A stretch of DNA of 64,000 nt from a virus: positions 1 to 64,000 of IMG/VR virus record IMGVR_UViG_3300042863_000830; one strand, 5' to 3'. Positions 1-64,000 of this stretch are shown piece by piece. The notes under the pieces are model-generated. The model saw nothing but the letters and a program-made list of their open reading frames with translations, was not told the origin of the DNA and did no database searches. Both the position numbers and the translations under genes were made by a program. Every line of letters begins with the position of its first letter. The stretch's first letter is position 1.

Positions 1-390
1 TTCAAAGTCAACCCATCTTTTTTGGACTTCCAAGTGAGCTATTTGTTTGTCCTCTGCCATTAAAGAATCTAAAAAGGCTTTTTGTAAGTTGTCTATGTCT
101 GGTTTGGATTGGTGGAATCTGCCGTGATGTAGTTTCTTTTTTTTCTTAGACCAAGAGGGTGGGACTGGTATAAAGAAGGTTATAGAAGCACCAACCGGTG
201 GGAGAACAAATCTTTTTGACTTAGCTTCTGCGCATAGATCCACTTTGTACTTGTTGTACTTTTCTAGTCTTATTAATCTACTTAACCCGGATGGGCGTAA
301 TTTTTCTCTAGGTATCCTGAAAAATATTGAATCACCCTGAGTTGCCCTTACGTGAGTTTGGGGTGTTATATTAAGGATTACTTTTTTCAT
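1..390 (-). CDS. rusA: RusA-family Holliday junction resolvase (C-terminus outside window)
   Basis: Reverse-strand reading frame from the ATG at 390-388 stays open to base 1, so the 3' end lies outside the window. RusA enzymes are dimeric Mg-dependent endonucleases that resolve four-way DNA junctions in phage recombination and before packaging. Visible support is the segment KPDIDNLQKAFLDSL followed by AEDKQI, which matches the RusA active-site pattern with its DxD, Lys and distal Asp residues. The N-terminal beta-region (residues about 1-60) is followed by a basic KKKKK stretch. The start overlaps the upstream gene by 20 bases, and an AGGAGGGG Shine-Dalgarno-like sequence lies just before the ATG, unusual in this genome. 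Family assignment is firm; the full length cannot be judged. Confidence 0.88.
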   Translation of the reverse strand, partial: MKKVILNITPQTHVRATQGDSIFFRIPREKLRPSGLSRLIRLEKYNKYKVDLCAEAKSKRFVLPPVGASITFFIPVPPSWSKKKKKLHHGRFHQSKPDIDNLQKAFLDSLMAEDKQIAHLEVQKRWVDFE

Positions 391-550
391 AAACCCCTCC
401 TGCGTGTTGAACTGCTGGTTTCTGTTTTGCGATCTGTCTTTCTAAAATGTCCTCTACTGTTTTGCTTAATGACCATTTTTTCTTTTTGGCTAGAAGTTGT
501 AATTTAATGTAACTTTCTTCTGAAAGGCTAATTGTAATTCTTTTTTTCAT
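371..550 (-). CDS. ribbon-helix-helix (CopG/Arc-type) regulator
   Basis: A 59-residue basic protein beginning MKKRITISLSEESYIKLQ. The RITISL strand followed by a helix (SYIKLQLLAKKKKWSLSKTV) and a second helix (EDILERQI) is the ribbon-helix-helix fold of CopG/Arc/MetJ repressors, which bind DNA as dimers through the N-terminal strand. I chose the ATG at 550 rather than an in-frame ATG at 580 because the RHH strand starts right there and the extra residues look like translated operator DNA. It overlaps rusA by 20 bases, so the two are probably co-translated. Tandem TGATGCA repeats just upstream suggest autoregulation (inference). Confidence 0.75.
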   Translation of the reverse strand: MKKRITISLSEESYIKLQLLAKKKKWSLSKTVEDILERQIAKQKPAVQHAGGVYEKSNP

Positions 551-552
551 TA

Positions 553-579
553 TGATGCAGTTTGATGCAATATACATCA
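553..579 (-). promoter_or_regulatory. tandem TGATGCA repeats upstream of the RHH gene
   Basis: TGATGCA occurs at 553-559 and again at 563-569, a 10-base spacing equal to one helical turn, with an inverted CATCA at 575-579. It lies directly in front of the RHH start codon. RHH repressors typically bind short repeats at such spacing, so this is a plausible autoregulatory operator. Binding is inferred. Confidence 0.45.
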
Positions 580-620
580 TATTGTAACATTTACCAAATA
601 AGTTTACAATTAGAAAACTT

Positions 621-638
621 TGTACAAAATTATGTACA
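621..638 (-). promoter_or_regulatory. leftward promoter -7 box inside a TGTACA inverted repeat
   Basis: On the reverse strand TAATTTTG (632-625) fits the Bacteroidota -7 consensus TAnnTTTG. It is framed by two TGTACA hexamers (621-626 and 633-638) forming an inverted repeat with a 6-base spacer, which would place an operator over the promoter of the RHH-rusA unit. No clear -33 TTTG was found at the expected distance. Confidence 0.4.
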
Positions 639-639
639 T

Positions 640-662
640 AAAAAACCTCCTTTTAGGGGAGG
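640..662 (-). terminator. intrinsic terminator, leftward
   Basis: Read leftward, CCTCC (662-658) and GGAGG (650-646) form a hairpin with a 7-base loop followed by six T residues (645-640). It lies after the stop of the DUF6321-like gene and separates the upstream operon from the RHH-rusA unit. Confidence 0.75.
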
Positions 663-691
663 CTACTTGGGGGAAGTAAATATATTATCGT

Positions 692-985
692 TTATTTTTT
701 CTTATGTCTGTTTGCAAATGCTCTTGCGGCGGCAACAGAACCGAATCCCCACGCTTTTAGTGCTAATGCTTTTCTCGTTGGTTCGCCATTTGGCTTTTTC
801 ATATCTCCTTTCATGCCTGCGAATCTAGCTGCGAATGATACACGTCTTGGATTAACTCCAGACTTAACTGGTGCTTTTAAATTACCACCCGTTTCTCTGT
901 TATAGGAAGCCCTTCCTTTGGCGTTTAATCCGCCTTCTGGGTTCTTACCTTCAGATCTTGTCCAAGCTGGTGTTTTGTGCCTCAT
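692..985 (-). CDS. small basic phage protein, DUF6321-like
   Basis: A 97-residue, strongly basic protein. The opening KTPAWTRSEGKNPEGGLNAK, then NPRRVSFAARFAGMKG, and the Gly/Ala-rich C-terminus match a family of short phage proteins I recall as DUF6321, of unknown function; the basic composition suggests nucleic-acid binding. Its ATG overlaps the stop of the preceding 46-residue gene (ATGA), so the two are translationally coupled, and a terminator follows. Family recall was not checked against a database. Confidence 0.65.
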   Translation of the reverse strand: MRHKTPAWTRSEGKNPEGGLNAKGRASYNRETGGNLKAPVKSGVNPRRVSFAARFAGMKGDMKKPNGEPTRKALALKAWGFGSVAAARAFANRHKKK

Positions 986-1122
986 TTCTTTTTTTCTTTT
1001 GCTTTAATTTTTCTTTCTTGCTCAAGCATTTCTGGTGTAGGTTTCTTACCTGATCCTGCTTTTGCTCGAATGTTATTCCAAAGACTATTGGCAACTCCTA
1101 GTTTGTTTAGTTTTCCTTTCAT
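982..1122 (-). CDS. 46-residue basic protein of unknown function
   Basis: Very short leftward gene: MKGKLNKLGVANSLWNNIRA at the start, then a Lys-rich tail ending KIKAKEKKK. The pattern of LGVANSLWNNI followed by KAGSGKKPTPEM recalls small uncharacterised phage proteins containing a W-x-N-I-x-x-K segment with a Gly-Ser-Gly turn. The stop codon overlaps the next gene's ATG, which supports it being a real member of the operon. No function can be assigned. Confidence 0.6.
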   Translation of the reverse strand: MKGKLNKLGVANSLWNNIRAKAGSGKKPTPEMLEQERKIKAKEKKK

Positions 1123-1176
1123 TTTACATTTTTTGACTAGAATGTTTTTTTGTCCCTGCTATGGCTGATTTAAGAT

Positions 1177-1977
1177 TTAATAATCTTTTATTACTGTTGA
1201 CTCTCCTGTCTTTGGATTAAACTTAGATTTAATAATTTCTTTTTTACCTTCCTCTTGTCCTTTTTTTCTTCTGTATATATCTCCATAATTATCTACATAG
1301 GTATCAAAATCAAACAATTCAGGTTTCTCTTGCATAAGCCTTTCTAAATAACTTGCAGCATATCCGCCAAGAGCAAATTTCTTATAATCTTCTTTTCTAA
1401 CTGGTGCGATTTTACCTGTTCTTTTGCTATATACTCCTCCAAATGTATCAGGGTTTCTTGGTTCTGCACCTCTATATCCTAAAACTTCACCACCAGGAAC
1501 CCAGAACGTAGGATTAAAATAACCGCCCTCTCTTATCCATTCTTCACTTGGAGGCGGAGGCGGAGGTGAAGGAGCTTTGGTTTTTTGCTTATCAACCTCT
1601 TTAATAGACTTCATTATTTCAAATGTTCTAGCCCCTAAGATATTATCAGCAAGAGTGCCTGCTTTTGGCATGCCATACTTTTGCATCATATTTTTTATAA
1701 TATTTTGTCCTTCTGGAGTTGATTGCAAATAGTTTAATTGAGCTTGTTGAAACTCTTTATTTGATGTAGTTGGAAAATTATATTTATTAGCATACTCAAT
1801 TAAATCATCTTCAGATAAACCAGATTCAACAAAAGCATTGCTCATTCCTGTAGGAGTTTTTTCAATTCCGCCTCCATATACAGAAAGTCCTGTATTTTTT
1901 ACTTTTTTAGATTTATTTTTGCCCGGCCCTTCTTGGATAAAATCCACAGGCGTATTCATTATGCCTATTTTTTTCAT
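1177..1977 (-). CDS. hypothetical protein with proline hinge
   Basis: 266 residues, not recognised. The N-terminal half (to about residue 130) is helical and contains TLADNILGARTF, reminiscent of the D-x-x-x-G-x-x-T turn of peptidoglycan-binding-like repeats, but too short to claim. A run of prolines (SPPPPPPSEEW, about residues 137-147) acts as a hinge before a Gly/Tyr-rich C-terminal half (GGYFNPTFWVPGGEVLGYRG). No signal peptide or membrane segment. A second in-frame ATG six codons in could be the start. It sits in a leftward early-type operon. Confidence 0.6.
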   Translation of the reverse strand: MKKIGIMNTPVDFIQEGPGKNKSKKVKNTGLSVYGGGIEKTPTGMSNAFVESGLSEDDLIEYANKYNFPTTSNKEFQQAQLNYLQSTPEGQNIIKNMMQKYGMPKAGTLADNILGARTFEIMKSIKEVDKQKTKAPSPPPPPPSEEWIREGGYFNPTFWVPGGEVLGYRGAEPRNPDTFGGVYSKRTGKIAPVRKEDYKKFALGGYAASYLERLMQEKPELFDFDTYVDNYGDIYRRKKGQEEGKKEIIKSKFNPKTGESTVIKDY

Positions 1978-2026
1978 TGTTTTGGTATTATTGCTTTAAC
2001 TGAATATAAACACTAAATTAATAAAC

Positions 2027-2365
2027 TTATGGGATATCAGAAATTTTTATTTCTACCCCCGAAAGCATGGCATCTATGGTAGCCTCAATTATGTCCCTTT
2101 GTTGTGGGTTCAATAGGGCTACTTTTTCGCTTATGGCTGGGATAGCAAATACATCGCTTTCAATTTCAGCCTTGAATCCTTCTCTTACGGCCTGCGTCAA
2201 GTGTGGGTAGGCAAGCAAATCTTTGAATATCCAGTTTATTCTGTCTATATATGTTTTGAATAGTCTTGATCCCATGGCCTCTGGGAACTCTCGTCTAAAA
2301 TCCTCGAAATGTTCTCTAGCCATTTTTAAGTGGTGTACCGAACTTACCACATTAGATCCTCTCAT
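2027..2365 (-). CDS. hypothetical helical protein
   Basis: 112 residues, predicted mainly alpha-helical (HHLKMAREHFEDFRREF, then INWIFKDLL and QQRDIIEATIDAML). No motif recognised. It starts inside the last 14 bases of the YqaJ-type exonuclease gene, so it is probably co-expressed with the recombination genes; a role alongside the exonuclease is only guilt by association. Confidence 0.65.
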   Translation of the reverse strand: MRGSNVVSSVHHLKMAREHFEDFRREFPEAMGSRLFKTYIDRINWIFKDLLAYPHLTQAVREGFKAEIESDVFAIPAISEKVALLNPQQRDIIEATIDAMLSGVEIKISDIP

Positions 2366-3095
2366 TGTTAAAGTTTTTGTGGGTGTTTTCTATCATACTT
2401 AGGTATGCTCTTGCTTTTTCCACCTTGTCTTGGATTAGTTGAATGTCCTCCTCGTTTCTTTGTACTGGAAAGATAAGTATTCTTTCTTTTATATCAATGT
2501 CATCAAACATCATGTTTAATTCCAATTTAGAAGCCTCTAGGACGTACTCAGGGCTTTCTTCTGATATAACATCCATTCTGTAGAGTAATGACTTCTTTTC
2601 CTGCTCTATGATGCCAAACGGGGTGTTTACAAGGCAATATGCAATTGACGATTCAACCGCGCCTGTTAGCCACATGTATGACTGCAATTGCCAATAGTAC
2701 AAATCCTTTAGCTTTTCTGGTAAATTTCCTAAAAATGTAAACAAGTCGTAACTTGATTTCACATCCCATATCTTCAATCCACTTTCGCTTAGATCCAAAA
2801 TATCTGGATGCCCTGTGATATAATCGTTAGTGAATCGTTCTGTGTTCTTGCTAAATGTATTGCCCATGTATTCCGAAAGCAATGCGATCGAATCATCTTC
2901 TACTTGGATTCCTTTTTTCATTTGCTTGGTCTGTACGTCTTTCCTGCGTCCGTACTTTTCTGCAATGTAAATTTCAAGCAAGTGTGTCTTTGCTGTTTTG
3001 GATAAGTTACCTGCGTCCTTGTCTGCTTTGGCTTGTGGTTCCGTCATCAAGTACCCAACAGAGCTGGATCTAATTAAAGTTTTGTTAAAATTCAC
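2352..3095 (-). CDS. YqaJ-like PD-(D/E)XK exonuclease (phage recombinase)
   Basis: 247 residues. The protein opens with the typical FNKTLIRSSSVGYLM segment of YqaJ/lambda-exonuclease-like proteins, and carries the catalytic core GHPDIL (about residue 93) followed by WDVKSS (about 110), giving the D...D-x-K signature, then YYWQLQSYMWLTG, the conserved Gln motif. Such enzymes degrade one strand from a DNA end to prepare it for annealing, and act in replication-linked recombination. The start overlaps the preceding 118-residue gene by four bases (ATGA). No annealing protein was recognised nearby, though the 118-residue partner could fill that role. Confidence 0.85.
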   Translation of the reverse strand: MNFNKTLIRSSSVGYLMTEPQAKADKDAGNLSKTAKTHLLEIYIAEKYGRRKDVQTKQMKKGIQVEDDSIALLSEYMGNTFSKNTERFTNDYITGHPDILDLSESGLKIWDVKSSYDLFTFLGNLPEKLKDLYYWQLQSYMWLTGAVESSIAYCLVNTPFGIIEQEKKSLLYRMDVISEESPEYVLEASKLELNMMFDDIDIKERILIFPVQRNEEDIQLIQDKVEKARAYLSMIENTHKNFNNERI

Positions 3096-3448
3096 TTGAA
3101 AGATTTTAGTTTTTTGTCGTAATACATTTTTAGTTCTGGTTTGTTTTTGGACATAAATTCAAAAGCCTTTAGTTCGCCTTCGTTTTTACAAGCGTCAATA
3201 AAGCTCATTGTTCTCTCAATCAGCGTTTGGGGAGATTGTGTCTTAATCAATTCTACTGGTTCTTCTTCATGTTGCAAAGCCTGAACTTTTTGATTGGTAA
3301 GATGGCACTCCTCTACGAATTGTTTTGCGAGATCAATGGCCTTATTTGCGCTTTCACCTTGCTCCAATGCAATCTCGACACCAATTCTTTCTGATTGGTA
3401 ATTGCCAAGATTGAATGTTTTTTGATAGTTAATTGTTCTGATTTCCAT
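3092..3448 (-). CDS. hypothetical protein next to YqaJ exonuclease
   Basis: 118 residues. The opening INYQKTFNLGNYQSERIGVE followed by a helical GESANKAIDLAKQFVEE region resembles small proteins commonly found beside phage recombination genes; I do not know a function. The middle (QALQHEEEPVELI) is acidic and probably a linker, and the C-terminus is Lys-rich. It overlaps the exonuclease start by four bases, indicating coupling. Confidence 0.65.
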   Translation of the reverse strand: MEIRTINYQKTFNLGNYQSERIGVEIALEQGESANKAIDLAKQFVEECHLTNQKVQALQHEEEPVELIKTQSPQTLIERTMSFIDACKNEGELKAFEFMSKNKPELKMYYDKKLKSFK

Positions 3449-3467
3449 TTTAGTTGAAGCCTTTTAA

Positions 3468-3665
3468 TTATTTAACCCTAGTTACATAAGTGATTCCATT
3501 AGTGTGCTTAATCTTGAAGATCTTAGCTTGATGTTCCTGTGTTTTTTTAAGATGGGATATCATTACGGCCACCGATGTAACCGGGTTATTAAAGGAAATT
3601 GTTTTATCCACTTCTAGTACGCCGGTCTTACTGGCAACTGAATCTGGATTTGGTAGTCTTGCCAT
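3468..3665 (-). CDS. small hypothetical protein, first gene of the leftward operon
   Basis: 65 residues with predicted beta-strand then helix content (ISFNNPVTSVAVMISHLKK, then AKIFKIKHTNGITYVTRVK). No family recognised. It is the promoter-proximal gene of the leftward unit: a TAACTTTG -7 box lies about 15 bases upstream of the ATG at 3665. Confidence 0.55.
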   Translation of the reverse strand: MARLPNPDSVASKTGVLEVDKTISFNNPVTSVAVMISHLKKTQEHQAKIFKIKHTNGITYVTRVK

Positions 3666-3680
3666 ATTCTATATTTTTAT

Positions 3681-3688
3681 CAAAGTTA
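3681..3688 (-). promoter_or_regulatory. leftward promoter -7 element TAACTTTG
   Basis: Reverse-strand TAACTTTG (3688-3681) matches TAnnTTTG and is about 15 bases upstream of the start at 3665, predicting a short leader of about 9 bases. The upstream region is AT-rich without a clear TTTG. It would drive the leftward recombination operon. Confidence 0.6.
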
Positions 3689-3735
3689 AATTTAATTATT
3701 TAATTAAAAAAATAAATTTAATATTTTTTTTCTAC

Positions 3736-3743
3736 TATCTTTG
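3736..3743 (+). promoter_or_regulatory. rightward promoter -7 element TATCTTTG
   Basis: TATCTTTG fits TAnnTTTG. No protein-coding gene follows; instead a GC-rich terminator hairpin lies about 35 bases downstream, so the promoter appears to drive a very short transcript. Confidence 0.55.
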
Positions 3744-3749
3744 CCATGT

Positions 3750-3808
3750 TAATGGTTTAGTACGGACAACTGATCCCCCCGGTACCTTTTTAGGCGGCCG
3801 GGTTTTTT
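3750..3808 (+). ncRNA. candidate ~60-nt small RNA
   Basis: The stretch lies between a consensus -7 box (3736-3743) and an intrinsic terminator (T-run 3803-3808) and contains no plausible reading frame. The predicted transcript would start near 3750 and end in the strong hairpin. It does not resemble a tRNA or any riboswitch I know. A regulatory or antisense role at the early switch is possible. Evidence is limited to promoter plus terminator geometry. Confidence 0.4.
3778..3808 (+). terminator. intrinsic terminator of the small RNA candidate
   Basis: CCCGG (3778-3782) pairs with CCGGG (3798-3802); an inner CCT/AGG stem closes on a TTTT loop; six T residues follow at 3803-3808. In this AT-rich DNA such a GC-rich hairpin with a T-tract is conspicuous. 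Confidence 0.75.
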
Positions 3809-3839
3809 ATTTTCCAAATCCTCTGAAAACCAAGCCACA

Positions 3840-4140
3840 TCTATAATAACTCGCGTAAGCGAAAAATTTAAAACTCAATCACTTAGAGGGAGAGGGGGTA
3901 ACGTAACGAAACAGGGTGTAGTCAACCGCAAGGGGGAACGGGCAAAGTGGTGGTACGGGGGTTCGGTTTTTGGTTTTGGGTTTTGGTTATGGGTACGGGC
4001 AATTGCTTGGTGTATATGGGTTGTAGGGTGGTTTAGTGGTTGCAATGTGGTCAGGTCAGGCAGTTGTATGTATGTGGTTAGGGGGATGTGTTGGTATTGG
4101 TATGAAGGAGGGGAATGGGTAGGTGATTTGCTAATAATAT
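3840..4140. other. G-rich, C-poor non-coding stretch (possible origin or G-quadruplex region)
   Basis: About 300 bases with no credible gene between the leftward and rightward transcription units. From about 3883 the plus strand is extremely rich in G and T, with many GGG to GGGGG runs (for example around 3951-3999, where runs of 2-5 G are spaced by 3-5 bases). A small GNRA-type hairpin, TCGC-GTAA-GCGA, lies at 3851-3862, and GGTACGGG occurs twice (near 3950 and 3990). The strand bias and position at the transcription divergence fit a replication origin or a quadruplex-forming element; this is inference. Confidence 0.45.
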
Positions 4141-4148
4141 AAAAAACA

Positions 4149-4200
4149 TACCAAATATTTGGTACCAATATTTTATTTATACTATATTTGTGGTACCAAA
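4149..4200 (+). promoter_or_regulatory. promoter with GGTACC-type palindromic operators
   Basis: TATATTTG (4183-4190) matches the TAnnTTTG -7 element. Upstream is a perfect 16-base palindrome TACCAAATATTTGGTA (4149-4164), which overlaps TTGGTACCAA (4159-4168). A second TGGTACCA lies at 4191-4198, just where transcription should start. Palindromes flanking the -7 element suit repression by the small regulator encoded immediately downstream (inference). Confidence 0.6.
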
Positions 4201-4214
4201 AAAATGGTATAGAT

Positions 4215-4469
4215 ATGTCAAGAGAGATTTTATACAAAAAAGAAGTTGGCGGTAGTGTAAAAATTGATGTGTCGCCAAAACAAGAAGTTGCCAAAGCGGA
4301 TACTTTGGTAGATTGGTTAAAAACCCATGAATTAATCAATATTTCGGCACTTTGTAGGCAAGCGGGTATCAATAGGTCAAATTTTGATAAAAGTCTTAAA
4401 ATGGGGCTTATTTCGCCAAAACACGAAACAGTATTATCTAAAATTTTAAAAAAATATGGTTATGTTTAG
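4215..4469 (+). CDS. small helix-turn-helix regulator
   Basis: 84 residues from the ATG at 4215. Residues about 38-84 (ELINISALCRQAGINRSNFD, then a LISPKHETVLSKILKKY tail) form a helix-turn-helix of the type seen in Bacteroidota phage and plasmid proteins, with a recognition helix around INRSNFDKSL. The N-terminal 30 residues are charged. An upstream in-frame TTG at 4188 was not used because it lies in the -7 promoter box. The palindromic sites around its promoter make autoregulation, and possibly control of the divergent leftward unit, likely but unproven. Confidence 0.65.
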   Translation: MSREILYKKEVGGSVKIDVSPKQEVAKADTLVDWLKTHELINISALCRQAGINRSNFDKSLKMGLISPKHETVLSKILKKYGYV

Positions 4470-4696
4470 TTTTTTCAATGATTTTCATTCAAGTAAATAT
4501 TCAAATGAGTTTTTTTTATTTCCATCTTTGTCTTTTATAAGATCAAAAAATTCAAATTTTATGGGAATTTCAATTAGATGGGGGTATTGGGGCGTAGTAA
4601 TTGGTTTTAGGGGTAAAAATTAATTTAATGTTAATATTTTGATATTTATTTTCAATAAAGCAATTTAATTTGTTAATTTTATATTAAAATGTTTTA

Positions 4697-5668
4697 ATGA
4701 CACAAAAACAGCAACTAGCGGCCGAGTATTTAGCAAAATTCCCGTCTATTAGTAAACACTCAATTGCGGCTAAACTTTACAATGATCATGAACATATTTT
4801 TAACAGCGTAGAACACGCAAGGACTGCAATAAGAGGAGTTTCAAGTGCTTGCGGAAAAAAGTCAAGTAAATATATAAAAATTACACATACTCCGGATTTG
4901 CCTCCATCTAAAATGCAAAACAGAGCATTTGTAGATTTACCAACAAGTTCTAATAATATTCTTTGGCTATCAGATATTCACATTCCAAATCAAGACAACG
5001 ATGCTATTAAGTTAGCTATTGAGTATGGGGTTAAGAATAAAATTAATTGTATTGTATTGGGAGGAGATATTTTAGACAACACCCCGTTTACAAGTCATGA
5101 TGCACCGCCTCCGGGAAAAGATGATGTAGTTGAGTGGTTTGAATATTGTGAAATATTTCTTTCGCATTTAAGAACAAAATTTCCAAAAGCACATATAGTT
5201 TGGCTAGAGGGAAATCATGATAATTGGTATGTAAGATACTTAATGAAAAAAGCACCTGTATTTTTTAATGATGAATATTACAGATTGCCGCAAAGACTTG
5301 ATTTAAAAAAATATAACGTAGAATTTTATGAACAACATGTAGTGGTTCGCGCGGGTAAGTTGCACATGCTACATGGCCACACAATTGTGAGAGGATTCAT
5401 GGCACCCGTAAACGCTGCAAGAGGCGTATTTATGAGAGCTAAAAGCTCAATGATTATTGGTCATGTTCACGCTACTTCAAATCATTCTGAAACAAATATA
5501 AAAGAAGAACAGATTAGTTGTTGGAGTGTTGGATGCTTATGCACATTAGCTCCGGACTATGATCCACACAATACAAAACACAATGTAGGATTCGCGCATA
5601 TCTTGGTAGAAAAAAATGGAGAATTTGAAGTTCTAAATAAAAGAATTATTAATGATAAAATTTTATAA
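4697..5668 (+). CDS. calcineurin-like metallophosphoesterase
   Basis: 323 residues. All metallophosphoesterase motifs are present in order: SDIH (about residue 92), GGDILD (121), GNHD (171), HGH (226) and GHVH (254), which bind a di-metal centre. The first 60 residues are helical and separate from the catalytic core (KQQLAAEYLAKFPSISKHSI), and could be a DNA-binding or oligomerisation region. Phage members of this superfamily include nucleases and phosphatases; the substrate cannot be read from sequence. It lies in the early region and ends exactly next to the convergent stop of the HExxH gene. Confidence 0.85.
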   Translation: MTQKQQLAAEYLAKFPSISKHSIAAKLYNDHEHIFNSVEHARTAIRGVSSACGKKSSKYIKITHTPDLPPSKMQNRAFVDLPTSSNNILWLSDIHIPNQDNDAIKLAIEYGVKNKINCIVLGGDILDNTPFTSHDAPPPGKDDVVEWFEYCEIFLSHLRTKFPKAHIVWLEGNHDNWYVRYLMKKAPVFFNDEYYRLPQRLDLKKYNVEFYEQHVVVRAGKLHMLHGHTIVRGFMAPVNAARGVFMRAKSSMIIGHVHATSNHSETNIKEEQISCWSVGCLCTLAPDYDPHNTKHNVGFAHILVEKNGEFEVLNKRIINDKIL

Positions 5669-6289
5669 TTATTTCTTAGAATAATTTAATATTATATATT
5701 CAGACATATCTTTAGGAACATTTCTATATGTTTTTTTAAAACCCTTGGGAGCCATTTCTATTAAAGTTTTATCAGTATATATTCCAGTAGGAAATCTTTT
5801 AAGAATAGGCATCATGTGATAACTGTATAAATATACATTTGCCTTTTTTACATATCTAGTTAGGTTAACTGGAAGATTCCATTTCTTTATTTTTTCAATA
5901 GCTCTTATTTCGCAATCTTTTTCTAGCTCAACCATAGAGTCAAGCATATTAAGTACTTGTGTTTTATTAAGCATAATATTACCTGCTAGCCAATCCCATG
6001 TTTTGCCTGTATTATCATTCCAATCATTCCACCTTTCGTCAGACTTCCATTGTTCCATATGTGAAAATTCATGGATAAGTATTTCAACCCATTCTTCAAA
6101 AGGTTTCCCACAAGCAACCACAAGCGCTTTGTCTGTATCACAAAAATATCCACTACATTCTTGCAAATAATCATCTGTTAGCACTACGCGCCTTGATGGC
6201 GATAAAATTAATTCTATCCCATATTTCTTACATTGTCTTTTTACTGATGTTATAAAAGGCTTATATTCTTCGGGGATATTGTATCTCAT
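5669..6289 (-). CDS. HExxH putative zinc metallopeptidase
   Basis: 206 residues. ILIHEFSHMEQW (about residues 71-82) holds the HExxH zinc motif, and a downstream ELEKDCEIRAI supplies an acidic residue that could be the third ligand, as in gluzincin or SprT/ImmA-like proteins. Cytosolic: no signal peptide. A peptidase in an early operon could act on a host or phage regulator, but no substrate is known. Its predicted -7 promoter box ends only four bases before the ATG, predicting a leaderless transcript. Confidence 0.65.
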   Translation of the reverse strand: MRYNIPEEYKPFITSVKRQCKKYGIELILSPSRRVVLTDDYLQECSGYFCDTDKALVVACGKPFEEWVEILIHEFSHMEQWKSDERWNDWNDNTGKTWDWLAGNIMLNKTQVLNMLDSMVELEKDCEIRAIEKIKKWNLPVNLTRYVKKANVYLYSYHMMPILKRFPTGIYTDKTLIEMAPKGFKKTYRNVPKDMSEYIILNYSKK

Positions 6290-6293
6290 ATCT

Positions 6294-6301
6294 CAAAATT
6301 A
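6294..6301 (-). promoter_or_regulatory. leftward -7 element TAATTTTG abutting the start codon
   Basis: Reverse-strand TAATTTTG (6301-6294) fits TAnnTTTG; the ATG at 6289 is four bases further on, so transcription would start at or within the start codon. Confidence 0.45.
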
Positions 6302-6314
6302 AGACTAAAACTAC

Positions 6315-6342
6315 AAAAAACCCCCGTTATAAATAACAGGGG
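6315..6342 (-). terminator. intrinsic terminator, leftward
   Basis: Read leftward, CCCC-T-GTTAT and ATAAC-G-GGGG (6342-6321) pair around a short loop, with T residues at 6320-6315. It ends the ninG transcript before the HExxH gene. Confidence 0.8.
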
Positions 6343-6398
6343 CTTCAACTAAAATCTAACCAAAAAAAAACACGGAACTATGTAAAATTATGTGTTTT

Positions 6399-6947
6399 TT
6401 AAATTATTTTTAAAAATTTCTTTTTAACCAAGTCCAATTTAGCCCTATATTCAATAATTAGGCTTTTAAGCTCGTCTTTTGTTGGTTTAGCAACCTGCCT
6501 AGCTAATTCTTGAAGGTATTCGACTGTCCCAGATCTTTCTTGGTCTAATTTTTTAGCATATACATCCAAATTACCGGATAAAAACACATTGTCATTTTCA
6601 GACTGCGGGCGACAGTTTTGCTCAAGCCATCTGGTGCCTAAATTAGCTCTTGGGATAAAATGCCCATTTTGGATTTTAGTCCAATGATATTTTTTACCTG
6701 AAGTAAAACACTCAACCATACCTTCTTTATCAGCATATTTGCATCTAATGTATTGGCTAAAAACATGATCAAGATCTTCTGTTAAATTTTTGAAACTTTC
6801 AAAATCTTCTTCTTCATGTGCGTCCATTCTCCTTTGTGTGCTATGTATTGTGGCGCATTGTTTACACATTTTTTTTGAAAAATGATAATCAATTTTACTG
6901 CAATTAATGCATCTTTTCTTTTTTACAATTATTGTTGAGTTTCTCAT
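6399..6947 (-). CDS. ninG: NinG/Rap-like recombination protein
   Basis: 182 residues. The N-terminus has a zinc-binding pattern (CINC near 13, CKQC near 29). The core LDHVFSQYIRCKYADKEG, CFTSGKKYHWTKIQNGHFIP and NCRPQ with a final N-x-F-L-x-G-x-x-x-x-Y segment is the diagnostic NinG signature. Lambda NinG (Rap) promotes Red-mediated recombination and resolves or targets branched DNA. Length is close to the lambda protein's about 200 residues. It overlaps the preceding gene by four bases. Confidence 0.9.
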   Translation of the reverse strand: MRNSTIIVKKKRCINCSKIDYHFSKKMCKQCATIHSTQRRMDAHEEEDFESFKNLTEDLDHVFSQYIRCKYADKEGMVECFTSGKKYHWTKIQNGHFIPRANLGTRWLEQNCRPQSENDNVFLSGNLDVYAKKLDQERSGTVEYLQELARQVAKPTKDELKSLIIEYRAKLDLVKKKFLKII

Positions 6948-7564
6948 TTATTTTCGTTAATATCATAATAAAAAGAATTTGTATCTTCTACCACCCATTT
7001 GTCAGACTGGTTTTCAACGGAATCTAAATTGGTGTCAACCTTAAATTGTTTTAAATCTTCTGGCAATTGTTTTGTTACCCAATTAGAATCTTTCCAAAAT
7101 ATTCTATTATTAGGCATACATAACAAGTACCCATCATCAGACTCTAAAACATGTCCACACTTGTAATCAGATGGCTCATCGCTATATGGGTTGTTATACC
7201 AATCAATTGTAAAAATGTATGTTGCCCAAACTTTTGTGCTATCTCTTAAAACAACTTGACATCTATGAAATGCTAAAAAATCATATTCAATTATAGATAC
7301 ATTTTCACTAAAACAATCCCATAATTGTTTGTAATTATAAGGAATATCTTTTGTTGGCATTTTAGTGTAAATTTCAGATAGAGGTACTCTGCTTCTTAGC
7401 ATGCCAGAATCGGTAAGAACATGAAATGTAACTATTTTCCCTGCACAAGATTGTAAAGCAAATACATATACATTGTAAAACTCATCAGCATCAACTTCAT
7501 TTTTTGTAAAATATGATTTTCTTACAAATGCTTTAAAACTTGGAATGTTTGAATTTAATTTCAT
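6944..7564 (-). CDS. hypothetical protein in the ninG operon
   Basis: 206 residues, no recognised domain. Mixed alpha/beta with many aromatic residues (WATYIFTIDWYNNPY, KWVVEDTNSFYYDI). No signal peptide or membrane helix. Both ends overlap neighbours by four bases (ATGA), so it is translated as part of a tight leftward operon with ninG. Confidence 0.65.
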   Translation of the reverse strand: MKLNSNIPSFKAFVRKSYFTKNEVDADEFYNVYVFALQSCAGKIVTFHVLTDSGMLRSRVPLSEIYTKMPTKDIPYNYKQLWDCFSENVSIIEYDFLAFHRCQVVLRDSTKVWATYIFTIDWYNNPYSDEPSDYKCGHVLESDDGYLLCMPNNRIFWKDSNWVTKQLPEDLKQFKVDTNLDSVENQSDKWVVEDTNSFYYDINENK

Positions 7565-7773
7565 GGTGTTTTTTTTATTTTAATTTTACTAATATATCCT
7601 TTTACATATTCCCAGTATAAATGATTATCTGGATCTTTACATTTATAGATTTTATCTTCAGCATATTTAACTGCTTCTAATTTTGCTTTGTCTATACGTT
7701 CTTCAAATGGGATATTTTTTAATTTTAAAAAAAACTTAGTGTAAATCTCTACCGCTTTCTCTTTGTGGGACAT
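7561..7773 (-). CDS. small hypothetical helical protein
   Basis: 70 residues, Lys-rich and helical (EKAVEIYTKFFLKLKNIPFE, then DKAKLEAVKYAEDKI). It resembles small uncharacterised phage early proteins. It overlaps the next gene by four bases and the preceding 57-residue gene by 38 bases. Confidence 0.6.
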   Translation of the reverse strand: MSHKEKAVEIYTKFFLKLKNIPFEERIDKAKLEAVKYAEDKIYKCKDPDNHLYWEYVKGYISKIKIKKTP

Positions 7774-7909
7774 TTTCTGGTTTTTCTTTTAGTTTATGTA
7801 ATTTATTGCCTATAAATCTATATTTTCCTTGATACTCCCCTTTCTTATGTACCTCTATTACCATATCAAGTTTTTTGGCTAATTCATAGATTAATTCTTT
7901 GTTTTCCAT
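7736..7909 (-). CDS. 57-residue hypothetical protein, operon leader
   Basis: Leftward gene from the ATG at 7909: MENKELIYELAKKLDMVIEV, then a beta-like KGEYQGKYRFIGNKLHKL segment and a polar tail. Unknown function. It is the first gene of the ninG operon; a near-perfect Bacteroidota promoter (TTTG-N18-TATATTTG) ends three bases before its ATG, so its mRNA is probably leaderless. Confidence 0.6.
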   Translation of the reverse strand: MENKELIYELAKKLDMVIEVHKKGEYQGKYRFIGNKLHKLKEKPENVPQRESGRDLH

Positions 7910-7912
7910 TGG

Positions 7913-7942
7913 CAAATATAATTAATTTAATAATTTAACAAA
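7913..7942 (-). promoter_or_regulatory. consensus leftward promoter TTTG-N18-TATATTTG
   Basis: Reverse strand: -33 TTTG at 7942-7939, an 18-base spacer, and -7 TATATTTG at 7920-7913. It lies three bases before the ATG at 7909. Confidence 0.75.
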
Positions 7943-7949
7943 AAAAATT

Positions 7950-7980
7950 TTTGGAATTTAAATTAAATACTTTTACTTTG
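7950..7980 (+). promoter_or_regulatory. rightward promoter TTTG-N19-TTACTTTG
   Basis: -33 TTTG at 7950-7953, a 19-base spacer and a near-consensus -7 TTACTTTG at 7973-7980. The ATG of the HTH gene is at 8003. Its -33 element is separated by only seven bases from that of the divergent leftward promoter. Confidence 0.6.
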
Positions 7981-8002
7981 CTCTTGTAAACAACTAAAAT
8001 TT

Positions 8003-8209
8003 ATGGAAAAAGAAACAACGCTTGACGCTAGAGATGCGGTTTTATTACATTTGGAAGAAATAGAGAGGAATTTATCTTGGCTTTCGGAGAAAACGCAAAT
8101 ACCTTATCCAACTCTTTATTCTGTGTTTAAACAGAAGCATTTTTCTTTGTCTGACAAAAATCTAGACAAGATAAACAACGTACTTGGAACTGATTTTAAA
8201 AACTTATAA
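8003..8209 (+). CDS. small XRE-like helix-turn-helix protein
   Basis: 68 residues. The segment NLSWLSEKTQIPYPTLYSVF, followed by a helix ending in LDKINNVLGTDF, has the layout of a Cro/C1-type HTH domain, with the recognition helix near YPTLYSVFK. It is the first gene of the rightward replication operon and sits beside a divergent promoter pair, so it may be the switch regulator for that pair (inference). Confidence 0.65.
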   Translation: MEKETTLDARDAVLLHLEEIERNLSWLSEKTQIPYPTLYSVFKQKHFSLSDKNLDKINNVLGTDFKNL

Positions 8210-8221
8210 CTCAACTAAAAA

Positions 8222-8947
8222 ATGTCAAAGGACACATTTTATTTTTCACATGACTACAATAGTAGGAATGATGAAAAAATTAAAAAGCTAATTAGAAAAC
8301 ACGGGATGCAGGGGTATGGTATTTTTTGGGCTATTGTGGAAGAACTATACAATAATGCGAACGCATTGCATTTGGATTACGATGGCATTGCATTTGATTT
8401 AAGAACGGAAAGCGACATTATAAAAAGCGTATTACACGACTTTGATTTATTCGTTTTTAATGGTGATAATTTTGGTAGTTTATCTGTGCAAAATAGAATA
8501 AATAACCGACAAGACAAAAGCCAAAAAGCTAGAGATAGCGCGTATTCTAGATGGAATAAAAATAAAATTGATGCGAACGCATTGCAAACGCAATCCGATA
8601 GCAATGCTATAAAGGAAAGGAAAGGAAAGGAAATAAAAGGAAAGGAAAGTAAAGAAAGTAAACCAAGTATTGATGAGTTTCTATCTTTTTGCAAGGATGA
8701 TATGATAAAAAACGGGATGATTTTTTCTTTGTATGAGTATTCGTTAAAATCTAAATTTTTATCATGGGTTGAAAATGATTGGAAAGACGGGAATAACAAG
8801 CCGATTAAATCATGGAAATCTAAAATACGAAATACTATTCCGTTTTTAAAACCAATAAGCCTTACCACTAGTAATTCGTATCAAGATAAAGTGAACCAAG
8901 CCGTAAAAGCATTTAAACCAATTCAGCAGTATGATAACGATCTTTAA
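8222..8947 (+). CDS. DUF4373 / Lin1244-like replication-associated protein
   Basis: 241 residues. The N-terminus DTFYFSHDYNSRNDEKIKKL, then HGMQGYGIFWAIVEELY, is the typical Lin1244/Lin1753-type domain found in phage replication-initiation (DnaD-like) proteins. A low-complexity, Lys/Glu-rich linker encoded by AAAGG repeats (about residues 130-145) precedes a C-terminal helical region with a Trp-rich KFLSWVENDWKDGNNKP motif. It probably binds origin DNA or loads the helicase encoded next, which overlaps it by 17 bases. Confidence 0.75.
   Translation: MSKDTFYFSHDYNSRNDEKIKKLIRKHGMQGYGIFWAIVEELYNNANALHLDYDGIAFDLRTESDIIKSVLHDFDLFVFNGDNFGSLSVQNRINNRQDKSQKARDSAYSRWNKNKIDANALQTQSDSNAIKERKGKEIKGKESKESKPSIDEFLSFCKDDMIKNGMIFSLYEYSLKSKFLSWVENDWKDGNNKPIKSWKSKIRNTIPFLKPISLTTSNSYQDKVNQAVKAFKPIQQYDNDL
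8611..8650. repeat. AAAGG pentanucleotide repeat within the DUF4373 gene
   Basis: Four perfect AAAGG units (8611-8630) followed by degenerate copies, encoding KERKGKE-type residues. The unit is not a multiple of three, so slippage would shift the frame. Confidence 0.6.
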
Positions 8948-10787
8948 AAACATTTATTCCAAGGAGCCTAACTATGTAACTCTAGAATATGGTTTAAACC
9001 GCATTAGGGAGGGCAAGAGTCGCCTATCTGTGTCCGAGATAAGGAATACTATCGATAAAGAAAAATCTGCCAATTTAAAGAAGAATTTGCCCTCTGTGTG
9101 TTTTTCTGGAAAATTTGGTGCAGAAAGGAAGGATTCTGACCTGATTCAGCATAGCGGATACATAGTCTTGGATTTTGACAACATTTTTGAACTAAGAGAT
9201 CGCCAAACCGAGATTATCAGCAATAAATTCGTTTACGCTTGTTGGGTTAGCCCTTCAGGTAATGGGTTAAAAGCCTTGATTAAAATTGCAGATGGTAGTA
9301 AGCATAGAGAACATTTTCAAGCATTGCAGGATATATTCCCCGATATTGACAAAAGTGGGGTTAATCCAAGCAGAGTATGTTACGAAAGCTACGATCCCGA
9401 TATTTACATAAACGAAAAAGCTGAGGTTTTTAAAACCATAAAAAAGACCGAAAAAATTGTTATTTATGAAAAAACCGATGATGATGACAAGATTTTTAAG
9501 AAACTTTTAACATGGTTATCTAACAAGAACGAGGCATTTGTAACCGGAGAAAGAAACAATTTTATTTTTAAATTAGCATCAGCTTGTTGTCGTTATGGTA
9601 TTGATGAATTGACAGCTAATTCAATGATTAACAATGAATTTTTAAGTAATTCAGAGTTTACAAAAAGAGAATCAGATAATGCTATTTCATCTGCTTATAG
9701 AACAAATAGGGGTAGGTTTAGCAGTGCATCTTTTGATAAAGAAATTTTAGTTGATAAGACTTCTAAGTTAGAAGTTAAAGTAGAAAATGGTGTTATTGAC
9801 GAAGATGGAAGATTGAATGATGTAATCTATGGAATTGATGTAAAAGAGCAAGCACTTGGATTGTATGAGCAAGGTTACGCCGCAGTGAGTGGAATTAACG
9901 TAAAAGAAATGGACTTTGCTTTCAAGCCAAAAAAGGGAGAGATAACTGTGTTAACCGGTATAGGTAACTACGGAAAATCTTCTTGGAAAAAATGGTATCA
10001 GGCAATGCGAATTTTGTTATATGGAGAAAAGTTTGCTACCTTCTCACCAGAAGATAATCCACCAGAAGAATACTATCACGATTTTGTAGAAATTTTACTT
10101 GGTTGCGATTGTACTCCTGCAAATCCAAATAGACCTTCAAGACAAATTTACGAATACACATACGACTTTGTTTGTAAGCACATTTTTTATGTTTATCCTA
10201 AAAATGTTACTCCAACTCCTCAGTATATAATGGAAGTTTTTTTACAATTGATTGTAAAGGAAAATGTTGATGGTGTTGACATTGATCCATTTAATCAATT
10301 AGCAAATAATTACCAAAACTTTGGTGGTAGAGATAAATATCTTGAATGGGTTTTATCTTTATTTTCTAGATTTTCGCAAACAAATAATGTTTACTTTTGG
10401 ATAATCGCACATCCGGTTAAAATGCAAAAAGCAACAGATGGGAACTATCCTTGTCCTGATGTTTTTGACATTGCCGATGGTGCATTATGGAATAATAAAC
10501 TCGATAATATTTTAGTTTATCATAGACCATTTGGACAAACAGATCCTCAAAATCCCACTTGCGAATTTCATAGTAAAAAAATTCGTAGACAAAAAATAGT
10601 TGGTAAAAAGGGGTTTTTTGTATTTGAAATGTTATTTAAAACTAGAAGATTCTTTTTTAATGGTTCAGATCCTATGCAAAAACTTTTGAATGAAAAAAAT
10701 ATGACATTTAAAACCGAATCAGGACAAGAAGCATCGCAAGGGTGGGTGCCTTTTGAAAACGAAAACGGAGAAGAAATAATTTTCTAA
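8931..10787 (+). CDS. primase-helicase fusion (BT4734/VirE N-terminal plus RecA-like helicase)
   Basis: 618 residues. Residues about 1-150 carry a BT4734-like (VirE N-terminal) primase-type domain: VLDFDNI near 78 and WVSPSGNGLKALIKI near 105-119. A helical middle part follows. The C-terminal half is a RecA/DnaB-like ATPase with Walker A GIGNYGKSSW (about 342-351) and a Walker B-like strand VDGVDIDPFN (about 446-455). It should prime and unwind the replication fork. No DNA polymerase was found in the window, so replication may use the host enzyme or one encoded outside. It is followed by SSB. Confidence 0.82.
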   Translation: MITIFKNIYSKEPNYVTLEYGLNRIREGKSRLSVSEIRNTIDKEKSANLKKNLPSVCFSGKFGAERKDSDLIQHSGYIVLDFDNIFELRDRQTEIISNKFVYACWVSPSGNGLKALIKIADGSKHREHFQALQDIFPDIDKSGVNPSRVCYESYDPDIYINEKAEVFKTIKKTEKIVIYEKTDDDDKIFKKLLTWLSNKNEAFVTGERNNFIFKLASACCRYGIDELTANSMINNEFLSNSEFTKRESDNAISSAYRTNRGRFSSASFDKEILVDKTSKLEVKVENGVIDEDGRLNDVIYGIDVKEQALGLYEQGYAAVSGINVKEMDFAFKPKKGEITVLTGIGNYGKSSWKKWYQAMRILLYGEKFATFSPEDNPPEEYYHDFVEILLGCDCTPANPNRPSRQIYEYTYDFVCKHIFYVYPKNVTPTPQYIMEVFLQLIVKENVDGVDIDPFNQLANNYQNFGGRDKYLEWVLSLFSRFSQTNNVYFWIIAHPVKMQKATDGNYPCPDVFDIADGALWNNKLDNILVYHRPFGQTDPQNPTCEFHSKKIRRQKIVGKKGFFVFEMLFKTRRFFFNGSDPMQKLLNEKNMTFKTESGQEASQGWVPFENENGEEIIF

Positions 10788-10804
10788 ATATAAAACAATA
10801 AACA

Positions 10805-11191
10805 ATGATTAAAATGCAAGTAATCGGGCATCTAGGACAAGATGCCACAGTAAACAATGTAAACGGCAAAAGTGTAATTAATTTTTCTGTTGCCCATTCT
10901 GAAAAGTACAAAAACAAAGATGGATTAGAAGTAAACAAGTCTATTTGGGTAAGTGCAGCTTATTGGACTGATAGAACAGCTATTGCCCCTTATTTAAAAA
11001 AAGGAACACAAGTGTATTTAGAAGGAATGCCAGAAGCAAAAACTTACACAAACAAAAATAACGAAACGTTGCCACAACTAAATATAAGAGTAGCATCATT
11101 AACCCTGCTGTCAAGTAGCAAACCGGCCTCTAATGATGATTTTTTAAACCAACCAAATGGTTTTGAAACAACAAACGAAAACCCGTTGTAA
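10805..11191 (+). CDS. ssb: single-stranded DNA-binding protein
   Basis: 128 residues. The OB-fold pattern is clear: VIGHLGQDATVNNVNGKSVI, NFSVAHSEKY, IWVSAAYW and KGTQVYLEGMPEAKTYTN. The first 105 residues cover the DNA-binding core. The tail ends NENPL rather than the acidic DDDIPF-like tip that recruits host repair proteins, so it may not dock host partners. It lies directly after the primase-helicase. Confidence 0.9.
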   Translation: MIKMQVIGHLGQDATVNNVNGKSVINFSVAHSEKYKNKDGLEVNKSIWVSAAYWTDRTAIAPYLKKGTQVYLEGMPEAKTYTNKNNETLPQLNIRVASLTLLSSSKPASNDDFLNQPNGFETTNENPL

Positions 11192-11194
11192 TGT

Positions 11195-11422
11195 ATGTAT
11201 ATTCACGAATTAAGAAATATAATTTATGTCAAAACGCCGCTTGGTAACGGAAAAGCAATCGCTTGGATTGATTACGGAACAGAACTTAACACTGTTTGGA
11301 AGGTCATATTGCACGAATCTGGCATGGTGCGGAACTTTTACGACACAGACATCCTCGTATTGCCCAACAAAATGGACGGAGGAAATATCGACCACAACTA
11401 TTTTAAAAAACCAAAAATATGA
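11195..11422 (+). CDS. small hypothetical protein
   Basis: 75 residues with beta-rich content (IIYVKTPLGNGKAIAWIDYG, then NTVWKVILHESGMVRNFYDT). It resembles small phage proteins of unknown function in replication regions. Spaced three bases from ssb and four from the next gene, so co-transcribed. Confidence 0.6.
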   Translation: MYIHELRNIIYVKTPLGNGKAIAWIDYGTELNTVWKVILHESGMVRNFYDTDILVLPNKMDGGNIDHNYFKKPKI

Positions 11423-11425
11423 ATC

Positions 11426-11710
11426 ATGACACAATTAGCATCAATTTGTCAATCTTTGTTAAAAGGGGAAATATTATCAATAATGAATGGTTTCCATAAC
11501 TTTGGATGCACTAACTTGCCTAGAGAAATAGGCAGAGGTGTAGAAAGAAAGTTTGGGGCTTCAGTTGAAAGGCAGGAGGTATCATTTAAGTCAAGATACA
11601 ATCATGTTGGGGTTTATTACAAGTATAGATTAGATACAAAAGATCCAAAAAACAAGGAAGCAATAAAAAAAATGAAGGATTATATTAAAAAAACACAAAA
11701 ATTAAATTAA
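11426..11710 (+). CDS. hypothetical basic protein
   Basis: 94 residues, basic. LLKGEILSIMNGFHNFGCTN, then LPREIGRGVERKFGASVER and SRYNHVGVYYKYRL suggest a winged-helix-like DNA-binding fold with a beta-hairpin wing; this is a guess from pattern alone. Similar proteins occur in replication regions of Bacteroidota phages (from memory). Confidence 0.6.
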   Translation: MTQLASICQSLLKGEILSIMNGFHNFGCTNLPREIGRGVERKFGASVERQEVSFKSRYNHVGVYYKYRLDTKDPKNKEAIKKMKDYIKKTQKLN

Positions 11711-11971
11711 ATGAATTTTAAGCCACTAAACAAAAGAGTATTAGTAAAAGTAGATAAAGAGAAAAAACAAACCGATGCCGGTATATTTTTACCCGAATCG
11801 GTTCAAAAGGACTTTGCAACAGGCGTTGTAGTTGCGGTTGGCGATGAAGCCGAGCTTGTAAAAGTTGATCACAAAATCATGTTTGCCCACAGTGTTGGGG
11901 TAGATATTGAGGTCGATGGCAGCCCTTATAGGTTAATTCCGGACGAAGGCTATATTGACGCAATCGTTTAA
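11711..11971 (+). CDS. groES: GroES-like co-chaperonin (Cpn10)
   Basis: 86 residues, close to the 95-97 of bacterial GroES. FKPLNKRVLVKVDKEKKQTD begins the Cpn10 fold; the mobile-loop region DAGIFLPESVQ contains the IFLP-like tripeptide that docks on GroEL; GVVVAVGDEAE and IDAIV complete the beta-barrel. T4 gp31 is the precedent for a phage co-chaperonin assisting capsid protein folding. It precedes the late genes and ends in a terminator. Confidence 0.85.
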   Translation: MNFKPLNKRVLVKVDKEKKQTDAGIFLPESVQKDFATGVVVAVGDEAELVKVDHKIMFAHSVGVDIEVDGSPYRLIPDEGYIDAIV

Positions 11972-11976
11972 TTTTT

Positions 11977-12007
11977 AAAATGCCTTCAAAAATATGAGGG
12001 CATTTTT
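11977..12007 (+). terminator. intrinsic terminator after groES
   Basis: AAAATGCC-TTC and GA-GGGCATTTT pair across a short AT loop (11977-11987 with 11996-12006), followed by T residues. The A-rich 5' arm could make it work in both directions. Confidence 0.75.
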
Positions 12008-12036
12008 AATTTAAATACTATAAAAAACCTAATTTT

Positions 12037-12903
12037 ATGCTAACTATGAAAGCAAAACCAATAAATCATATATTTCTTAATCTAGAAAAGCCAATTCAGG
12101 ATACTATAAAATTGGGAGATTTAGAGCTATATCTTGATGGATCGTATCGACCAGAATGGAACGCAACTGTTGTCGGGGAAGTATATTCTTTGCCAAAAAA
12201 CCCAAAAGGCACAGATGGCAAAGTTGTTTCTAAATTAAAAGAAGGGGACAAGGTGTTATTTGATTATTCTGTTGTAGCTGAAAGAAAATTTGAATCCGAT
12301 GGAGATTATTTTACTGAGATTACAAAAGATAGTCCTTATTACCAAAAATTTACTAATGGCAAAGGAGAATCATTATTGATTGTTGCTATGCCGGGTAAGA
12401 TTTCTCATATTTGGGTAGGTACTTATCATGATAAAAGAGGAAATTTTATTGATGGTTGCCAAGGAGCAGAACATAATATTAGTAGATGGAAAGCTCAGTT
12501 TAACTTTGGTAATACTCAATCTTTTTTCTTTAAAAATCTTGTTGACACAGGAACAAAAGGTGTATGGAAAGCGGATTATAGAGATATATTTGCAAAAGTA
12601 GAAAATGATGAATTAATAACAGTTGGCAATAGAATTATTCTTGAACCAATTGATATTGATTTGCCACAAGATGTTATTAAAGAAATGGGTGTAGTAGATA
12701 CAATCAATGCAAAAGTAAGACTAGGAGATAGAGCTAAAGTTTTATCTGTGCCAGAGGGGGTGAATTTAAAAAAAGGAGATGTTGTTGGTTTTGAACCACA
12801 ATTTCTTGAGAAATATGAATATAACAATAAACAATATTATTTAATAAAATCCTATCGAGCTTTAGGAATTTGGGAGGACACAAACAATGGCATACAACAT
12901 TAA
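12037..12903 (+). CDS. two-domain Cpn10-like protein (inferred)
   Basis: 288 residues. The first part (IFLNLEKPIQDTIKLGDLEL, then NATVVGEVYSLP and LKEGDKVLFDYSVVAER) and the last (VGNRIILEPIDIDLP, AKVLSVPEGVNLKKGDVVGF, YYLIKSYRALGIW) each show the Cpn10 rhythm: a start strand, a V-x-x-V-G/V-L-S-V-P turn, an LKxGDxV strand and a closing strand. About 110 intervening residues are of unknown structure. It may fold the capsid protein with host GroEL, or be a structural derivative. A second ATG at 12046 is possible as the start. It overlaps the next gene by 17 bases. Confidence 0.55.
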   Translation: MLTMKAKPINHIFLNLEKPIQDTIKLGDLELYLDGSYRPEWNATVVGEVYSLPKNPKGTDGKVVSKLKEGDKVLFDYSVVAERKFESDGDYFTEITKDSPYYQKFTNGKGESLLIVAMPGKISHIWVGTYHDKRGNFIDGCQGAEHNISRWKAQFNFGNTQSFFFKNLVDTGTKGVWKADYRDIFAKVENDELITVGNRIILEPIDIDLPQDVIKEMGVVDTINAKVRLGDRAKVLSVPEGVNLKKGDVVGFEPQFLEKYEYNNKQYYLIKSYRALGIWEDTNNGIQH

Positions 12904-13528
12904 TGATGTATATAATTTCTTAGTCTTTATCGTAAGAAAAGAAAGAGGGGTATTTATAACAATACCCGAAGCGATGCAGACTATTGATAACGCACAGCTT
13001 GAGGCAACCGAAGATTGGTTTTCTCAATATGGCGTTACTCAAATAATTCATGATGCAATTAGGAAACTAAGATCACAGGTTCAGTTTACATCTGCATCAG
13101 ACGGACAGGTAACATTTGGATCTGATTATTTGCATATGATTGGTAACCCATATACGGTTACAGGAAGCACGATTAACGCAGTAAGATTTGTTAACGAAGA
13201 TGAATTACCTTTTGCATTAACAAGTCAATTAAGACCTGTTTCAACTGCCAAACCAATTGCAAAAGACACGGCTGTCGGATTTCAAATATATCCTCAATCA
13301 ACTCAAACAGGCTTTTACAATTATTTACGCAGACCAGCCACTCCGGTTTTAGGATATACTCAGGCAGGTAGAACAATAACTTACAATCCAAACACTAGCA
13401 CTCAATTAGAATTTACAGATGTTTACATCAATAACATTATAGCGCGTGCATTGAAATTTTGGGGTATTAATATGGCTGAACAAGACATTCAGCAATTTGC
13501 TCAATTACAAACACAAGAAACTAAATAA
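12887..13528 (+). CDS. putative virion/connector protein
   Basis: 213 residues, soluble; helical N-terminus (INDVYNFLVFIVRKERGVFI) then beta-rich part ending in helices. Conserved-looking features are YGVTQIIHDAIRKLR and LEFTDVYINNIIARALKFWG. It lies at the head of the structural gene block together with two similarly sized proteins, which suits head-tail connector or adaptor components; no family was recognised. A GGAGG sequence lies nine bases upstream of the ATG. Confidence 0.55.
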   Translation: MAYNINDVYNFLVFIVRKERGVFITIPEAMQTIDNAQLEATEDWFSQYGVTQIIHDAIRKLRSQVQFTSASDGQVTFGSDYLHMIGNPYTVTGSTINAVRFVNEDELPFALTSQLRPVSTAKPIAKDTAVGFQIYPQSTQTGFYNYLRRPATPVLGYTQAGRTITYNPNTSTQLEFTDVYINNIIARALKFWGINMAEQDIQQFAQLQTQETK

Positions 13529-13530
13529 AA

Positions 13531-14172
13531 ATGGCTAATAGTACTAAATTTTTAATGGCCGAGCAGGTTTTGCTAAGATTAGCAGGTGGTTACAGAGATG
13601 TAGCTCAATCTGTTCAAATGGAAGATGTAGTAAAAGCAATTGAGCAGGTTATTAATACCATGTTTCAAACGCAATATTACAGCGCAGTATTGCCAACCGG
13701 CGAAACAATACCAGACAATTTAATGGTGGCGTTTTACGAAAATATTCAGGTTACTTCGTATGGCGATAGAGCAAAGGCAGAATTGCCAATAGTTCCAATT
13801 TCCTTACCAAGAAACATGGGTATTTATAGAGTAGTAAATACAAACGATATTGATTTTATTCCTGTTCCATTAGGACAAGGAGCATTATTAAAAGCAGATA
13901 AATTGTTAAATGACCTTTTAGGAAGCGTTTATTATGAGGTAAGAAAGAATGAGGTTATATTTTCAAAAGATATTACACTTCTTGATGTATCAGAGGTAAA
14001 TATGTATTTAGTTGTTATGGATATATCATTATATTCAAACACAGATCCATTACCAATACCAGCTAATATGGAAGAAGAAATTATAGAAAAAGTATTCGCT
14101 AAATTTGCTCCAATAGTTCCAGAAACAGGAATTGTTAATAGTTATAGTGAATTACAAAGCAAAACTAATTAA
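13531..14172 (+). CDS. putative virion adaptor protein
   Basis: 213 residues. LMAEQVLLRLAGGYRDVAQS opens a helical region, followed by beta segments (VPISLPRNMGIYRVVNTNDI, VYYEVRKNEVIFSKDI) and a helical end (IPANMEEEIIEKVFAKFAP). Similar proteins occur in structural blocks of Bacteroidota podoviruses, from memory. Two bases separate it from the previous gene and two from the next. Confidence 0.55.
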   Translation: MANSTKFLMAEQVLLRLAGGYRDVAQSVQMEDVVKAIEQVINTMFQTQYYSAVLPTGETIPDNLMVAFYENIQVTSYGDRAKAELPIVPISLPRNMGIYRVVNTNDIDFIPVPLGQGALLKADKLLNDLLGSVYYEVRKNEVIFSKDITLLDVSEVNMYLVVMDISLYSNTDPLPIPANMEEEIIEKVFAKFAPIVPETGIVNSYSELQSKTN

Positions 14173-14174
14173 AG

Positions 14175-14963
14175 ATGACAACAGCTAGTTTAGATTTTAT
14201 AGTAAAAAACTATTTACTTAAAAAAGGATACCCACTTCATTGGTATATGCAGTTTATGGTATACGCGGCAGATTGCTTGCGTGAAATTACTTTTGATGAC
14301 TTAAGAGTAATTAACACAAAGATATTGCCAGTAAATCAAAAAATTAACGCAGCAGAGCTACCAGAAGATTATCAAGATTATGTAACTGTTGGAGTTATGA
14401 TTGGTCAAAGAATAAGACCTCTAGTACCTACAAGTACATTAAACCCATTGATTAGTTTAGATGTAAATCAAAATTTTTCGGAGCAAGAATGGACTGACAA
14501 TGTGGTGCCACCCGGATCTAATGAAAATCAACTTTATTACGGAGCTTTGCCATATGCTCAATGGTTTACCGTAAGGTATAATGATTATGGTGAAAACATT
14601 GGTAGATTTTTTGGTTTAGGAGCAGGCTATCAAGAGGATACGTTTCAAGTATTTAAAGAAAGAAACCAAATCCAATTAGATCAAAAATTTTATGTAGAAA
14701 ATATTGTTTTACAATATGTTTCTGATGGTCAATCAGCAGACGCCGCATCACAAGTAGATCCATATGCTATTAGAACAATTCAGGCTTATATTGAATACCA
14801 AATGAAAGCTCATAACAGAACTTACAATATGGGAGAAAGGCAATTAGCTGAAAATTATTATATTAAAGAAAGAAAAATATTAAGAGCTAGAAAATCAGAT
14901 TGGAGTGTAGAGAAGATTAAGAGAATTGTTCAGAAAAATACAATGGGCGCACCAAAATCATAA
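14175..14963 (+). CDS. putative head-tail connector (ring/adaptor) protein
   Basis: 262 residues. The N-terminus YPLHWYMQFMVYAADCLREI with LPEDYQDYVTVGVMIGQRIR, and a helical C-terminus (IQAYIEYQMKAHNRTYNMGE, LAENYYIKERKILRARKSDW), matches a conserved structural protein of crAss-like and related phages that forms part of the portal-proximal connector, as I recall it. The exact ring is not identifiable. It lies immediately upstream of the large nozzle-like protein, as expected. Confidence 0.6.
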   Translation: MTTASLDFIVKNYLLKKGYPLHWYMQFMVYAADCLREITFDDLRVINTKILPVNQKINAAELPEDYQDYVTVGVMIGQRIRPLVPTSTLNPLISLDVNQNFSEQEWTDNVVPPGSNENQLYYGALPYAQWFTVRYNDYGENIGRFFGLGAGYQEDTFQVFKERNQIQLDQKFYVENIVLQYVSDGQSADAASQVDPYAIRTIQAYIEYQMKAHNRTYNMGERQLAENYYIKERKILRARKSDWSVEKIKRIVQKNTMGAPKS

Positions 14964-14968
14964 TTGAA

Positions 14969-17900
14969 ATGATCAGAAACAAAAAGATTTTTACAGGAGG
15001 AGCAAATCAAGATGATAGTTTACACTTAATTCAAGATGCTCAATATTTGAGAGTAATGAACGGCAGAGTCGGTGTAACTCAATACGGTAGAAATAATCGT
15101 GTCGAGGGTGTGCCGGGTACAACTTCAATACCTCAATCAAAATATCCTCCATATGGATCAAATATTACAATCGGAAGCTGTATAGATATAGAAAACGAAC
15201 GAATGGCGTGGTTTGTTTATAATACTATTGGAGATCATGGTATTTATTGTTATGACATGGTAGCAAATCAGGTTTATGCAGTAATATACGATAGTCAAAT
15301 AGAAGGCGGATTAAATTTTAATAAAGATTACAGAATAGATCGTAATTGTAAGGTAATAAATGGGGTGTTGTATTGGTCAGACAACTACAACGAACCCAAG
15401 AAAATCAACATTGATAAGGGGATTAAGACCAACCAAGCTGAATATAATACAAACGAAACTGCGTATGAAATTCCATCTGGCGGCATCCCATATACTACTT
15501 TTACAATAATTAGACGTCCGCCTTTTTATGCATTAAATGTAAATAAAGCCGAAAATGTAAGTTTTGATAATAATTTTATTGAAAATTCCGCATTTCAAAT
15601 GTGTTATTTTTATGATTTTGTAGATAATGAAAGATCTAGACTATCTGCTTTTAGTAATTTGATGAATTTTAATACGCCGGGCGAAACAAATAATTACATA
15701 GCGTGTAGCGTTCCTTTATCTGAATACATAGAAAGCGAAATTGAAAAAATAAATATTTGTGCTAAGGATGTTGTTACTAATGTTATTTATATTGTAAAAA
15801 CATTTGATAGAAATAATCCGGATGATGCTTTAGCGATATTTGAACATAACGAAGGAACAAATCAACTTGAATTTGATTTTTATAATGATATAGTTGGTAT
15901 TCCTTTAAGTTCAAGTGAAACTTCTGTTCCGTATGATTTAGTACCATTAAAAAGTACAACATTGGAAACAGCAACAGCTAGGTTATTTTTAGCAAATAAT
16001 TTAGCAGGGTATGACACCCCATTAACTACAAGTTTAGCCATTGCGTCCACAACATCAACTACACCTTCAAGTAATAGTTTTATATCAGTTGTTAAAACAT
16101 ATAGCATCGCTATTAGAAATAAATATGATACAGGAGATATAAGATCAGAAGTTGTAGGGTATCTTTACGCTGCAGGAGAGGTAAATACTACTTATTTTTA
16201 CAATGCCTATAAAAATAGTTATTATAATGGTTTCCCAGCAACACTAGATTTGTCTGATGCAGATGGGGAATTTGCGAACGAAGGTAATTTTTTAACATGG
16301 TATGTTGCAAATTACAATCCAGCAAATACAAATTATGAATGGTATCCTCCTTTTTTTGGTAATCCCGCATTTACATTTACCTCTGGATCAACTCCATCTT
16401 ATTATGTTACAATAGTTAATAACGTAGACGCTTTTAGTGCGCAAACCGTATTTAAAAGTAGTGCTACATATAATATATCTGTGGTATTTTATGATAGATT
16501 TAGAAGAAGATCTGGTGTAGTTGACAAACCAATTAATTACACATTAGCTAATTTAACAGAAGATCAAAATTCTTTTATTCAATATTTAAATTGGACATTA
16601 AGTAATACAAATGCCATAAATGAAATACCTAATTGGGCATATTATTACCAAATAGTTCAAACTAAAAATTTAATACAATCCGATTTTGTACAAATAGCTA
16701 CAAATGGTATTCAATATGCAACAAAGCAAGATATTGCTTCTGGAGGCGGGTATACTTATGGTAATACATATTCAATAGGTGTTTATGCAATTGGCTTAAA
16801 TATTTCAAGTTTAACATCTGTGGGTTTAGGGTATAATTATAAAGAAGGAGATATGTGCAGAATAACAGACACAAGTGCAAGTTACAATGTCCAAGTCTTA
16901 GGCCAAGATGGTGAATATGTATTGATAGAAGCGTTTGATTTTGGTACTGTTTCTACTTCGGATTATAAAATAATAGAATTATATACGCCTAAAAAAAGTT
17001 CTACTCAAGAGCCTTATTATGAGGTAAGTCAGGTTTATGAAATAGAAAATCCTACTCAATCAAATAGGGAATTTAGTACAATTAACGGACAATTAATAGG
17101 GGATGTTTATATTTTACAAAGAATCGATGCGGCTAGTACAAATTATTTTACTGAAAATATGTCGCCATTTGACAGAGCATGGCAATATTGGAATACAAAT
17201 TCTGGATGGCCTAATTTTATAACAAATTTAGGGCAAGCTAGAAATGAATATGAAATAAGATATTCTAATGTTTATACAACCGGCGCATCTAACAACGGCT
17301 TAAGTACGTTTGAAGTATTAAATTTTAAAACAGTGCCACTTGGCATGGGTAATATACAAAAATTACAACTTGCATCTAAAACAACAGAGCAGGGGGTTGT
17401 TATGTTAGCCATTGGATCGTTCCAGACGGCATCTTGTTATCTTGGCGAGGTTCAAGTGGTAGGAGCATCTCAAAATGCCTTCTTAGCTCAAGATGTGGCT
17501 GTAATAGGTACAATTAATGTATTAAAGGGTATGCTAGGCACAACACAGCCAGAAACGGTAGTTGAGTATCTTGGGGTTATTTTTTGGTATGACCTTAATA
17601 ACGGCCAAATAGCTCAATATAGCTCAAATGGAGTATTCCCAATTAGTTCTTTCAAAATGGAAAGACTATTTAAAAATTATGCAAAAGGCTATTTAGCAGC
17701 TAATTCTAATAACTTAGATAATATAAACGGATTTCATCATATTCCAACCTACATTGATCCATTCCATAAAGAATTTGGAATATCATTGCCGGGCTTGATT
17801 TATGAGAACTATGCAGACACATTGCCTAGTTATCCAACTGTACCAGCATACGCAAGTTCTATTATAAATAGATTTGATATGTCTGATAACTTGTCTAAGA

Positions 17901-18442
17901 CCGTAGTTTTTCATTTGCAAGATAACCAATGGAAAAGCGACTATCAATTTATAGCTGAACAATACGAATATTTTGAAAACAGAATGTTTGGCTTTAAAAA
18001 CGGGGCTTTATATGAGTTTAATACTAATACTTCCACGTGGAACACTTGGTTTGGTACTCAATACCCCGTTAGGATTTGTTGGGTGGTTAATCAACCATTA
18101 AGCGGATTAAAAGATATGGCAGAATTGGTAGTTGAGGGTAATCAAGCCCCAGATTACACGGTTTTGTACACTACGCTTCCAAACACACAAATTACAGATT
18201 TGACAGAAACAGAGTTTGTAAGCCAAGAAGGAATATACTACGGAAGGTTTTTGAGAGATAGACTATCGCCCAATGCAACAGGTACGCCGGATCAGAAGAT
18301 GTTAAACGGAGATGTAATTCTTTCTCAAATTCCTCAAATTATGGCTGAATGGCAGTCTTACGACTCAATAATTTATGTTAATTTTGTAGATGTAGGATTT
18401 AACCTGTCAAGAGGTCAAAATTTTATTTTAGGTAATCAATAA
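14969..18442 (+). CDS. large tail nozzle / stabilisation-type protein
   Basis: 1157 residues, beta-rich throughout, rich in Tyr, Asn and Thr. Early blades such as ERMAWFVYNTIGDHGIYCYD and VLYWSDNYNEPKKINI look like beta-propeller repeats, seen in T7 gp12-type nozzles and in crAss-like tail-hub proteins. The C-terminal third (QLASKTTEQGVVMLAIGSF, FEVLNFKTVPLGMG, LSKTVVFHLQDNQWKSDYQF) also suggests receptor-side structural folds. No signal peptide or enzymatic motif. Position after the connector proteins and before ejection-type genes supports a tail-tube role in a short-tailed virion. Confidence 0.65.
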   Translation: MIRNKKIFTGGANQDDSLHLIQDAQYLRVMNGRVGVTQYGRNNRVEGVPGTTSIPQSKYPPYGSNITIGSCIDIENERMAWFVYNTIGDHGIYCYDMVANQVYAVIYDSQIEGGLNFNKDYRIDRNCKVINGVLYWSDNYNEPKKINIDKGIKTNQAEYNTNETAYEIPSGGIPYTTFTIIRRPPFYALNVNKAENVSFDNNFIENSAFQMCYFYDFVDNERSRLSAFSNLMNFNTPGETNNYIACSVPLSEYIESEIEKINICAKDVVTNVIYIVKTFDRNNPDDALAIFEHNEGTNQLEFDFYNDIVGIPLSSSETSVPYDLVPLKSTTLETATARLFLANNLAGYDTPLTTSLAIASTTSTTPSSNSFISVVKTYSIAIRNKYDTGDIRSEVVGYLYAAGEVNTTYFYNAYKNSYYNGFPATLDLSDADGEFANEGNFLTWYVANYNPANTNYEWYPPFFGNPAFTFTSGSTPSYYVTIVNNVDAFSAQTVFKSSATYNISVVFYDRFRRRSGVVDKPINYTLANLTEDQNSFIQYLNWTLSNTNAINEIPNWAYYYQIVQTKNLIQSDFVQIATNGIQYATKQDIASGGGYTYGNTYSIGVYAIGLNISSLTSVGLGYNYKEGDMCRITDTSASYNVQVLGQDGEYVLIEAFDFGTVSTSDYKIIELYTPKKSSTQEPYYEVSQVYEIENPTQSNREFSTINGQLIGDVYILQRIDAASTNYFTENMSPFDRAWQYWNTNSGWPNFITNLGQARNEYEIRYSNVYTTGASNNGLSTFEVLNFKTVPLGMGNIQKLQLASKTTEQGVVMLAIGSFQTASCYLGEVQVVGASQNAFLAQDVAVIGTINVLKGMLGTTQPETVVEYLGVIFWYDLNNGQIAQYSSNGVFPISSFKMERLFKNYAKGYLAANSNNLDNINGFHHIPTYIDPFHKEFGISLPGLIYENYADTLPSYPTVPAYASSIINRFDMSDNLSKTVVFHLQDNQWKSDYQFIAEQYEYFENRMFGFKNGALYEFNTNTSTWNTWFGTQYPVRICWVVNQPLSGLKDMAELVVEGNQAPDYTVLYTTLPNTQITDLTETEFVSQEGIYYGRFLRDRLSPNATGTPDQKMLNGDVILSQIPQIMAEWQSYDSIIYVNFVDVGFNLSRGQNFILGNQ

Positions 18443-18472
18443 AAGTATTAATTTTAATTTAAATAGAACATT

Positions 18473-19171
18473 ATGCCAATAGATCCAATGACAGCTGGCC
18501 TCATAGTAAGCGGTGTAAGCGCTTTAGGTAAAGGGATATTCGGTGCAACTCAGATGAGTAAAGCAAACAGATTAAATCCTCAATTTGCAGAGTATAAAGA
18601 AAATCCTTTAGCTAAACAAAATTTAGGTGTAGCTCAACAATTATTTTATGGCAGAACGCCGGGCATGAGTCAAGCTCAAGCCAATATTCAAGCAGCTCAA
18701 GCAAATCAATTGGCAGCAGGTCAAAGAGGCGCAACTGACTCTGCAACATTATTAGCACTAGGCGCAGGATCACAAGGCGCAACTAATGCAGCACTATCAA
18801 ACCTTGCAGCGCAAGAAGCTCAACAAAAAATGGGTATGTTTGATAATTTAAGTAGAGCATATGCAATGTCTATTGGAGAAGGAGATAAAGTACAACAAAA
18901 TAAAATGATGAAATTCCAATTTGATGCAAATGCACAAAATGCATTACGTCAATCTGGTATTAGTAATATATTCGGTGGGGCAAGCGATATCGCAGGAGGA
19001 TTAATGCAATATGGTAATTATCAAAATGCTCAGGATTACAATGAGGCATTGCGCGGATTGATTGGGAAGGGGGTTGGTTCAGTTGCTCCAACAATAGGAA
19101 GCAATTTATCGCAAAAGCAAATAAATAGAATGATGGGTAACCCATACGGTTTAAATTTTTCAAATCAATAA
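18473..19171 (+). CDS. putative internal virion (ejection) protein, small
   Basis: 232 residues, rich in Ala, Gln and Gly. An N-terminal hydrophobic Gly-rich segment (AGLIVSGVSALGKGIFG) resembling a membrane-active helix is followed by long Ala/Gln helices (QAQANIQAAQANQLAAGQ). This composition and position resemble the T7 gp14-type core protein, which enters the host envelope during DNA ejection. Motif evidence is compositional only. Confidence 0.6.
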   Translation: MPIDPMTAGLIVSGVSALGKGIFGATQMSKANRLNPQFAEYKENPLAKQNLGVAQQLFYGRTPGMSQAQANIQAAQANQLAAGQRGATDSATLLALGAGSQGATNAALSNLAAQEAQQKMGMFDNLSRAYAMSIGEGDKVQQNKMMKFQFDANAQNALRQSGISNIFGGASDIAGGLMQYGNYQNAQDYNEALRGLIGKGVGSVAPTIGSNLSQKQINRMMGNPYGLNFSNQ

Positions 19172-19174
19172 CAA

Positions 19175-20701
19175 ATGGCAAACGGAAATTTAGGTAGTTA
19201 TGCGGTAACGCTTCCAAATGTGTTTCAAGCTCCGGGACAGGCTTTGCAGTCTGCAACTGAACAAGTGCAAAGACAAGGTGAAAATCTTGCTCAAATGCAA
19301 ATGCGTCAACAGGAAATTGCTGAAAGAAAAGCTGAAAGAGATGAAGCTCAATTGTATAGAAAAATGCAAACTATACAAGAGCTTTCTGATTTGTCAAAAT
19401 ATCAAACAGCAAATGATGTAGCAAATGCTATTGGAAATAAAAATGCTTTTGAAATAAGAAAAAAATATATAGACCTTGCAAGGCAGGGTAAGGTTAACGA
19501 TGCTGATATTTTTGAGGGAATTAATAAAGAAATAGCTTCTACTGCACAAGGAATGAACGCATTAAAAGCGGAAGGCGAAAATTTTGAAAATGAACTAAAA
19601 AATATGAAGCAGATAATGCCAAAATTAGATGCGCCAAGAATATTGCGAGATTATAGAAAAGATGTAGTTAATAGAAGAATAGAAGATGGAGTTTCATTTA
19701 AAAATCCACTAGAGGTTCAGCAATCTGAATTTGCTACTAACTTATTAGATCCGGATAACTTAAGTGATTATTTAACAGATATAAGCGATTTAGAAAAGCA
19801 AGTAGTAAGCCCCAAATCTGTAAGAGAAATGAATTTGGCAGTAGGTTCTTCAAAAGACTTTGTTCCATTTGAAGGTAAAGTTCCATTTTTTGCTGAAGCG
19901 GTATTACCAGAAGGGTATATAGAGGGGGATTATTTGCCAAAAGGATTTGTACCCGAAACAAGGGTTAAGTCAGAAATCATTCCTGAAATAAAAAAATTAA
20001 CAGGACTTGATTTTAAAGTAGTTCCTGATGATGTATATAGCAATTTCGCAGACGATCCAATTGGGAAAACAAATGTCATTGCATTAGCAAAGCAAAAGTT
20101 TCCTACATACAAAAATTTTACACCTGTTGAAAAGTATAATGCTCAAAAAAATGCACTTTATGATTATATAACCAAAAAAAATGTAAGCGGTTTTACAAGC
20201 AAAGAAAGAAAGGTAAAAGCAGATACTAATATAAATATTCCAAAAGAAGGTACGCCAACAGTTGATTTATGGTCTGGTATTAAAAATTTAGTAGAATCTA
20301 CAAAAGAAGGATTTGCTACACCTTTTAATGAACTTTCAGCAAAAACTCAAGGTATATTATTAGATTTTGCAAGAGATGCAAGTGGAAAAGGTAAAGATGA
20401 ATTAAATCAAACTAATATAGTTTTAAAGAAAAATCCACAAGGAGAAATAGCTATATATAAATATAATAGTAAAAAGCAATTATTGGGTGATATGATTGTT
20501 CCACTGAATGAGCAGGATGTGAATATAGAGGGACAAGCAACCGCTGCTGGGAAAACAGAAATAGCTCGAAAAGGGGAAAAATCAGATGAAAAAACTTATA
20601 TTGCAGGAGGTAAAAAGTATACAAAATCTGATTTAAATAAGATGGGTTATACTGATGATCAAATAAAAGAGGCTATTAAATTAGGTACAATTAAACAATA
20701 A
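19175..20701 (+). CDS. putative internal virion protein, coiled coil
   Basis: 508 residues. An N-terminal coiled coil (about residues 20-75, QVQRQGENLAQMQMRQQEIA onward) precedes mixed charged regions and a C-terminal Lys-rich helix containing KSDLNKMGYTDDQIKEAIKL. No enzymatic motif was seen. Tightly spaced between the Ala/Gln-rich protein and the giant protein, it is probably the second ejection component (T7 gp15-like by position). Confidence 0.55.
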   Translation: MANGNLGSYAVTLPNVFQAPGQALQSATEQVQRQGENLAQMQMRQQEIAERKAERDEAQLYRKMQTIQELSDLSKYQTANDVANAIGNKNAFEIRKKYIDLARQGKVNDADIFEGINKEIASTAQGMNALKAEGENFENELKNMKQIMPKLDAPRILRDYRKDVVNRRIEDGVSFKNPLEVQQSEFATNLLDPDNLSDYLTDISDLEKQVVSPKSVREMNLAVGSSKDFVPFEGKVPFFAEAVLPEGYIEGDYLPKGFVPETRVKSEIIPEIKKLTGLDFKVVPDDVYSNFADDPIGKTNVIALAKQKFPTYKNFTPVEKYNAQKNALYDYITKKNVSGFTSKERKVKADTNINIPKEGTPTVDLWSGIKNLVESTKEGFATPFNELSAKTQGILLDFARDASGKGKDELNQTNIVLKKNPQGEIAIYKYNSKKQLLGDMIVPLNEQDVNIEGQATAAGKTEIARKGEKSDEKTYIAGGKKYTKSDLNKMGYTDDQIKEAIKLGTIKQ

Positions 20702-20703
20702 TA

Positions 20704-23700
20704 ATGGCAGAAGAAATTTTAAATAACGATCCTTTAGGTATATTGTCAAAACCTAAAAATGATCAAGATCCATTAGGTATCTTAAAAAAAAAAGAATCTA
20801 CACCTTTAGGATCTTCGGTTACACCATTACCATCTCAAGATAAGTTTCAGCAAGGGTTAGCTATGGCTAAAAGCCCAATAGCTTCTGCTGTAAATAAAGA
20901 TACACAAAAAGACAATAATTGGTTTGCTGGAATGTATAACAATCTTGTTAAACCTATATCATCCCTTGCAGGAGGAACCGCATATTTGGCAGAAGCTGTG
21001 TTGGGGGGTAGGCCAGAAGCTATGGTTACTCGTCTTGCATCTGCAAGAGAATTTCAAAAATCAACTGAATCTTTTTTTGATAAATTAAGATCTGAAAAAT
21101 CATCAAAAGAATACGAGCAAAAGCAAGCGAAAGAATTTGATGTTACACCTGTGCAGAAGGAAAATCAAATGTCCAGAGAAGATGCACTGACGCTGACAAT
21201 GATTGATCCGGAAAAATTAACTCCTATTCAATTAAAAAAATATAATGAAATTTTAGTAAAAAATAAAGGAAAAGAAAAGCCATCTTCAATTTTCAGTGGA
21301 GTTGACGCTAAAGATGTAAAATCAATGGCTTTCCAAACTCCGGGACAATTATTAAGTTTTATAATGGGGGCATACACTGCTGGTACTACATATATACCTC
21401 AGTCAATTAGTGATGCATCAAATGAAATTTATGAAACAGATAAAGGTAATAAATTAAATGATGGCCAAAAAGCGGCTTATATATTTACGCAAGCAGCAGC
21501 TCAGTATGCTTTAGAAAAGGTTTCTTTAGATTTAATATTAAAAAATACAGGATTAGGAAAAGCTGCAAAACAAAAAATTGCCAATGAAATAGTAGATAAA
21601 TTTGTTGCAAAAGGTGTTAAGGCAACTGCTGAAGATGTAGAAAAAGAAGCAATACGATTGGCTAGCTCTATGGCGTCTAAAGCAAAAAGAATTGGAATCA
21701 AAGCTGCAACTGGAGCAGCGGTAGAACCCGGCACAGAGGCATTGCAAACAGGTGCCGCAGAAGGGGTTAAATTATTAACAAATAAAATTTCAAAAACAGA
21801 TGTTTTTAATGAAGAAGATATAATTGCTAATTTAGGTAAAAATATGATTAATTCTGCTGCAATGGCAACCGGCCCCGGAGCTATTGGTGGAGGATTTGTA
21901 GGCTCATTTCAAAATACAAAAAAAGCAATTAGGGAAGAAATCGCAAACGAAAAGGATGTTAATACTATTCAAAGTGAAATAAACAAACAAGTTGAAGAAG
22001 GAAATATAACTCCAGAAGAAGCGCAAGCTGCAAATATTACAGCAAAACAATATGCAGATATAGCTAGTAAAATACCGTCAACAGTAACTCCTCAAGATAA
22101 GTATAAGATTATTGGCGGTATTGAACAAAGAGAGGCTTTAAATATAAAAAAACAACAAGCATATGAAGAATTAACTGATTTAGATCCTGTATTTAAAAAA
22201 GAAAAGCAAGATCAAATTGATTTAATTCAGGCTAAGATAGACGAAACAAATGATTATTTAGAAGGCATTGTAAGTGGTAAAAAACCTGAATATAAAGAGA
22301 AAAGAGGAATGTACTTTAAAGTAGATTCTGAAGGCAATGAAACGCCTATAAATAAGGAAACCTATGATTTAGCTACGTCTATTCGTGATGAAGATAAAGT
22401 AAAAGAAAAGCAACAGTTTGACCAATTTGTAAATAGAATTGTAGAAGGGGAAAGAATGCAAACTCCTGAAGATTTACAATTCTACGAAAATAACAAGACA
22501 GAGATTGAAAAGGCGTTAAAAACAAAGGCAGAAGAAACAAAACCTGCTGTTGTAATGCCAGAAGAAAACGTAGCTCCTCAAGTAGTAGAGCCAAGCAAAG
22601 GCGCTGCCGTTATCATGCCAGAGGGGAATATTGCAGCAGAAACAACAGTAGTAGGCGCACAACAACAAGGCAAAGCTCCTTCTGTTATAATGCCAGAAGC
22701 TAATGTAGCTCCTGAAGTTGCAGTTAAACCAACTGAAGTAGATAAAAGGCAAAAACAATTAGAAAGGGTTGAAAGGCTTAATCCTGATGCAGGATTCCCA
22801 TTGTTCAATGTGGGGCAAGTCCATAATGACGGGAATAGATATATCGTTAGCAATGCAACAGATAACAGAACAAATCGTAACGCAGAAGGCGTTGTAGTTA
22901 TTTCTAAAATTATAGAGCCAGCTCAAGTAGATGAAAATGGCAAAATGACCAAAGCCGCTACCGTTGAAACAACAATTTTTGATTCAAAAGAGGATGCTCA
23001 AAAGGCACTACAAGATAACTATAATAAATATAAGGCTATTGCCGAAGAAAGATTATCAAAAGCTCAAGCAGAAGTTAAACCAACTGAAGCAAAGCCAGAA
23101 GTTAAATCTAAATTAGAAGCGTTTAAAACTAAGTTTGCTCCACAGCCTAAAGAGGTTTCAATAAGTGGTGCGAAAGGCGCAGAAACTAGAAAAATTAAAG
23201 AAGAAGCCGGGAAGGTAATGCCAAAGGATGCTCGAGGATTTGCTTTGTCTTGGCTAGCCAATAGTGGTGAAAAGATAAGTTCAGATTCAGTAAATAAATT
23301 ACTTGGATCGTTTAGGGCATCTCTTAACGTTGGTAAAACAAAAAAAACACAAGAAGCATCAACAAGGGATTATGTTGATAATCAAGGACAAGAAATAGAT
23401 ACAATTGCAGATAATATTTGGGATAATTTACCAGAAGGGTTAGAAGATAAAATTTCTAGTTCTCAAATTAGAGATCAATTAGAAATGCTTATTTCTGAAT
23501 ATCCAACTAAAAAAGCAGCAGCAGCAGCCCTTGTTCAATATGCTGGAGAAGATTTAAGTTTAGATCAACAAAGGGCTAAATATGAAGAAGGTAAGGGAAT
23601 TGAAGAAATGAAAACAATTCCAATAGTTGATTCTAGAGGCGAAATAGAAGGCGGATATCAGGTTCCGGTTTCAGATGATAGAACATTTATTTTTAGTAAA

Positions 23701-26700
23701 GATTATGAAACAGAAGTTAAAACGATTCCAATTGAATTTGAGGGCGGATTTGTTCCATTTGTAGAAGGTGAAGAAGATTTGCCATTTGCAGTAGAAGAAC
23801 CAACAACAGAAGAAGTAGCCCAAATGCAAGATATAGTAAAAGACTATATTGATGATGGAACTACGTCTTTAACTGAAATTAAAAAAGCCATTGCTAAAGA
23901 ACTTGGATACAATACCAAGAAACTAAGACAGACAATAGATGATGCTTTTAATAAATACACAGCAACAAAAAAAGCAGCTCCGGCAGAAGTAACAAGCGGT
24001 GTTATTGGCAGAATTGGGAACGCATTGAAAAAGATGTTTGGAAAAGATGCTCAAAAGCCTTTTATAGCAAAAGACTCAAAAGCGTTAGAAGCAAAATTAA
24101 ATGATATAAAAGATGATGTGAGATTTCAAATTGAAGCAGGGTTCAGAGGCACAAACGATATGCCAGTTGCATATAGATACGATACAGATAAAGTGGCTAG
24201 AGAAAGATTTGATATACCTAAATTAAAACAAATAGGTGCAGGAAGCGACAGGGTGGTATTTGATCTTGGTGATGGTAAAGTATTAAAAGTTGCAAAAACG
24301 CCTAGAGGATTAGAGCAAAATATACATGAAGGTGATTATTATTTGTCAGGATCTATTATACCAGAGGTATTTGAAAGAGGATTAAACTATGTTGTAGTTG
24401 AAAAGATAGAGCCACCATTGAAAGCAACTAAAGGTTCTGATAAGTTAAATGACCTTTTAAATAAAATACAAAAGTTCTCTCAAAAAGACTTTGATAACCA
24501 TGTTCCAGAATTGCAAGAAGTAATTGAAGAATACGAGATGTCAGATATATTCAATTACGATTTATTGTGGAATGATTTTAAGGCTAAGCGAAATTGGGGA
24601 TTAAAAGACGGGCAGCCATTGCATTTAGATGGAGGTTCATTTGGTGGATTGCAAATGCTAGATAAATTTAAAGGTCAAAAACCATTAAGTGATCCTGAAT
24701 TTAGAGATATCTATAATAAAAGCAAAAAGGCAAAAATTGAAAATAAAGACGTAGATAAGTTTACAAAGTTTATGGCTACGCCTGATGCGGATATACTTGG
24801 ATTTACTTACAAAAACAAAATGTATTTAAATGGAGAAAAATTAAATCCAAATACTCCAATACACGAAGCAGGGCATATATGGGTTGAGTGGACAAAAACA
24901 AACGATCCAAAGATTTATGCAAAAGGTATGCAATTGGTTGAAGGTTCTCCATATTTAGCAAAAGCAAAAGAAAGCAAGTTCTATCAGCAGCAAACAGAAA
25001 ATATGAATGATGCTGAAAAGGCGGAATATTTTAAGAACGAGGCATTGGCTATGGCTATTGGAGATAAAGGTGCGCAATTCGTTGTAGAGTCTAAGAAAGA
25101 GTCGTTTAAGGATTGGTTAAAAGCATTATGGACTAAAATAAAAAGTTTAACAGGATTTAAAGATTTGACAGATCAAGAGTTTCAAGATCTTACATTTGAA
25201 GAATTTTCTAAAATGGCTGTTAAGGAGATTTTAGGGGTAGAGAATGACTTAGACCAGTTCCAAGCTGCAAGATCAATAAAGAAAAAGAAAGAATTTGTAA
25301 AAAACAAGATAAGGGGAGAAGCTAATAAAAGAGCAATAGATGATTTTGAGATAGATGATATGGTTAAGTTAATCAAAGCAGATTATGATTTACAAACATT
25401 TAAAAATATAAAAGATGCCGTACAAAAGCGAAGCGCAGAGGAGGTACTTCCAAGCCAACCGCGCAAAATTGGAGAAAGAAGGGGTGAACGTAGACGAGTG
25501 GAACCAAGAATCGAAGGGCAAGCAGTTGCCGGAGAAGGTAAAACAACACAAGCCGAAGATTTTGAGGAAATCTCTGAGGAAATTGAAAATGTAGGTTTAG
25601 ATAATGAAGATGTAGATTATCTTGGTATTACAAATAAAGAATTGAATCAATTAAGAGAATCTTTAGGATTGCCAGAATATACTGGAACAGAGATTGAAAC
25701 ACATGAAATGTTAAGAGAAATTGCTGCTAAGATGATTAAAAAGAAAGCAAGCATAGAAAATCTGTACAAAAAAATCAGAAATGGTCAGCCTCTTAAAAAT
25801 TATGAAGTAGCATTCATGGCTGAATATAGAGCTGCTTTAGATTTGGAATTAAAGAATAATCCTTCAAAAGAATTGCTTGAAAAAGTAAAAGAATTTGTTG
25901 ACAATTCTCAAACTGCAGGATCATTATCAGGTAAATCATTGCAAAGTTTTCAAATAGTAAAAAAAATAAACGAAGCTAATACGTTGTCTAATTTCTTGCT
26001 TTCAAGGCAAGAAGATAAGGGTTTCGCATTAACAGATAAAATGATATCTGTAGAAACATCTAAATTTGAAAAAGTTCAAAAAGCAAAAGAAGATCTTGAA
26101 ATTTCAATAGAGCAAGATATTGAGAAACAGCTTTCATACGAAGCTAAAAAAGAGCCTAAAAAAACTAAGGAAGAATATGCAAAAGAAAGAAAAGAGGCTT
26201 TAGAAGCAGCAAGAGAAGCCATAAAAAAGGTTAATAGGGGAGATTACGGGTTGTTTGCAGTGCCTACCTTTGGGGTTCCTCAATTATATGCAGCGGCACC
26301 ACATATTAATAAATATGCAAGAAGTTTATTTTCTGAAGGTGTTTCTAAATTAGATGATATTGTAACAGAAATTCAAAAAGAATTTTCAAGTATAATAGAT
26401 GGTCTTACAAAAAGAGATGTCATTGATGTTATTGCAGGAAAGTATAATACTCAAAAAAGAACAGAAAACACAATTAATGCTGGTTTAAGATTATTGAAAA
26501 GAGAAGCAGATTTACTAGGTCAATTAGAACTTGCAAGAAAAGGCGAAGAAGAAGCTAAAACAGAAAAAGAATTAGCTACAAAGAGCAGAAGAATAGTTGA
26601 ACTTGAAAGAAAAATAAAAGAAGTAAGAGAATTAAACAGATCAAAAGAAGTTGCAGAAGAAGGAGTGTCGGAGCAATCTCCGAGCATTGGTAAAGATGAT

Positions 26701-28335
26701 TCTGATAAAACTTATAATGAAAAAAGGCAGAAATTTATTAGAAAAAAAATTGCCAAACTTGAAGATGATTTAAAAAATAAAAACTTTGAAAAAGAAGTAG
26801 TAGAAAAACCAAAGTACAAAGAGTCTAAAAAAACTAAAGAATTATATGAAAAATTAATTGATCTTGAAAAGAAAATTACTTTAGAAAGATATAAGGATAG
26901 ACAATCAAAGTTAAGTAAATGGGAAAAAGGTTGGGATAAAGCGCAAAGTGTTTTGGGTATTAGAAGAATAATTCAAACATCAATTGATGCTTCTATTTGG
27001 TTAAGACAATTGTCTAAAATTACCTTTAACCCACTTCATTGGGACGTTGCTTTAAAATTTTTAAATGCTAGTGGCAAATCTGCATTTAGTCAAAAAAATT
27101 ATGACAGATTAATGTATAATCTTAATCAGGCTCCTGAATATAAGGATTCTGTTGAAGATGGTATTAGATATAACGATATTAACAAAGAAAATGTAAATGA
27201 ACTTTTGCCAAAGAGTTTTATTTTCGAAATTCCTATTTTGAAAGAACCATTGCTTGTATCTCAAAGGTTAGCCGATGCTTCGCTAAACATAGCTAGATAT
27301 GAGCTTTATACGAAATTAACAAAAAATCTTTTAAGCAAGGGTATTACCAGAGAGTCAGATCCAAATGAATATAAAGAAATGGCAAAATATGTCATGAACA
27401 TGACTGGTAGTGGTAATATGTTAAAAGTTTTGGAAACAAAATCTGGAGAAAAAGTAGCTTCGTCTGTTTTTTATGGTGCTAGATTAATGGCTTCAAATAT
27501 AAACATGCTAAACCCTGTTTATTTTTTAAAAATGCCAAAAGAGGTGCAAAAAATGGCATTTCGAGATTTAGCAGCAAATACGTCTACAATACTTGCATTG
27601 GGTTTAGCAGCAGCAGCAGCAGGAGCTAAGATATCGTTTGATCCGGATGAGCCTGATTTTTTACAGCTTAGGTTTGGTAAAAAAGTATATGATATTACAT
27701 CTGGTCAAGCTGCATATATTAGAACTTTTTTAAGATTGGTAGAAGCGGGATATGCAAGGGCAGCAAAAAGTAAATTTGAGGCAAGCGAATCGGCATCATT
27801 TGCTTGGAATAGCACATTGAGATTTTTTAGAAACAAATTAGCTCCAAATAATTCATATGTTGTTAGCGCAATTGTTGGTAAAAATTCGATTGGTGAAGAT
27901 TTTGATCCAATGGAAATAGTTAAAATATACCCAATGTATGCAGATGATGCATATGAGGCGGCAAAAGAAGATGGTTTTATTTCTTTACTTACTGTATTGT
28001 TGCCAAATATAGTTGGATTGGGTTATTCTAGTTATTACAGAGAAAGCGCTTTAAAACCTATGGATGAAATAATAATGAGAGCTAAAAACTCTGACGAAAT
28101 GAATCCTGAATCAGTTAAAAAGAATATTACCAAAGATGAATTTAAGCAATTTGTAAAACTTAGAGATTCTTTGATTGAGGAAAAAATGAAAGAATTATAT
28201 GAAGAAGGTTACAATGATACTCCTTTAAAGGAATTGACTAATGAAGAAATTGCAAAAGCTATACTTTTAATAAAGCGTAAAGCAACAAAAGAAGCCAAAA
28301 GTGAATTAGAATTTGATAATGAAGATGAAGAATAA
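20704..28335 (+). CDS. giant polyvalent ejection-type protein with kinase-like and zincin domains
   Basis: 2543 residues, the largest gene here. The N-terminus has repeated DPLGIL motifs; about residues 205-400 are Ala/Gly-rich and hydrophobic (AFQTPGQLLSFIMGAYTAGT); about 615-675 carry three VxMPExNVAP-like repeats. Near 1176-1305 a kinase-fold pattern appears: IGAGSDRVVFDLG loop, VLKVAK lysine, FNYDLLWNDFKAKRNWGL and LHLDGG. Near 1386 IHEAGHIWVEW is a zincin HExxH, with NEALAMAIGD (about 1444) as a likely third ligand. Then charged coiled coils lead to a C-terminal domain (about 2075-2540) like the large polyvalent-protein-associated domain LPD38, with a hydrophobic Ala-rich helix. It likely enters the host with the DNA and acts on host proteins (inference). 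Confidence 0.7.
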   Translation: MAEEILNNDPLGILSKPKNDQDPLGILKKKESTPLGSSVTPLPSQDKFQQGLAMAKSPIASAVNKDTQKDNNWFAGMYNNLVKPISSLAGGTAYLAEAVLGGRPEAMVTRLASAREFQKSTESFFDKLRSEKSSKEYEQKQAKEFDVTPVQKENQMSREDALTLTMIDPEKLTPIQLKKYNEILVKNKGKEKPSSIFSGVDAKDVKSMAFQTPGQLLSFIMGAYTAGTTYIPQSISDASNEIYETDKGNKLNDGQKAAYIFTQAAAQYALEKVSLDLILKNTGLGKAAKQKIANEIVDKFVAKGVKATAEDVEKEAIRLASSMASKAKRIGIKAATGAAVEPGTEALQTGAAEGVKLLTNKISKTDVFNEEDIIANLGKNMINSAAMATGPGAIGGGFVGSFQNTKKAIREEIANEKDVNTIQSEINKQVEEGNITPEEAQAANITAKQYADIASKIPSTVTPQDKYKIIGGIEQREALNIKKQQAYEELTDLDPVFKKEKQDQIDLIQAKIDETNDYLEGIVSGKKPEYKEKRGMYFKVDSEGNETPINKETYDLATSIRDEDKVKEKQQFDQFVNRIVEGERMQTPEDLQFYENNKTEIEKALKTKAEETKPAVVMPEENVAPQVVEPSKGAAVIMPEGNIAAETTVVGAQQQGKAPSVIMPEANVAPEVAVKPTEVDKRQKQLERVERLNPDAGFPLFNVGQVHNDGNRYIVSNATDNRTNRNAEGVVVISKIIEPAQVDENGKMTKAATVETTIFDSKEDAQKALQDNYNKYKAIAEERLSKAQAEVKPTEAKPEVKSKLEAFKTKFAPQPKEVSISGAKGAETRKIKEEAGKVMPKDARGFALSWLANSGEKISSDSVNKLLGSFRASLNVGKTKKTQEASTRDYVDNQGQEIDTIADNIWDNLPEGLEDKISSSQIRDQLEMLISEYPTKKAAAAALVQYAGEDLSLDQQRAKYEEGKGIEEMKTIPIVDSRGEIEGGYQVPVSDDRTFIFSKDYETEVKTIPIEFEGGFVPFVEGEEDLPFAVEEPTTEEVAQMQDIVKDYIDDGTTSLTEIKKAIAKELGYNTKKLRQTIDDAFNKYTATKKAAPAEVTSGVIGRIGNALKKMFGKDAQKPFIAKDSKALEAKLNDIKDDVRFQIEAGFRGTNDMPVAYRYDTDKVARERFDIPKLKQIGAGSDRVVFDLGDGKVLKVAKTPRGLEQNIHEGDYYLSGSIIPEVFERGLNYVVVEKIEPPLKATKGSDKLNDLLNKIQKFSQKDFDNHVPELQEVIEEYEMSDIFNYDLLWNDFKAKRNWGLKDGQPLHLDGGSFGGLQMLDKFKGQKPLSDPEFRDIYNKSKKAKIENKDVDKFTKFMATPDADILGFTYKNKMYLNGEKLNPNTPIHEAGHIWVEWTKTNDPKIYAKGMQLVEGSPYLAKAKESKFYQQQTENMNDAEKAEYFKNEALAMAIGDKGAQFVVESKKESFKDWLKALWTKIKSLTGFKDLTDQEFQDLTFEEFSKMAVKEILGVENDLDQFQAARSIKKKKEFVKNKIRGEANKRAIDDFEIDDMVKLIKADYDLQTFKNIKDAVQKRSAEEVLPSQPRKIGERRGERRRVEPRIEGQAVAGEGKTTQAEDFEEISEEIENVGLDNEDVDYLGITNKELNQLRESLGLPEYTGTEIETHEMLREIAAKMIKKKASIENLYKKIRNGQPLKNYEVAFMAEYRAALDLELKNNPSKELLEKVKEFVDNSQTAGSLSGKSLQSFQIVKKINEANTLSNFLLSRQEDKGFALTDKMISVETSKFEKVQKAKEDLEISIEQDIEKQLSYEAKKEPKKTKEEYAKERKEALEAAREAIKKVNRGDYGLFAVPTFGVPQLYAAAPHINKYARSLFSEGVSKLDDIVTEIQKEFSSIIDGLTKRDVIDVIAGKYNTQKRTENTINAGLRLLKREADLLGQLELARKGEEEAKTEKELATKSRRIVELERKIKEVRELNRSKEVAEEGVSEQSPSIGKDDSDKTYNEKRQKFIRKKIAKLEDDLKNKNFEKEVVEKPKYKESKKTKELYEKLIDLEKKITLERYKDRQSKLSKWEKGWDKAQSVLGIRRIIQTSIDASIWLRQLSKITFNPLHWDVALKFLNASGKSAFSQKNYDRLMYNLNQAPEYKDSVEDGIRYNDINKENVNELLPKSFIFEIPILKEPLLVSQRLADASLNIARYELYTKLTKNLLSKGITRESDPNEYKEMAKYVMNMTGSGNMLKVLETKSGEKVASSVFYGARLMASNINMLNPVYFLKMPKEVQKMAFRDLAANTSTILALGLAAAAAGAKISFDPDEPDFLQLRFGKKVYDITSGQAAYIRTFLRLVEAGYARAAKSKFEASESASFAWNSTLRFFRNKLAPNNSYVVSAIVGKNSIGEDFDPMEIVKIYPMYADDAYEAAKEDGFISLLTVLLPNIVGLGYSSYYRESALKPMDEIIMRAKNSDEMNPESVKKNITKDEFKQFVKLRDSLIEEKMKELYEEGYNDTPLKELTNEEIAKAILLIKRKATKEAKSELEFDNEDEE

Positions 28336-28343
28336 TATCTTTG
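28312..28343 (+). promoter_or_regulatory. consensus promoter TTTG-N20-TATCTTTG upstream of terminase
   Basis: -33 TTTG at 28312-28315, a 20-base spacer and -7 TATCTTTG at 28336-28343; predicted transcription start about 28350, with the ATG at 28366. The -33 part lies in the end of the giant gene. It would start the terminase and glycan gene transcript. Confidence 0.7.
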
Positions 28344-28365
28344 TTACAACTAAAACTAACTTATA

Positions 28366-28677
28366 ATGGAAACATTAGAAGAATTAAGACAAAAGGTAGC
28401 CCTATATGAACAAAACGGGGCTGCCAAGTTGTTTTACGCTTTAAATAGAAAGGCAAACGAAATGGCTGATTTGCTTAACAAAACCAACTTGTCCCATTTG
28501 CTTTTAGAAGATCCAAAAGACAAGACTTTTGAAAGATTAAAAGCTATTTGGAATGATAGCTCTGCTTTGTCAACGGCAATTAAGGATCTAGGTATATCTG
28601 CTGGTGTTACTGGCGATGAGCAAAAGGATGTAGTCAAAAAGCCATTTGTAGAAAGTATAGCTGAATCTAGAAGATAA
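28366..28677 (+). CDS. putative small terminase subunit
   Basis: 103 residues, helical (LRQKVALYEQNGAAKLFYAL, NRKANEMADLLNKTNL). No motif proves function, but the gene lies immediately upstream of and overlaps by one base (TAATG) the large terminase gene, where the DNA-recognising small subunit is usually encoded. Length is in the usual range. Assignment rests on position. Confidence 0.5.
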   Translation: METLEELRQKVALYEQNGAAKLFYALNRKANEMADLLNKTNLSHLLLEDPKDKTFERLKAIWNDSSALSTAIKDLGISAGVTGDEQKDVVKKPFVESIAESRR

Positions 28678-30725
28678 TGGCTGAAGTAATAAGTATATAC
28701 GGAACCAACATTACCCTACCTGAATGTGATACTGAAATAGAAGATTGGGGTGAATCTAATCCTGCCGAGCAGTATTGGAGAAGAAAAGAACTGCCTAATA
28801 TTTTTCAGGCAGTAGAATACGATAAGGAGGGCAACGCTTTGCTTGATGCACAACAGGCAGCTTTTGCCACAAGAGAAGTAGATAGATGCAAGAAAGGGTT
28901 TTGGTTTTACAACAATGGTAAAGCCACATATATTACAGGTAAGCATTATTTTTACCTTCAATGGTGGAAGCTAGAGGATGATATCTATGGTGATTTCAGG
29001 GATGCGGATAAAAGATACTTTTTATTTTTAGACCATTGGGAAAAGACGCCGTGGTGTTTAGGTGTTGTCAGGGGTAAGAAACGCCGTGAGGGTGCGACCT
29101 CCCAAGCGACATCAAATATAATTTACGAGTGTATTTTCTATAAGAACAGCTTTTGCGGTTTGACGAGTAAAACGCAGATAGATGCCAAGGCAGCCTTTAC
29201 CAACATGATTTCATTTGGTTACAGACAGCTCCCGGTATTCCTAAAGCCCAAGCAATTAAACAATAAGGACAGTGTAAGCGAACTTGTGTTTGCCCATAAG
29301 TCAGTAGACATTAGAGGCACAAAAGGCAATGCAATAGATAATGATACCGGACATAGGTCTAGAATTGATTATCGTGCGCCTTCCTTGAACTCTTATGACT
29401 CTGGTCGTCTTAGTCGTGGTTTATTTGATGAAGGCGGAAAATGGGCAAAAGAAACGCCATTCTCGACATTCTTATCCATTGTAAGTAAAACATTGGTAAA
29501 AGGTGCCAAGAGAGTAGGATTTATTGAATGTCCATCAACCTCGAATAGTATGACTAGCGGGGGTGAGGAGTTCAAGATAGTATGGGATGCTGCCGATCAT
29601 TTGAAATATCCCAAGACGCCAAATCGTTTGGTTAAATATTTCTCGCCCGCGTATGATGGTTATCTGGGCTTTATTGATCGATATGGCATGAGTGTAATCG
29701 GGCCACCAACAGAAGAACAATATAAATATTTAGTTGATAATTACGTTGGTGCAGGCGATTTGAATGAAGAAGATGTTAGGTTGGGAGCTAAAGAATACTT
29801 ATTAGCCAAGCGTAAGCAATTAGAAGCCGTTCAGTTAGAGGAGGAGATAAGAATGAATCCTTTTGATGAAAGGGAGATGTTCATGCTTAGAAATACCAAT
29901 TGCCATTTTGATGCGGTATTGCTTAACGACCTTTATGAAATAGCCAAAATTAATGAGAAAGAAGTGCTTGAATATGGTAATTGGACTTGGAAAGACGGAG
30001 TGCCATTTACAGAAGCAGTATGGGAAACGACTAGCAAAGAAGCAGCAAGATGGACTAGAGCTAAGAATTTTAAGATAACAAAAGGCGAAACATACACAAG
30101 AAGGGGTAATTTATTTTTACCTAAAAATTCAGTGCAGTTTATAATGGGATGCGATCCATTCCAAAACTCAGTGGTTGAACATGGAGAGGGTTCAAAGGCA
30201 ACTAGCTTAGTTTTGAATAGATATGATATAGGCATAAACGATCCGGTTTATAATATGATGTTTGTTTCCAAGTATCACGCAAGACCTAAGATGGTAGAGC
30301 TTTTCCATATGGATATGGTACTGCAATGCTTTGCTTATGGAGGCCAAATGCTAATAGAGGCGAAAATGGATGGCGGATTGCGAAAGTTTTTTGTTGACAA
30401 TTATTGCGAAGCGTTTCTGATAAGATTGCCAGAAAAATCAAATTACGGGGTAGACCCTAATGCGGACAATAAAGCCCTAATGGTGAACCTTTGGGAACAA
30501 TACATTTTAACGCATGGTAAGGAAGGAAAGATAATATACCCAGAATTAATAGACGATAAATATGATGGATTGATTAAGTTTAATGTAAACGAAACAGAGG
30601 TATCTGACTTAGTAATGGGAGGCGGATGGACTTTATTTGCAGATTATTATAAAAGAGCAAACTTTAAAAAACCGGAAGCCAAATTCAAACTGACTGACTT
30701 TTTCCCACAAACTAAACTAGCGTAA
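28677..30725 (+). CDS. terL: terminase large subunit
   Basis: 682 residues. A P-loop-like VVRGKKRREGATS (about residues 130-142) and SRGLFDEGGKW (about 245-255), giving Walker B acidic residues, form the ATPase; MGCDPFQN (about 490) starts the RNase H-like nuclease, with further acidic residues in MLIEAKMDGG. The protein translocates DNA into procapsids through the portal and cuts it. The size and TGKHYFYLQWWKLED region are typical of large Bacteroidota/crAss-like terminases. Its stop overlaps the start of the first glycosyltransferase by one base. Confidence 0.88.
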   Translation: MAEVISIYGTNITLPECDTEIEDWGESNPAEQYWRRKELPNIFQAVEYDKEGNALLDAQQAAFATREVDRCKKGFWFYNNGKATYITGKHYFYLQWWKLEDDIYGDFRDADKRYFLFLDHWEKTPWCLGVVRGKKRREGATSQATSNIIYECIFYKNSFCGLTSKTQIDAKAAFTNMISFGYRQLPVFLKPKQLNNKDSVSELVFAHKSVDIRGTKGNAIDNDTGHRSRIDYRAPSLNSYDSGRLSRGLFDEGGKWAKETPFSTFLSIVSKTLVKGAKRVGFIECPSTSNSMTSGGEEFKIVWDAADHLKYPKTPNRLVKYFSPAYDGYLGFIDRYGMSVIGPPTEEQYKYLVDNYVGAGDLNEEDVRLGAKEYLLAKRKQLEAVQLEEEIRMNPFDEREMFMLRNTNCHFDAVLLNDLYEIAKINEKEVLEYGNWTWKDGVPFTEAVWETTSKEAARWTRAKNFKITKGETYTRRGNLFLPKNSVQFIMGCDPFQNSVVEHGEGSKATSLVLNRYDIGINDPVYNMMFVSKYHARPKMVELFHMDMVLQCFAYGGQMLIEAKMDGGLRKFFVDNYCEAFLIRLPEKSNYGVDPNADNKALMVNLWEQYILTHGKEGKIIYPELIDDKYDGLIKFNVNETEVSDLVMGGGWTLFADYYKRANFKKPEAKFKLTDFFPQTKLA

Positions 30726-31345
30726 TGTCTTGGACTAACTTTTTTACTAAAATATTTGTCATAAACTTGCCGGAAAGAACAGATAGACTAATAGAGATTG
30801 CAGAACAACTTTACAAATGGAATATCCCATACGAATTGATTAATGCCACAAAGCATGAAAATGGAGCAGAAGGCTTGCGCATTACAGTAGAGAACATATT
30901 TAGAGAAGCGATAAAGAACGAATGGGAGTCAGTCTTGATATTTGAAGATGACGCTATGTTTGTTGATTCTTGTGGTAACCCTAACGATACAATGAATGAA
31001 GTTGTAAAGCAATTGCCTCTTACATGGGATATCCTTTATCTTGGGGCGCAATGTACTACGGGGTTTAAATTAAGAGCATCACCTAACCTTTTATTAGTAG
31101 AAAACGCATATGCCACCCATGCTTGGGCAATATCATTACATGGGATGAAGGAGATATTGATGGCAGTTTTAGAAGCTCCAATAGACAATTGCATTGTAAA
31201 TAAGATACAATGCCATGGCACAACTTACATTACTTATCCACTTTTATGCACTCAAAGGCCGGGCGTATCAGATATAGGCAATACCTTTATTGACTGGCAG
31301 CCATTTATAGAACAAAGATATTATCAAAAACTAGGAAATTTATGA
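30725..31345 (+). CDS. glycosyltransferase family 25-like
   Basis: 206 residues. FVINLPERTDRLIEIAEQLY at the N-terminus, LINATKHENG, and VLIFEDDAMFV with the catalytic EDD-type acidic cluster define the GT25/LPS-glycosyltransferase pattern, as does the later AYATHAWAISLHGMKEIL. These GT-A enzymes transfer hexoses onto glycans or hydroxylysine/serine-like acceptors. It starts one base inside terL and ends four bases into the next gene, so it is part of the terminase transcript. Confidence 0.8.
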   Translation: MSWTNFFTKIFVINLPERTDRLIEIAEQLYKWNIPYELINATKHENGAEGLRITVENIFREAIKNEWESVLIFEDDAMFVDSCGNPNDTMNEVVKQLPLTWDILYLGAQCTTGFKLRASPNLLLVENAYATHAWAISLHGMKEILMAVLEAPIDNCIVNKIQCHGTTYITYPLLCTQRPGVSDIGNTFIDWQPFIEQRYYQKLGNL

Positions 31346-32037
31346 GAGAAATTTGTATATGTATACCAACTTGGAATAGGGTAGAAATGACATTGAAAAG
31401 TTTTAGTAAGGTATATGACGATCCTCGTGTTAAAAACATTGTAATAGTGGACGACATGAGTGATTTGCCTATTTATAACCAATTAAAGCAAGAATGTGAT
31501 AAGCTAAAAAAGGTTAAACTATTTAGAAACCTAAGCAACAGAGATTGTTATGCAAACAAGTATGTGGCTATAAGCCTATCAACAACAGACTATTGTATCA
31601 TACTTGATTCTGACAATGAAATAGACACAGACTATTTGGACAAGATATATGAGCAAGAATGGGATAAAGACACGGTATTGGCACCAGATTGGGCTATGCC
31701 AATGTTTAATTACACAGAATACGCTAACCTAATTGTAACCAAAGACAACTTACCGGAATATATAGACAAGTCAATGTTTGAAACTTGCTTGAATTGCATG
31801 AACTATTTTGTAAATAAAAATTCTTATTGTGAAGTATGGGATGCGGAAATAGATCCGGTAACCAGCGATAGCTTATTTCAGAATTACAATTGGCTAATGT
31901 CAGGTCGAATTATCCATATAGTTGAAGGGTTAAGATACAATCATTTAGTCCACAATCAATCGCATTATATAAATAATGTGCAAAGAACAGGAGATTTTAG
32001 AGAAAAATTAATAGAAAAAATTAGGGAATTAAATTAA
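31342..32037 (+). CDS. glycosyltransferase family 2-like
   Basis: 231 residues. ICICIPTWNRVEMTLKSF, then NIVIVDDMSD and CIILDSDNEIDTDYLDKIY, is the GT2 GT-A fold with its DxD metal site (DSD). Soluble, no membrane anchor, which fits a cytoplasmic enzyme acting on a protein or nucleotide-linked glycan. The substrate cannot be told. Four-base overlap with the preceding gene. Confidence 0.85.
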   Translation: MREICICIPTWNRVEMTLKSFSKVYDDPRVKNIVIVDDMSDLPIYNQLKQECDKLKKVKLFRNLSNRDCYANKYVAISLSTTDYCIILDSDNEIDTDYLDKIYEQEWDKDTVLAPDWAMPMFNYTEYANLIVTKDNLPEYIDKSMFETCLNCMNYFVNKNSYCEVWDAEIDPVTSDSLFQNYNWLMSGRIIHIVEGLRYNHLVHNQSHYINNVQRTGDFREKLIEKIRELN

Positions 32038-32057
32038 ATTAATTAACTTTATCCCCT

Positions 32058-32795
32058 ATGGTAACCTTCAACAACGCGGGAAGAATGGGCAACTGGCTTT
32101 TTGAGTGTGCTACGGCTATGGCCTATGCGTTACGGCATGACTTAAATTTTACCGTTCCAAACGAAACTAGCAACCCAAAATGGAACCCCATCTATTGCTC
32201 GCATTTAATTAATGATAGCTATAATCCCGGACTTGAAAAAGTTCACTTATGGGAAACAAAACATTCTTACGAAGAATTACCATACGATTCATCATGGAAA
32301 GATAAGAATATAATAATTGAAGGGTACAGACAAACAGCTAAATACTTTGACAACTATCGTAATGAAATACTTTACTTGTTAAATTTTCCATATAAAAAAA
32401 TGGATGGCTATGTTTCTATCCATGTAAGACGAGGCGATTATGTAACATTAAGAGATAAACATCCGGAGGTAACAATAGAATGGTATGAAAAGGCAATGGC
32501 TATGTTCCCTAACTATAAGTTTAAATTCTTTTCAGATGACATTAGTTGGTGTATGGAAACATTTGCGCATAGAAGCGATTGTGAATATTCTGGAAATACA
32601 GACGAGCAATCCGATCTTGTAGAAATGAGCTGGTGTGAGCATCAAGTATGTTCTCCATCTACATTCTCTTGGTGGGGTGCGTATTTAAATAAAAATGAAG
32701 ATAAAAAAGTAATCTTTCCGCAGTTTTGGTTTAGTGAAGGATGGTGCGGATTAGACACTAGCGATATTGTTAAACCTGAATGGATAAAATTATGA
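32058..32795 (+). CDS. GT11-type alpha-1,2-fucosyltransferase-like
   Basis: 245 residues. NAGRMGNWLFECATAMAYAL corresponds to the GGLGNQLFQ-type motif, IHVRRGDYV (about residue 121) is the GDP-sugar binding motif shared by alpha-1,2/1,6-fucosyltransferases, and CSPSTFSWWGAYLN is the third GT11 motif. Donor expected: GDP-L-fucose or the closely related GDP-L-galactose, which the epimerase encoded two genes later could produce. It overlaps the methyltransferase gene by 16 bases. Confidence 0.85.
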   Translation: MVTFNNAGRMGNWLFECATAMAYALRHDLNFTVPNETSNPKWNPIYCSHLINDSYNPGLEKVHLWETKHSYEELPYDSSWKDKNIIIEGYRQTAKYFDNYRNEILYLLNFPYKKMDGYVSIHVRRGDYVTLRDKHPEVTIEWYEKAMAMFPNYKFKFFSDDISWCMETFAHRSDCEYSGNTDEQSDLVEMSWCEHQVCSPSTFSWWGAYLNKNEDKKVIFPQFWFSEGWCGLDTSDIVKPEWIKL

Positions 32796-33382
32796 ATGAT
32801 TTAATTATGTTTGATTTTCAGCATTTCTATCAAAGAATTGCAAAAGAGTTACCCAACAACGCACGACTAGCAGAAGTCGGTATTGCAAATGGCGATAGTG
32901 TTATATATCTAGCACAAGAATTAAAAAACTTGGGTAAAGATTTTAAAATTTATGCAATAGATAATATGGGCTACGGTGGTTTTTTCCAAATGAAAACCAT
33001 ATACGAAAACATTATAAAAAGCGGTTTGGGTGATTATATAGAAGTAATGCCTTACCCAAGTTTAGAGTGTGCTAAAATGTTTAATGATGGTTTTTTAGAT
33101 TTTGTTTATATTGATTCATCACACACATACAAAGAAACAAAGCAAGAAGTAATTGAATGGTATAATAAAGTAAAAGATGAGGGCGTACTAGCAGGCCATG
33201 ATTTTAATGCAGATGAAGTAAATAGAGCAGTAAGTCAAATTGTGCCAAAAATATTTATCAGATCAGATATTGCAGATAGAGAATTTGAGGCAGAAAAAGT
33301 TTTACATTCAGAAGAAACTGCTAACGGATGGGGATTATGGTGGTTTAAAAAACAATGGTATTTAAAACTAAATAAATTTTAA
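32780..33382 (+). CDS. class I methyltransferase (Methyltransf_24-like)
   Basis: 200 residues. RLAEVGIANGDSVIYLAQEL is the SAM-binding motif I, YAIDNM follows at motif II, and FVYIDSSHTYKETKQEVIEW with GVLAGHDF is characteristic of the Methyltransf_24 group found in sugar- and cephalosporin-type methyltransferases. It probably methylates a sugar hydroxyl in the glycan built by this cluster. An alternative ATG four codons downstream (32792) would leave only a four-base overlap and may be the true start. Confidence 0.75.
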   Translation: MDKIMNDLIMFDFQHFYQRIAKELPNNARLAEVGIANGDSVIYLAQELKNLGKDFKIYAIDNMGYGGFFQMKTIYENIIKSGLGDYIEVMPYPSLECAKMFNDGFLDFVYIDSSHTYKETKQEVIEWYNKVKDEGVLAGHDFNADEVNRAVSQIVPKIFIRSDIADREFEAEKVLHSEETANGWGLWWFKKQWYLKLNKF

Positions 33383-33383
33383 T

Positions 33384-34397
33384 ATGAAAACAGCTTGCGT
33401 ATTAGGCGGTCATGGAATGATTGGGATGCAATTAGTAAAAAGATTAAAAAGCGAAGGTTATTGGGTAAGATCAGTAGATGTCAAACAGCCTGAATTTTCA
33501 AAGTCTGAAGCAGATGAAGCATTTATTTTAGATTTGCGTAATCCATCAAGTGTATCAAAGGCTTTATGGAACCCCCAACAAACAACATGGCATGATAACG
33601 TTAATGCATTTGATGAAGTGTATCAATTAGCTGCCGATATGGGGGGCGCTTTGTATGTATTTACAGGCGTTAATGATGCAGATATTATTTATGATTCAAC
33701 AATGATTAATTTAAATGTGGCAAAGGCTGCGTCAGAATGTGGAGTTAAGAAATTATTCTTTTCATCAAGTGCTTGTGCTTATAGCGAAAGACTACAAGAG
33801 TCATTAGATAGCGCATCATTAAAAGAAGATTCAGCTTGGGATGGCAAGCCAGATAGTGTGTACGGCATTGAGAAGCTACTATCAGAACAGATTTATGATT
33901 CTTTCAGAAGAAACAAAGGGTTAGATGTAAGAATTGGTCGTTTCCATAACATATTTTCTCCTGAATGTACTTACAAGGACGGCAGAGAAAAAGCTCCAGC
34001 AGCAGTGTGTAGAAAGGTAGCAGAAGCAACAGATGGTGGAGAAATTGAAATATTTGGTGATGGTTTACAACAGCGTAGTTTTTTATTTATTGACGAGTGT
34101 TTAGATGGTATAAAAGCATTGATGCAATCGGATTATGTTTATCCTGTTAATATTGGCTCAGATGAAATGATATCAATTAATGACTTGGCTAAAATGGTTA
34201 TTAAAATTTCAGGCAAAACTTTAACAATTAATAATGTTGAATCAAACGCATTAGGTGTTAGAGGTAGAAATTCAAACAATGAGTTGGTAGAAAAGGTAAC
34301 AGGTTGGCGTCCAACAAAGCCACTTGAGGAAGGCATGGTTAAATTATATAATTGGATTGAATTAGAAGTTAATAAACATAAAAGCAAAAGTATATGA
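33384..34397 (+). CDS. GDP-mannose 3,5-epimerase
   Basis: 337 residues, an extended short-chain dehydrogenase. GGHGMIGMQL gives the NAD-binding GxxGxxG; VYQLAADMGG, FFSSSACAYSE (with the catalytic Cys of plant GME), YGIEKLLSEQIY (the Tyr-x-x-x-Lys pair), YKDGREKAPAAVCRK (second catalytic Lys), RSFLFIDECLDG and VNIGSDEMISINDLAKM follow plant GME in order, as does GVRGRNSNN near the C-terminus. GME converts GDP-D-mannose to GDP-L-galactose and GDP-L-gulose. Motif agreement is very strong. It would supply a rare donor to the neighbouring glycosyltransferases. Confidence 0.9.
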   Translation: MKTACVLGGHGMIGMQLVKRLKSEGYWVRSVDVKQPEFSKSEADEAFILDLRNPSSVSKALWNPQQTTWHDNVNAFDEVYQLAADMGGALYVFTGVNDADIIYDSTMINLNVAKAASECGVKKLFFSSSACAYSERLQESLDSASLKEDSAWDGKPDSVYGIEKLLSEQIYDSFRRNKGLDVRIGRFHNIFSPECTYKDGREKAPAAVCRKVAEATDGGEIEIFGDGLQQRSFLFIDECLDGIKALMQSDYVYPVNIGSDEMISINDLAKMVIKISGKTLTINNVESNALGVRGRNSNNELVEKVTGWRPTKPLEEGMVKLYNWIELEVNKHKSKSI

Positions 34398-35029
34398 TGA
34401 TATCATTTGATTACTTAGTCAGCAAGCATAAGTTAGATATAAAAGGCGTTCTTCACTTAGGCGCATCAACAGGGCAAGAAAGAAAAGAATACGATAATTA
34501 TTGTAAGGGCGATGTTTTGTGGGTCGAAGCAATACCATCTGTTTATTTAGAATTAGTAAAAAACATAGAACCTTATGAAAAGCAAAGAGCTTTTAACGCT
34601 TGTCTAAGTAATGTAGACAATGAAGAAGTGGTTTTTAATGTATCAAATAATGAAAGCCAGAGTTCATCAATGTTTGAGCTTGGTACTCATCTTTTAATCC
34701 ATCCAGAAGTGCATTACATAGAACAGATAACAATGAAAACTAAGAGAGTTGATACTCTGTTTAAGGGTTATAGTTTTAAAAATATAAACTTTCTTAACGT
34801 AGATCTTCAAGGTGCAGAGCATTTGGCTATTGAAGGTATGGGTGATTTGATTAAAAATATAGATTACGCATTGCTAGAGGTTAATATGAAGGAAACTTAT
34901 AAAGGATGTATGCTTATTCCTGATTTAGATTATTTCATGATGCAGCGCGGATTTGAAAGAGTTGAAACAGGCGATTGGGTTGCCGAAACGTGGACTGATG
35001 CCCTTTATGTAAGAAAATTTAATATATGA
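34394..35029 (+). CDS. FkbM-family methyltransferase
   Basis: 211 residues. KGVLHLGASTGQERKEYDNY (SAM motif I variant), VLWVEAIPSVY, then TLFKGYSFKNINFLNVDLQG with GAEHLAIEGMG match the FkbM methyltransferase domain, which O-methylates sugars and polyketides. Four-base overlap with the epimerase gene. It likely caps or modifies a sugar in the glycan. Confidence 0.8.
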   Translation: MMISFDYLVSKHKLDIKGVLHLGASTGQERKEYDNYCKGDVLWVEAIPSVYLELVKNIEPYEKQRAFNACLSNVDNEEVVFNVSNNESQSSSMFELGTHLLIHPEVHYIEQITMKTKRVDTLFKGYSFKNINFLNVDLQGAEHLAIEGMGDLIKNIDYALLEVNMKETYKGCMLIPDLDYFMMQRGFERVETGDWVAETWTDALYVRKFNI

Positions 35030-35847
35030 TAGACGTACCAAAGGAGTTTATGCCTACCATAAACACGGTTTATCCTTTTGAAAATTATACTATTTTTGAA
35101 GAATGGGTATCTTCTAGGTTTATACCAGATTTTAATGGGAGGGCTTATTTAAGAATCCATTGGACATCATATCATGTAAATAACAATTATGGGAATGATC
35201 CGGTAGCTAGAAAAAGCCTGCAAGACTATGTAGATGCATTGCCTAGAAATCAACGATATTGGACAATTTGCCAATACGATGATGGGGTTTTGGTTGACTT
35301 TAAAGATTTAGATATATTGGTATTCAATATGAGTAAGAAAGAAGGGATAGAGATACCTTTGCTTTGTATGCCACATAGTTTTAAATGGAATGGTAAAAAA
35401 ACAATTTTTGCTTCTTTTATTGGCACTAATACTCACCCAATAAGAAATTATGTATTTAATATTCAAAATTCAGATTATTACATATCCCAAGAGCAGCATG
35501 ATGTAAATAAGTTTTGTGGTATTATTAGTCAATCTATATTCGGATTATGCCCTAGAGGGTATGGTTTAAACAGCTTTAGAATCGCCGAGTGCATCCAGTA
35601 CGAAACTATACCTGTGTATATTAGCGATGAGTTTATTAATTGCTTTGATGCCAATTTTGAAGATTATGGGGTAGTCATAAAAGCTGAAGATGCTCATAGG
35701 ATAGTACCAATTTTAAACAGTATCCCAAGTATAGACATAGTTGAAAAGCAACTAAAAATAAAAGAAATATACAATAAGTATTATACTTACCAAGGGGCTT
35801 TAAACAACATAATACAGAATCTAAATGAAGATAGCGGTAATTCATAA
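35026..35847 (+). CDS. exostosin-like (GT47-type) glycosyltransferase
   Basis: 273 residues. The C-terminal half has the exostosin signature SIFGLCPRGYGLNSFRIAEC followed by IQYETIPVYISDEF, a GT-B nucleotide-sugar binding site. The N-terminal part (residues 1-110) is aromatic-rich. The last 23 bases overlap the next gene. Family members elongate polysaccharides; the donor cannot be inferred. Confidence 0.78.
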   Translation: MIDVPKEFMPTINTVYPFENYTIFEEWVSSRFIPDFNGRAYLRIHWTSYHVNNNYGNDPVARKSLQDYVDALPRNQRYWTICQYDDGVLVDFKDLDILVFNMSKKEGIEIPLLCMPHSFKWNGKKTIFASFIGTNTHPIRNYVFNIQNSDYYISQEQHDVNKFCGIISQSIFGLCPRGYGLNSFRIAECIQYETIPVYISDEFINCFDANFEDYGVVIKAEDAHRIVPILNSIPSIDIVEKQLKIKEIYNKYYTYQGALNNIIQNLNEDSGNS

Positions 35848-36370
35848 TTTTGATGCTGGTGATCGATTTGACAGGTTAATGAATGAATTTAAAGAGCAGG
35901 GCATCAAAGACTTTTCTTTTTTCCCTGCCGTATATGATTCTCATTCAGTTAAAAAAGCAATTAATTTAGCTCATAAACAATGCGTTCAGTATGCCAAAGA
36001 CACAGGTTTGCCTGAAATATGCATAATGGAGGATGACGTTCATTTTACCAATCCGGATAGTTTTTCGTACTTTTTAAGAAATAAGCCATTAGATTTTGAT
36101 ATTTATTTGAGTGGCATATACATTGGGGAGATTCGTGAAGATCAAACAGTAGATAATTTTACTGGTTTTCATTGCTACATAGTCAACAGCAAGTTTTACG
36201 ATACATACCTAAATACGCCTTTAGATGAGCATATAGACCGTGCGTTAGGGGGGTTAGGGAAGTATGTGGTTTCCGATCCTTTTATTGCTATTCAATACAA
36301 CGGATTTTCATATAACACAAAAATGGAAATGAATTATGATAGTTTATTGGAAGGCAGAAAATTATATTAA
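35825..36370 (+). CDS. GT25-like glycosyltransferase, second copy
   Basis: 181 residues. IAVIHNFDAGDRFDRLMNEF, then ICIMEDDVHFTNPDSFSYF with the EDD-type acidic cluster, and FTGFHCYIVNSKFYDTYL, are GT25-like but diverged from the first copy. It is the last gene of the glycan block, ending before the promoter of the portal gene. Shorter than many GT25 enzymes, so a specialised or minimal enzyme. Confidence 0.6.
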   Translation: MKIAVIHNFDAGDRFDRLMNEFKEQGIKDFSFFPAVYDSHSVKKAINLAHKQCVQYAKDTGLPEICIMEDDVHFTNPDSFSYFLRNKPLDFDIYLSGIYIGEIREDQTVDNFTGFHCYIVNSKFYDTYLNTPLDEHIDRALGGLGKYVVSDPFIAIQYNGFSYNTKMEMNYDSLLEGRKLY

Positions 36371-36389
36371 ATTAATTAATATAATTTAA

Positions 36390-36422
36390 TTTGTTTTTTT
36401 TATTTACTTTTAATTAATTTTG
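36390..36422 (+). promoter_or_regulatory. promoter upstream of portal, TTTG-N21-TAATTTTG
   Basis: -33 TTTG at 36390-36393, spacer 21 bases, -7 TAATTTTG at 36415-36422, about 25 bases before the portal ATG at 36447. It separates the head genes from the glycan gene block. Confidence 0.55.
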
Positions 36423-36446
36423 GTTAATTAAATCTTCATTAGTATA

Positions 36447-38801
36447 ATGCAACAGGCCACCAACACATACCCTAACCAGCAGATAGATCCTAGAGAAAAA
36501 GGATACGATTGGATACTACAATACTGCAAAGCTGCTTGGGGTGATTCAAGAGGGTATGTTCCTAACAATATGTTAAATTTTGGTCAATCCAAAATGAACG
36601 AAATTAGAGAATATGCATTAGGTAGACAAAGTACAACTAAATATAAAAAACTTTTAAACGTAGATGAGCAACAAGATAAAACTTGGTTGAACATTGATTG
36701 GACTCCGCCATCTTTTTTAACAAAGTTTAGAGAGATAGCAATATCAAAATTAGTTCAAAGAAGATATGCGATAAATGCATTTGCAGTAGATCCAATTGCT
36801 AAAAGTGAAGAAGATAATTACTTTACCGAAATGAAGGTAAAGATTTTAATGAGAGAAGCGGCACAAAAGGCAGGTAATCAAGAATTACTTAACAGCCCAG
36901 TGTTAGCGCCTCAGCCGGGCGAAGCTCAAGACTTAGAGCAATTAAAGATGGAGGAGCAATTTGGATACAAGCACGTTATGTCTATGGAAGCAGAGATGGC
37001 AGCATCTTTAGCTATGTATCAAAATAAATTTGAAGAAAAAAGAAAACGCACAATAGAAAATCTTTTTGATTTTGGAATGGGCGGTTATACAGAATATATT
37101 GATGAAAATGGTCAAGTAAAATTAAGAGAGATTAACCCTGAAAACATGGTGTTATCTTATTGTGCTAAAAATGATTTTTCAGATTTAGTACATTGGGGCG
37201 AAGTTAGAGAAGTATATGTAGGAGATCTTGCGCCATGGTTTACAGTAGAGCAAATGAATCAAATCGTACAAAGCGTAGCAGGTCGTTTTGGTAATCCATC
37301 AAACTTTATGTATGGTACTGATTATTCTAAATATTGGAATAGATTCAAAGTACTTGTTTTAGATTTTGAATTTTTATCTTGGAACGATTATACATACAAA
37401 GAAGAAGTCGACAATAGAGGTAATGTAAGATTTGGTAAGACAAAATACCAAGACGCAACTAAACTATCTGTAACCAAAGAAGGTGTTATTGATAAAATGG
37501 GGACTATACCTAACATGATAGATTTTAGCATGAAAGGTCAAGCAGAACCTATTTTTATGCCGGTTACTCGTAAGGTAGTTTATAAGTGCAAGTGGCTTAT
37601 CCAAACAGACTATATGTATGATTGGGGTATGTCAGAGAATCAAATTAGAAAACCATCATCTTGGTGGGATACTAAATTGAATATTCAGCTTTATTCTTGG
37701 AATTTTTATAAAATGCGTTTTGCTGGAATCACTGAAAGGCTAATCCCGCTTGAAGATAAAGCTAGCCTTACTTGGTTTAAATTACAAAATATGTCAAATA
37801 AGCTAATCCCTTATTTGATTAACATAGACTTAAATGCACTTGAAGGAGTTGACTTTGGTGGTGGTGGAGAAAAAATGAATCCTACAAAAGTTATGGATTT
37901 TATTTTCTCAAACTTTGTTGTGCCTTACAGATCAACAGACTTACTAAGTCAAAATCCTAATTATAAGCCTGTATCTATTGAAGCATCAGGTCAGTTAGCC
38001 GTGTTTGGTCAATTATATCAAGAGTTGCAAAACACTTTGGATATGATGCGCCAAGTATCTGGATTAAATGAATTAACAGACGGATCTACTCCAAATGCTA
38101 AAACATTAGTACCAGTTGCAAATGCAGCAATGGAAAGTACAAATAATGCTTTGTATCTATTAAGTTTTGCAGATAAACAATTAATACAAGATTTAGCAGA
38201 TGCCATTGTTAGCAAAGTTCAAATTGCAGTTAAATTAGGCAAGGTAGAAGGTTACGCTAGATCATTAGGTGAAGAAACTGTTAAATTTTTCCAAATTAAT
38301 CCTGATATTTCAATTCATGAGTTCGGTATCTTTATTGAAGATGTGCCATCTGACTTTGAAAGACAACAGTTAATTCAAGAATTAAACATAAGAGATAGTC
38401 AAGGATTGATAGAGCCAGAAGATAAGATTTTGGTAATGAGTACCAAAAATTTAAAAATGGCTTCTATGATTCTAGCTTATAGAATTAAAAAGCGCAGAGA
38501 GAAATTGCAAGAATTTGAATTACAAAAAATTCAGGAAGCATCTCAAGGTAATGCTATGGCAGTACAGGTTGCAGAGCAAGAGAAGCGTGTTACATTACAA
38601 ACTCAATTAGAAGTCGATGTTGCCCGTATCAATGCTGAAAAGCAATGGGATTACATTATCCAAATGGGCAAGAAGGATAAAGATATTCAAGAAGCAGAAA
38701 TTCAAAAAGAAGCAAAAGTTATTGCTCAAAGAATACAAGCAGATGCTAGAATAGTAGTAAGCGAAAAGAAACAATTACAAACACCAAAAACAGAAAAATA
38801 A
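36447..38801 (+). CDS. portal protein
   Basis: 784 residues, in the size range of crAss-like and podovirus portals. Features: N-terminal WILQYCKAAWGDSRGY, a long helical stem (WLNIDWTPPSFLTKFREIAI), wing regions with FDFGMGGYTEYID, and a Gln/Glu-rich helical C-terminal region (about residues 690-784, QLEVDVARINAEKQWDYIIQ) typical of portal barrel helices. It forms the dodecameric DNA channel at one capsid vertex and docks TerL. Location just before ferritin, scaffold and capsid genes supports it. Confidence 0.8.
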   Translation: MQQATNTYPNQQIDPREKGYDWILQYCKAAWGDSRGYVPNNMLNFGQSKMNEIREYALGRQSTTKYKKLLNVDEQQDKTWLNIDWTPPSFLTKFREIAISKLVQRRYAINAFAVDPIAKSEEDNYFTEMKVKILMREAAQKAGNQELLNSPVLAPQPGEAQDLEQLKMEEQFGYKHVMSMEAEMAASLAMYQNKFEEKRKRTIENLFDFGMGGYTEYIDENGQVKLREINPENMVLSYCAKNDFSDLVHWGEVREVYVGDLAPWFTVEQMNQIVQSVAGRFGNPSNFMYGTDYSKYWNRFKVLVLDFEFLSWNDYTYKEEVDNRGNVRFGKTKYQDATKLSVTKEGVIDKMGTIPNMIDFSMKGQAEPIFMPVTRKVVYKCKWLIQTDYMYDWGMSENQIRKPSSWWDTKLNIQLYSWNFYKMRFAGITERLIPLEDKASLTWFKLQNMSNKLIPYLINIDLNALEGVDFGGGGEKMNPTKVMDFIFSNFVVPYRSTDLLSQNPNYKPVSIEASGQLAVFGQLYQELQNTLDMMRQVSGLNELTDGSTPNAKTLVPVANAAMESTNNALYLLSFADKQLIQDLADAIVSKVQIAVKLGKVEGYARSLGEETVKFFQINPDISIHEFGIFIEDVPSDFERQQLIQELNIRDSQGLIEPEDKILVMSTKNLKMASMILAYRIKKRREKLQEFELQKIQEASQGNAMAVQVAEQEKRVTLQTQLEVDVARINAEKQWDYIIQMGKKDKDIQEAEIQKEAKVIAQRIQADARIVVSEKKQLQTPKTEK

Positions 38802-38802
38802 A

Positions 38803-39288
38803 ATGGTAAAGTCTTTATTGTCAGCAAACTTGAGAAAAGGTTTGCAAGAGGCACTTCAAATGGAATTATATCAATCTAACCTTTGGAAGCACTTAGCTAA
38901 TCAATTACAAAGATTAGGTTACTTTGGTAGTCAGAAATATTTTTTAGATGAAAGTGCGGAAGAATTGACGCATTACCAAATTATCGTTGATTTTATGAAT
39001 GATATGGGGGATTGCGCTAGTTTGCCTGAAATTGAAGCAATGAAGGATAAAGTTGAATCAATTGGCGATGCATTAGAAATTGGGTACGAAACAGAGCTAG
39101 ATGTATTAAATATGTACAAAGAGCTACAAAAGAAAGCCCAAGAAGAAGATTGCGCAGTTGGCATTTTCTTACAACAATTCGTTACAATTCAAGTAAAAGC
39201 AGTCGGTCATTACGGAGATTTGTTAGCTAAGTATAAAGTTGCTGAATACACTAAAGAGCTTTTAGAATTTGATCAACACATTAATTAA
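38803..39288 (+). CDS. ferritin-like diiron protein
   Basis: 161 residues, colinear with E. coli FtnA (165). QMELYQSNLWKHLANQL gives Glu21; ESAEELTHYQIIVDF gives Glu54 and His57; IGYETELDVL gives Glu98; FLQQFVTIQ gives Gln130. These correspond to the ferroxidase ligands E17, E50, H53, E94 and Q127, so the di-iron site is intact, while the C-site acidic residues are replaced (Ile, Lys, Ala). It would oxidise and store iron. It lies one base after the portal gene and before the scaffold, a strange place for an iron protein; it may be packaged or act during infection. Confidence 0.8.
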   Translation: MVKSLLSANLRKGLQEALQMELYQSNLWKHLANQLQRLGYFGSQKYFLDESAEELTHYQIIVDFMNDMGDCASLPEIEAMKDKVESIGDALEIGYETELDVLNMYKELQKKAQEEDCAVGIFLQQFVTIQVKAVGHYGDLLAKYKVAEYTKELLEFDQHIN

Positions 39289-39343
39289 TTAAATTTATTT
39301 TTTTAATTAATTTTACATAATTTCGTAAACGAAAATCAACTAT

Positions 39344-40492
39344 ATGACAGAAGAACAAAACGGACAACAAGAGCAACAACAAGAACCAGCTAGACCAACC
39401 TATAAGGTTAGTTCTGGCATTCCAACACCGGAAGAATATGAAGCACAATCGTTTGCACCTGCACCCGTAGAGGCAGAGCCGGTTGAAGCGCAAGAACAAA
39501 GTAATGATCAAGTTCAAGGCGAGCCAGCCCCATTAGAAGAAAATCAAGCATCTTTTTCTATGCCATCATTTGATGGTGAAAGTAATGAAGGTGAAGAAGG
39601 CGAAGCCGCAGCAAACATTATAGATTGGAAAGAAGAATTAAAAAAGGCAAATCCAAAAGATATTCTAAAGGAATTGGGCTATGATGATTTTGTAGCTGAA
39701 TTTGCTGAATTTAGAAAGAATGGGGGAGATGCTTACAAATATTTAGAAGCAAAGGCATTTGATTGGGAAACGGTAAATCACCAAGATTTAGTTCTTGATG
39801 AATTAAAGTTACAATACCCTCATTTAGCAGATGATAAGATTGAGAAATTATACCAAGCAAAGTATAAGTTATCAGAATATGCATCTGAAGAAGATAAGGA
39901 GGTTGGTTTAATCCAATTAGAAGCTGATGCTGAATTAATAAGACAAAAAAGAATTGTAGAACAGAAGGCTTTTCAGATTCCAGACGTGGCTAGATCGCAA
40001 GAGGCGATTGATACTCAGAACAGGATGGCAGAACAGCAAGAAATACAAGCTCAACAAGTCCAACAAGTTCAACAAGCACTTCAATTTTTCAAGGAACATG
40101 AAGCCACTAGAAACCTAATGGAAAGCAAGAGAGTTGCTATTGATTTAGGCGATAATGGTAAATTCAACTTCACTGTTGATAAGCCTGAAAATTTGATGGC
40201 AGTAGCTTTAGATTCAGAGAAATGGCAAAGGGCAATAGCTGTTAATCCGCAAGAGGCAGATCCAAGCAAATTGATTCCAGATGTCGCAAAATTGCAAAAA
40301 ATTGCATTAGTAGCTTTGAATCCAAACTATGAAAAAGACTTGGTGAACTATGGCAAATCATTAGGATTGAAAACTATCGTAGAGGAAGGGCAAAATGCTC
40401 GCAGACCTGTCGGTAGCACACCTGCCCAACCTAATGAATCATTCGCCGAAGCTATTAAAAACAGGGCTAAGGTGGGTGTATTAGGCAGGTAA
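39344..40492 (+). CDS. putative scaffolding protein
   Basis: 382 residues. The N-terminal 80 residues are Gln/Glu/Pro-rich and disordered (EEQNGQQEQQQEPARP); the middle contains helices (WKEELKKANPKDILKELGYD) and a coiled coil (MAEQQEIQAQQVQQVQQALQ), and the C-terminus is basic (AIKNRAKVGVLGR). Acidic disordered N-terminus, coiled coil and position immediately upstream of the major capsid gene fit a scaffold that is lost on maturation. No protease motif was seen. Confidence 0.75.
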   Translation: MTEEQNGQQEQQQEPARPTYKVSSGIPTPEEYEAQSFAPAPVEAEPVEAQEQSNDQVQGEPAPLEENQASFSMPSFDGESNEGEEGEAAANIIDWKEELKKANPKDILKELGYDDFVAEFAEFRKNGGDAYKYLEAKAFDWETVNHQDLVLDELKLQYPHLADDKIEKLYQAKYKLSEYASEEDKEVGLIQLEADAELIRQKRIVEQKAFQIPDVARSQEAIDTQNRMAEQQEIQAQQVQQVQQALQFFKEHEATRNLMESKRVAIDLGDNGKFNFTVDKPENLMAVALDSEKWQRAIAVNPQEADPSKLIPDVAKLQKIALVALNPNYEKDLVNYGKSLGLKTIVEEGQNARRPVGSTPAQPNESFAEAIKNRAKVGVLGR

Positions 40493-40523
40493 AAATATTT
40501 TACCACAATAAAAAAATAAAACA

Positions 40524-41876
40524 ATGGCAAGCATAGGTGCAATTAGTAAATCCTACGTCAGCTCTATTGATCCAGTATTAGATACAAGAGAGATCAATAA
40601 ATTAGTGACTGACATTCAAAACGAAGATGCTCTTACAGACATCTTATGGTTAGGCGATAGAAAAAAACCAATCGCAACTGGTCAACCTTTGTACTACACT
40701 TTTGTAAACGAAAGTTTATTTAAGTTGTTAGATACAACTGGCGGTTCAGTAAACGGTTCTGGTACAACTTCATTAAACTTCACTTGTACAGCAGCGACTT
40801 CAGGTCAAGCTCGTAAAGATGATTTAGTGTTGGTTCCAACTGGTGCTATTTCTGCAATCGTAACTAACGTAGTAACAACTTCAGGCGTTGACACAGTTTA
40901 TATTAAGACTGTATCTGGCGCTAACGCTACTTTAACTGCTGGCGACAAATTAAGTTTGTTCTCAGTAGCAGTAGGTGAGAACTCAGTTTCTCAAAGTAAC
41001 TTACGTTTCGGTTTAACTAAGTATACTAACAAGTATCAAATCTTTAGAGAAATCTCTAAGATCACTGACGTTCAAAACGCAGCAACAATCGAAGTAGAAT
41101 TTAACGGTCAAAACAAATTTATCGTTAAGGATCACTTAGAGAAAGCAATCCGTTTGAAAGGTCAAATCAACGCAGCATTTATTGCTGGTGATATGTCTGT
41201 TACAACATTCAGCGATACTAACCCTATCTTAACTGATGCTAACACAGAAGGTTCAAATGGTGGTGGACCGGTACAAACAACTCGTGGTTTGAACAAATAC
41301 ATTGAAATGTTTGGTTCTACATTAGTTAATGGTACTTTAGGTACAGTACAACAAACAAACATTGATAACGCTTTAGACGTGTTAATTGCTAACCGTTCTC
41401 CTAAAGATTATTTAGTGTTTGGATCAAGTGCAGCTAAGCGTGCGCATGATACATATTGGAAGGCTTTAGGTTCTTCTGGTGTTCAATCAGTTCGTATCGT
41501 TGTAGACGGTAAAGAATTAGATTTGACAGTAGATAAAGTATCTTACGGCGGATTCCAATTGCATTACATGGCAATGCCAATCCAAGACCAACCAGTGTTG
41601 TTTAGCCAAACAACTATCAACAAGTCTGTTTACTACATCCCGTACAACAACAGAGTAAAAGTTGAAGGTGGTGGGTTTGATTCTGCAATGAGAGTACGTT
41701 ATGTACCAACTCAAACTAAGTATGGTAATGACATGATCGGAGAAATCCATACAGGTGCATTATCTCCAGTTAACCCTAACGGAGATGCAATGAACTGGAC
41801 ATGTTCTTGGACTACTGCGCAAGGCCTTGAGTGTTTGGGAGTACAGCATTTCCTTCGTCAACAAGTTTTGGCATAA
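40524..41876 (+). CDS. major capsid protein
   Basis: 450 residues. No domain motif is decisive, but it lies after portal and scaffold, begins with a helical N-arm (VLDTREINKLVTDIQNEDAL), is rich in beta-strands typical of HK97-fold proteins, and ends in aromatic/Cys segments (WTCSWTTAQGLECLGVQHFL). Codon use differs from neighbours: CGT, GGT, AAC and TTC are favoured, the signature of a highly expressed gene. A strong terminator follows directly. It is the best capsid candidate in the window. Confidence 0.8.
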   Translation: MASIGAISKSYVSSIDPVLDTREINKLVTDIQNEDALTDILWLGDRKKPIATGQPLYYTFVNESLFKLLDTTGGSVNGSGTTSLNFTCTAATSGQARKDDLVLVPTGAISAIVTNVVTTSGVDTVYIKTVSGANATLTAGDKLSLFSVAVGENSVSQSNLRFGLTKYTNKYQIFREISKITDVQNAATIEVEFNGQNKFIVKDHLEKAIRLKGQINAAFIAGDMSVTTFSDTNPILTDANTEGSNGGGPVQTTRGLNKYIEMFGSTLVNGTLGTVQQTNIDNALDVLIANRSPKDYLVFGSSAAKRAHDTYWKALGSSGVQSVRIVVDGKELDLTVDKVSYGGFQLHYMAMPIQDQPVLFSQTTINKSVYYIPYNNRVKVEGGGFDSAMRVRYVPTQTKYGNDMIGEIHTGALSPVNPNGDAMNWTCSWTTAQGLECLGVQHFLRQQVLA

Positions 41877-41895
41877 AATTTGCAACAATTATGAG

Positions 41896-41922
41896 AGGGT
41901 GGTTTCGGCCACCCTTTCTTTT
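41896..41922 (+). terminator. intrinsic terminator after major capsid gene
   Basis: AGGGTGG (41896-41902) pairs with CCACCCT (41909-41915) across a TTTCGG loop, followed by a T-rich tail (TTCTTTTC). It lies 20 bases after the capsid stop and would limit read-through from the highly expressed gene. Confidence 0.85.
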
Positions 41923-41942
41923 CATAACTAAAACAACAAAAA

Positions 41943-42830
41943 ATGCAAACAGTCGGAAAATTTAACACAATTTCTGAAGATCTGATGAAATCAATCCCAC
42001 AACTAGAGGTAGGTCAAGCGGTTACGTTTGAAATGCTTACAGGGGTTAAAAACAATGATCCAGATGAAAAAGAAAGACAAAGAAACCCAGTGCTTTATCC
42101 AAAAGCAAACATTCCTACAAGAGATAGAATCAAAGATCCATACTTAGCCAAGCAAGGCAAAGATGCGTGGGTAGAAATCGTGGTAGCGGATTATTGGGAT
42201 AAGGAAAGACCTATTGAAAGACTTTTTGTACCCGGATTAAGTGATGGAGTTACTAACTTCCAATTTGGAGGTAAATTCTCATTAGTCGGTGGTAATCAAA
42301 GAGATGAGGAGTTGTACGAGTACTTAATGATTACAAATTTCAATCAAGATTCAATCTTAGGCGAAGGTAGAGATACAAGCAAAATACCTTTATTTAAGTT
42401 GGTAAATACAAAGGCAGCAAGCCAAAAAACCTTGACAGGATTTGCTACATTGAAAGAAGCAGTAAGCATTATTTCTACATTGACAGCAGCAGAAGCAAGA
42501 AAAATTGGCGCAGCTCTAAACTGGAACGAATTTACTGATGATGATGCTATTTTGGCTGAAGCGGCAAACTTGGCAAGATCAAATCCAGAAGAATTTTTGA
42601 AGGTTTATAAAGATCCAAATTTAGAAACAAAGGCAGCCATTAGAAAGGCTTTAGATACTAATATTTTAAATTTTGACATGGCAACCGGTAAGGTAAACAT
42701 AGGCAGTCAGGAGATTACAACTATTGCAAAACAAGACAGAGGTAATGTAACTGATGCTCTAACACAATTCATTTTGTCCGCTAAAAACGGAAAAGAAGTC
42801 TTGGAAAACATCAAGAGTCAGTTAAAATAA
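41943..42830 (+). CDS. putative structural protein downstream of capsid
   Basis: 295 residues. QPQVGKF-like N-terminal region with IERLFVPGLSDGVTNFQFGG and FSLVGGNQRDEELYEYLMIT, then a helical C-terminal half (AEAANLARSNPEEFLKVYKD). I recognise no family. Its place after the capsid gene, bounded by two terminators, suggests a minor head or decoration protein or another abundant virion protein. It has no promoter of its own that I can see, so expression may depend on read-through. Confidence 0.55.
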   Translation: MQTVGKFNTISEDLMKSIPQLEVGQAVTFEMLTGVKNNDPDEKERQRNPVLYPKANIPTRDRIKDPYLAKQGKDAWVEIVVADYWDKERPIERLFVPGLSDGVTNFQFGGKFSLVGGNQRDEELYEYLMITNFNQDSILGEGRDTSKIPLFKLVNTKAASQKTLTGFATLKEAVSIISTLTAAEARKIGAALNWNEFTDDDAILAEAANLARSNPEEFLKVYKDPNLETKAAIRKALDTNILNFDMATGKVNIGSQEITTIAKQDRGNVTDALTQFILSAKNGKEVLENIKSQLK

Positions 42831-42848
42831 TTTAATTTAATTTTTAGC

Positions 42849-42884
42849 AAAAAAGCTCCATTAAAAAAATAATGGGGCTTTTTG
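42849..42884 (+). terminator. intrinsic terminator between head and fibre genes
   Basis: AAAAAGC-TCCATTA (from 42850) pairs with TAATGG-GGCTTTTT (42870-42884) around an A-rich loop. The A arm and T arm make it potentially bidirectional. It closes the head gene transcript; the fibre region has its own promoter. Confidence 0.8.
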
Positions 42885-42906
42885 TATTTGTGTTATTATT
42901 TATTGG

Positions 42907-42914
42907 TATTTTTG
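42907..42914 (+). promoter_or_regulatory. fibre region promoter -7 element TATTTTTG
   Basis: TATTTTTG fits TAnnTTTG, with TTTG at 42887-42890 sixteen bases upstream (slightly close). Predicted start about 42921, before the ATG at 42929; it follows a terminator, so a promoter is needed here. Confidence 0.5.
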
Positions 42915-42928
42915 ATAAACGTTTTTTT

Positions 42929-43447
42929 ATGCCTTTAGTAGAAAATTTTACCGCCACACAATATGTAGCTACTCCAAATTTACTTGTATTGGATGATACA
43001 AGCACAGGAAGTGATGCAGGTATTACAGTAAGATATGTTTATTTGCAAAAAGCAGATGGATCATATTTAGTTGAAGAAGGAACAACAACTAATTATGAAA
43101 TATGGACATTGGCTTCTGGTAATACAATTAGTTTAAATGTTTTAGATAAAGATTATGCATTAACAATTACGGTTGAGTGGAGAAGTAATAGCGCAGTATT
43201 ATATAATAAAACTGTGTCTTATTGTTTTTCAACTTATGCTAAAATATATAATGTAAAATTATCAAAAGCACAAGTATCAAGTCCAAGTTTGTTAGATAGA
43301 GATAATTGGTTAAGTACAAAATGTAATTTAAATACATACATTGATGCAGCCGATAACGCTGTCGCTTTAGGTGCAGGAATTACAATTGCGCAATTATCAT
43401 TAAACAAAGCAAAATTTATTATTGATAATCCTAAATTAGTATTCTAG
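42929..43447 (+). CDS. hypothetical beta-rich virion protein
   Basis: 172 residues from the ATG at 42929. An upstream in-frame ATG at 42872 lies inside the terminator hairpin, so I reject it. Beta-rich with an Ig-like rhythm: TGSDAGITVRYVYLQKADGS, TTNYEIWTLASGNTISLNVL, YALTITVEWRS. A C-terminal helix includes ITIAQLSLNKAKFII. First gene of the fibre module; probably a tail or attachment component. No family known to me. Confidence 0.55.
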   Translation: MPLVENFTATQYVATPNLLVLDDTSTGSDAGITVRYVYLQKADGSYLVEEGTTTNYEIWTLASGNTISLNVLDKDYALTITVEWRSNSAVLYNKTVSYCFSTYAKIYNVKLSKAQVSSPSLLDRDNWLSTKCNLNTYIDAADNAVALGAGITIAQLSLNKAKFIIDNPKLVF

Positions 43448-43966
43448 ATGCCAACGACAGCAGAGGTAATTGATATAGCAAGAGTAACTGTTGCAGTTGT
43501 TATAAAAGCAATTGAACAAAATCAAGAAAATGATCTTGAATTGCCTAATAAAATTCGCATTGAAGCAAATGCATTAGAGTGGGTGAACACAACAGGATAC
43601 ACAGGAATAAATTTAAATGGATTTACAGACTATGTGTATGGAATGTGCGGTGGGTATGCGTTTGAGGCTGAAGCATTGATGGGTGTTGCTGGTGTTGTTG
43701 TAAATCCTTCAAGTGGTGGCAACGGAAGATTCCCAGAACAATTTGGCAAATTTGCTAGTAGTGGTTCTGTTGTAATTTCATTTAGTCAAGCGTTAAATAA
43801 ATCATTGTTGTATGCGAGTAGAGGTGGTATTGATGTTGGAGAAATTATAACATCAGGTGTTCCGGTTTTAAATCAAGTTAAATGGGATAGTGCAACTGCA
43901 ACTTTAACGGTGGCTTCAGCCGTTCCGTTTGTTACAGGAGAATATGTTAAAATATTAGTGTACTAA
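43448..43966 (+). CDS. hypothetical beta-rich virion protein
   Basis: 172 residues. N-terminal helix (TTAEVIDIARVTVAVVIKAI), then a Gly/Ser-rich middle (VVVNPSSGGNGRFPEQFGKF) and a beta C-terminus with TLTVASAVPFVTGEYVKILV. It abuts the previous gene (stop then ATG) and precedes the first collagen-like fibre. Unknown family; presumably a fibre-associated protein. Confidence 0.55.
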   Translation: MPTTAEVIDIARVTVAVVIKAIEQNQENDLELPNKIRIEANALEWVNTTGYTGINLNGFTDYVYGMCGGYAFEAEALMGVAGVVVNPSSGGNGRFPEQFGKFASSGSVVISFSQALNKSLLYASRGGIDVGEIITSGVPVLNQVKWDSATATLTVASAVPFVTGEYVKILVY

Positions 43967-43985
43967 AACACATAAAAATAATCAG

Positions 43986-46900
43986 ATGGCAATACAAGGT
44001 CTTTTTACGGGTGAAGTAAAAATAAGAGAATTAAATGGTGTGTTAATTGCCGCCAATGGTGTTGTAGATTCTGTTGGTAATATTACTTCAGGAACAGCCG
44101 GTACTTCTGGTTCATCTGGCACTGCTGGTACTTCCGGCTCTGCTGGTACTTCTGGTTTTGCAGGTACGGCAGGTAGACTTGTAAATAATTTTGTAGCAAC
44201 AGCAGGACAAACTACTTTTTATATTCCTAGCGGATATGATAATGGGATGGTGGATGTTTTTGTTAATGGAGTAAAATTATTCCCAAGCGATTTTACAGCC
44301 ACAGATGGATTTAATGTAATACTTAATAATCCTTTAAAAGTAGGCGATAATGTAGAGATAGATAATTTTGTATCTAGCTATGTTTCTTCTTCTGGTTCAT
44401 CAGGGACGGCAGGCACCGCAGGAACTTCTGGAACAACTGGTACTTCAGGTATTGGTGGGGATAAGTATTATACAATATCTGTATCTATTTTTACATTAGG
44501 AACTGGTGGATATCTTATGGTTTCTCCCGGCTTATCATACTCTCCTGCTCAATCAATTATTGTAGTACATGATAATACTCACTTTCAAGAATGTGAGGTA
44601 GTTTCTTATAATGTTGTTACAGGAGAATTAGTATTTGGTGATCCTAATAGAGTTGTAGGCGGTGGAACATTCTCTAATTGGGTAGTGAACTTAGATGGAG
44701 CTTCTGGTGGTGATGGTTCTTCTGGTACAAGTGGAAGCTCTGGTTCAAGTGGTAGCTCTGCTACAAGTGGTACTAGCGGTACTACTGGTACTTCTGGTAG
44801 TTCAGGAAGCTCAGGTTCAAGTGGCTCTAGCGGTTCATCTGGCTCAAGTGGTTCAAGCGGTTCTAGTGGTACTTCCGGCTCCTCCGGAACATCTGCAACA
44901 AGTGGAAGCAGTGGTTCAAGCGGTTCGTCAGGTACTTCAGGTATAAATGGTACTTCAGGCACAACAGGTACTAGTGGTTCATCAGGTACAAGCGCAACTA
45001 GCGGTACAACTGGAACTAGTGGCACTTCGGGTACAACAGGTACATCAGGTCTTTCAGGAGATAGATATAGAACAACATCTACTACAACATTTACTTTAGG
45101 CAATGCAGGTACTATAACAATAGGAACACTATTGGGATATAGCCCTGCTCAATCAATAATTATAGTTTATGATGCTTCAAACTTTCAAGAGTGCGAGGTA
45201 GTATCATATGATGCAAATACAGGTTCTTTAACATTTTTAGCCCCTACTAGAACAGTGGGTAGTGGTACTTATAGCGCATGGACAGTGAACTTGGATGGCG
45301 CGAGTGGTGGCGATGGTTCAAGCGGTACTTCTGGTACTTCTGCAACAGCAGGTACATCAGGTACTTCTGCAACGGCAGGCACCTCTGGTTCAAGCGGTAC
45401 AAGTGGTACAACAGGCACAAGTGGAACAACGGGTACTTCAGGAACAGCAGGAACAAGCGGAGTAAGCGGCATTTCAGCAGGACAGACTTATTATTTTAAC
45501 CAAAGTGCATCTTCTGATGTATCTCCTTATAAGGTATTAGCTACCGAACCTTCAACAGCAGCACAGCAAACTGTAACTGTTTCTGGGGTAAGTTCAGGAT
45601 CAACTGCTTTAGTTAGTTCATTTCTAACTCCAGAATTAGGATTTACCATTATACCGGGCGGAGTACAAAGATTTCATTTACATTTTCTAAAACAAGCAAA
45701 TGGTAACGCTTTTGAAGCATATGTAACAATAGAATTAGCAAACTCTGCGGGCGTTGGTTATGGTACAATAATACCTACAAATGCTTCAGAAGTAGACTTT
45801 TTAGATGCTTCAACACCGGTTGAGGTACTTACAGACTTAGTGCTTCCAACAACTGCGATTCTTGATACAGATCGCATTATTGTAAAGATTTACGTTACAA
45901 ATTTTGGATCAGGAACTCACAATATAAATTGGTATACCGAAGGATCAACAAACTATTCTTATGTAATAACTTCAGTAGGTCAAATAGCAGGCACTTCTGG
46001 TTCATCAGGTACTAGCGGATCAAGTGGAACATCTGGCGCAACCGGTTCATCAGGGGAAACTGGTACTTCCGGTTCTTCTGGAACAAGTGCAACTAGCGGT
46101 AGCTCTGGTACATCTGGCGGCACTGGTTCGTCAGGCGAAACTGGTACGTCAGGTACTAGCGGTCTTTCAGGTACATCAGGGGCGCAAGGTACTTCTGGTT
46201 CATCAGGCACTTCGGGTAACGCAACCACTTCTGCAAGAGCAGTTCAAGTATTTACTGCAACAGCAAGTCAAACAACTTTCACTGTAACCAATGGTTATAG
46301 CGTAGGAATGGTAGATGTGTTTGTAAATGGAGTTAAATTGGTTAATGGCGTGGATTATACGGCAACCAATGGTACTACTGTGGTATTAACAGATGCTTTA
46401 ACAGTTGGTCAGATTGTTGAAATTGATAACTATTTGACTGCATTTTTACCAACCAATGCACTTAGAACAATAACTACATTTACTGCGACTGCTGGTCAGA
46501 CCACATTTGCAGTTACATATACTCAAGGGTTAATAGATGTATTTTATAATGGTTCTAATTTAGCTCAATCAGAATATACTGCGACCAATGGTACAAGTAT
46601 AATATTAGCTACTGCTTGTCAAGTAAATGATATAGTAGTAGTATATGCTTATTCTTATGCAGTAGGAGCTTATAGTGGTATTGCTGGTAGTGGTACAATT
46701 AATACCATACCAAAGTTCACCGCATCCGCATCAATAGGAGATAGTGCAATTACAGATGATGGAACAACTGTTACTTTAGTATCTAGAGCTTTAGCTGGTA
46801 CAAGTGCTACGTTTAATAGTAATCAAGCATTAACTGTTGTTGGCACAAATTCAACATCTGCAAATAATACTATAACTGGATATTCTGCTGATTTATATGC

Positions 46901-47999
46901 AGTTGCAGTTAGACAAAAAGGTGCATCTGCTGGTATAAGTGGAACTAATTTTATGGCACAAATAATAAGTGCAACGGGTGCTGAAGGATTAGAAATATAT
47001 ACCCCAAATTCAAAAGAATTAATTTTAGGCACAAATGCTACTGCAAGACTTACAATAGGCACTACTGGTGCTGCTACATTCTCAAGTAGTGTAAGAGTTA
47101 ATAATGCAAATGACATAGCAAGATTAAGTGTATTTGGAACTTCTGGTAATCCATCAATGACTGCTGATACAAATAACTTATTTTCAATTACGGGTAATTT
47201 AGGGCCACAATTAAATATCGGTGGTTATAATGGTGCATCTTATGGTATGTGGTTACAAGTTAAAGATGCTAATAATAGTAATATTAATTACCCTATTTTA
47301 TTACAACCATTAGGAGGATCAGTTGCAATTGGAACTGCAAGTCCAAGTGCTTTATTACATTTAGCGGTTGCAAATGCAGCAGTAGATGGAACGAAAGGTG
47401 TAAAAATAACAAATCCTGCTGGTACAACAGTGATGCTTGAGTGTGGAGTTAGTAGTGATTCTTTTGTAGGAACAACAAGTGCAAGTGATTTTAGTATAAG
47501 AACAGGCAATTCAGAAAGAATGAGAATCACATCGGGGGGTAGTGTATTAATGGGAATTGGAACAAATTCTGCAAGTGCAAGATTAGCACTTGATGCAATT
47601 GGTATGGCAGTTTATGATGGTGGTAATTATAGACAATGCTATATGAATGGTAGCACAATGGCATGGTGGAATGGTAGTAATCAAGGAACTTTATCAAGTG
47701 CAGGGGTATGGACTGATGCATCAGATATTTCTATTAAAAAAGATGTTAAGGATATTGAATATGGCTTAGATGCAGTATTAAAGTTAAAGCCAAGAAGTTA
47801 TAAAATGAAAGAAGATAATTTAGAACAAGTTGGTTTTATAGCACAGGAAGTTGAAGAAGTAATTAAAGAATTAGTATCAACAGACAATAGAGGTATGAAG
47901 GGATTATCTTATGGACAATTAACTGCAGTTTTAGTAAAAGCAATACAAGAGTTAAAAGCAGAAATAGACGAACTTCATAAAATTGTAGCTACAAAATAA
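43986..47999 (+). CDS. collagen-like tail fibre with S74 intramolecular chaperone
   Basis: 1337 residues. Five blocks of Gly-Thr-Ser / Gly-Ser-Ser triplets (about residues 36-60, 138-158, 237-360, 440-498 and 665-745) alternate with globular domains; AGQTTFYIPSGYDNGMVDVF and a sister copy (SQTTFTVTNGYSVGMVDVFV) are duplicated. The C-terminus (about 1244-1337, SIKKDVKDIEYGLDAVLKL, QVGFIAQEVEEV, AVLVKAIQELKAEI) is the S74 endosialidase-type chaperone, which trimerises the fibre and is cleaved off. Extremely rich in Ser/Thr acceptors. TAATG overlap with the following endonuclease gene. Probably host receptor binding. Confidence 0.88.
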   Translation: MAIQGLFTGEVKIRELNGVLIAANGVVDSVGNITSGTAGTSGSSGTAGTSGSAGTSGFAGTAGRLVNNFVATAGQTTFYIPSGYDNGMVDVFVNGVKLFPSDFTATDGFNVILNNPLKVGDNVEIDNFVSSYVSSSGSSGTAGTAGTSGTTGTSGIGGDKYYTISVSIFTLGTGGYLMVSPGLSYSPAQSIIVVHDNTHFQECEVVSYNVVTGELVFGDPNRVVGGGTFSNWVVNLDGASGGDGSSGTSGSSGSSGSSATSGTSGTTGTSGSSGSSGSSGSSGSSGSSGSSGSSGTSGSSGTSATSGSSGSSGSSGTSGINGTSGTTGTSGSSGTSATSGTTGTSGTSGTTGTSGLSGDRYRTTSTTTFTLGNAGTITIGTLLGYSPAQSIIIVYDASNFQECEVVSYDANTGSLTFLAPTRTVGSGTYSAWTVNLDGASGGDGSSGTSGTSATAGTSGTSATAGTSGSSGTSGTTGTSGTTGTSGTAGTSGVSGISAGQTYYFNQSASSDVSPYKVLATEPSTAAQQTVTVSGVSSGSTALVSSFLTPELGFTIIPGGVQRFHLHFLKQANGNAFEAYVTIELANSAGVGYGTIIPTNASEVDFLDASTPVEVLTDLVLPTTAILDTDRIIVKIYVTNFGSGTHNINWYTEGSTNYSYVITSVGQIAGTSGSSGTSGSSGTSGATGSSGETGTSGSSGTSATSGSSGTSGGTGSSGETGTSGTSGLSGTSGAQGTSGSSGTSGNATTSARAVQVFTATASQTTFTVTNGYSVGMVDVFVNGVKLVNGVDYTATNGTTVVLTDALTVGQIVEIDNYLTAFLPTNALRTITTFTATAGQTTFAVTYTQGLIDVFYNGSNLAQSEYTATNGTSIILATACQVNDIVVVYAYSYAVGAYSGIAGSGTINTIPKFTASASIGDSAITDDGTTVTLVSRALAGTSATFNSNQALTVVGTNSTSANNTITGYSADLYAVAVRQKGASAGISGTNFMAQIISATGAEGLEIYTPNSKELILGTNATARLTIGTTGAATFSSSVRVNNANDIARLSVFGTSGNPSMTADTNNLFSITGNLGPQLNIGGYNGASYGMWLQVKDANNSNINYPILLQPLGGSVAIGTASPSALLHLAVANAAVDGTKGVKITNPAGTTVMLECGVSSDSFVGTTSASDFSIRTGNSERMRITSGGSVLMGIGTNSASARLALDAIGMAVYDGGNYRQCYMNGSTMAWWNGSNQGTLSSAGVWTDASDISIKKDVKDIEYGLDAVLKLKPRSYKMKEDNLEQVGFIAQEVEEVIKELVSTDNRGMKGLSYGQLTAVLVKAIQELKAEIDELHKIVATK
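44700..45060 (+). repeat. GTS/GSS triplet repeat block
   Basis: Near-uninterrupted tandem 9-base-type units encoding Gly-(Thr/Ser)-Ser, the longest collagen-like block of the first fibre. Related blocks lie at 44091-44165, 44397-44455, 45300-45480 and 45985-46220, and in the second collagen-like fibre at 53147-53390 and 53630-54100. Long repeats like these recombine readily. Confidence 0.85.
47518..47540 (+). repeat. shared fibre seam, copy 1
   Basis: Sequence GAATGAGAATCACATCGG followed by GGGGT, encoding ERMRITSGG residues; identical over 23 bases to 51107-51129 and over 16 bases to 49723-49738, in three different fibre genes. Confidence 0.8.
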
Positions 48000-48742
48000 T
48001 GCCATACGTTTATAGACATATCAGATTAGACAAAAACGAACCGTTTTACATAGGTATTGGTAGTGCTAAAAATTACTATAGGGCTTATGGAAAAGATAAT
48101 AGAAACAAACATTGGCATAATATTGTAAAAAATACGAATTACGAAGTTGATATTTTGTTTGATAATCTTGATGATGACAGCGCAAGGGCAAAAGAAATAG
48201 AATTTATTAAATTGTATGGTAGAGTTGATTTAGGAACAGGATGTTTGGTTAATTTAACAGATGGCGGAGATGGCTGTTTGAATAAAATTATAACTAAAGA
48301 AGTAGCAAAAAAGATGTCAGATTCTCATAAAGGTAAAAAACATACTGAAGAATGTAAAAAAAGGCTATCAGAATATCACAAAAAAAGATTGCAAGACCCA
48401 GAAATGCTTAAAAAGCATAAAGAATCAAGAATTGGCATAAAGCATAAAAATCCAATGTCTTTGGAACATAGGATTAAAATATCTGAAAATAACAAAAATC
48501 GTGTTATTACTGATGAAACAAAGAATAGGATGTCTAAATGTAAAAAAACCATTATTTTACAATACGATTTAAACGGTAACTTTATCAAAGAATGGGAAGG
48601 AATAATTGATGCTGTTAAGCAATATGGGACATCAACAAATATTACAAAGTGTTGTCAAGGTAAATTAAAAGAAGTATGTGGGTATATTTGGAAGTATAAA
48701 CATCCAGAAAAGGTAGTTAAAAGAAAAAAACGTAACGAATAA
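47999..48742 (+). CDS. GIY-YIG homing endonuclease with NUMOD motifs
   Basis: 247 residues. YVYRHIRLDKNEPFYIGIG at the N-terminus is the GIY-YIG catalytic strand pair (Y-x-Y...Y-I-G); the K-x-x-E and catalytic E-F-I-K segment (AKEIEFIKLYGR) follows. The middle has repeated KMSDSHKGKKHTEECKKRLS-type NUMOD3 DNA-binding helices, and the C-terminus ILQYDLNGNFIKEWEG with SNITKCCQGKLKEV is NUMOD1-like. A free-standing mobile gene inserted between fibre genes, starting within the stop of the first. It can spread itself and nearby fibre DNA into related phages. Confidence 0.85.
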   Translation: MPYVYRHIRLDKNEPFYIGIGSAKNYYRAYGKDNRNKHWHNIVKNTNYEVDILFDNLDDDSARAKEIEFIKLYGRVDLGTGCLVNLTDGGDGCLNKIITKEVAKKMSDSHKGKKHTEECKKRLSEYHKKRLQDPEMLKKHKESRIGIKHKNPMSLEHRIKISENNKNRVITDETKNRMSKCKKTIILQYDLNGNFIKEWEGIIDAVKQYGTSTNITKCCQGKLKEVCGYIWKYKHPEKVVKRKKRNE

Positions 48743-48754
48743 AACAAAAGTAAA

Positions 48755-50272
48755 ATGCCATCATTAAATACAGGTAACGCAATTTTATCAAATGCAATAG
48801 CAGTAAATTCATCTTATAATGTAGGTATAGGAGGAGCAGCTTCTGGTAGTTATAAATTACAAGTTACTGGAAATGTAAATGCAGATAATTTTATTATTCA
48901 ACCAACTGGTTATGGTTTATTGGCCTCGTTATCAAGAGATTTAACTGGTTCAGGATTTGGTGTATTAAATTTAAGAAATGGTTCAAATGGGTTTATTCAA
49001 CCAGCTGCCTTATCAGTAGATAGAACATATACATTACCAGATGCAAGTGGTACAATAGCCCTTACAAGTAACCTATCTGCTTACTTACCTTTAGCGGGTG
49101 GAACTTTGACGGGTGGTGTAACTTTTGCGGGTGGTGTATATAATTTTATTGGTGCAAATAGATTTTTTGCTGCTGCAAGCGGCTCTATAAATTATTTATA
49201 TACTGGCTCAACAAATCTTACAATTCTTAACCAAGCAGATACTGCTACATTATTTACATTAGCCAATACTGGTGCTGCTAATTTTTCGGGTAATATAACG
49301 GCAAGTGGTGGTATTATAGTTTATGGAAGTAATAATTCAGGCTCACCGGCTGCATTAGGAACATCAACTGCAAAATTTCAGTTATTGAATGGTGGCGTTT
49401 ATGGAATGGTGGCAGACGTTTTAACAAATGGTAATACATATTTACAAAGCCAAAGAACAGATGGAAATACGGCTGCTTATAATTTATTATTACAACCATT
49501 AGGTGGTAACGTTGGAATTGGAACGAGTAGTCCAAGTCAAAAGTTGCACGTTTTAGGTGGCGCAGCAAATACTCAAACATTAGTTTTAGAATCTTCAATT
49601 GCAAATGCAAATGCTTATGCTGTTTTTAAAAGTACTGCTAAATCATATATTACTGGATTATCTTTTGACTTTTCAAATAGTTATATAATATATGATGAAA
49701 CTGCTGCTGCTGCAAGAATGGTAATCACATCGGGGGGTATGGTTGGGATAGGCTCAACTGGTTATTCTAATTTTAGGCTACAAATAACTGCAGCAACATC
49801 GGATAGTACAGCTTTTGCATTAGGGATAGCAAACTCAAATGTTCAAGATTTGTTTTATGTAAGAAATGATGGATTAACAAGTACAGGAACAAGACCAAAT
49901 TCACCTTATAACAATACAACAGGAGCAGGGGCAAATGCAATATTTGCTAATGACGGAACTTTACAAAGGTCAACTTCATCAATAAAATATAAAACCGATG
50001 TAAGAAATTATGATAAAGGCTTAGAGAAGGTAATGCAATTAAGACCTGTTTATTATAAAGGCAAAAATGATGGAGATACACAATATGCAGGTTTAATAGC
50101 AGAGGAAATAAATGATTTAGGCTTGGTTGAATTTGTACAATATGCAGAAGATAAAACTCCAGATGCCATTTATTATGCAAATATGGTATCTTTATTAGTT
50201 AAAGCAATCCAAGAACTAAACCAAAAAGTAAACGAACAACAACAAACAATAAACTCACTTATTAATAGATAA
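48755..50272 (+). CDS. tail fibre with S74 intramolecular chaperone
   Basis: 505 residues. Beta-rich, with phage-tail helical repeats (VSRDLTGSGFGVLNLRN, SADRTYTLPDASGTI) and LQPLGGNVGIGTSSPSQKLH, a glycine-rich receptor-binding-like segment shared with the other fibres. The C-terminal SIKYKTDVRNYDKGLEKVM, YAGLIAEEINDLGLVEFVQ and SLLVKAIQELNQKV is an S74 chaperone domain ending in a coiled coil. Lacks GTS collagen repeats. Probably a trimeric side fibre or tip protein. Confidence 0.82.
   Translation: MPSLNTGNAILSNAIAVNSSYNVGIGGAASGSYKLQVTGNVNADNFIIQPTGYGLLASLSRDLTGSGFGVLNLRNGSNGFIQPAALSVDRTYTLPDASGTIALTSNLSAYLPLAGGTLTGGVTFAGGVYNFIGANRFFAAASGSINYLYTGSTNLTILNQADTATLFTLANTGAANFSGNITASGGIIVYGSNNSGSPAALGTSTAKFQLLNGGVYGMVADVLTNGNTYLQSQRTDGNTAAYNLLLQPLGGNVGIGTSSPSQKLHVLGGAANTQTLVLESSIANANAYAVFKSTAKSYITGLSFDFSNSYIIYDETAAAARMVITSGGMVGIGSTGYSNFRLQITAATSDSTAFALGIANSNVQDLFYVRNDGLTSTGTRPNSPYNNTTGAGANAIFANDGTLQRSTSSIKYKTDVRNYDKGLEKVMQLRPVYYKGKNDGDTQYAGLIAEEINDLGLVEFVQYAEDKTPDAIYYANMVSLLVKAIQELNQKVNEQQQTINSLINR
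49723..49738 (+). repeat. shared fibre seam, copy 2
   Basis: AATCACATCGGGGGGT, encoding ITSGG, identical to the central 16 bases of copies at 47518 and 51107. The rare TCG-GGG codons are kept at all three sites in an AT-rich genome. Confidence 0.75.
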
Positions 50273-50277
50273 AGATC

Positions 50278-51684
50278 ATGGGCAAAACAAGGGATACCGG
50301 TTTTTTAAATAATTGCGTCTTTACAGACTCCTCTAATAATGTGGGTATAGGTGCAGCAGCCAATGCCTCATTTAAACTACAAGTAACAGGAGCTACTAAC
50401 CTTACTGGTGCTTTAAGTGGTACAAGTGCTACGTTTAGTGGTCTTACGCAAGATGCAGTACAGACAGTTATAAGAATGTCTGGTAGAAATGCATCTAATC
50501 AAATTAAAGCGTTAGATTTTAAATTAACTGCTGGTACTCCTTTATGGACAATTTCAACTGCTGCAGAAGGAACAGATGCAGGATTAAATATTATGCCTAA
50601 TGGAACATCTGGCTTAGCATTAGCTTATACCGGTGCTGCTACATTTACACAAACAGGAGGTTCTTTTTTAATAGATACCAATGGACAAGTTATTTCTAAA
50701 CAAGCATTAGACGTTGCAACGGCAGGTGGAAGATTTACGGGTCAAAGCAATAGAGGTTCTTTAGGTGCTATTCATATTGAGCAAACAACAACAGGAGCAG
50801 ATGGAGGTTATATTGATTTTAGAACATCAAATAGTGGCTCAACTACTCCTACTGCTAAAATGCGTCTTGACGCTTCAGGTAACGTTGGAATCGGAACGAG
50901 TAGCCCTGCAGGTAAATTAGATGTTTATATTGGTGCATATCAAAATTTAATATTTAAAGCTGAATCTACATATCAATCAAGTTTAAGATTTAATGAATCA
51001 ACTAATGGTCCAAGATTATATAGTGATGCTCAAACTGAAGAGTTTAGAATGCAACAATCATTTACTAGTACTGGATTTTTAAGTTTTTATACTGGACCTA
51101 CCGAACGAATGAGAATCACATCGGGGGGTTTTATTAAGGCAAGTAATAACGGTAGTTATATTGGAGTAAATGGTGCGTATCACGAATTTAGAAATACAAA
51201 TACAAGCGCTACTGATAATGTTGCAATAATCACTGTATTAGGAAGTACAAGTAATAATGCATCTAATTATCATTACATAGCAGTCACAGATGGGTCAGAC
51301 AGAATGTTTGTTTATGGTAATGGAAATATAGTAAACACTAATGGTTCTTATGGTACACTTGCATCTGATAGAAGATTAAAAGAAAACATCGTATCTGCTA
51401 CACCTAAACTTTATGACATAATGAGGTTGAATGTGGTAAATTTTAATTTGATAGGTAATGAGGACAAGCACATAGGATTTATAGCACAAGAAATGCAGGA
51501 GGTATTCCCATCTTTTGTATATCAAAATGACACAAGAAAATATGATGATGACGGAAACTTAATAAGTGGGTATGAAGATTCATTAGGTTTAAAGGTTGGA
51601 ATGGAGTTTGCTATTTTGACAAAGTGTATTCAAGAGCAACAAGCACAAATAGAAGAATTAAAAGCAATGATTGCAGCTAAATAA
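50278..51684 (+). CDS. tail fibre with S74 intramolecular chaperone
   Basis: 468 residues. GVGAAANASFKLQVTG, ATFSGLTQDAVQTVIRMSGR and NVGIGTSSPAGKLDVYIG are shared with the preceding fibre; ERMRITSGGFIKASNNGSYI is another common segment. The C-terminal region, LASDRRLKENIVSATPKLYD with HIGFIAQEMQEVFPSFVYQ and a long helix, is an S74 chaperone. Twin of the previous gene, suggesting duplication and diversification of receptor-binding proteins. Confidence 0.82.
   Translation: MGKTRDTGFLNNCVFTDSSNNVGIGAAANASFKLQVTGATNLTGALSGTSATFSGLTQDAVQTVIRMSGRNASNQIKALDFKLTAGTPLWTISTAAEGTDAGLNIMPNGTSGLALAYTGAATFTQTGGSFLIDTNGQVISKQALDVATAGGRFTGQSNRGSLGAIHIEQTTTGADGGYIDFRTSNSGSTTPTAKMRLDASGNVGIGTSSPAGKLDVYIGAYQNLIFKAESTYQSSLRFNESTNGPRLYSDAQTEEFRMQQSFTSTGFLSFYTGPTERMRITSGGFIKASNNGSYIGVNGAYHEFRNTNTSATDNVAIITVLGSTSNNASNYHYIAVTDGSDRMFVYGNGNIVNTNGSYGTLASDRRLKENIVSATPKLYDIMRLNVVNFNLIGNEDKHIGFIAQEMQEVFPSFVYQNDTRKYDDDGNLISGYEDSLGLKVGMEFAILTKCIQEQQAQIEELKAMIAAK
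51107..51129 (+). repeat. shared fibre seam, copy 3
   Basis: Identical over 23 bases to the first copy at 47518-47540; the surrounding gene sequence is otherwise diverged. Confidence 0.8.
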
Positions 51685-51687
51685 TGT

Positions 51688-51695
51688 TAAATTTG
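51688..51695 (+). promoter_or_regulatory. -7 element TAAATTTG abutting endonuclease start
   Basis: TAAATTTG fits TAnnTTTG and ends four bases before the ATG at 51700, predicting a leaderless transcript for the second homing endonuclease. Confidence 0.45.
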
Positions 51696-51699
51696 TAGT

Positions 51700-52389
51700 A
51701 TGGCTTACATTTATAGACATATAAGAATTGATACAAATATGCCTTTTTATATTGGCATAAGCAATACTAATGATGAATATAAGAGAGCATATTCTACATA
51801 CGATAGAAGTACTCAATGGAAAAGGATTACAAACAAGACTGAATTTGAAGTTGAAATTCTAATTCAAGAATTGACTTGGGAGGAAGCACAAGCCAAAGAA
51901 AGAGAGTTTATATCATTATATGGCAGAAGGGACTTGAAAACAGGTACGCTTTGTAATTTAACTAATGGAGGCGAAGGATTTGATGGTTATAAATTATCAG
52001 ATGCTGCAAGACAAAAAATGAGTAATTCTCAAAAGGGTAATACAAATTGGAAGAATAGAGTTGTTACTGAGGAAATGAAAAGAAAAATATCTTTAGCCAA
52101 TACTGGTAAGAAAAGGACTGAAGAACAAAAAATGTATAAAAGGTTAAAATATTCTGGTGTTAATAGTGCTAATTATGGTCAGAAATATAGCGAAGAAAGA
52201 AAAAAGAAAATGTCTGAATCAAAGATTAAACGAGCAATTTTACAATTTGATTTAGATGGGAACTTTATAAAAGAGTGGTCTTCTAAGAAAGAAGCTGCTA
52301 AAAATGGATATAATGAAAGCAATATATGGAAATGTTGCAATGGCTTAGGTAAAACACATAGAAAATGTATTTGGAAATATAAAATTTAA
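51700..52389 (+). CDS. GIY-YIG homing endonuclease, second copy
   Basis: 229 residues, a homologue of the first endonuclease: YIYRHIRIDTNMPFYIGISN, AKEREFISLYGRRDLKTGTL, NUMOD3 repeats (KMSNSQKGNTNWKNRV, KKRTEEQKMYKRL) and a NUMOD1 end (LQFDLDGNFIKEWSSKKEAA, NIWKCCNG). It lies directly after an S74-type fibre gene, as the first copy does, and has its own -7 box. Probably duplicated and independently mobile, with the two now recognising different sites. Confidence 0.84.
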   Translation: MAYIYRHIRIDTNMPFYIGISNTNDEYKRAYSTYDRSTQWKRITNKTEFEVEILIQELTWEEAQAKEREFISLYGRRDLKTGTLCNLTNGGEGFDGYKLSDAARQKMSNSQKGNTNWKNRVVTEEMKRKISLANTGKKRTEEQKMYKRLKYSGVNSANYGQKYSEERKKKMSESKIKRAILQFDLDGNFIKEWSSKKEAAKNGYNESNIWKCCNGLGKTHRKCIWKYKI

Positions 52390-52395
52390 AATAGT

Positions 52396-52722
52396 ATGAA
52401 GTATTTTTTTATCAATCAATTAGACTGCGTTCCACAAGACGGAAATTTAACTGACTTTGTTGTGGTTGCACATTGGTCAAGAATCGCAAATGAAGTAGTA
52501 AATGATAAAGAATACACCGCAAGTGTATATAGTACTCAATCCTTCTCAAAGGATGATGTTACAAACTTTATCCCTTATGAGGACTTAACTTATGAAATCG
52601 TTTGTGGTTGGCTTGATGCTTCAATAGATGTTGCAGCTTTAGACCTTAATTTAGATGCTCAAATAGAGAATCAAGTTAACCCTCCTATTGTGGTACTTCC
52701 GCTACCTTTTTCTAACCCATAG
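52396..52722 (+). CDS. hypothetical protein, probably DUF7936-like
   Basis: 108 residues. FFINQLDCVPQDGNLTDFVV, then VAHWSRIANEVVN and FIPYEDLTYEIVCGWLDA, followed by a helical acidic C-terminus (LDLNLDAQIENQVNPPIVVL). This layout resembles a small family of phage tail-region proteins I recall as DUF7936-like; function unknown. Sits between endonuclease and second collagen-like fibre. Confidence 0.55.
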   Translation: MKYFFINQLDCVPQDGNLTDFVVVAHWSRIANEVVNDKEYTASVYSTQSFSKDDVTNFIPYEDLTYEIVCGWLDASIDVAALDLNLDAQIENQVNPPIVVLPLPFSNP

Positions 52723-52741
52723 GAAATTTCAAGTATTTAAC

Positions 52742-52749
52742 TATATTTG
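52742..52749 (+). promoter_or_regulatory. -7 element TATATTTG before the 59-residue gene
   Basis: TATATTTG fits TAnnTTTG and lies 24 bases before the ATG at 52773. It would drive the small gene and the collagen-like fibre. Confidence 0.5.
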
Positions 52750-52772
52750 TATATAAAATAAAAACTAAAAAA

Positions 52773-52952
52773 ATGAACCAAGAAACAAAACAACTACCGG
52801 TACCATCATTGAACGCTGAACAAGTTCAAGTATTAATGAATTATGCTAATGAGCAATTGCCAACAAAATATGGCAAAGAGATACTAGGATTTATTGAAAA
52901 AATAGCTATTGAATTAGAAAAAGCAAAAGAAGTTCCTGTTGAAACAGAATAA
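52773..52952 (+). CDS. 59-residue hypothetical protein
   Basis: Short gene beginning NQETKQLPVPSLNAEQVQVL, helical and acidic. A consensus -7 promoter element and an A-rich leader precede it and the next gene follows ten bases later. Function unknown; the helical LNAEQVQVLMNYANEQLPTK could be a small fibre assembly or regulatory protein. Confidence 0.5.
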   Translation: MNQETKQLPVPSLNAEQVQVLMNYANEQLPTKYGKEILGFIEKIAIELEKAKEVPVETE

Positions 52953-52962
52953 AAAATAGAAA

Positions 52963-54489
52963 ATGAGCAAAAATACAGTCCTTAGTGAAATACCTAATGT
53001 ATCAGGCATAATAAAGCAAGTTGGTACAAGTGGTTTTGCAACTGCAACCCCTAATGTGGATTATCAACTACCAATTAGCTTAACCACATTTGGCACAACT
53101 GGACCGGCTACTTTTAGTAGCAATGTATTAAATATACCTATTTATGGATCAAGTGGTACTACGGGTACTTCAGGTACTAGTGGTAATAGTGGATCTTCTG
53201 GATCAAGTGGTAGTAGTGGATCTTCTGGCTCGTCAGGCTCAAGTGGTACTACGGGAACATCAGGATCTTCTGGCTCGTCAGGATCTTCAGGATCTTCAGG
53301 TTCATCAGGATCTTCAGGAACTACCGGTACAAGCGGTACTACTGGAACTTCAGGAACTACTGGTACTTCAGGTACAAGCGGCATTAGCGGGGACAGATAT
53401 TTAACATCATCAGCTACTTCATTCACATTAGGCAATGCTGGAACTATTACTGTCGGCGTTGGATTAGCTTATAGTCCTAGTCAAACAGTTATCATATCTT
53501 TTAATCCTAGCAACTATCAAGAATCAGTTGTAACATCTTATAACAACGGCACAGGCAGTTTAGTATTTGGTGCGCCAATCACAACAGTTGGTTCAGGCAC
53601 ATACAATGCATGGTTAGTAAACCTAGCCGGTGCTAGTGGTGGCGATGGTAGTTCAGGGACTTCGGGGGCAAATGGCACATCGGGAATAAATGGCACATCT
53701 GGCGCAAATGGTACAAGTGGCTCAAGCGGTTCAAGCGGTTCAAGCGGCTCAAGCGGCTCAAGCGGAGTGAACGGAACAAGTGGCTCAAGCGGTTCAAGCG
53801 GTGTAAATGGGAATAACGGATCTTCAGGCACAAGCGGTGTAAATGGGAATAACGGATCTTCTGGAACAAGTGGAGTAAACGGAACGGCTGGTATTAGTGG
53901 CACATCTGGCGCAAATGGCTCGTCAGGTACAAGCGGCGTTTCTGGCTCATCAGGTTCTTCAGGAGTAAACGGAGGTGCCGGTTCGTCAGGTACAAGTGGC
54001 GCGCAAGGTGGTAATGGTACAAGTGGTGTTTCGGGTTCGTCAGGTACTTCAGGTGCAAACGGAGGCAATGGTTCTTCAGGCACAAGTGGGGTAAATGGAA
54101 CTGGATTTAATTCTATTTCTCCAACAACTGCAGGAGCTGTGCTTACAGCCAATGGTACATCTAATAGTGCAACAGCAAATACAGGAGTAACAATTAGCGG
54201 TTCTAATCTAACTGCTGCTGCATTTTTTGAAAGTTCAGATATAAGATTTAAGAATGTATTAGAAACAAATCCATCAATAGACTTACCAATAGATGTAATT
54301 AAATTTACTAGAACAGATGATGATAACAATGCAGTAAGATATGGTTATTCGGCTCAACAAGTGCAATCATATCTTCCAGAGGCAGTTTCAGGTGGTGAAA
54401 AGTTATCCGTAAATTACATGGATGTTCATACATTAAAAATAGCAGCATTAGAAAAACGTATTGCAGAATTAGAAGCTAAATTAAAATAA
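52963..54489 (+). CDS. second collagen-like tail fibre with S74 domain
   Basis: 508 residues. N-terminal cap (SEIPNVSGIIKQVGTSGFAT), collagen-like GSS/GTS blocks at about residues 62-143 and 223-380 (GVNG-NNG variants in the second), a globular domain between (YLTSSATSFTLGNAGTITVG, also found in the first fibre), and a C-terminal S74-type domain (DIRFKNVLETNPSIDLPIDV, YGYSAQQVQSYLPEAVSGG, then a coiled coil). It lies immediately upstream of a small beta-rich protein and the convergent glycosyltransferase; its Ser/Thr repeats are a candidate acceptor. Confidence 0.88.
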   Translation: MSKNTVLSEIPNVSGIIKQVGTSGFATATPNVDYQLPISLTTFGTTGPATFSSNVLNIPIYGSSGTTGTSGTSGNSGSSGSSGSSGSSGSSGSSGTTGTSGSSGSSGSSGSSGSSGSSGTTGTSGTTGTSGTTGTSGTSGISGDRYLTSSATSFTLGNAGTITVGVGLAYSPSQTVIISFNPSNYQESVVTSYNNGTGSLVFGAPITTVGSGTYNAWLVNLAGASGGDGSSGTSGANGTSGINGTSGANGTSGSSGSSGSSGSSGSSGVNGTSGSSGSSGVNGNNGSSGTSGVNGNNGSSGTSGVNGTAGISGTSGANGSSGTSGVSGSSGSSGVNGGAGSSGTSGAQGGNGTSGVSGSSGTSGANGGNGSSGTSGVNGTGFNSISPTTAGAVLTANGTSNSATANTGVTISGSNLTAAAFFESSDIRFKNVLETNPSIDLPIDVIKFTRTDDDNNAVRYGYSAQQVQSYLPEAVSGGEKLSVNYMDVHTLKIAALEKRIAELEAKLK

Positions 54490-54491
54490 AC

Positions 54492-55049
54492 ATGGCATAT
54501 AGTGACTTAGCAAATAATCAAGGTGTATCTTTTAATAGCTTAATCAGTGGAGTGTCTCAAGGATACTTTAGTGCAAAAACTACTATACCCTCTACCAACA
54601 AAATGGCTACAAAGTCTGCTTGTAATACGTATGTAACTGTAAACCCCTCATATCCTTCTTTTGCAGCAAAAGCAGATAATCAATTAGTTGTAAAACAAGA
54701 TTTACAAAATAATGAAGCCACTTTATACATTACAAATAATTTCTTTACAGGAACTATAACAAACGTTACAGTTAATGGAGTTAGTATTACAGGTGCTTCA
54801 TTCCCATTAGATATAGGTAATGGCACAACAGGTTACACTACACAAATAGGTACATACGATATATTGGTTTATTATGCAGATGCTACTAACCTTGACAATT
54901 ATATGCGTATAGAAGATTCTGAATATAATACTGCCTGTATAGATGGATTTTCTTCATTAGGTCCAGGACCTTATTATGTAACATTCTCAAGTCAAGTAAT
55001 CAATACAAGTGTTGGTGTTGTTATTGAATCTGGTGATGGAAATTGTTAG
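54492..55049 (+). CDS. hypothetical beta-rich virion protein
   Basis: 185 residues, beta-rich (LYITNNFFTGTITNVTVNGV, IGTYDILVYYADATNLDNYM) with a Ser/Gly-rich end. No signal peptide. Last gene of the fibre module, overlapping the convergent glycosyltransferase gene by 29 bases. Presumably a fibre tip or accessory protein. Confidence 0.55.
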   Translation: MAYSDLANNQGVSFNSLISGVSQGYFSAKTTIPSTNKMATKSACNTYVTVNPSYPSFAAKADNQLVVKQDLQNNEATLYITNNFFTGTITNVTVNGVSITGASFPLDIGNGTTGYTTQIGTYDILVYYADATNLDNYMRIEDSEYNTACIDGFSSLGPGPYYVTFSSQVINTSVGVVIESGDGNC

Positions 55050-57894
55050 ATGGCGCAGTTTTCCCCAATAGTTGCCATTGATGGATCTTGCCCATAAAAT
55101 CTTTTATTTTATCTATAACCATTTGTGCAGTAATTGATTTAGTGCATTCAAATTGTCTTTCAGTCCCTTTATGATCAGGACACCAATTCCAATCTCCTGC
55201 GTTTAATCTATGCCTATTAAAGCAACCACTACACTTTCCTTGAGGTGCAGATACTCTTATACAATCTTCCATCTCAGCAAAAGGTTCAGAAAAACCACTA
55301 ATAATAACGGTTGGGATATTTAAAGACCAAGATAGCCAACTTAAACCGCTCCCTATACCTATAAAGAACTCCGATTTAAGCATTTCTTCCATAACTGACT
55401 CAATACTACCATTCGGGTGGACAACTACGCCATTTGGGGCTATATTGCCCATATAGTCAACGCCTTCTTTGGATATAAGTTTAACCACATATCCTTTGCT
55501 AATCAAATAGTCTACCACTTCTTGCCATCCTTTTGGATTATTCCAATATTTAGCTTGTGCGGTAGAATGTATAGCAATGACTACTTGCTTAATTTTTTCA
55601 ACAGGTTTTATCTTTAATCTAGGTCTTACCTCCTTGTACTCTAACCCTAGTATGTTAGTAGCAGCCTTTTGCATTGAAATTGTATGAGGCACTTCAGGTT
55701 CTTTATTTTCATCATAAAACCACCCGACTCTGTATAAAGCATATACGTTTTGAACCACATCACCCGGACTTACAAATTCTAATTCAGGGTAATCAAACAT
55801 ATGATTCCAGAAAGTAGATACAATGACATGGCAATTATGTTTCTTTTTAAACTCCAAAGCATATGGCATCCAAGCTAAAGTGTCCCCTAGTGATTTACTT
55901 TCAAGCGTTATAAAGACTCTCTTGCTTTCAAGGTTTAGCTTGTTTTCAAATATCAAATTACCTTGATCCCATATTTTAACCTCCCATTCAGTAAACCATT
56001 GTCTATTTAGTTTTACCCAATTATTAACATCTAAATGATTATTATAGACACAATTACCATTTTCGTAAAATTCAACATAAAATCTTTTGTCTAAAAGAAC
56101 CTTATCTCGTTGGACATCATTTGTATAGTCTATTCCTTCAATGTCAACTTTGTTATCCTTTTTCAAGTCAGCCATTAACAACTCTTTAACCTTGTAGTTG
56201 TTTTCTTTTAAAAAGTTATAGAACTTAACTTCAAGTATATTGAAAGATGTGCCATTTGTGTAGTAATCTTTTTTGTCTTTAAATTTGGTTACAAATGATA
56301 AGATAGCATCTGTTTTGGCTGATAAAAAAGCAGAGCAATATGAATCTTCTTCATAAGACAGGTTAGTGTATTTATAGACTACAAAATCATTTGTATCTAA
56401 TTCCTTTAAATTGTTGTTTATTGTTGCTTTAGTAAGCTGGTAGTCGTAATTGATTATGTTTACCTTCTTATAGCCTAGTTTTTTAGCCAATTCTATTCCA
56501 TTACGCATTAAGGTATACACGCAATACCCATGTTCTTTTTCAAATAATTGGTACTCTTTTTCTCCTTTTTTATTTGTAAACCAATGATAATATGCCACAT
56601 TGTATTTAGCAAATTCACTCTTAAACAACAAAGGATTCTCTTTTGTATAAATAACATAATCACAAAGCTCTTGTGCATCTTCCTCTATTGGAAAATTCGC
56701 AGACAAAATGATATTCGTGTTTAAACTAGATAAGCAATTTTTAAGCAGTTGTTTCCTGAAATCGTTATTAGGGTGGGCTAAAACAATTGATACAGAATCC
56801 TTATCTTTTTTAGCACTAACATTAATTCCTTTAATCTCCAAGTATGGATTATCTACAAAATGTTGTATTATAATAGGCTTTTGCTCCTTAATTGGTAGTT
56901 CAAGTAACTTTAAATAGGCTTCTTCATGCCTTAATCCAAAAATCAATGAATTGTTATCGGTAGGTACGTTGTAATTACATTCTAAGGTACTTAAATCAGT
57001 ATCTATTGGATTAATATACTTATCATACATACCATCATATTGAGGCAAATTACGGGCAATAATGGGCAGTTTGTAACCAATAGCTTCACGAAGTACCAAT
57101 GGATTTAGCTCCCAAGTAGAATTAAACATAAAAATATCAGCCGCAGACATAAAGGTAGATATATCAGTCCTTTCCCCCCACACTTTCACATTGCTAGGTA
57201 AATCCTTCATTAGTGGCTCCCAATAGTCCATAAAGTTCCCCGCTTGATTGCCGATAAAATGAAACATCATATCAGGGTACTTACGAGCAATTTCTAACCC
57301 TTCAGCTTGATTCTTGCCCGAAGTCCAAAGCCCTACATTTATAACATGCTTCTTCTTTAAATCCATGCCTAAATCCTTCTTAGCGTGTATTTTTTCTATC
57401 CATAAATTAAGCTTTAAATCTATTGGGTAAGGTATGGTTACAAACTTACTATCCATCCCTGCAAATATATCTTCGTGCCAAGAGGTGCAAAAAGCATACA
57501 TATCAGGATGGTATCGTTTACTATCAAGAGGTCTAAAATTAGAGTTATGACAAGTTTCTACTATGCGCCAAGTCCTATCATTGCAATACAATTCATTAAA
57601 AAGTGTGTCATTGCCCATTGATTCTGGCATTTCATCCAAATGAACAATATCTATTCCGTTATCCCTAATTATATCCATAGCTCGCATTTTGTCGCTATCA
57701 AGACTATAAAAGTTATTACCCAATAAAGAGATTATTTGATCCCTTTGTACCGGGAATAACTTTCCATAATCCTCGTATTCCACAACAAAAATTTCAAACG
57801 ATTCAGCATAGTCAAGTAAAGTTTGAATACGTTTAAGTACAAATTGAGGCATACCGCCCGTTGAGATATGCGACATTAGATATAATATTTTCAT
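55021..57894 (-). CDS. multi-domain glycosyltransferase with TibC/Aah-like C-terminus
   Basis: 957 residues. Residues 1-360: GT-B (GT4-like), with LMSHISTGGMPQFVLKRIQT, VINVGLWTSGKNQAEGLEIA and IFMFNSTWELNPLVLREAIG. Residues about 370-640: GT-A-like unit of unknown family (SIVLAHPNNDFRKQLLKNCL, VNIINYDYQL). Residues about 640-957: beta linker, then VFITLESKSLGDTLAWMPYA, IGIGSGLSWLSWSLNIPTVI and a cysteine cluster C-x2-C-x13-C-x11-C (from about 886). This matches the autotransporter heptosyltransferase group (TibC/Aah), which O-glycosylates Ser in repeats and binds iron through four Cys. Convergent with the fibre genes, it is a candidate enzyme for decorating the Ser/Thr-rich fibres (inference). 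Confidence 0.82.
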   Translation of the reverse strand: MKILYLMSHISTGGMPQFVLKRIQTLLDYAESFEIFVVEYEDYGKLFPVQRDQIISLLGNNFYSLDSDKMRAMDIIRDNGIDIVHLDEMPESMGNDTLFNELYCNDRTWRIVETCHNSNFRPLDSKRYHPDMYAFCTSWHEDIFAGMDSKFVTIPYPIDLKLNLWIEKIHAKKDLGMDLKKKHVINVGLWTSGKNQAEGLEIARKYPDMMFHFIGNQAGNFMDYWEPLMKDLPSNVKVWGERTDISTFMSAADIFMFNSTWELNPLVLREAIGYKLPIIARNLPQYDGMYDKYINPIDTDLSTLECNYNVPTDNNSLIFGLRHEEAYLKLLELPIKEQKPIIIQHFVDNPYLEIKGINVSAKKDKDSVSIVLAHPNNDFRKQLLKNCLSSLNTNIILSANFPIEEDAQELCDYVIYTKENPLLFKSEFAKYNVAYYHWFTNKKGEKEYQLFEKEHGYCVYTLMRNGIELAKKLGYKKVNIINYDYQLTKATINNNLKELDTNDFVVYKYTNLSYEEDSYCSAFLSAKTDAILSFVTKFKDKKDYYTNGTSFNILEVKFYNFLKENNYKVKELLMADLKKDNKVDIEGIDYTNDVQRDKVLLDKRFYVEFYENGNCVYNNHLDVNNWVKLNRQWFTEWEVKIWDQGNLIFENKLNLESKRVFITLESKSLGDTLAWMPYALEFKKKHNCHVIVSTFWNHMFDYPELEFVSPGDVVQNVYALYRVGWFYDENKEPEVPHTISMQKAATNILGLEYKEVRPRLKIKPVEKIKQVVIAIHSTAQAKYWNNPKGWQEVVDYLISKGYVVKLISKEGVDYMGNIAPNGVVVHPNGSIESVMEEMLKSEFFIGIGSGLSWLSWSLNIPTVIISGFSEPFAEMEDCIRVSAPQGKCSGCFNRHRLNAGDWNWCPDHKGTERQFECTKSITAQMVIDKIKDFMGKIHQWQLLGKTAPSNNFHHQIQ

Positions 57895-57914
57895 AATCCG
57901 ATTTTAGTATTCAG

Positions 57915-57922
57915 CAAATTTA
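57915..57922 (-). promoter_or_regulatory. leftward promoter -7 element TAAATTTG
   Basis: Reverse-strand TAAATTTG (57922-57915) fits TAnnTTTG; the ATG at 57894 lies 20 bases on, giving a leader of about 14 bases for the glycosyltransferase gene. Confidence 0.55.
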
Positions 57923-57998
57923 TATTAATAAATTTAATTTAAAAAATTAATATAAAAAAGTTAACGTAAAAAATCGCATAAAAAATATCAAACATCAG

Positions 57999-58006
57999 TA
58001 TATTTG
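57999..58006 (+). promoter_or_regulatory. rightward -7 element TATATTTG abutting the start codon
   Basis: TATATTTG fits TAnnTTTG and ends four bases before the ATG at 58011, so the lysis-region mRNA may be leaderless. Confidence 0.5.
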
Positions 58007-58010
58007 ACAT

Positions 58011-58568
58011 ATGTATAAGAACATATTTATAGTCGTATTATTGTTTATCATTTTTTTAATGACAAAATCTGCTATTTCTTTAAAAGACATACAGCCTGTC
58101 GTAATAGAAAAGGTAGATACTTTAAGACAAGATACCACCATATATAAATGGAAGAAAGGAAAAGACATAGTGCATGATACTACAATATACGATACAACAA
58201 TCAGTTTTCTAAATGTAGATACCAGCGCTATTTTAAAAGATTTCTTTGCCAAGAATGTATTCAAAGATACTTTATCATTACCAGAGGGAATAGTAGCTAT
58301 AAATGACACTATATCACAAAACAAGATATATGGCAGAAGTTTTAACGCTAGCTTAACACAAAAAACTATTGTGAAGGTAAGAGAGATACGCACGCCACCG
58401 CCACCACCAAAAGCATCATTGTATTGGGGAGTAATGGCAACAAAGCAAGAAAACAATTTTGGATACGGAGGAGGCTTGATTTACAAATCAGCTAACAAAG
58501 GAATTATCCAATTAAATATTACTAACAACAAACAGTTCCAATTAGGATACTACTCTAAAATATTTTAA
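58011..58568 (+). CDS. membrane-anchored hypothetical protein of the lysis region
   Basis: 185 residues. A single N-terminal transmembrane helix (IFIVVLLFIIFLMTKSAISL) is followed by a polar domain with repeated DTTIY motifs and a beta C-terminus with an ASLYWGVMATKQ Gly-rich segment. A short PPPPP run interrupts the polar domain. It could be an inner-membrane spanin-like or adhesion protein; no family recognised. First gene of the lysis transcript. Confidence 0.55.
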   Translation: MYKNIFIVVLLFIIFLMTKSAISLKDIQPVVIEKVDTLRQDTTIYKWKKGKDIVHDTTIYDTTISFLNVDTSAILKDFFAKNVFKDTLSLPEGIVAINDTISQNKIYGRSFNASLTQKTIVKVREIRTPPPPPKASLYWGVMATKQENNFGYGGGLIYKSANKGIIQLNITNNKQFQLGYYSKIF

Positions 58569-58570
58569 CA

Positions 58571-58891
58571 ATGGCAACAACAAAAAAGACAGATGAAAAA
58601 AAAGATGTAAATGTATCTGCAAATCCATTGCCGGTCAGCTTTAAAGATTTTGTCAAGCATCCAAAAGAAGCAATTGCATTTTTAGCTATTATAGCTATGG
58701 GATATTTGTATGTAGATATAAGAAGCACATTCCAGACAAATGCAGATAAGCAAGACAGAAGGGTTGATAAAGTGGAAACAAGATTAGACGCAGTGCAAGA
58801 TGCATTGAGAAGAAGCGATTCATCAGGCGCAGTAACGGCATCTCAATTAAAAATGTTAAATGATTTAGGAGCTATAAAATCCCTTAAATAA
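58571..58891 (+). CDS. small membrane protein with coiled coil
   Basis: 106 residues. Polar N-terminus, a transmembrane helix (AIAFLAIIAMGYLYVDIRST, about residues 33-52), then a coiled coil (DRRVDKVETRLDAVQDALRR). The layout recalls membrane-anchored coiled-coil proteins in phage lysis cassettes. Holin-associated or spanin-like roles are possible; not assignable further. It overlaps the next gene by one base. Confidence 0.55.
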   Translation: MATTKKTDEKKDVNVSANPLPVSFKDFVKHPKEAIAFLAIIAMGYLYVDIRSTFQTNADKQDRRVDKVETRLDAVQDALRRSDSSGAVTASQLKMLNDLGAIKSLK

Positions 58892-59217
58892 TGAAATACT
58901 TAGTATTCATATTTTTATTTGGTTGTGGTGTTACGGCTCAAGGTGTAAGTGAGGAGTCTAAAGAAGATCAAGAATTGGATATGCTTTTAAAAAAGGCGCA
59001 GTCCAATATCCAAGTCCAAGCCACATTGCAAGATGCCGCTACAAAAGAACAAAAGAAGATAGTAACGCAAACTATAAGCCAAATAGTAGGATTAAAAGAA
59101 GAAAACAAAGAATTAAAAATAGAATTAAATGAAACTAAAGCAAAGTTTGATAGCATCAGTCTTGATACTCTTGTGCCATACGTCTTATTGCCAGTACCCC
59201 GTAAAAAGGATATTTAG
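58891..59217 (+). CDS. secreted coiled-coil protein, spanin-like (i- or o-component)
   Basis: 108 residues. N-terminal signal (YLVFIFLFGCGVTAQG) with an L-F-G-C lipobox-like site, then a coiled coil (LKEENKELKIELNETKAKFD). The last 89 bases overlap the next gene in another frame, an arrangement typical of Rz/Rz1 spanin pairs. Spanins fuse inner and outer membranes in the last step of Gram-negative lysis. Function is inferred from architecture. Confidence 0.5.
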   Translation: MKYLVFIFLFGCGVTAQGVSEESKEDQELDMLLKKAQSNIQVQATLQDAATKEQKKIVTQTISQIVGLKEENKELKIELNETKAKFDSISLDTLVPYVLLPVPRKKDI

Positions 59218-59530
59218 AGGTGATTCGGTGGTTATAATGAAAGTATCACAAGCAGATACAATCAATATGCTTTACAAGTTTTATTCTCAAAAAATAGATT
59301 CACTAACCGATTCAGTAGCAATTAAAAACAAAACAAATGAAGAACTTTATAAAAAATTACTTGTTAAAAATGATACAATCTTTTATTGGAAAGGTAAATA
59401 CGAAGCAAGTAGAGAGCTTTATACCGGATACAGAAATATCAACTACGAAAAAGAAGAAGCGTTCCACCTCCTCCAAAAAATCATCCTCATCGGAGTTATA
59501 ATTTTACAATTCACACAAATAGCAAAATAA
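59129..59530 (+). CDS. spanin-like partner with N-terminal signal and C-terminal hydrophobic helix
   Basis: 133 residues. Starts inside the preceding gene (89-base overlap). N-terminal hydrophobic segment (SLIASVLILLCHTSYC) ends in Cys, a possible lipobox or signal cleavage site; the middle is coiled coil (ADTINMLYKFYSQKIDSLTD); the C-terminus is a hydrophobic helix (LLQKIILIGVIILQFTQIAK). Overlap plus secretion signals suggest a spanin pair, but an unusual C-terminal membrane segment argues for caution. Confidence 0.5.
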   Translation: MKLKQSLIASVLILLCHTSYCQYPVKRIFRGDSVVIMKVSQADTINMLYKFYSQKIDSLTDSVAIKNKTNEELYKKLLVKNDTIFYWKGKYEASRELYTGYRNINYEKEEAFHLLQKIILIGVIILQFTQIAK

Positions 59531-59531
59531 T

Positions 59532-59756
59532 ATGAAACAATTTTTTCAAGAAGACAATGGCAGATTTAGTATGAAGCGTTTATGTGGTTTATTATGTGTA
59601 GTAACTTTATGTGCTACCATGTACCACAATAGCTTTAGTGAAGAACACATAGCTCCAAGTACAGTACTTGTAGAAGCGGTATCTTTGTTAGCCTTTGGCA
59701 CTTTAGGCTTAACATCAGTTGAAAAGATATTTAAAAAGAAAGAAAATGCCGAATAA
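59532..59756 (+). CDS. putative holin or small two-helix membrane protein
   Basis: 74 residues. QFFQEDNGRFSMKRLCGLLC leads into a first hydrophobic helix (LLCVVTLCATMYHNSF) and a second (LVEAVSLLAFGTLGLTSVEK), followed by a basic tail KKKENAE. This size, two helices and a charged end fit a class II holin-like protein, and similar proteins in Bacteroidota phages are, from memory, called holins. Located upstream of the endolysin. Confidence 0.6.
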   Translation: MKQFFQEDNGRFSMKRLCGLLCVVTLCATMYHNSFSEEHIAPSTVLVEAVSLLAFGTLGLTSVEKIFKKKENAE

Positions 59757-59832
59757 TGAAAAAAGAGCATTACTTATAGGGGCAACCCTCTGGGTAATAT
59801 TATTGACATATTTTACAATTAAAATGTTATAA
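59746..59832 (+). CDS. 28-residue single-helix membrane peptide
   Basis: Tiny gene, MPNNEKRALLIGATLWVILL followed by TYFTIKML, one transmembrane helix. It overlaps the end of the holin-like gene and ends just before the endolysin. Could be an antiholin or lysis peptide; evidence is only the reading frame and hydrophobicity. Confidence 0.4.
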   Translation: MPNNEKRALLIGATLWVILLTYFTIKML

Positions 59833-59834
59833 AA

Positions 59835-60341
59835 ATGAAAGACCAAAAAACGTTGGAGAGAATACAATTGCTCCACCCTAAATTAAGAGAAGAAGCGTTA
59901 ACTATGTATGATGAGATTGTTGCAGCTTTAACAGGCACAGCAGCTTGTCGTTTTGCTTACACCCTAAGAACATTTGCAGAACAAGACGGATTGTTTGCAC
60001 AAGGCAGAACGAAGCCGGGTGCTATTGTTACTAAGGCTAAAGGCGGTCAGTCATATCATAATTACGGGTTAGCTATTGATATTGTTTTGTTAGTTGATAA
60101 GGATAAGAATGGCACTTTTGAAACTGCAAGTTGGGACTTAAAGACTGACTTTGATGGCGATGGCAAGAGTGATTGGCAAGAGATTGTAGCTATTTTTAAA
60201 AGATATGGCTACGAGTGGGGTGGCGACTGGAAGTTTAATGATGCACCTCATTTCCAAAAAACACTTGGTAAATCTATTGCAGAATTACAAGCATTACATA
60301 AAGCAGGTAAAGTTGACAAGAATGGTTTTGTATTAATCTAA
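59835..60341 (+). CDS. M15-family peptidase endolysin
   Basis: 168 residues. QSYHNYGLAIDI matches the S-x-H-x-x-G-x-A-x-D zinc motif of VanY/M15 peptidases, and GGDWKFNDAPHFQ supplies the third His ligand. Between them are two Asp-rich EF-hand-like loops (DKDKNGTFE, DFDGDGKSDW), perhaps calcium-binding. M15 peptidases cleave L-Ala-D-Glu or D-Ala-type peptide bonds of peptidoglycan. No signal peptide, so release would need the holin. Confidence 0.88.
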   Translation: MKDQKTLERIQLLHPKLREEALTMYDEIVAALTGTAACRFAYTLRTFAEQDGLFAQGRTKPGAIVTKAKGGQSYHNYGLAIDIVLLVDKDKNGTFETASWDLKTDFDGDGKSDWQEIVAIFKRYGYEWGGDWKFNDAPHFQKTLGKSIAELQALHKAGKVDKNGFVLI

Positions 60342-60417
60342 TTATATATGTGTAAAAAAAAATAATTAATTAATTGAAATAGTTAGTTAATTTTATCTAA
60401 ATATTAATGGTTCTAAA

Positions 60418-60720
60418 ATGGATATACAAACCGAAATAAGCCTGATGGATCAAAGACTATCAATTATGGAAAATAAACTTGATGATGTTGAGTCAAAATT
60501 AGACTCAATGGATAAAAAATTGAATCAAGTAATAGAAGCATTAATAGGCAATCCTTTGACCAAAAGTAATGGTCTTGTAGAGGATGTTAAGTCAATGAAA
60601 GAAAAGGTTGACGACCACGACCAATCCTTAAAAAAAGTAAAATGGTTTTGGTTAGGTGTTATTTCAGTAGGTACTGCATTAGCTATATTAATACAATTTG
60701 TTTTAAAAGTTTTTGGTTAA
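60418..60720 (+). CDS. XhlA-like membrane protein (coiled coil plus C-terminal helix)
   Basis: 100 residues. A long coiled coil (SIMENKLDDVESKLDSMDKK) precedes a C-terminal transmembrane helix (WFWLGVISVGTALAILIQFV). This is the architecture of haemolysin XhlA/phage holin-like proteins. It closes the lysis cassette and is followed by a terminator. Family assignment is architectural. Confidence 0.6.
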   Translation: MDIQTEISLMDQRLSIMENKLDDVESKLDSMDKKLNQVIEALIGNPLTKSNGLVEDVKSMKEKVDDHDQSLKKVKWFWLGVISVGTALAILIQFVLKVFG

Positions 60721-60866
60721 TTTTTTTTTGGTTTATAAGCGATAATTGGAGGACTTAAAACGTCCTCCTTTTTTATTGCTTTCTTATCGTAAAACTTTAC
60801 TTTCTGTTGTTCATTGCTATTAGCAGAAACGACTAATTTGCCATTTTTTGTTGTTCTCTTTCGCAT
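60717..60866 (-). CDS. 49-residue basic hypothetical protein
   Basis: Leftward gene, MRKRTTKNGKLVVSANSNEQ onward, ending PPIIAYKPKKN. Basic and mostly polar. It overlaps the preceding small gene by 34 bases and ends beside the convergent lysis gene. Its DNA also encodes the rightward terminator hairpin, so it is under double constraint or is not a gene. Confidence is limited. Confidence 0.4.
   Translation of the reverse strand: MRKRTTKNGKLVVSANSNEQQKVKFYDKKAIKKEDVLSPPIIAYKPKKN
60748..60775 (+). terminator. intrinsic terminator after the lysis genes
   Basis: GGAGGAC (60748-60754) pairs with GTCCTCC (60762-60768) across a TTAAAAC loop, followed by six T residues. It also lies inside the antisense small gene 60717-60866. 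Confidence 0.85.
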
Positions 60867-60970
60867 ATCTTTTCTTTTAATTCTTTAATTTCTTGGTTAA
60901 GTTTTTTAATTTTTTCTCTTAATACTTCAATTTCACATTCAAGTATTGTGGACTGTTTCAGTTCATACAT
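60833..60970 (-). CDS. 45-residue coiled-coil protein
   Basis: Leftward gene, MYELKQSTILECEIEVLREK followed by KKLNQEIKELKEKIC, a heptad-type coiled coil with Leu/Ile at regular positions. It overlaps its upstream neighbour by 8 bases and its downstream neighbour by 34. Probably a dimerising accessory protein; function unknown. Confidence 0.5.
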   Translation of the reverse strand: MYELKQSTILECEIEVLREKIKKLNQEIKELKEKICEREQQKMAN

Positions 60971-61085
60971 TTTTTTTAAATTTACTTATAGTTATTGCAA
61001 TTAAATAAATAGTTATAGCTAACGGAAGGGATATTAAAATAAAATATAATAATTCATATATGAAAATAAGTGTTTCTTTAATCAT
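60963..61085 (-). CDS. 40-residue membrane peptide
   Basis: Leftward gene, MIKETLIFIYELLYFILISL followed by PLAITIYLIAITISKFKKNV: almost entirely hydrophobic, one or two transmembrane helices with a basic end. It overlaps neighbours by 8 bases on each side, consistent with coupled translation. Unknown function. Confidence 0.5.
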   Translation of the reverse strand: MIKETLIFIYELLYFILISLPLAITIYLIAITISKFKKNV

Positions 61086-61188
61086 TTTTAAAAATTTTAA
61101 TAAGTTGATAAATATATTTATTTGCTACTATACAAAGTGCAAAAATCATTATTTTAACTATAATTTCTAGCCATTCAGGTAAATACAT
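61078..61188 (-). CDS. 36-residue membrane peptide
   Basis: Leftward gene, MYLPEWLEIIVKIMIFALCI followed by VANKYIYQLIKIFKND; a single transmembrane helix. It starts one base after the stop region of the 76-residue gene and overlaps the next small gene by 8 bases. Possibly part of a membrane peptide pair with the 40-residue protein. Confidence 0.5.
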   Translation of the reverse strand: MYLPEWLEIIVKIMIFALCIVANKYIYQLIKIFKND

Positions 61189-61189
61189 T

Positions 61190-61420
61190 TTAAATTGTTT
61201 TAATTTTACTAATAATTTCTTTCATTGCTTCTTTTTCTTCTTCCGTTTGTTCCTCAGGTTGAGCAAGTATTGCTTTTACTTCACATTCATTTTCCCATTT
61301 GTTAATGTACTCTAATAATTCAGCATACGCTTCATCCGAATACCAAGAAAAATGATATACTCTAGCCAATAGCAATTGTCTTTCAAAAGCTGGTAATTCT
61401 CTAATAGTTTGTGTTTCCAT
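61190..61420 (-). CDS. small acidic hypothetical protein
   Basis: 76 residues, acidic and helical (AELLEYINKWENECEVKAIL, EEQTEEEKEAMKEIISKIK). Not recognised. It belongs to the leftward chain of short genes, with one base to the next. Confidence 0.55.
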   Translation of the reverse strand: METQTIRELPAFERQLLLARVYHFSWYSDEAYAELLEYINKWENECEVKAILAQPEEQTEEEKEAMKEIISKIKTI

Positions 61421-61438
61421 TTGGGTTATTTAGTTTGT

Positions 61439-61642
61439 TTAAAAATCATGTCTTACGACTAATACATGAATTCTACCTACTTTATTATGCTTTATAACTT
61501 CTGGCAATGGCAAACCTGTTTTAATTCGGTATTTGATTGCTTGTTGGGTTATTTTTTCATAAGGGTTCTTTTTGTTTAGTCTAAAATAATCTCTATCTAC
61601 TTTGTCTGCATACTCTTGTAGGCTAATTTGTTTGGTTTTCAT
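61439..61642 (-). CDS. small putative DNA-binding protein
   Basis: 67 residues, basic. SLQEYADKVDRDYFRLNKKN then ITQQAIKYRIKTGLPLPEVI suggests an HTH-like excisionase-type fold with a beta end (GRIHVLVVRHDF). A DNA-binding role is a guess. It overlaps the upstream coiled-coil gene by 20 bases. Confidence 0.5.
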   Translation of the reverse strand: MKTKQISLQEYADKVDRDYFRLNKKNPYEKITQQAIKYRIKTGLPLPEVIKHNKVGRIHVLVVRHDF

Positions 61643-61805
61643 ACTGCTTTAATTTTTTTTGTAGCAAGTTATATTCTTTAGTTAATGATACTATTTCATC
61701 ATAATTTTTTGATCTTGCTATCTTTTTGTCTATTTGTTTTAGGTTGTTTTTAATTGATTTTGTGTACTCGTCTTGTTTAAATAAGGCAAATATTTTTTTT
61801 AACAC
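61623..61805 (-). CDS. 60-residue coiled-coil protein
   Basis: LKKIFALFKQDEYTKSIKNN followed by LKQIDKKIARSKNYDEIVSL and KEYNLLQKKLKQYE: a basic, helical, probably coiled-coil protein. Unknown function. It overlaps the next gene by 20 bases and starts three bases after the ligase gene. Confidence 0.55.
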   Translation of the reverse strand: MLKKIFALFKQDEYTKSIKNNLKQIDKKIARSKNYDEIVSLTKEYNLLQKKLKQYENQTN

Positions 61806-61808
61806 ATT

Positions 61809-62468
61809 TTAAAATTTATATATTTTAGTTTCTTTACGGCATTTTACTTGCCAATCGTTGTTGTTTAATTCGTTAAAGCCAAAATTTAGTTTAGAGTGTG
61901 CTTTTTTAAGCACCAATCCTTCATATAGGTCTACCTCTACTATTTCATTATATAGTTTAGTAAATCCACCCGTATATGTTGGGGCTTTGTATATGTTATC
62001 TATATTGGTAAAACATATATGTTCATAGCTTTCTACTCCTTCAGGTGTAACTATCATTCTATTTGACGGGTATTCTTCTTCAAGTAGTATCAGTCTATCT
62101 GCAAGGGTTTCACCTATCAGGTACATATCTTGCCATACAAGGACATCCCATATAATAAATTTGTCTTTCTCTTTAATTCCATTTTCACCTATCTTTCCTT
62201 TGTTTAAATATTCTCCCGCATAGACATACCATTGGTTAGTTTTAGCTAATTGGTTAAATTCAATGTTTACATCTAAATTACTTAATGGATTCTTATGCCT
62301 ATTATATACATAAACATCATCTCCATTGGTAAAAACAAGGCAACAAGTTCCATTGTACTTTGGTTGTGCTAGGTACTCCTGACCTTCAAATTTATGCAAT
62401 TCGGTGTGCGGTATTTTAAATTCAGGTCTTGGTGGATATATGTAATTAAAATTCAAGTATGGTATCAT
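61809..62468 (-). CDS. ATP-dependent ligase-like nucleotidyltransferase
   Basis: 219 residues from the ATG at 62468. The frame is open further upstream to 62564, but those residues overlap the previous gene and lack ligase features, so I start right after that gene's stop. Motif I QPKYNGTCCLVF (Lys about residue 37) is the adenylated KxxG; YAGEYLNKG is motif III; KFIIWDVLVW is IIIa; YEGLVLKKA is IV; WQVKCRK is V. There is no OB-fold extension, so it is a minimal phage ligase joining DNA (or RNA) ends. Confidence 0.8.
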   Translation of the reverse strand: MIPYLNFNYIYPPRPEFKIPHTELHKFEGQEYLAQPKYNGTCCLVFTNGDDVYVYNRHKNPLSNLDVNIEFNQLAKTNQWYVYAGEYLNKGKIGENGIKEKDKFIIWDVLVWQDMYLIGETLADRLILLEEEYPSNRMIVTPEGVESYEHICFTNIDNIYKAPTYTGGFTKLYNEIVEVDLYEGLVLKKAHSKLNFGFNELNNNDWQVKCRKETKIYKF

Positions 62469-62469
62469 A

Positions 62470-62703
62470 TTAAAAATATTTGTCAAAAATTTCATTAAAA
62501 ACAGATTCTCTATTGGATGCTTGACTATTGATTTCTTCAGCAAAATCTTCCCAATTGTTATCAATCATACGGACATTCCAACTATCTGCTAATGTTTCCC
62601 ACATTAGGATAAAATCTTCCATATCAAGGTATGGCAAAGTATCATTCTTAAACATATGATACATAGTTTCTCTTAACATTCTTGTTTTAGTTACTTCAGG
62701 CAT
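62470..62703 (-). CDS. hypothetical acidic helical protein
   Basis: 77 residues, MPEVTKTRMLRETMYHMFKN followed by DTLPYLDMEDFILMWETLAD; acidic, helical, aromatic. No family recognised. It ends just before the ligase gene and follows a short gene by two bases. Confidence 0.55.
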   Translation of the reverse strand: MPEVTKTRMLRETMYHMFKNDTLPYLDMEDFILMWETLADSWNVRMIDNNWEDFAEEINSQASNRESVFNEIFDKYF

Positions 62704-62705
62704 AA

Positions 62706-62858
62706 TTAATCATTTAATTGGTTTAACAATGTATCTGCTAATTGAATAGACAATTCAGCAAGGGTTACTTGGTCTGCTGGTTTATTTAACGTGTACTTTG
62801 ATATTAATGCTTTCATTAGTTCCGTAGCAATAAATTCCCTTTTAGTTAATTCGTTCAT
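62706..62858 (-). CDS. 50-residue hypothetical protein
   Basis: Leftward gene, MNELTKREFIATELMKALIS then KYTLNKPADQVTLAELSIQL: helical, resembling short phage proteins that begin with a TKREY/F-type stretch followed by an Ala/Leu helix. Function unknown. It fills the gap between two neighbours with only a few bases on each side. Confidence 0.55.
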   Translation of the reverse strand: MNELTKREFIATELMKALISKYTLNKPADQVTLAELSIQLADTLLNQLND

Positions 62859-62860
62859 TT

Positions 62861-63058
62861 TTAATCTATTTTTTGGTTAGGTAATTGACATATTCTTACT
62901 TCGGTAAATGGTATACCGTCCATATCTTCACTTGCAAGTGTATCAATGTAGAAATTAAATAGGTCGGTTTCATCCCCATTTTCATCACAAGCGGACAATA
63001 CAACATAATCGTCATCATTAAATTCATAAAGCGCTTGTATTAATTCTTTAACTTTCAT
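62861..63058 (-). CDS. small acidic hypothetical protein
   Basis: 65 residues, acidic. VKELIQALYEFNDDDYVVLS and CDENGDETDLFNFYI resemble small phage proteins of unknown function with an alternating strand-helix pattern. Two bases separate it from its neighbours. Confidence 0.55.
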   Translation of the reverse strand: MKVKELIQALYEFNDDDYVVLSACDENGDETDLFNFYIDTLASEDMDGIPFTEVRICQLPNQKID

Positions 63059-63060
63059 TT

Positions 63061-63228
63061 TTAGTTATTTTTTGAGTTTATTAATAATTCATCAATTTGA
63101 TTTTCTGCTTCATCTCGCAATTCCCATTCCTCACTATCAATTACTTCCCAATCGCAATGTTCTTTACAATCAGGGCATAGTTCGTGTGCTATATGGCTTC
63201 CATATCCACAACAAGTATTTATAAGCAT
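63061..63228 (-). CDS. 55-residue putative zinc-ribbon protein
   Basis: Leftward gene, MLINTCCGYGSHIAHELCPD then CKEHCDWEVIDSEEWELRD. CC, CPDC, two His and a further Cys within 30 residues indicate a small zinc-binding knuckle, followed by an acidic helical tail. It may bind nucleic acid or a host protein. It ends near the start of the 65-residue gene; four bases separate it from the 193-residue gene. Confidence 0.5.
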   Translation of the reverse strand: MLINTCCGYGSHIAHELCPDCKEHCDWEVIDSEEWELRDEAENQIDELLINSKNN

Positions 63229-63232
63229 AACT

Positions 63233-63814
63233 TTATTTTTTAAGTGCTACAATAGGGTTAATTAATTCAAATACTGCTTCAGGACTATCATACTGCATCA
63301 GGCGGTCAATACTTCCTTTAGTTACTGAAAAAGTCTTTTCTCCACTAATCAGGTTACCTTTATCTTCTTCTTCAATATCAGGACAATTAAGTATCAATTC
63401 ACTCAATACTGCGCCATATTTCTCAACTAGGTCGGCATTGAACTTGTAAACTACATTCTCGGATAATAACCCTTCAAATTGGCTTAAAATACCCGCTTTA
63501 GTTTCATCTACACTAGTGTACTTATCCATTACTATAAACATACAAGTAAAACCGGCTTCATCTTGTATCTTAAAATTATCAGGTGTGCTTTTTACTTGTC
63601 TATATTCTTTCATAAACAAGTCTTTGCCTACATTTTTAATGTCGCCTTCAATCATTTTAAGCTCTCCCGTTGCGGTGTCAATAGCTTGTTTAAGTTCTGC
63701 ATACCTTTTAACCTTATCGGTTAGTAAAGGCGCTTTAATGACCTTCTTGTCGGTCTTTTTAATTGTTTCTTTTACTTTTGTTGCGGTTGCAAACAAGTTT
63801 GTTGTGTTGTTCAT
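63233..63814 (-). CDS. hypothetical protein of the leftward operon
   Basis: 193 residues. N-terminal Lys/Thr-rich segment (TKVKETIKKTDKKVIKAPLL), a helical AELKQAIDTATGELKMIEGD region, then a mixed part (DEAGFTCMFIVMDKYTSVDE) and a helical C-terminus. It resembles conserved early proteins of Bacteroidota phages whose function is unknown to me. About 65 AT-rich bases upstream may hold a promoter with weak -33/-7 matches. Confidence 0.6.
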   Translation of the reverse strand: MNNTTNLFATATKVKETIKKTDKKVIKAPLLTDKVKRYAELKQAIDTATGELKMIEGDIKNVGKDLFMKEYRQVKSTPDNFKIQDEAGFTCMFIVMDKYTSVDETKAGILSQFEGLLSENVVYKFNADLVEKYGAVLSELILNCPDIEEEDKGNLISGEKTFSVTKGSIDRLMQYDSPEAVFELINPIVALKK

Positions 63815-63881
63815 TTGTTAATGTTTTAGAATTTAAAAGTATAAAACTATTTTGATACTGCAAAATAATTTAATTTAATTA

Positions 63882-63995
63882 TTATTCAAATGGGTTAATT
63901 TCATAGGCATCTTCCGTCCATTCTTCGGCATCCATACGTTTGTACATATCTTTTTCATCATCATATTCGACTTCGTTTCCCCATTCGTCTACCAT
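63882..63995 (-). CDS. small acidic protein at right edge (possibly partial)
   Basis: Leftward frame ending TAA at 63882-63884, with an ATG at 63995. Reads VDEWGNEVEYDDEKDMYKRM then DAEEWTEDAYEINPFE, very acidic. The frame stays open to the window edge, so the protein may be longer. Unknown function. Confidence 0.45.
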   Translation of the reverse strand: MVDEWGNEVEYDDEKDMYKRMDAEEWTEDAYEINPFE

Positions 63996-64000
63996 TTTTG

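Follow-up and report, generated by a model that had tools for sequence, protein, structure and literature searches.

The E. coli enzymes TibC and AAH (TIGR04414; structures 4rap and 4rb4) add sugar to Ser/Gly-rich repeat proteins, and the active site of TibC provides a ready standard for comparison. TibC acts on Ser but not on Thr, at N-S-G and T-S-A sites; its Arg286 contacts N1 of the adenine, is needed for activity and is reported to be highly conserved; Pro300 is a residue of stereoselectivity; and F265 and V266, in the β-hairpin thumb, contribute to dodecamer assembly (PMC4358343). Among phages, virion glycosylation is known in mycobacteriophages (cited in PMC12619734). Viruses also encode enzymes for NDP-heptoses, whose role has been called unsolved, and the Arg of the nucleotidyltransferase motif (F/L)xxGRSTT has been tied to CTP/UTP use and to promiscuity (PMC11573728).

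The stretch of viral DNA analysed here (the window, 64,000 nucleotides) makes up most of a 67,710-base IMG/VR virus record. Its terminase is closest to those of Flavobacterium and Cellulophaga phages, so a Bacteroidota host is likely. The features relevant to the present argument are:

43986 to 47999, plus strand: 1337-aa fibre with ten G-x-x tracts, matching tail-fibre PHROGs; second probable acceptor
52963 to 54489, plus strand: fibre whose two G-[ST]-S tracts span residues 62-145 and residues 223-381, matching collagen-like tail-fibre PHROGs down to 2e-32; probable acceptor
54492 to 55049, plus strand: 185-aa open reading frame with the fibre on one side and the glycosyltransferase on the other, overlapping the glycosyltransferase reading frame by 29 bases
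55021 to 57894, minus strand: glycosyltransferase of 957 aa in three modules (N-M-C), supported by its open reading frame, dN/dS and full-length relatives
55102 to 56064, minus strand: C module (residues 611-931), predicted TibC/Aah-like protein O-glycosyltransferase, from TIGR04414, TibC fold and residue mapping
56095 to 56844, minus strand: M module (residues ~351-600), with a conserved N-Y-D motif and homologues in related phages
56935 to 57894, minus strand: N module (residues ~1-320), GT4 of GT-B type, from PF00534, an E-x7-E motif and fold matches

The glycosyltransferase reading frame of 957 residues is present as originally predicted, and its module matches lie far above chance. Full-length relatives at loci L002, L003 and L005 are 80% identical to it and that at L004 is 94% identical; dN/dS is 0.065 in the comparison with L004 and 0.063 with L002, values that betray strong purifying selection and hence a maintained gene. 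The gene is convergent with the fibre module. The 29-base overlap claimed between the two does exist (55021-55049), but its partner is the 185-aa reading frame that adjoins the repeat fibre, and not the fibre itself. The overlap arises from a C-terminal extension of about 20 aa that is unique to this record, the stop codon in L004 lying about 20 codons earlier.

The original prediction placed the C-terminal region in the Aah/TibC family from motifs, namely an SLGDTLAW sequence and a C-x2-C-x13-C-x11-C cluster. Both motifs are present, and the assignment is borne out by the search and structure prediction that had been suggested as checks. Residues 611-931 score 261.5 bits against TIGR04414 (hepto_Aah_TibC), for which the curated cut-off is 200, whereas models of lipopolysaccharide (LPS) heptosyltransferases, the GT9-type families to which the region might instead have belonged, give 23-26 bits. 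The best PDB match is TibC itself (4rap, E 3.5e-52). An AlphaFold model based on a 38-sequence alignment, which replaced a single-sequence model of pLDDT 34, superimposes on the TibC structure with a TM score of 0.82 and an rmsd of 2.4 Å, the N-terminal β-barrel and the GT-B core both being present.

Residues of the TibC active site (PMC4358343) were placed on the C module by alignment. The catalytic Asp110 corresponds to D671, and the donor residues Thr226, Lys230 and Trp305 to T778, K782 and W853, respectively. The iron-finger cysteines 339, 342, 358 and 370 are matched by C888, C891, C905 and C917, and the thumb residues F265 and V266 by Y814 and M815, both hydrophobic. Two positions differ: Arg286 is replaced by V834, and Pro300 by Gly. 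Asp110 and Trp305 show no variation among 145 phage sequences, many of which are closely related; the four cysteines are nearly invariant, and T226 and K230 almost so. Arg is found at the position of Arg286 in only 17 of these 145, against 74 of 88 bacterial sequences; most phage members have V, T, I or L there, and the Arg has also been lost in a bacterial clade of Methylobacter type. Pro300 is likewise changed to Gly or Ser in most phage members and in that same clade. Since the catalytic Asp, the Thr, Lys and Trp of the donor site and the cysteines are all kept while Arg286 is lost, the transferase site is intact, although donor recognition may have shifted. The heptosyltransferase label originally given to the module therefore stands as regards the family; with Val in place of the adenine-contacting Arg, heptose as the sugar is uncertain here.

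The N module is a GT4 glycosyltransferase. PF00534 matches residues 171-284 (E 6.9e-9; 35.9 bits against a Pfam cut-off of 26.4), the E-x7-E motif of GT4 enzymes is found at E262-E270, and the model, mostly of pLDDT above 90, has GT4 fold matches that include PimB', MshA and BshA. The M module has homologues at loci L002-L006, L017, L081, L082, L211 and L601, and searches of Pfam, PDB sequences and folds returned no usable match for it; its model has a pLDDT below 50. It is possibly a glycosyltransferase. Thus the predicted GT-B and Aah/TibC-like units are upheld, and the GT-A-like label attached to residues ~360-600 is neither borne out nor contradicted, there being no family match and no confident model.

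Both fibres in the window are rich in potential sites for O-glycosylation. The tracts of the fibre at 52963-54489 contain 84 Ser and 32 Thr (116 in all), and those of the larger fibre 98 Ser and 59 Thr (157), so that the several hundred Ser and Thr residues that had been claimed for the repeats of the fibre module amount to 273 in strict G-x-x tracts.

Co-occurrence of the enzyme with such repeats was assessed in viral contigs of at least 20 kb, picked solely for encoding GTSGTSGTSG. TIGR04414 exceeded its cut-off in 19 of these 50 contigs, against one of 43 contigs encoding GPQGPQGPQ collagen and none of 29 random contigs (chosen by an arbitrary 15-mer); Fisher's test gives p = 1e-5 and 3e-5, respectively. 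In the window's own terminase (TerL) clade, taking contigs of 45 kb or more, G[ST][ST] tracts occur in all seven that encode a TIGR04414 protein and in two of the eleven that do not (p = 0.001). In one of these two exceptions (G033) the tracts lie 3.2-5.5 kb from the end of the contig, and synteny with G028 would place the enzyme gene beyond it; in the other (G009) the position of the GT11 gene likewise points to an enzyme gene past the contig end. Contigs are phylogenetically non-independent, and all these p-values are only guides. Clustering along the genome is less marked. With an exact, conservative DNA pattern for three GTS repeats, which misses many tracts, the distance test in unselected contigs was not significant (p = 0.07-0.10) or, at 10 kb, weak, nine of 20 lying within that distance where 5.3 were expected (p = 0.04). 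A protein-level definition of tracts gave 12 of 20 glycosyltransferase regions against none of 20 controls, but those controls were placed by hand after the tract positions had been seen and the comparison is not relied on.

Bacterial genomes provide independent loci. A G-[ST]-S (GTS/GSS) repeat protein is encoded near 18 of the 21 closest bacterial homologues, from Methylobacter, Polaromonas, Oxalobacteraceae and other, mostly proteobacterial, lineages, as against one of 59 more distant homologues (p = 7e-14). One Flavobacteriales MAG contig among the 21 is probably phage. These bacterial partners are small, most are encoded within about 1 kb of the enzyme, and several have an N-terminus resembling a signal peptide. 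The repeat grammar, G-[TS]-S, is alike in phages and bacteria, with Ser at 65-78% and Thr at 4-9% of third positions; Ser/Thr tracts of the GPQ contigs have a similar third position, which makes the argument from grammar a weak one. In a tree of the family the known autotransporter-type enzymes, including TibC, form a separate supported clade, and the phage enzyme falls outside it. The suggestion that the fibres are the acceptors is in this way backed, as an association, by controlled co-occurrence in unselected viral contigs and by the bacterial loci.

A scan for viral relatives found 217, of which 79 loci were kept. Eleven of these have the N and C modules fused, 63 encode them in neighbouring genes, and in five the C module stands alone. 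The isolate Microcystis phage Mel-JY01 has GT4, M, a methyltransferase and C in a single protein of 1,226 aa, and a 735-kb phage shows yet another arrangement. The order of enzyme and fibre genes also varies: in L006 they are co-oriented with 31 bp between them, in the window they are convergent, and Mel-JY01 and the 735-kb phage provide further cases; yet their proximity persists. In 40 of the operon-type loci the C gene is overlapped or abutted by one for an HldE-like adenylyltransferase, whose start lies -57 to +1 bases from the C stop, and an HldE-like kinase gene accompanies it in 35; the GT4 gene of such loci also bears a methyltransferase domain. The operon-type phages (L010-L080) mostly have no G-[ST]-S tracts nearby, which counts against the fibres as acceptors. 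The best families for these genes are TIGR02198 and TIGR02199 (3.5e-27 and 5.4e-28), below the equivalog cut-offs, and they are accordingly named HldE-like only. Their nucleotidyltransferases do not have the Arg of the (F/L)xxGRSTT promiscuity motif, which argues for ADP-heptose as the likely product. No heptose-synthesis gene was detected in the window record. A glycan cassette between terminase and portal was considered as part of the same pathway and rejected, being core to the clade with or without the TibC gene.

Taken together, these results make it probable, in our judgement, that the gene encodes a phage cytoplasmic protein O-glycosyltransferase. The C module would take a sugar, heptose or one closely akin to it, from a nucleotide donor and attach it to Ser within the fibres' G-[ST]-S repeats, and the GT4 N module, perhaps with the M module, would then lengthen the sugar. 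TibC works on its substrate in the cytoplasm, and phage fibres are synthesised in that same compartment; priming is for that reason placed there, ahead of virion assembly. Because the window has no heptose-synthesis genes, its phage would use a donor supplied by the host, while many relatives encode their own heptose-nucleotide enzymes. What the sequences themselves show is the modules, the fold, the active-site residues, the selection, the association with G-[ST]-S proteins in phages and bacteria and, in relatives, the coupling to HldE-like genes; the identity of the sugar, Ser as its site and the order of addition are what we infer, and the modification might serve to shield the fibre, to stiffen it or to alter adsorption. 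Family membership and the HldE-like genes found in relatives favour heptose, and the loss of Arg286 speaks against it. As the enzyme has the TIGR04414 match, the fold and the catalytic residues but neither Arg286 nor an autotransporter partner, it is best filed as a predicted subfamily that is sister to the bacterial autotransporter heptosyltransferases (BAHT). Opinion is evenly balanced on a wider proposal, that phages and bacteria share a subfamily dedicated to collagen-like G-[ST]-S repeats, in which a TibC-like enzyme primes Ser, a GT4 and often a methyltransferase step follow in the phage members, and many of the phages supply heptose-nucleotide genes themselves; entire fibres would thereby be densely glycosylated.

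The nearest alternative retains both enzyme class and acceptor and supposes that the phage subfamily uses some other nucleotide sugar. The replacement of Arg286 by V, T, I or L and of Pro300 by Gly or Ser, in most phage members as in the Methylobacter-type clade, is in keeping with this, as is the window's want of a heptose-synthesis gene, and with Val here and Arg in so few phage sequences donor specificity may indeed differ. We nevertheless think it unlikely, given that the 40 relatives with HldE-like kinase or adenylyltransferase genes in the operon have the same Val, that their nucleotidyltransferases are without the Arg associated with CTP or UTP (PMC11573728), and that K230, T226 and W305 are retained. 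Glycosyltransferases encoded beside tail fibres are usually read in another way, as modifying LPS or another glycan at the host surface and so blocking superinfection; the rfaE and glycosyltransferase genes near the fibres of pelagimyophages have been interpreted in this sense (PMC7029224), and the window contains a second glycan cassette (30725-36370). That explanation seems improbable for the present enzyme. Its C module belongs to a protein-modifying family and not an LPS one, by some 261 bits to 23-26, and its partners in phages and bacteria both are repeat proteins; the second cassette is a core feature of the clade and occurs in phages that have neither the TibC gene nor tracts.

It might also be that enzyme and repeats co-occur without any functional connection, aquatic Bacteroidota phages having inherited both by shared ancestry. 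The positives are mostly aquatic metagenome contigs, contigs are non-independent, and positional clustering is modest under the conservative definition of tracts, but the pairing recurs in a cyanophage, in the 735-kb phage and in several proteobacterial lineages with differing gene orders, and presence of the two co-varies inside the TerL clade, so that we regard coincidence as distinctly improbable. Glycosylation of nucleic acid, as in the hypermodification of phage DNA, scarcely enters consideration: DNA is the target of some phage glycosyltransferases (PMC12619734), but no relation to a DNA glucosyltransferase emerged from any HMM or fold search, and the partners here are repeat proteins.

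Protein O-glycosylation of fibres, if it occurs, would give a testable role to phage glycosyltransferases encoded next to tail fibres, which are usually taken to be modifiers of the host surface, and likewise to viral heptose-nucleotide enzymes, whose purpose would be explained if the wider phage-bacterial subfamily is real. The repeat fibres of many aquatic phages, including the Microcystis isolate and the 735-kb phage, would be glycoproteins, with effects on adsorption, on stability, on the modelling of fibres and on their expression in E. coli, and the bacterial loci hint at an unstudied class of GTS-repeat glycoproteins. A literature search, which took in few subscription journals, found no published link of TibC-like enzymes to phages nor any such phage system. 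A library of viral structures does contain a phage entry automatically named 'Glycosyltransferase Aah/TibC', so the homology has already been picked up by annotation pipelines.

Compared with TibC and AAH (PMC4358343), the phage enzyme has the same fold, catalytic Asp, T226, K230, W305 and four-Cys finger, and a Ser/Gly-rich repeat protein as its partner, here a candidate acceptor. It differs in being only 37% identical and outside the TibC clade, in having lost Arg286 and in having Gly for Pro300, in its fusion to GT4 and M modules, and in its neighbour, which is a collagen-like tail fibre instead of an autotransporter. In mycobacteriophages too, phage glycosyltransferases have been proposed to act on the virion (Freeman et al. 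2023, cited in PMC12619734), but the targets there are the C-termini of capsid and tail-tube proteins, and the account given there mentions neither a TibC-like module nor heptose genes. Pelagimyophages share with the present relatives a heptose-nucleotide gene (rfaE) and glycosyltransferase genes by the tail fibres; these were read as modifying the host O-chain, no TibC-like protein glycosyltransferase having been identified (PMC7029224). HldE-like kinase and nucleotidyltransferase genes are likewise among the viral NDP-heptose enzymes already described (PMC11573728), and what distinguishes those of the relatives reported here is that they overlap or abut the gene for a TibC-like glycosyltransferase, a coupling which suggests what their role may be.

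The window carries a second glycan cassette, which is given here with three further open reading frames (ORFs) that lie outside the tail-fibre genes.

12037-12903 (+): 288-aa ORF, with N-terminal matches to GroES-like PHROGs
30725-36370 (+): second glycan cassette; the terminase and portal genes lie on either side
38803-39288 (+): ferritin/rubrerythrin-like ORF (PF00210, 6.4e-17), immediately preceded by the portal gene
61809-62564 (-): ATP-dependent DNA ligase / capping-enzyme nucleotidyltransferase-like ORF

The cassette comprises the glycosyltransferase genes GT25-like, GT2 and GT11; Methyltransf_24, an NDP-sugar epimerase and an FkbM methyltransferase; and two further glycosyltransferase genes, a GT47 exostosin and a second GT25-like gene. 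GT11 is a fucosyltransferase family, and the top match of the epimerase is GDP-L-fucose synthase. GT11 was found in 24 of the 29 viral contigs related to the window through their terminase, both with and without the TibC gene, and is therefore a core trait of this clade, needing an explanation separate from that of the TibC gene.

The fibre module of the window is interrupted by two inserted ORFs.

47999-48742 (+): homing-endonuclease-like ORF (NUMOD3; PHROG 314)
51700-52389 (+): homing-endonuclease-like ORF (NUMOD3)

Repeat-rich proteins are also encoded at loci related to the window glycosyltransferase.

Microcystis phage Mel-JY01 (PP395634), 2-3052 (+): 1,016-aa open frame
Locus L080, 5921-7288 (+): 455-aa protein, 33% Thr, with mucin-like TTTTTTEAP repeats

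The Mel-JY01 frame contains a 447-aa G-[ST]-S tract, and most of it is opposed by two annotated antisense CDS, 1-651 and 739-2298 (-); the annotation of this fibre gene is probably wrong. An operon-type TibC cluster lies some 2.7 kb from the gene for the L080 protein, which is a possible Thr-rich acceptor. In the bacterial loci (L204-L224; Methylobacter, Polaromonas and others), TibC homologues are adjoined by small proteins with GTS/GSS repeats, several of which have an N-terminus resembling a signal peptide. These proteins are candidate glycoproteins of bacteria, apparently of a class that has gone unstudied.
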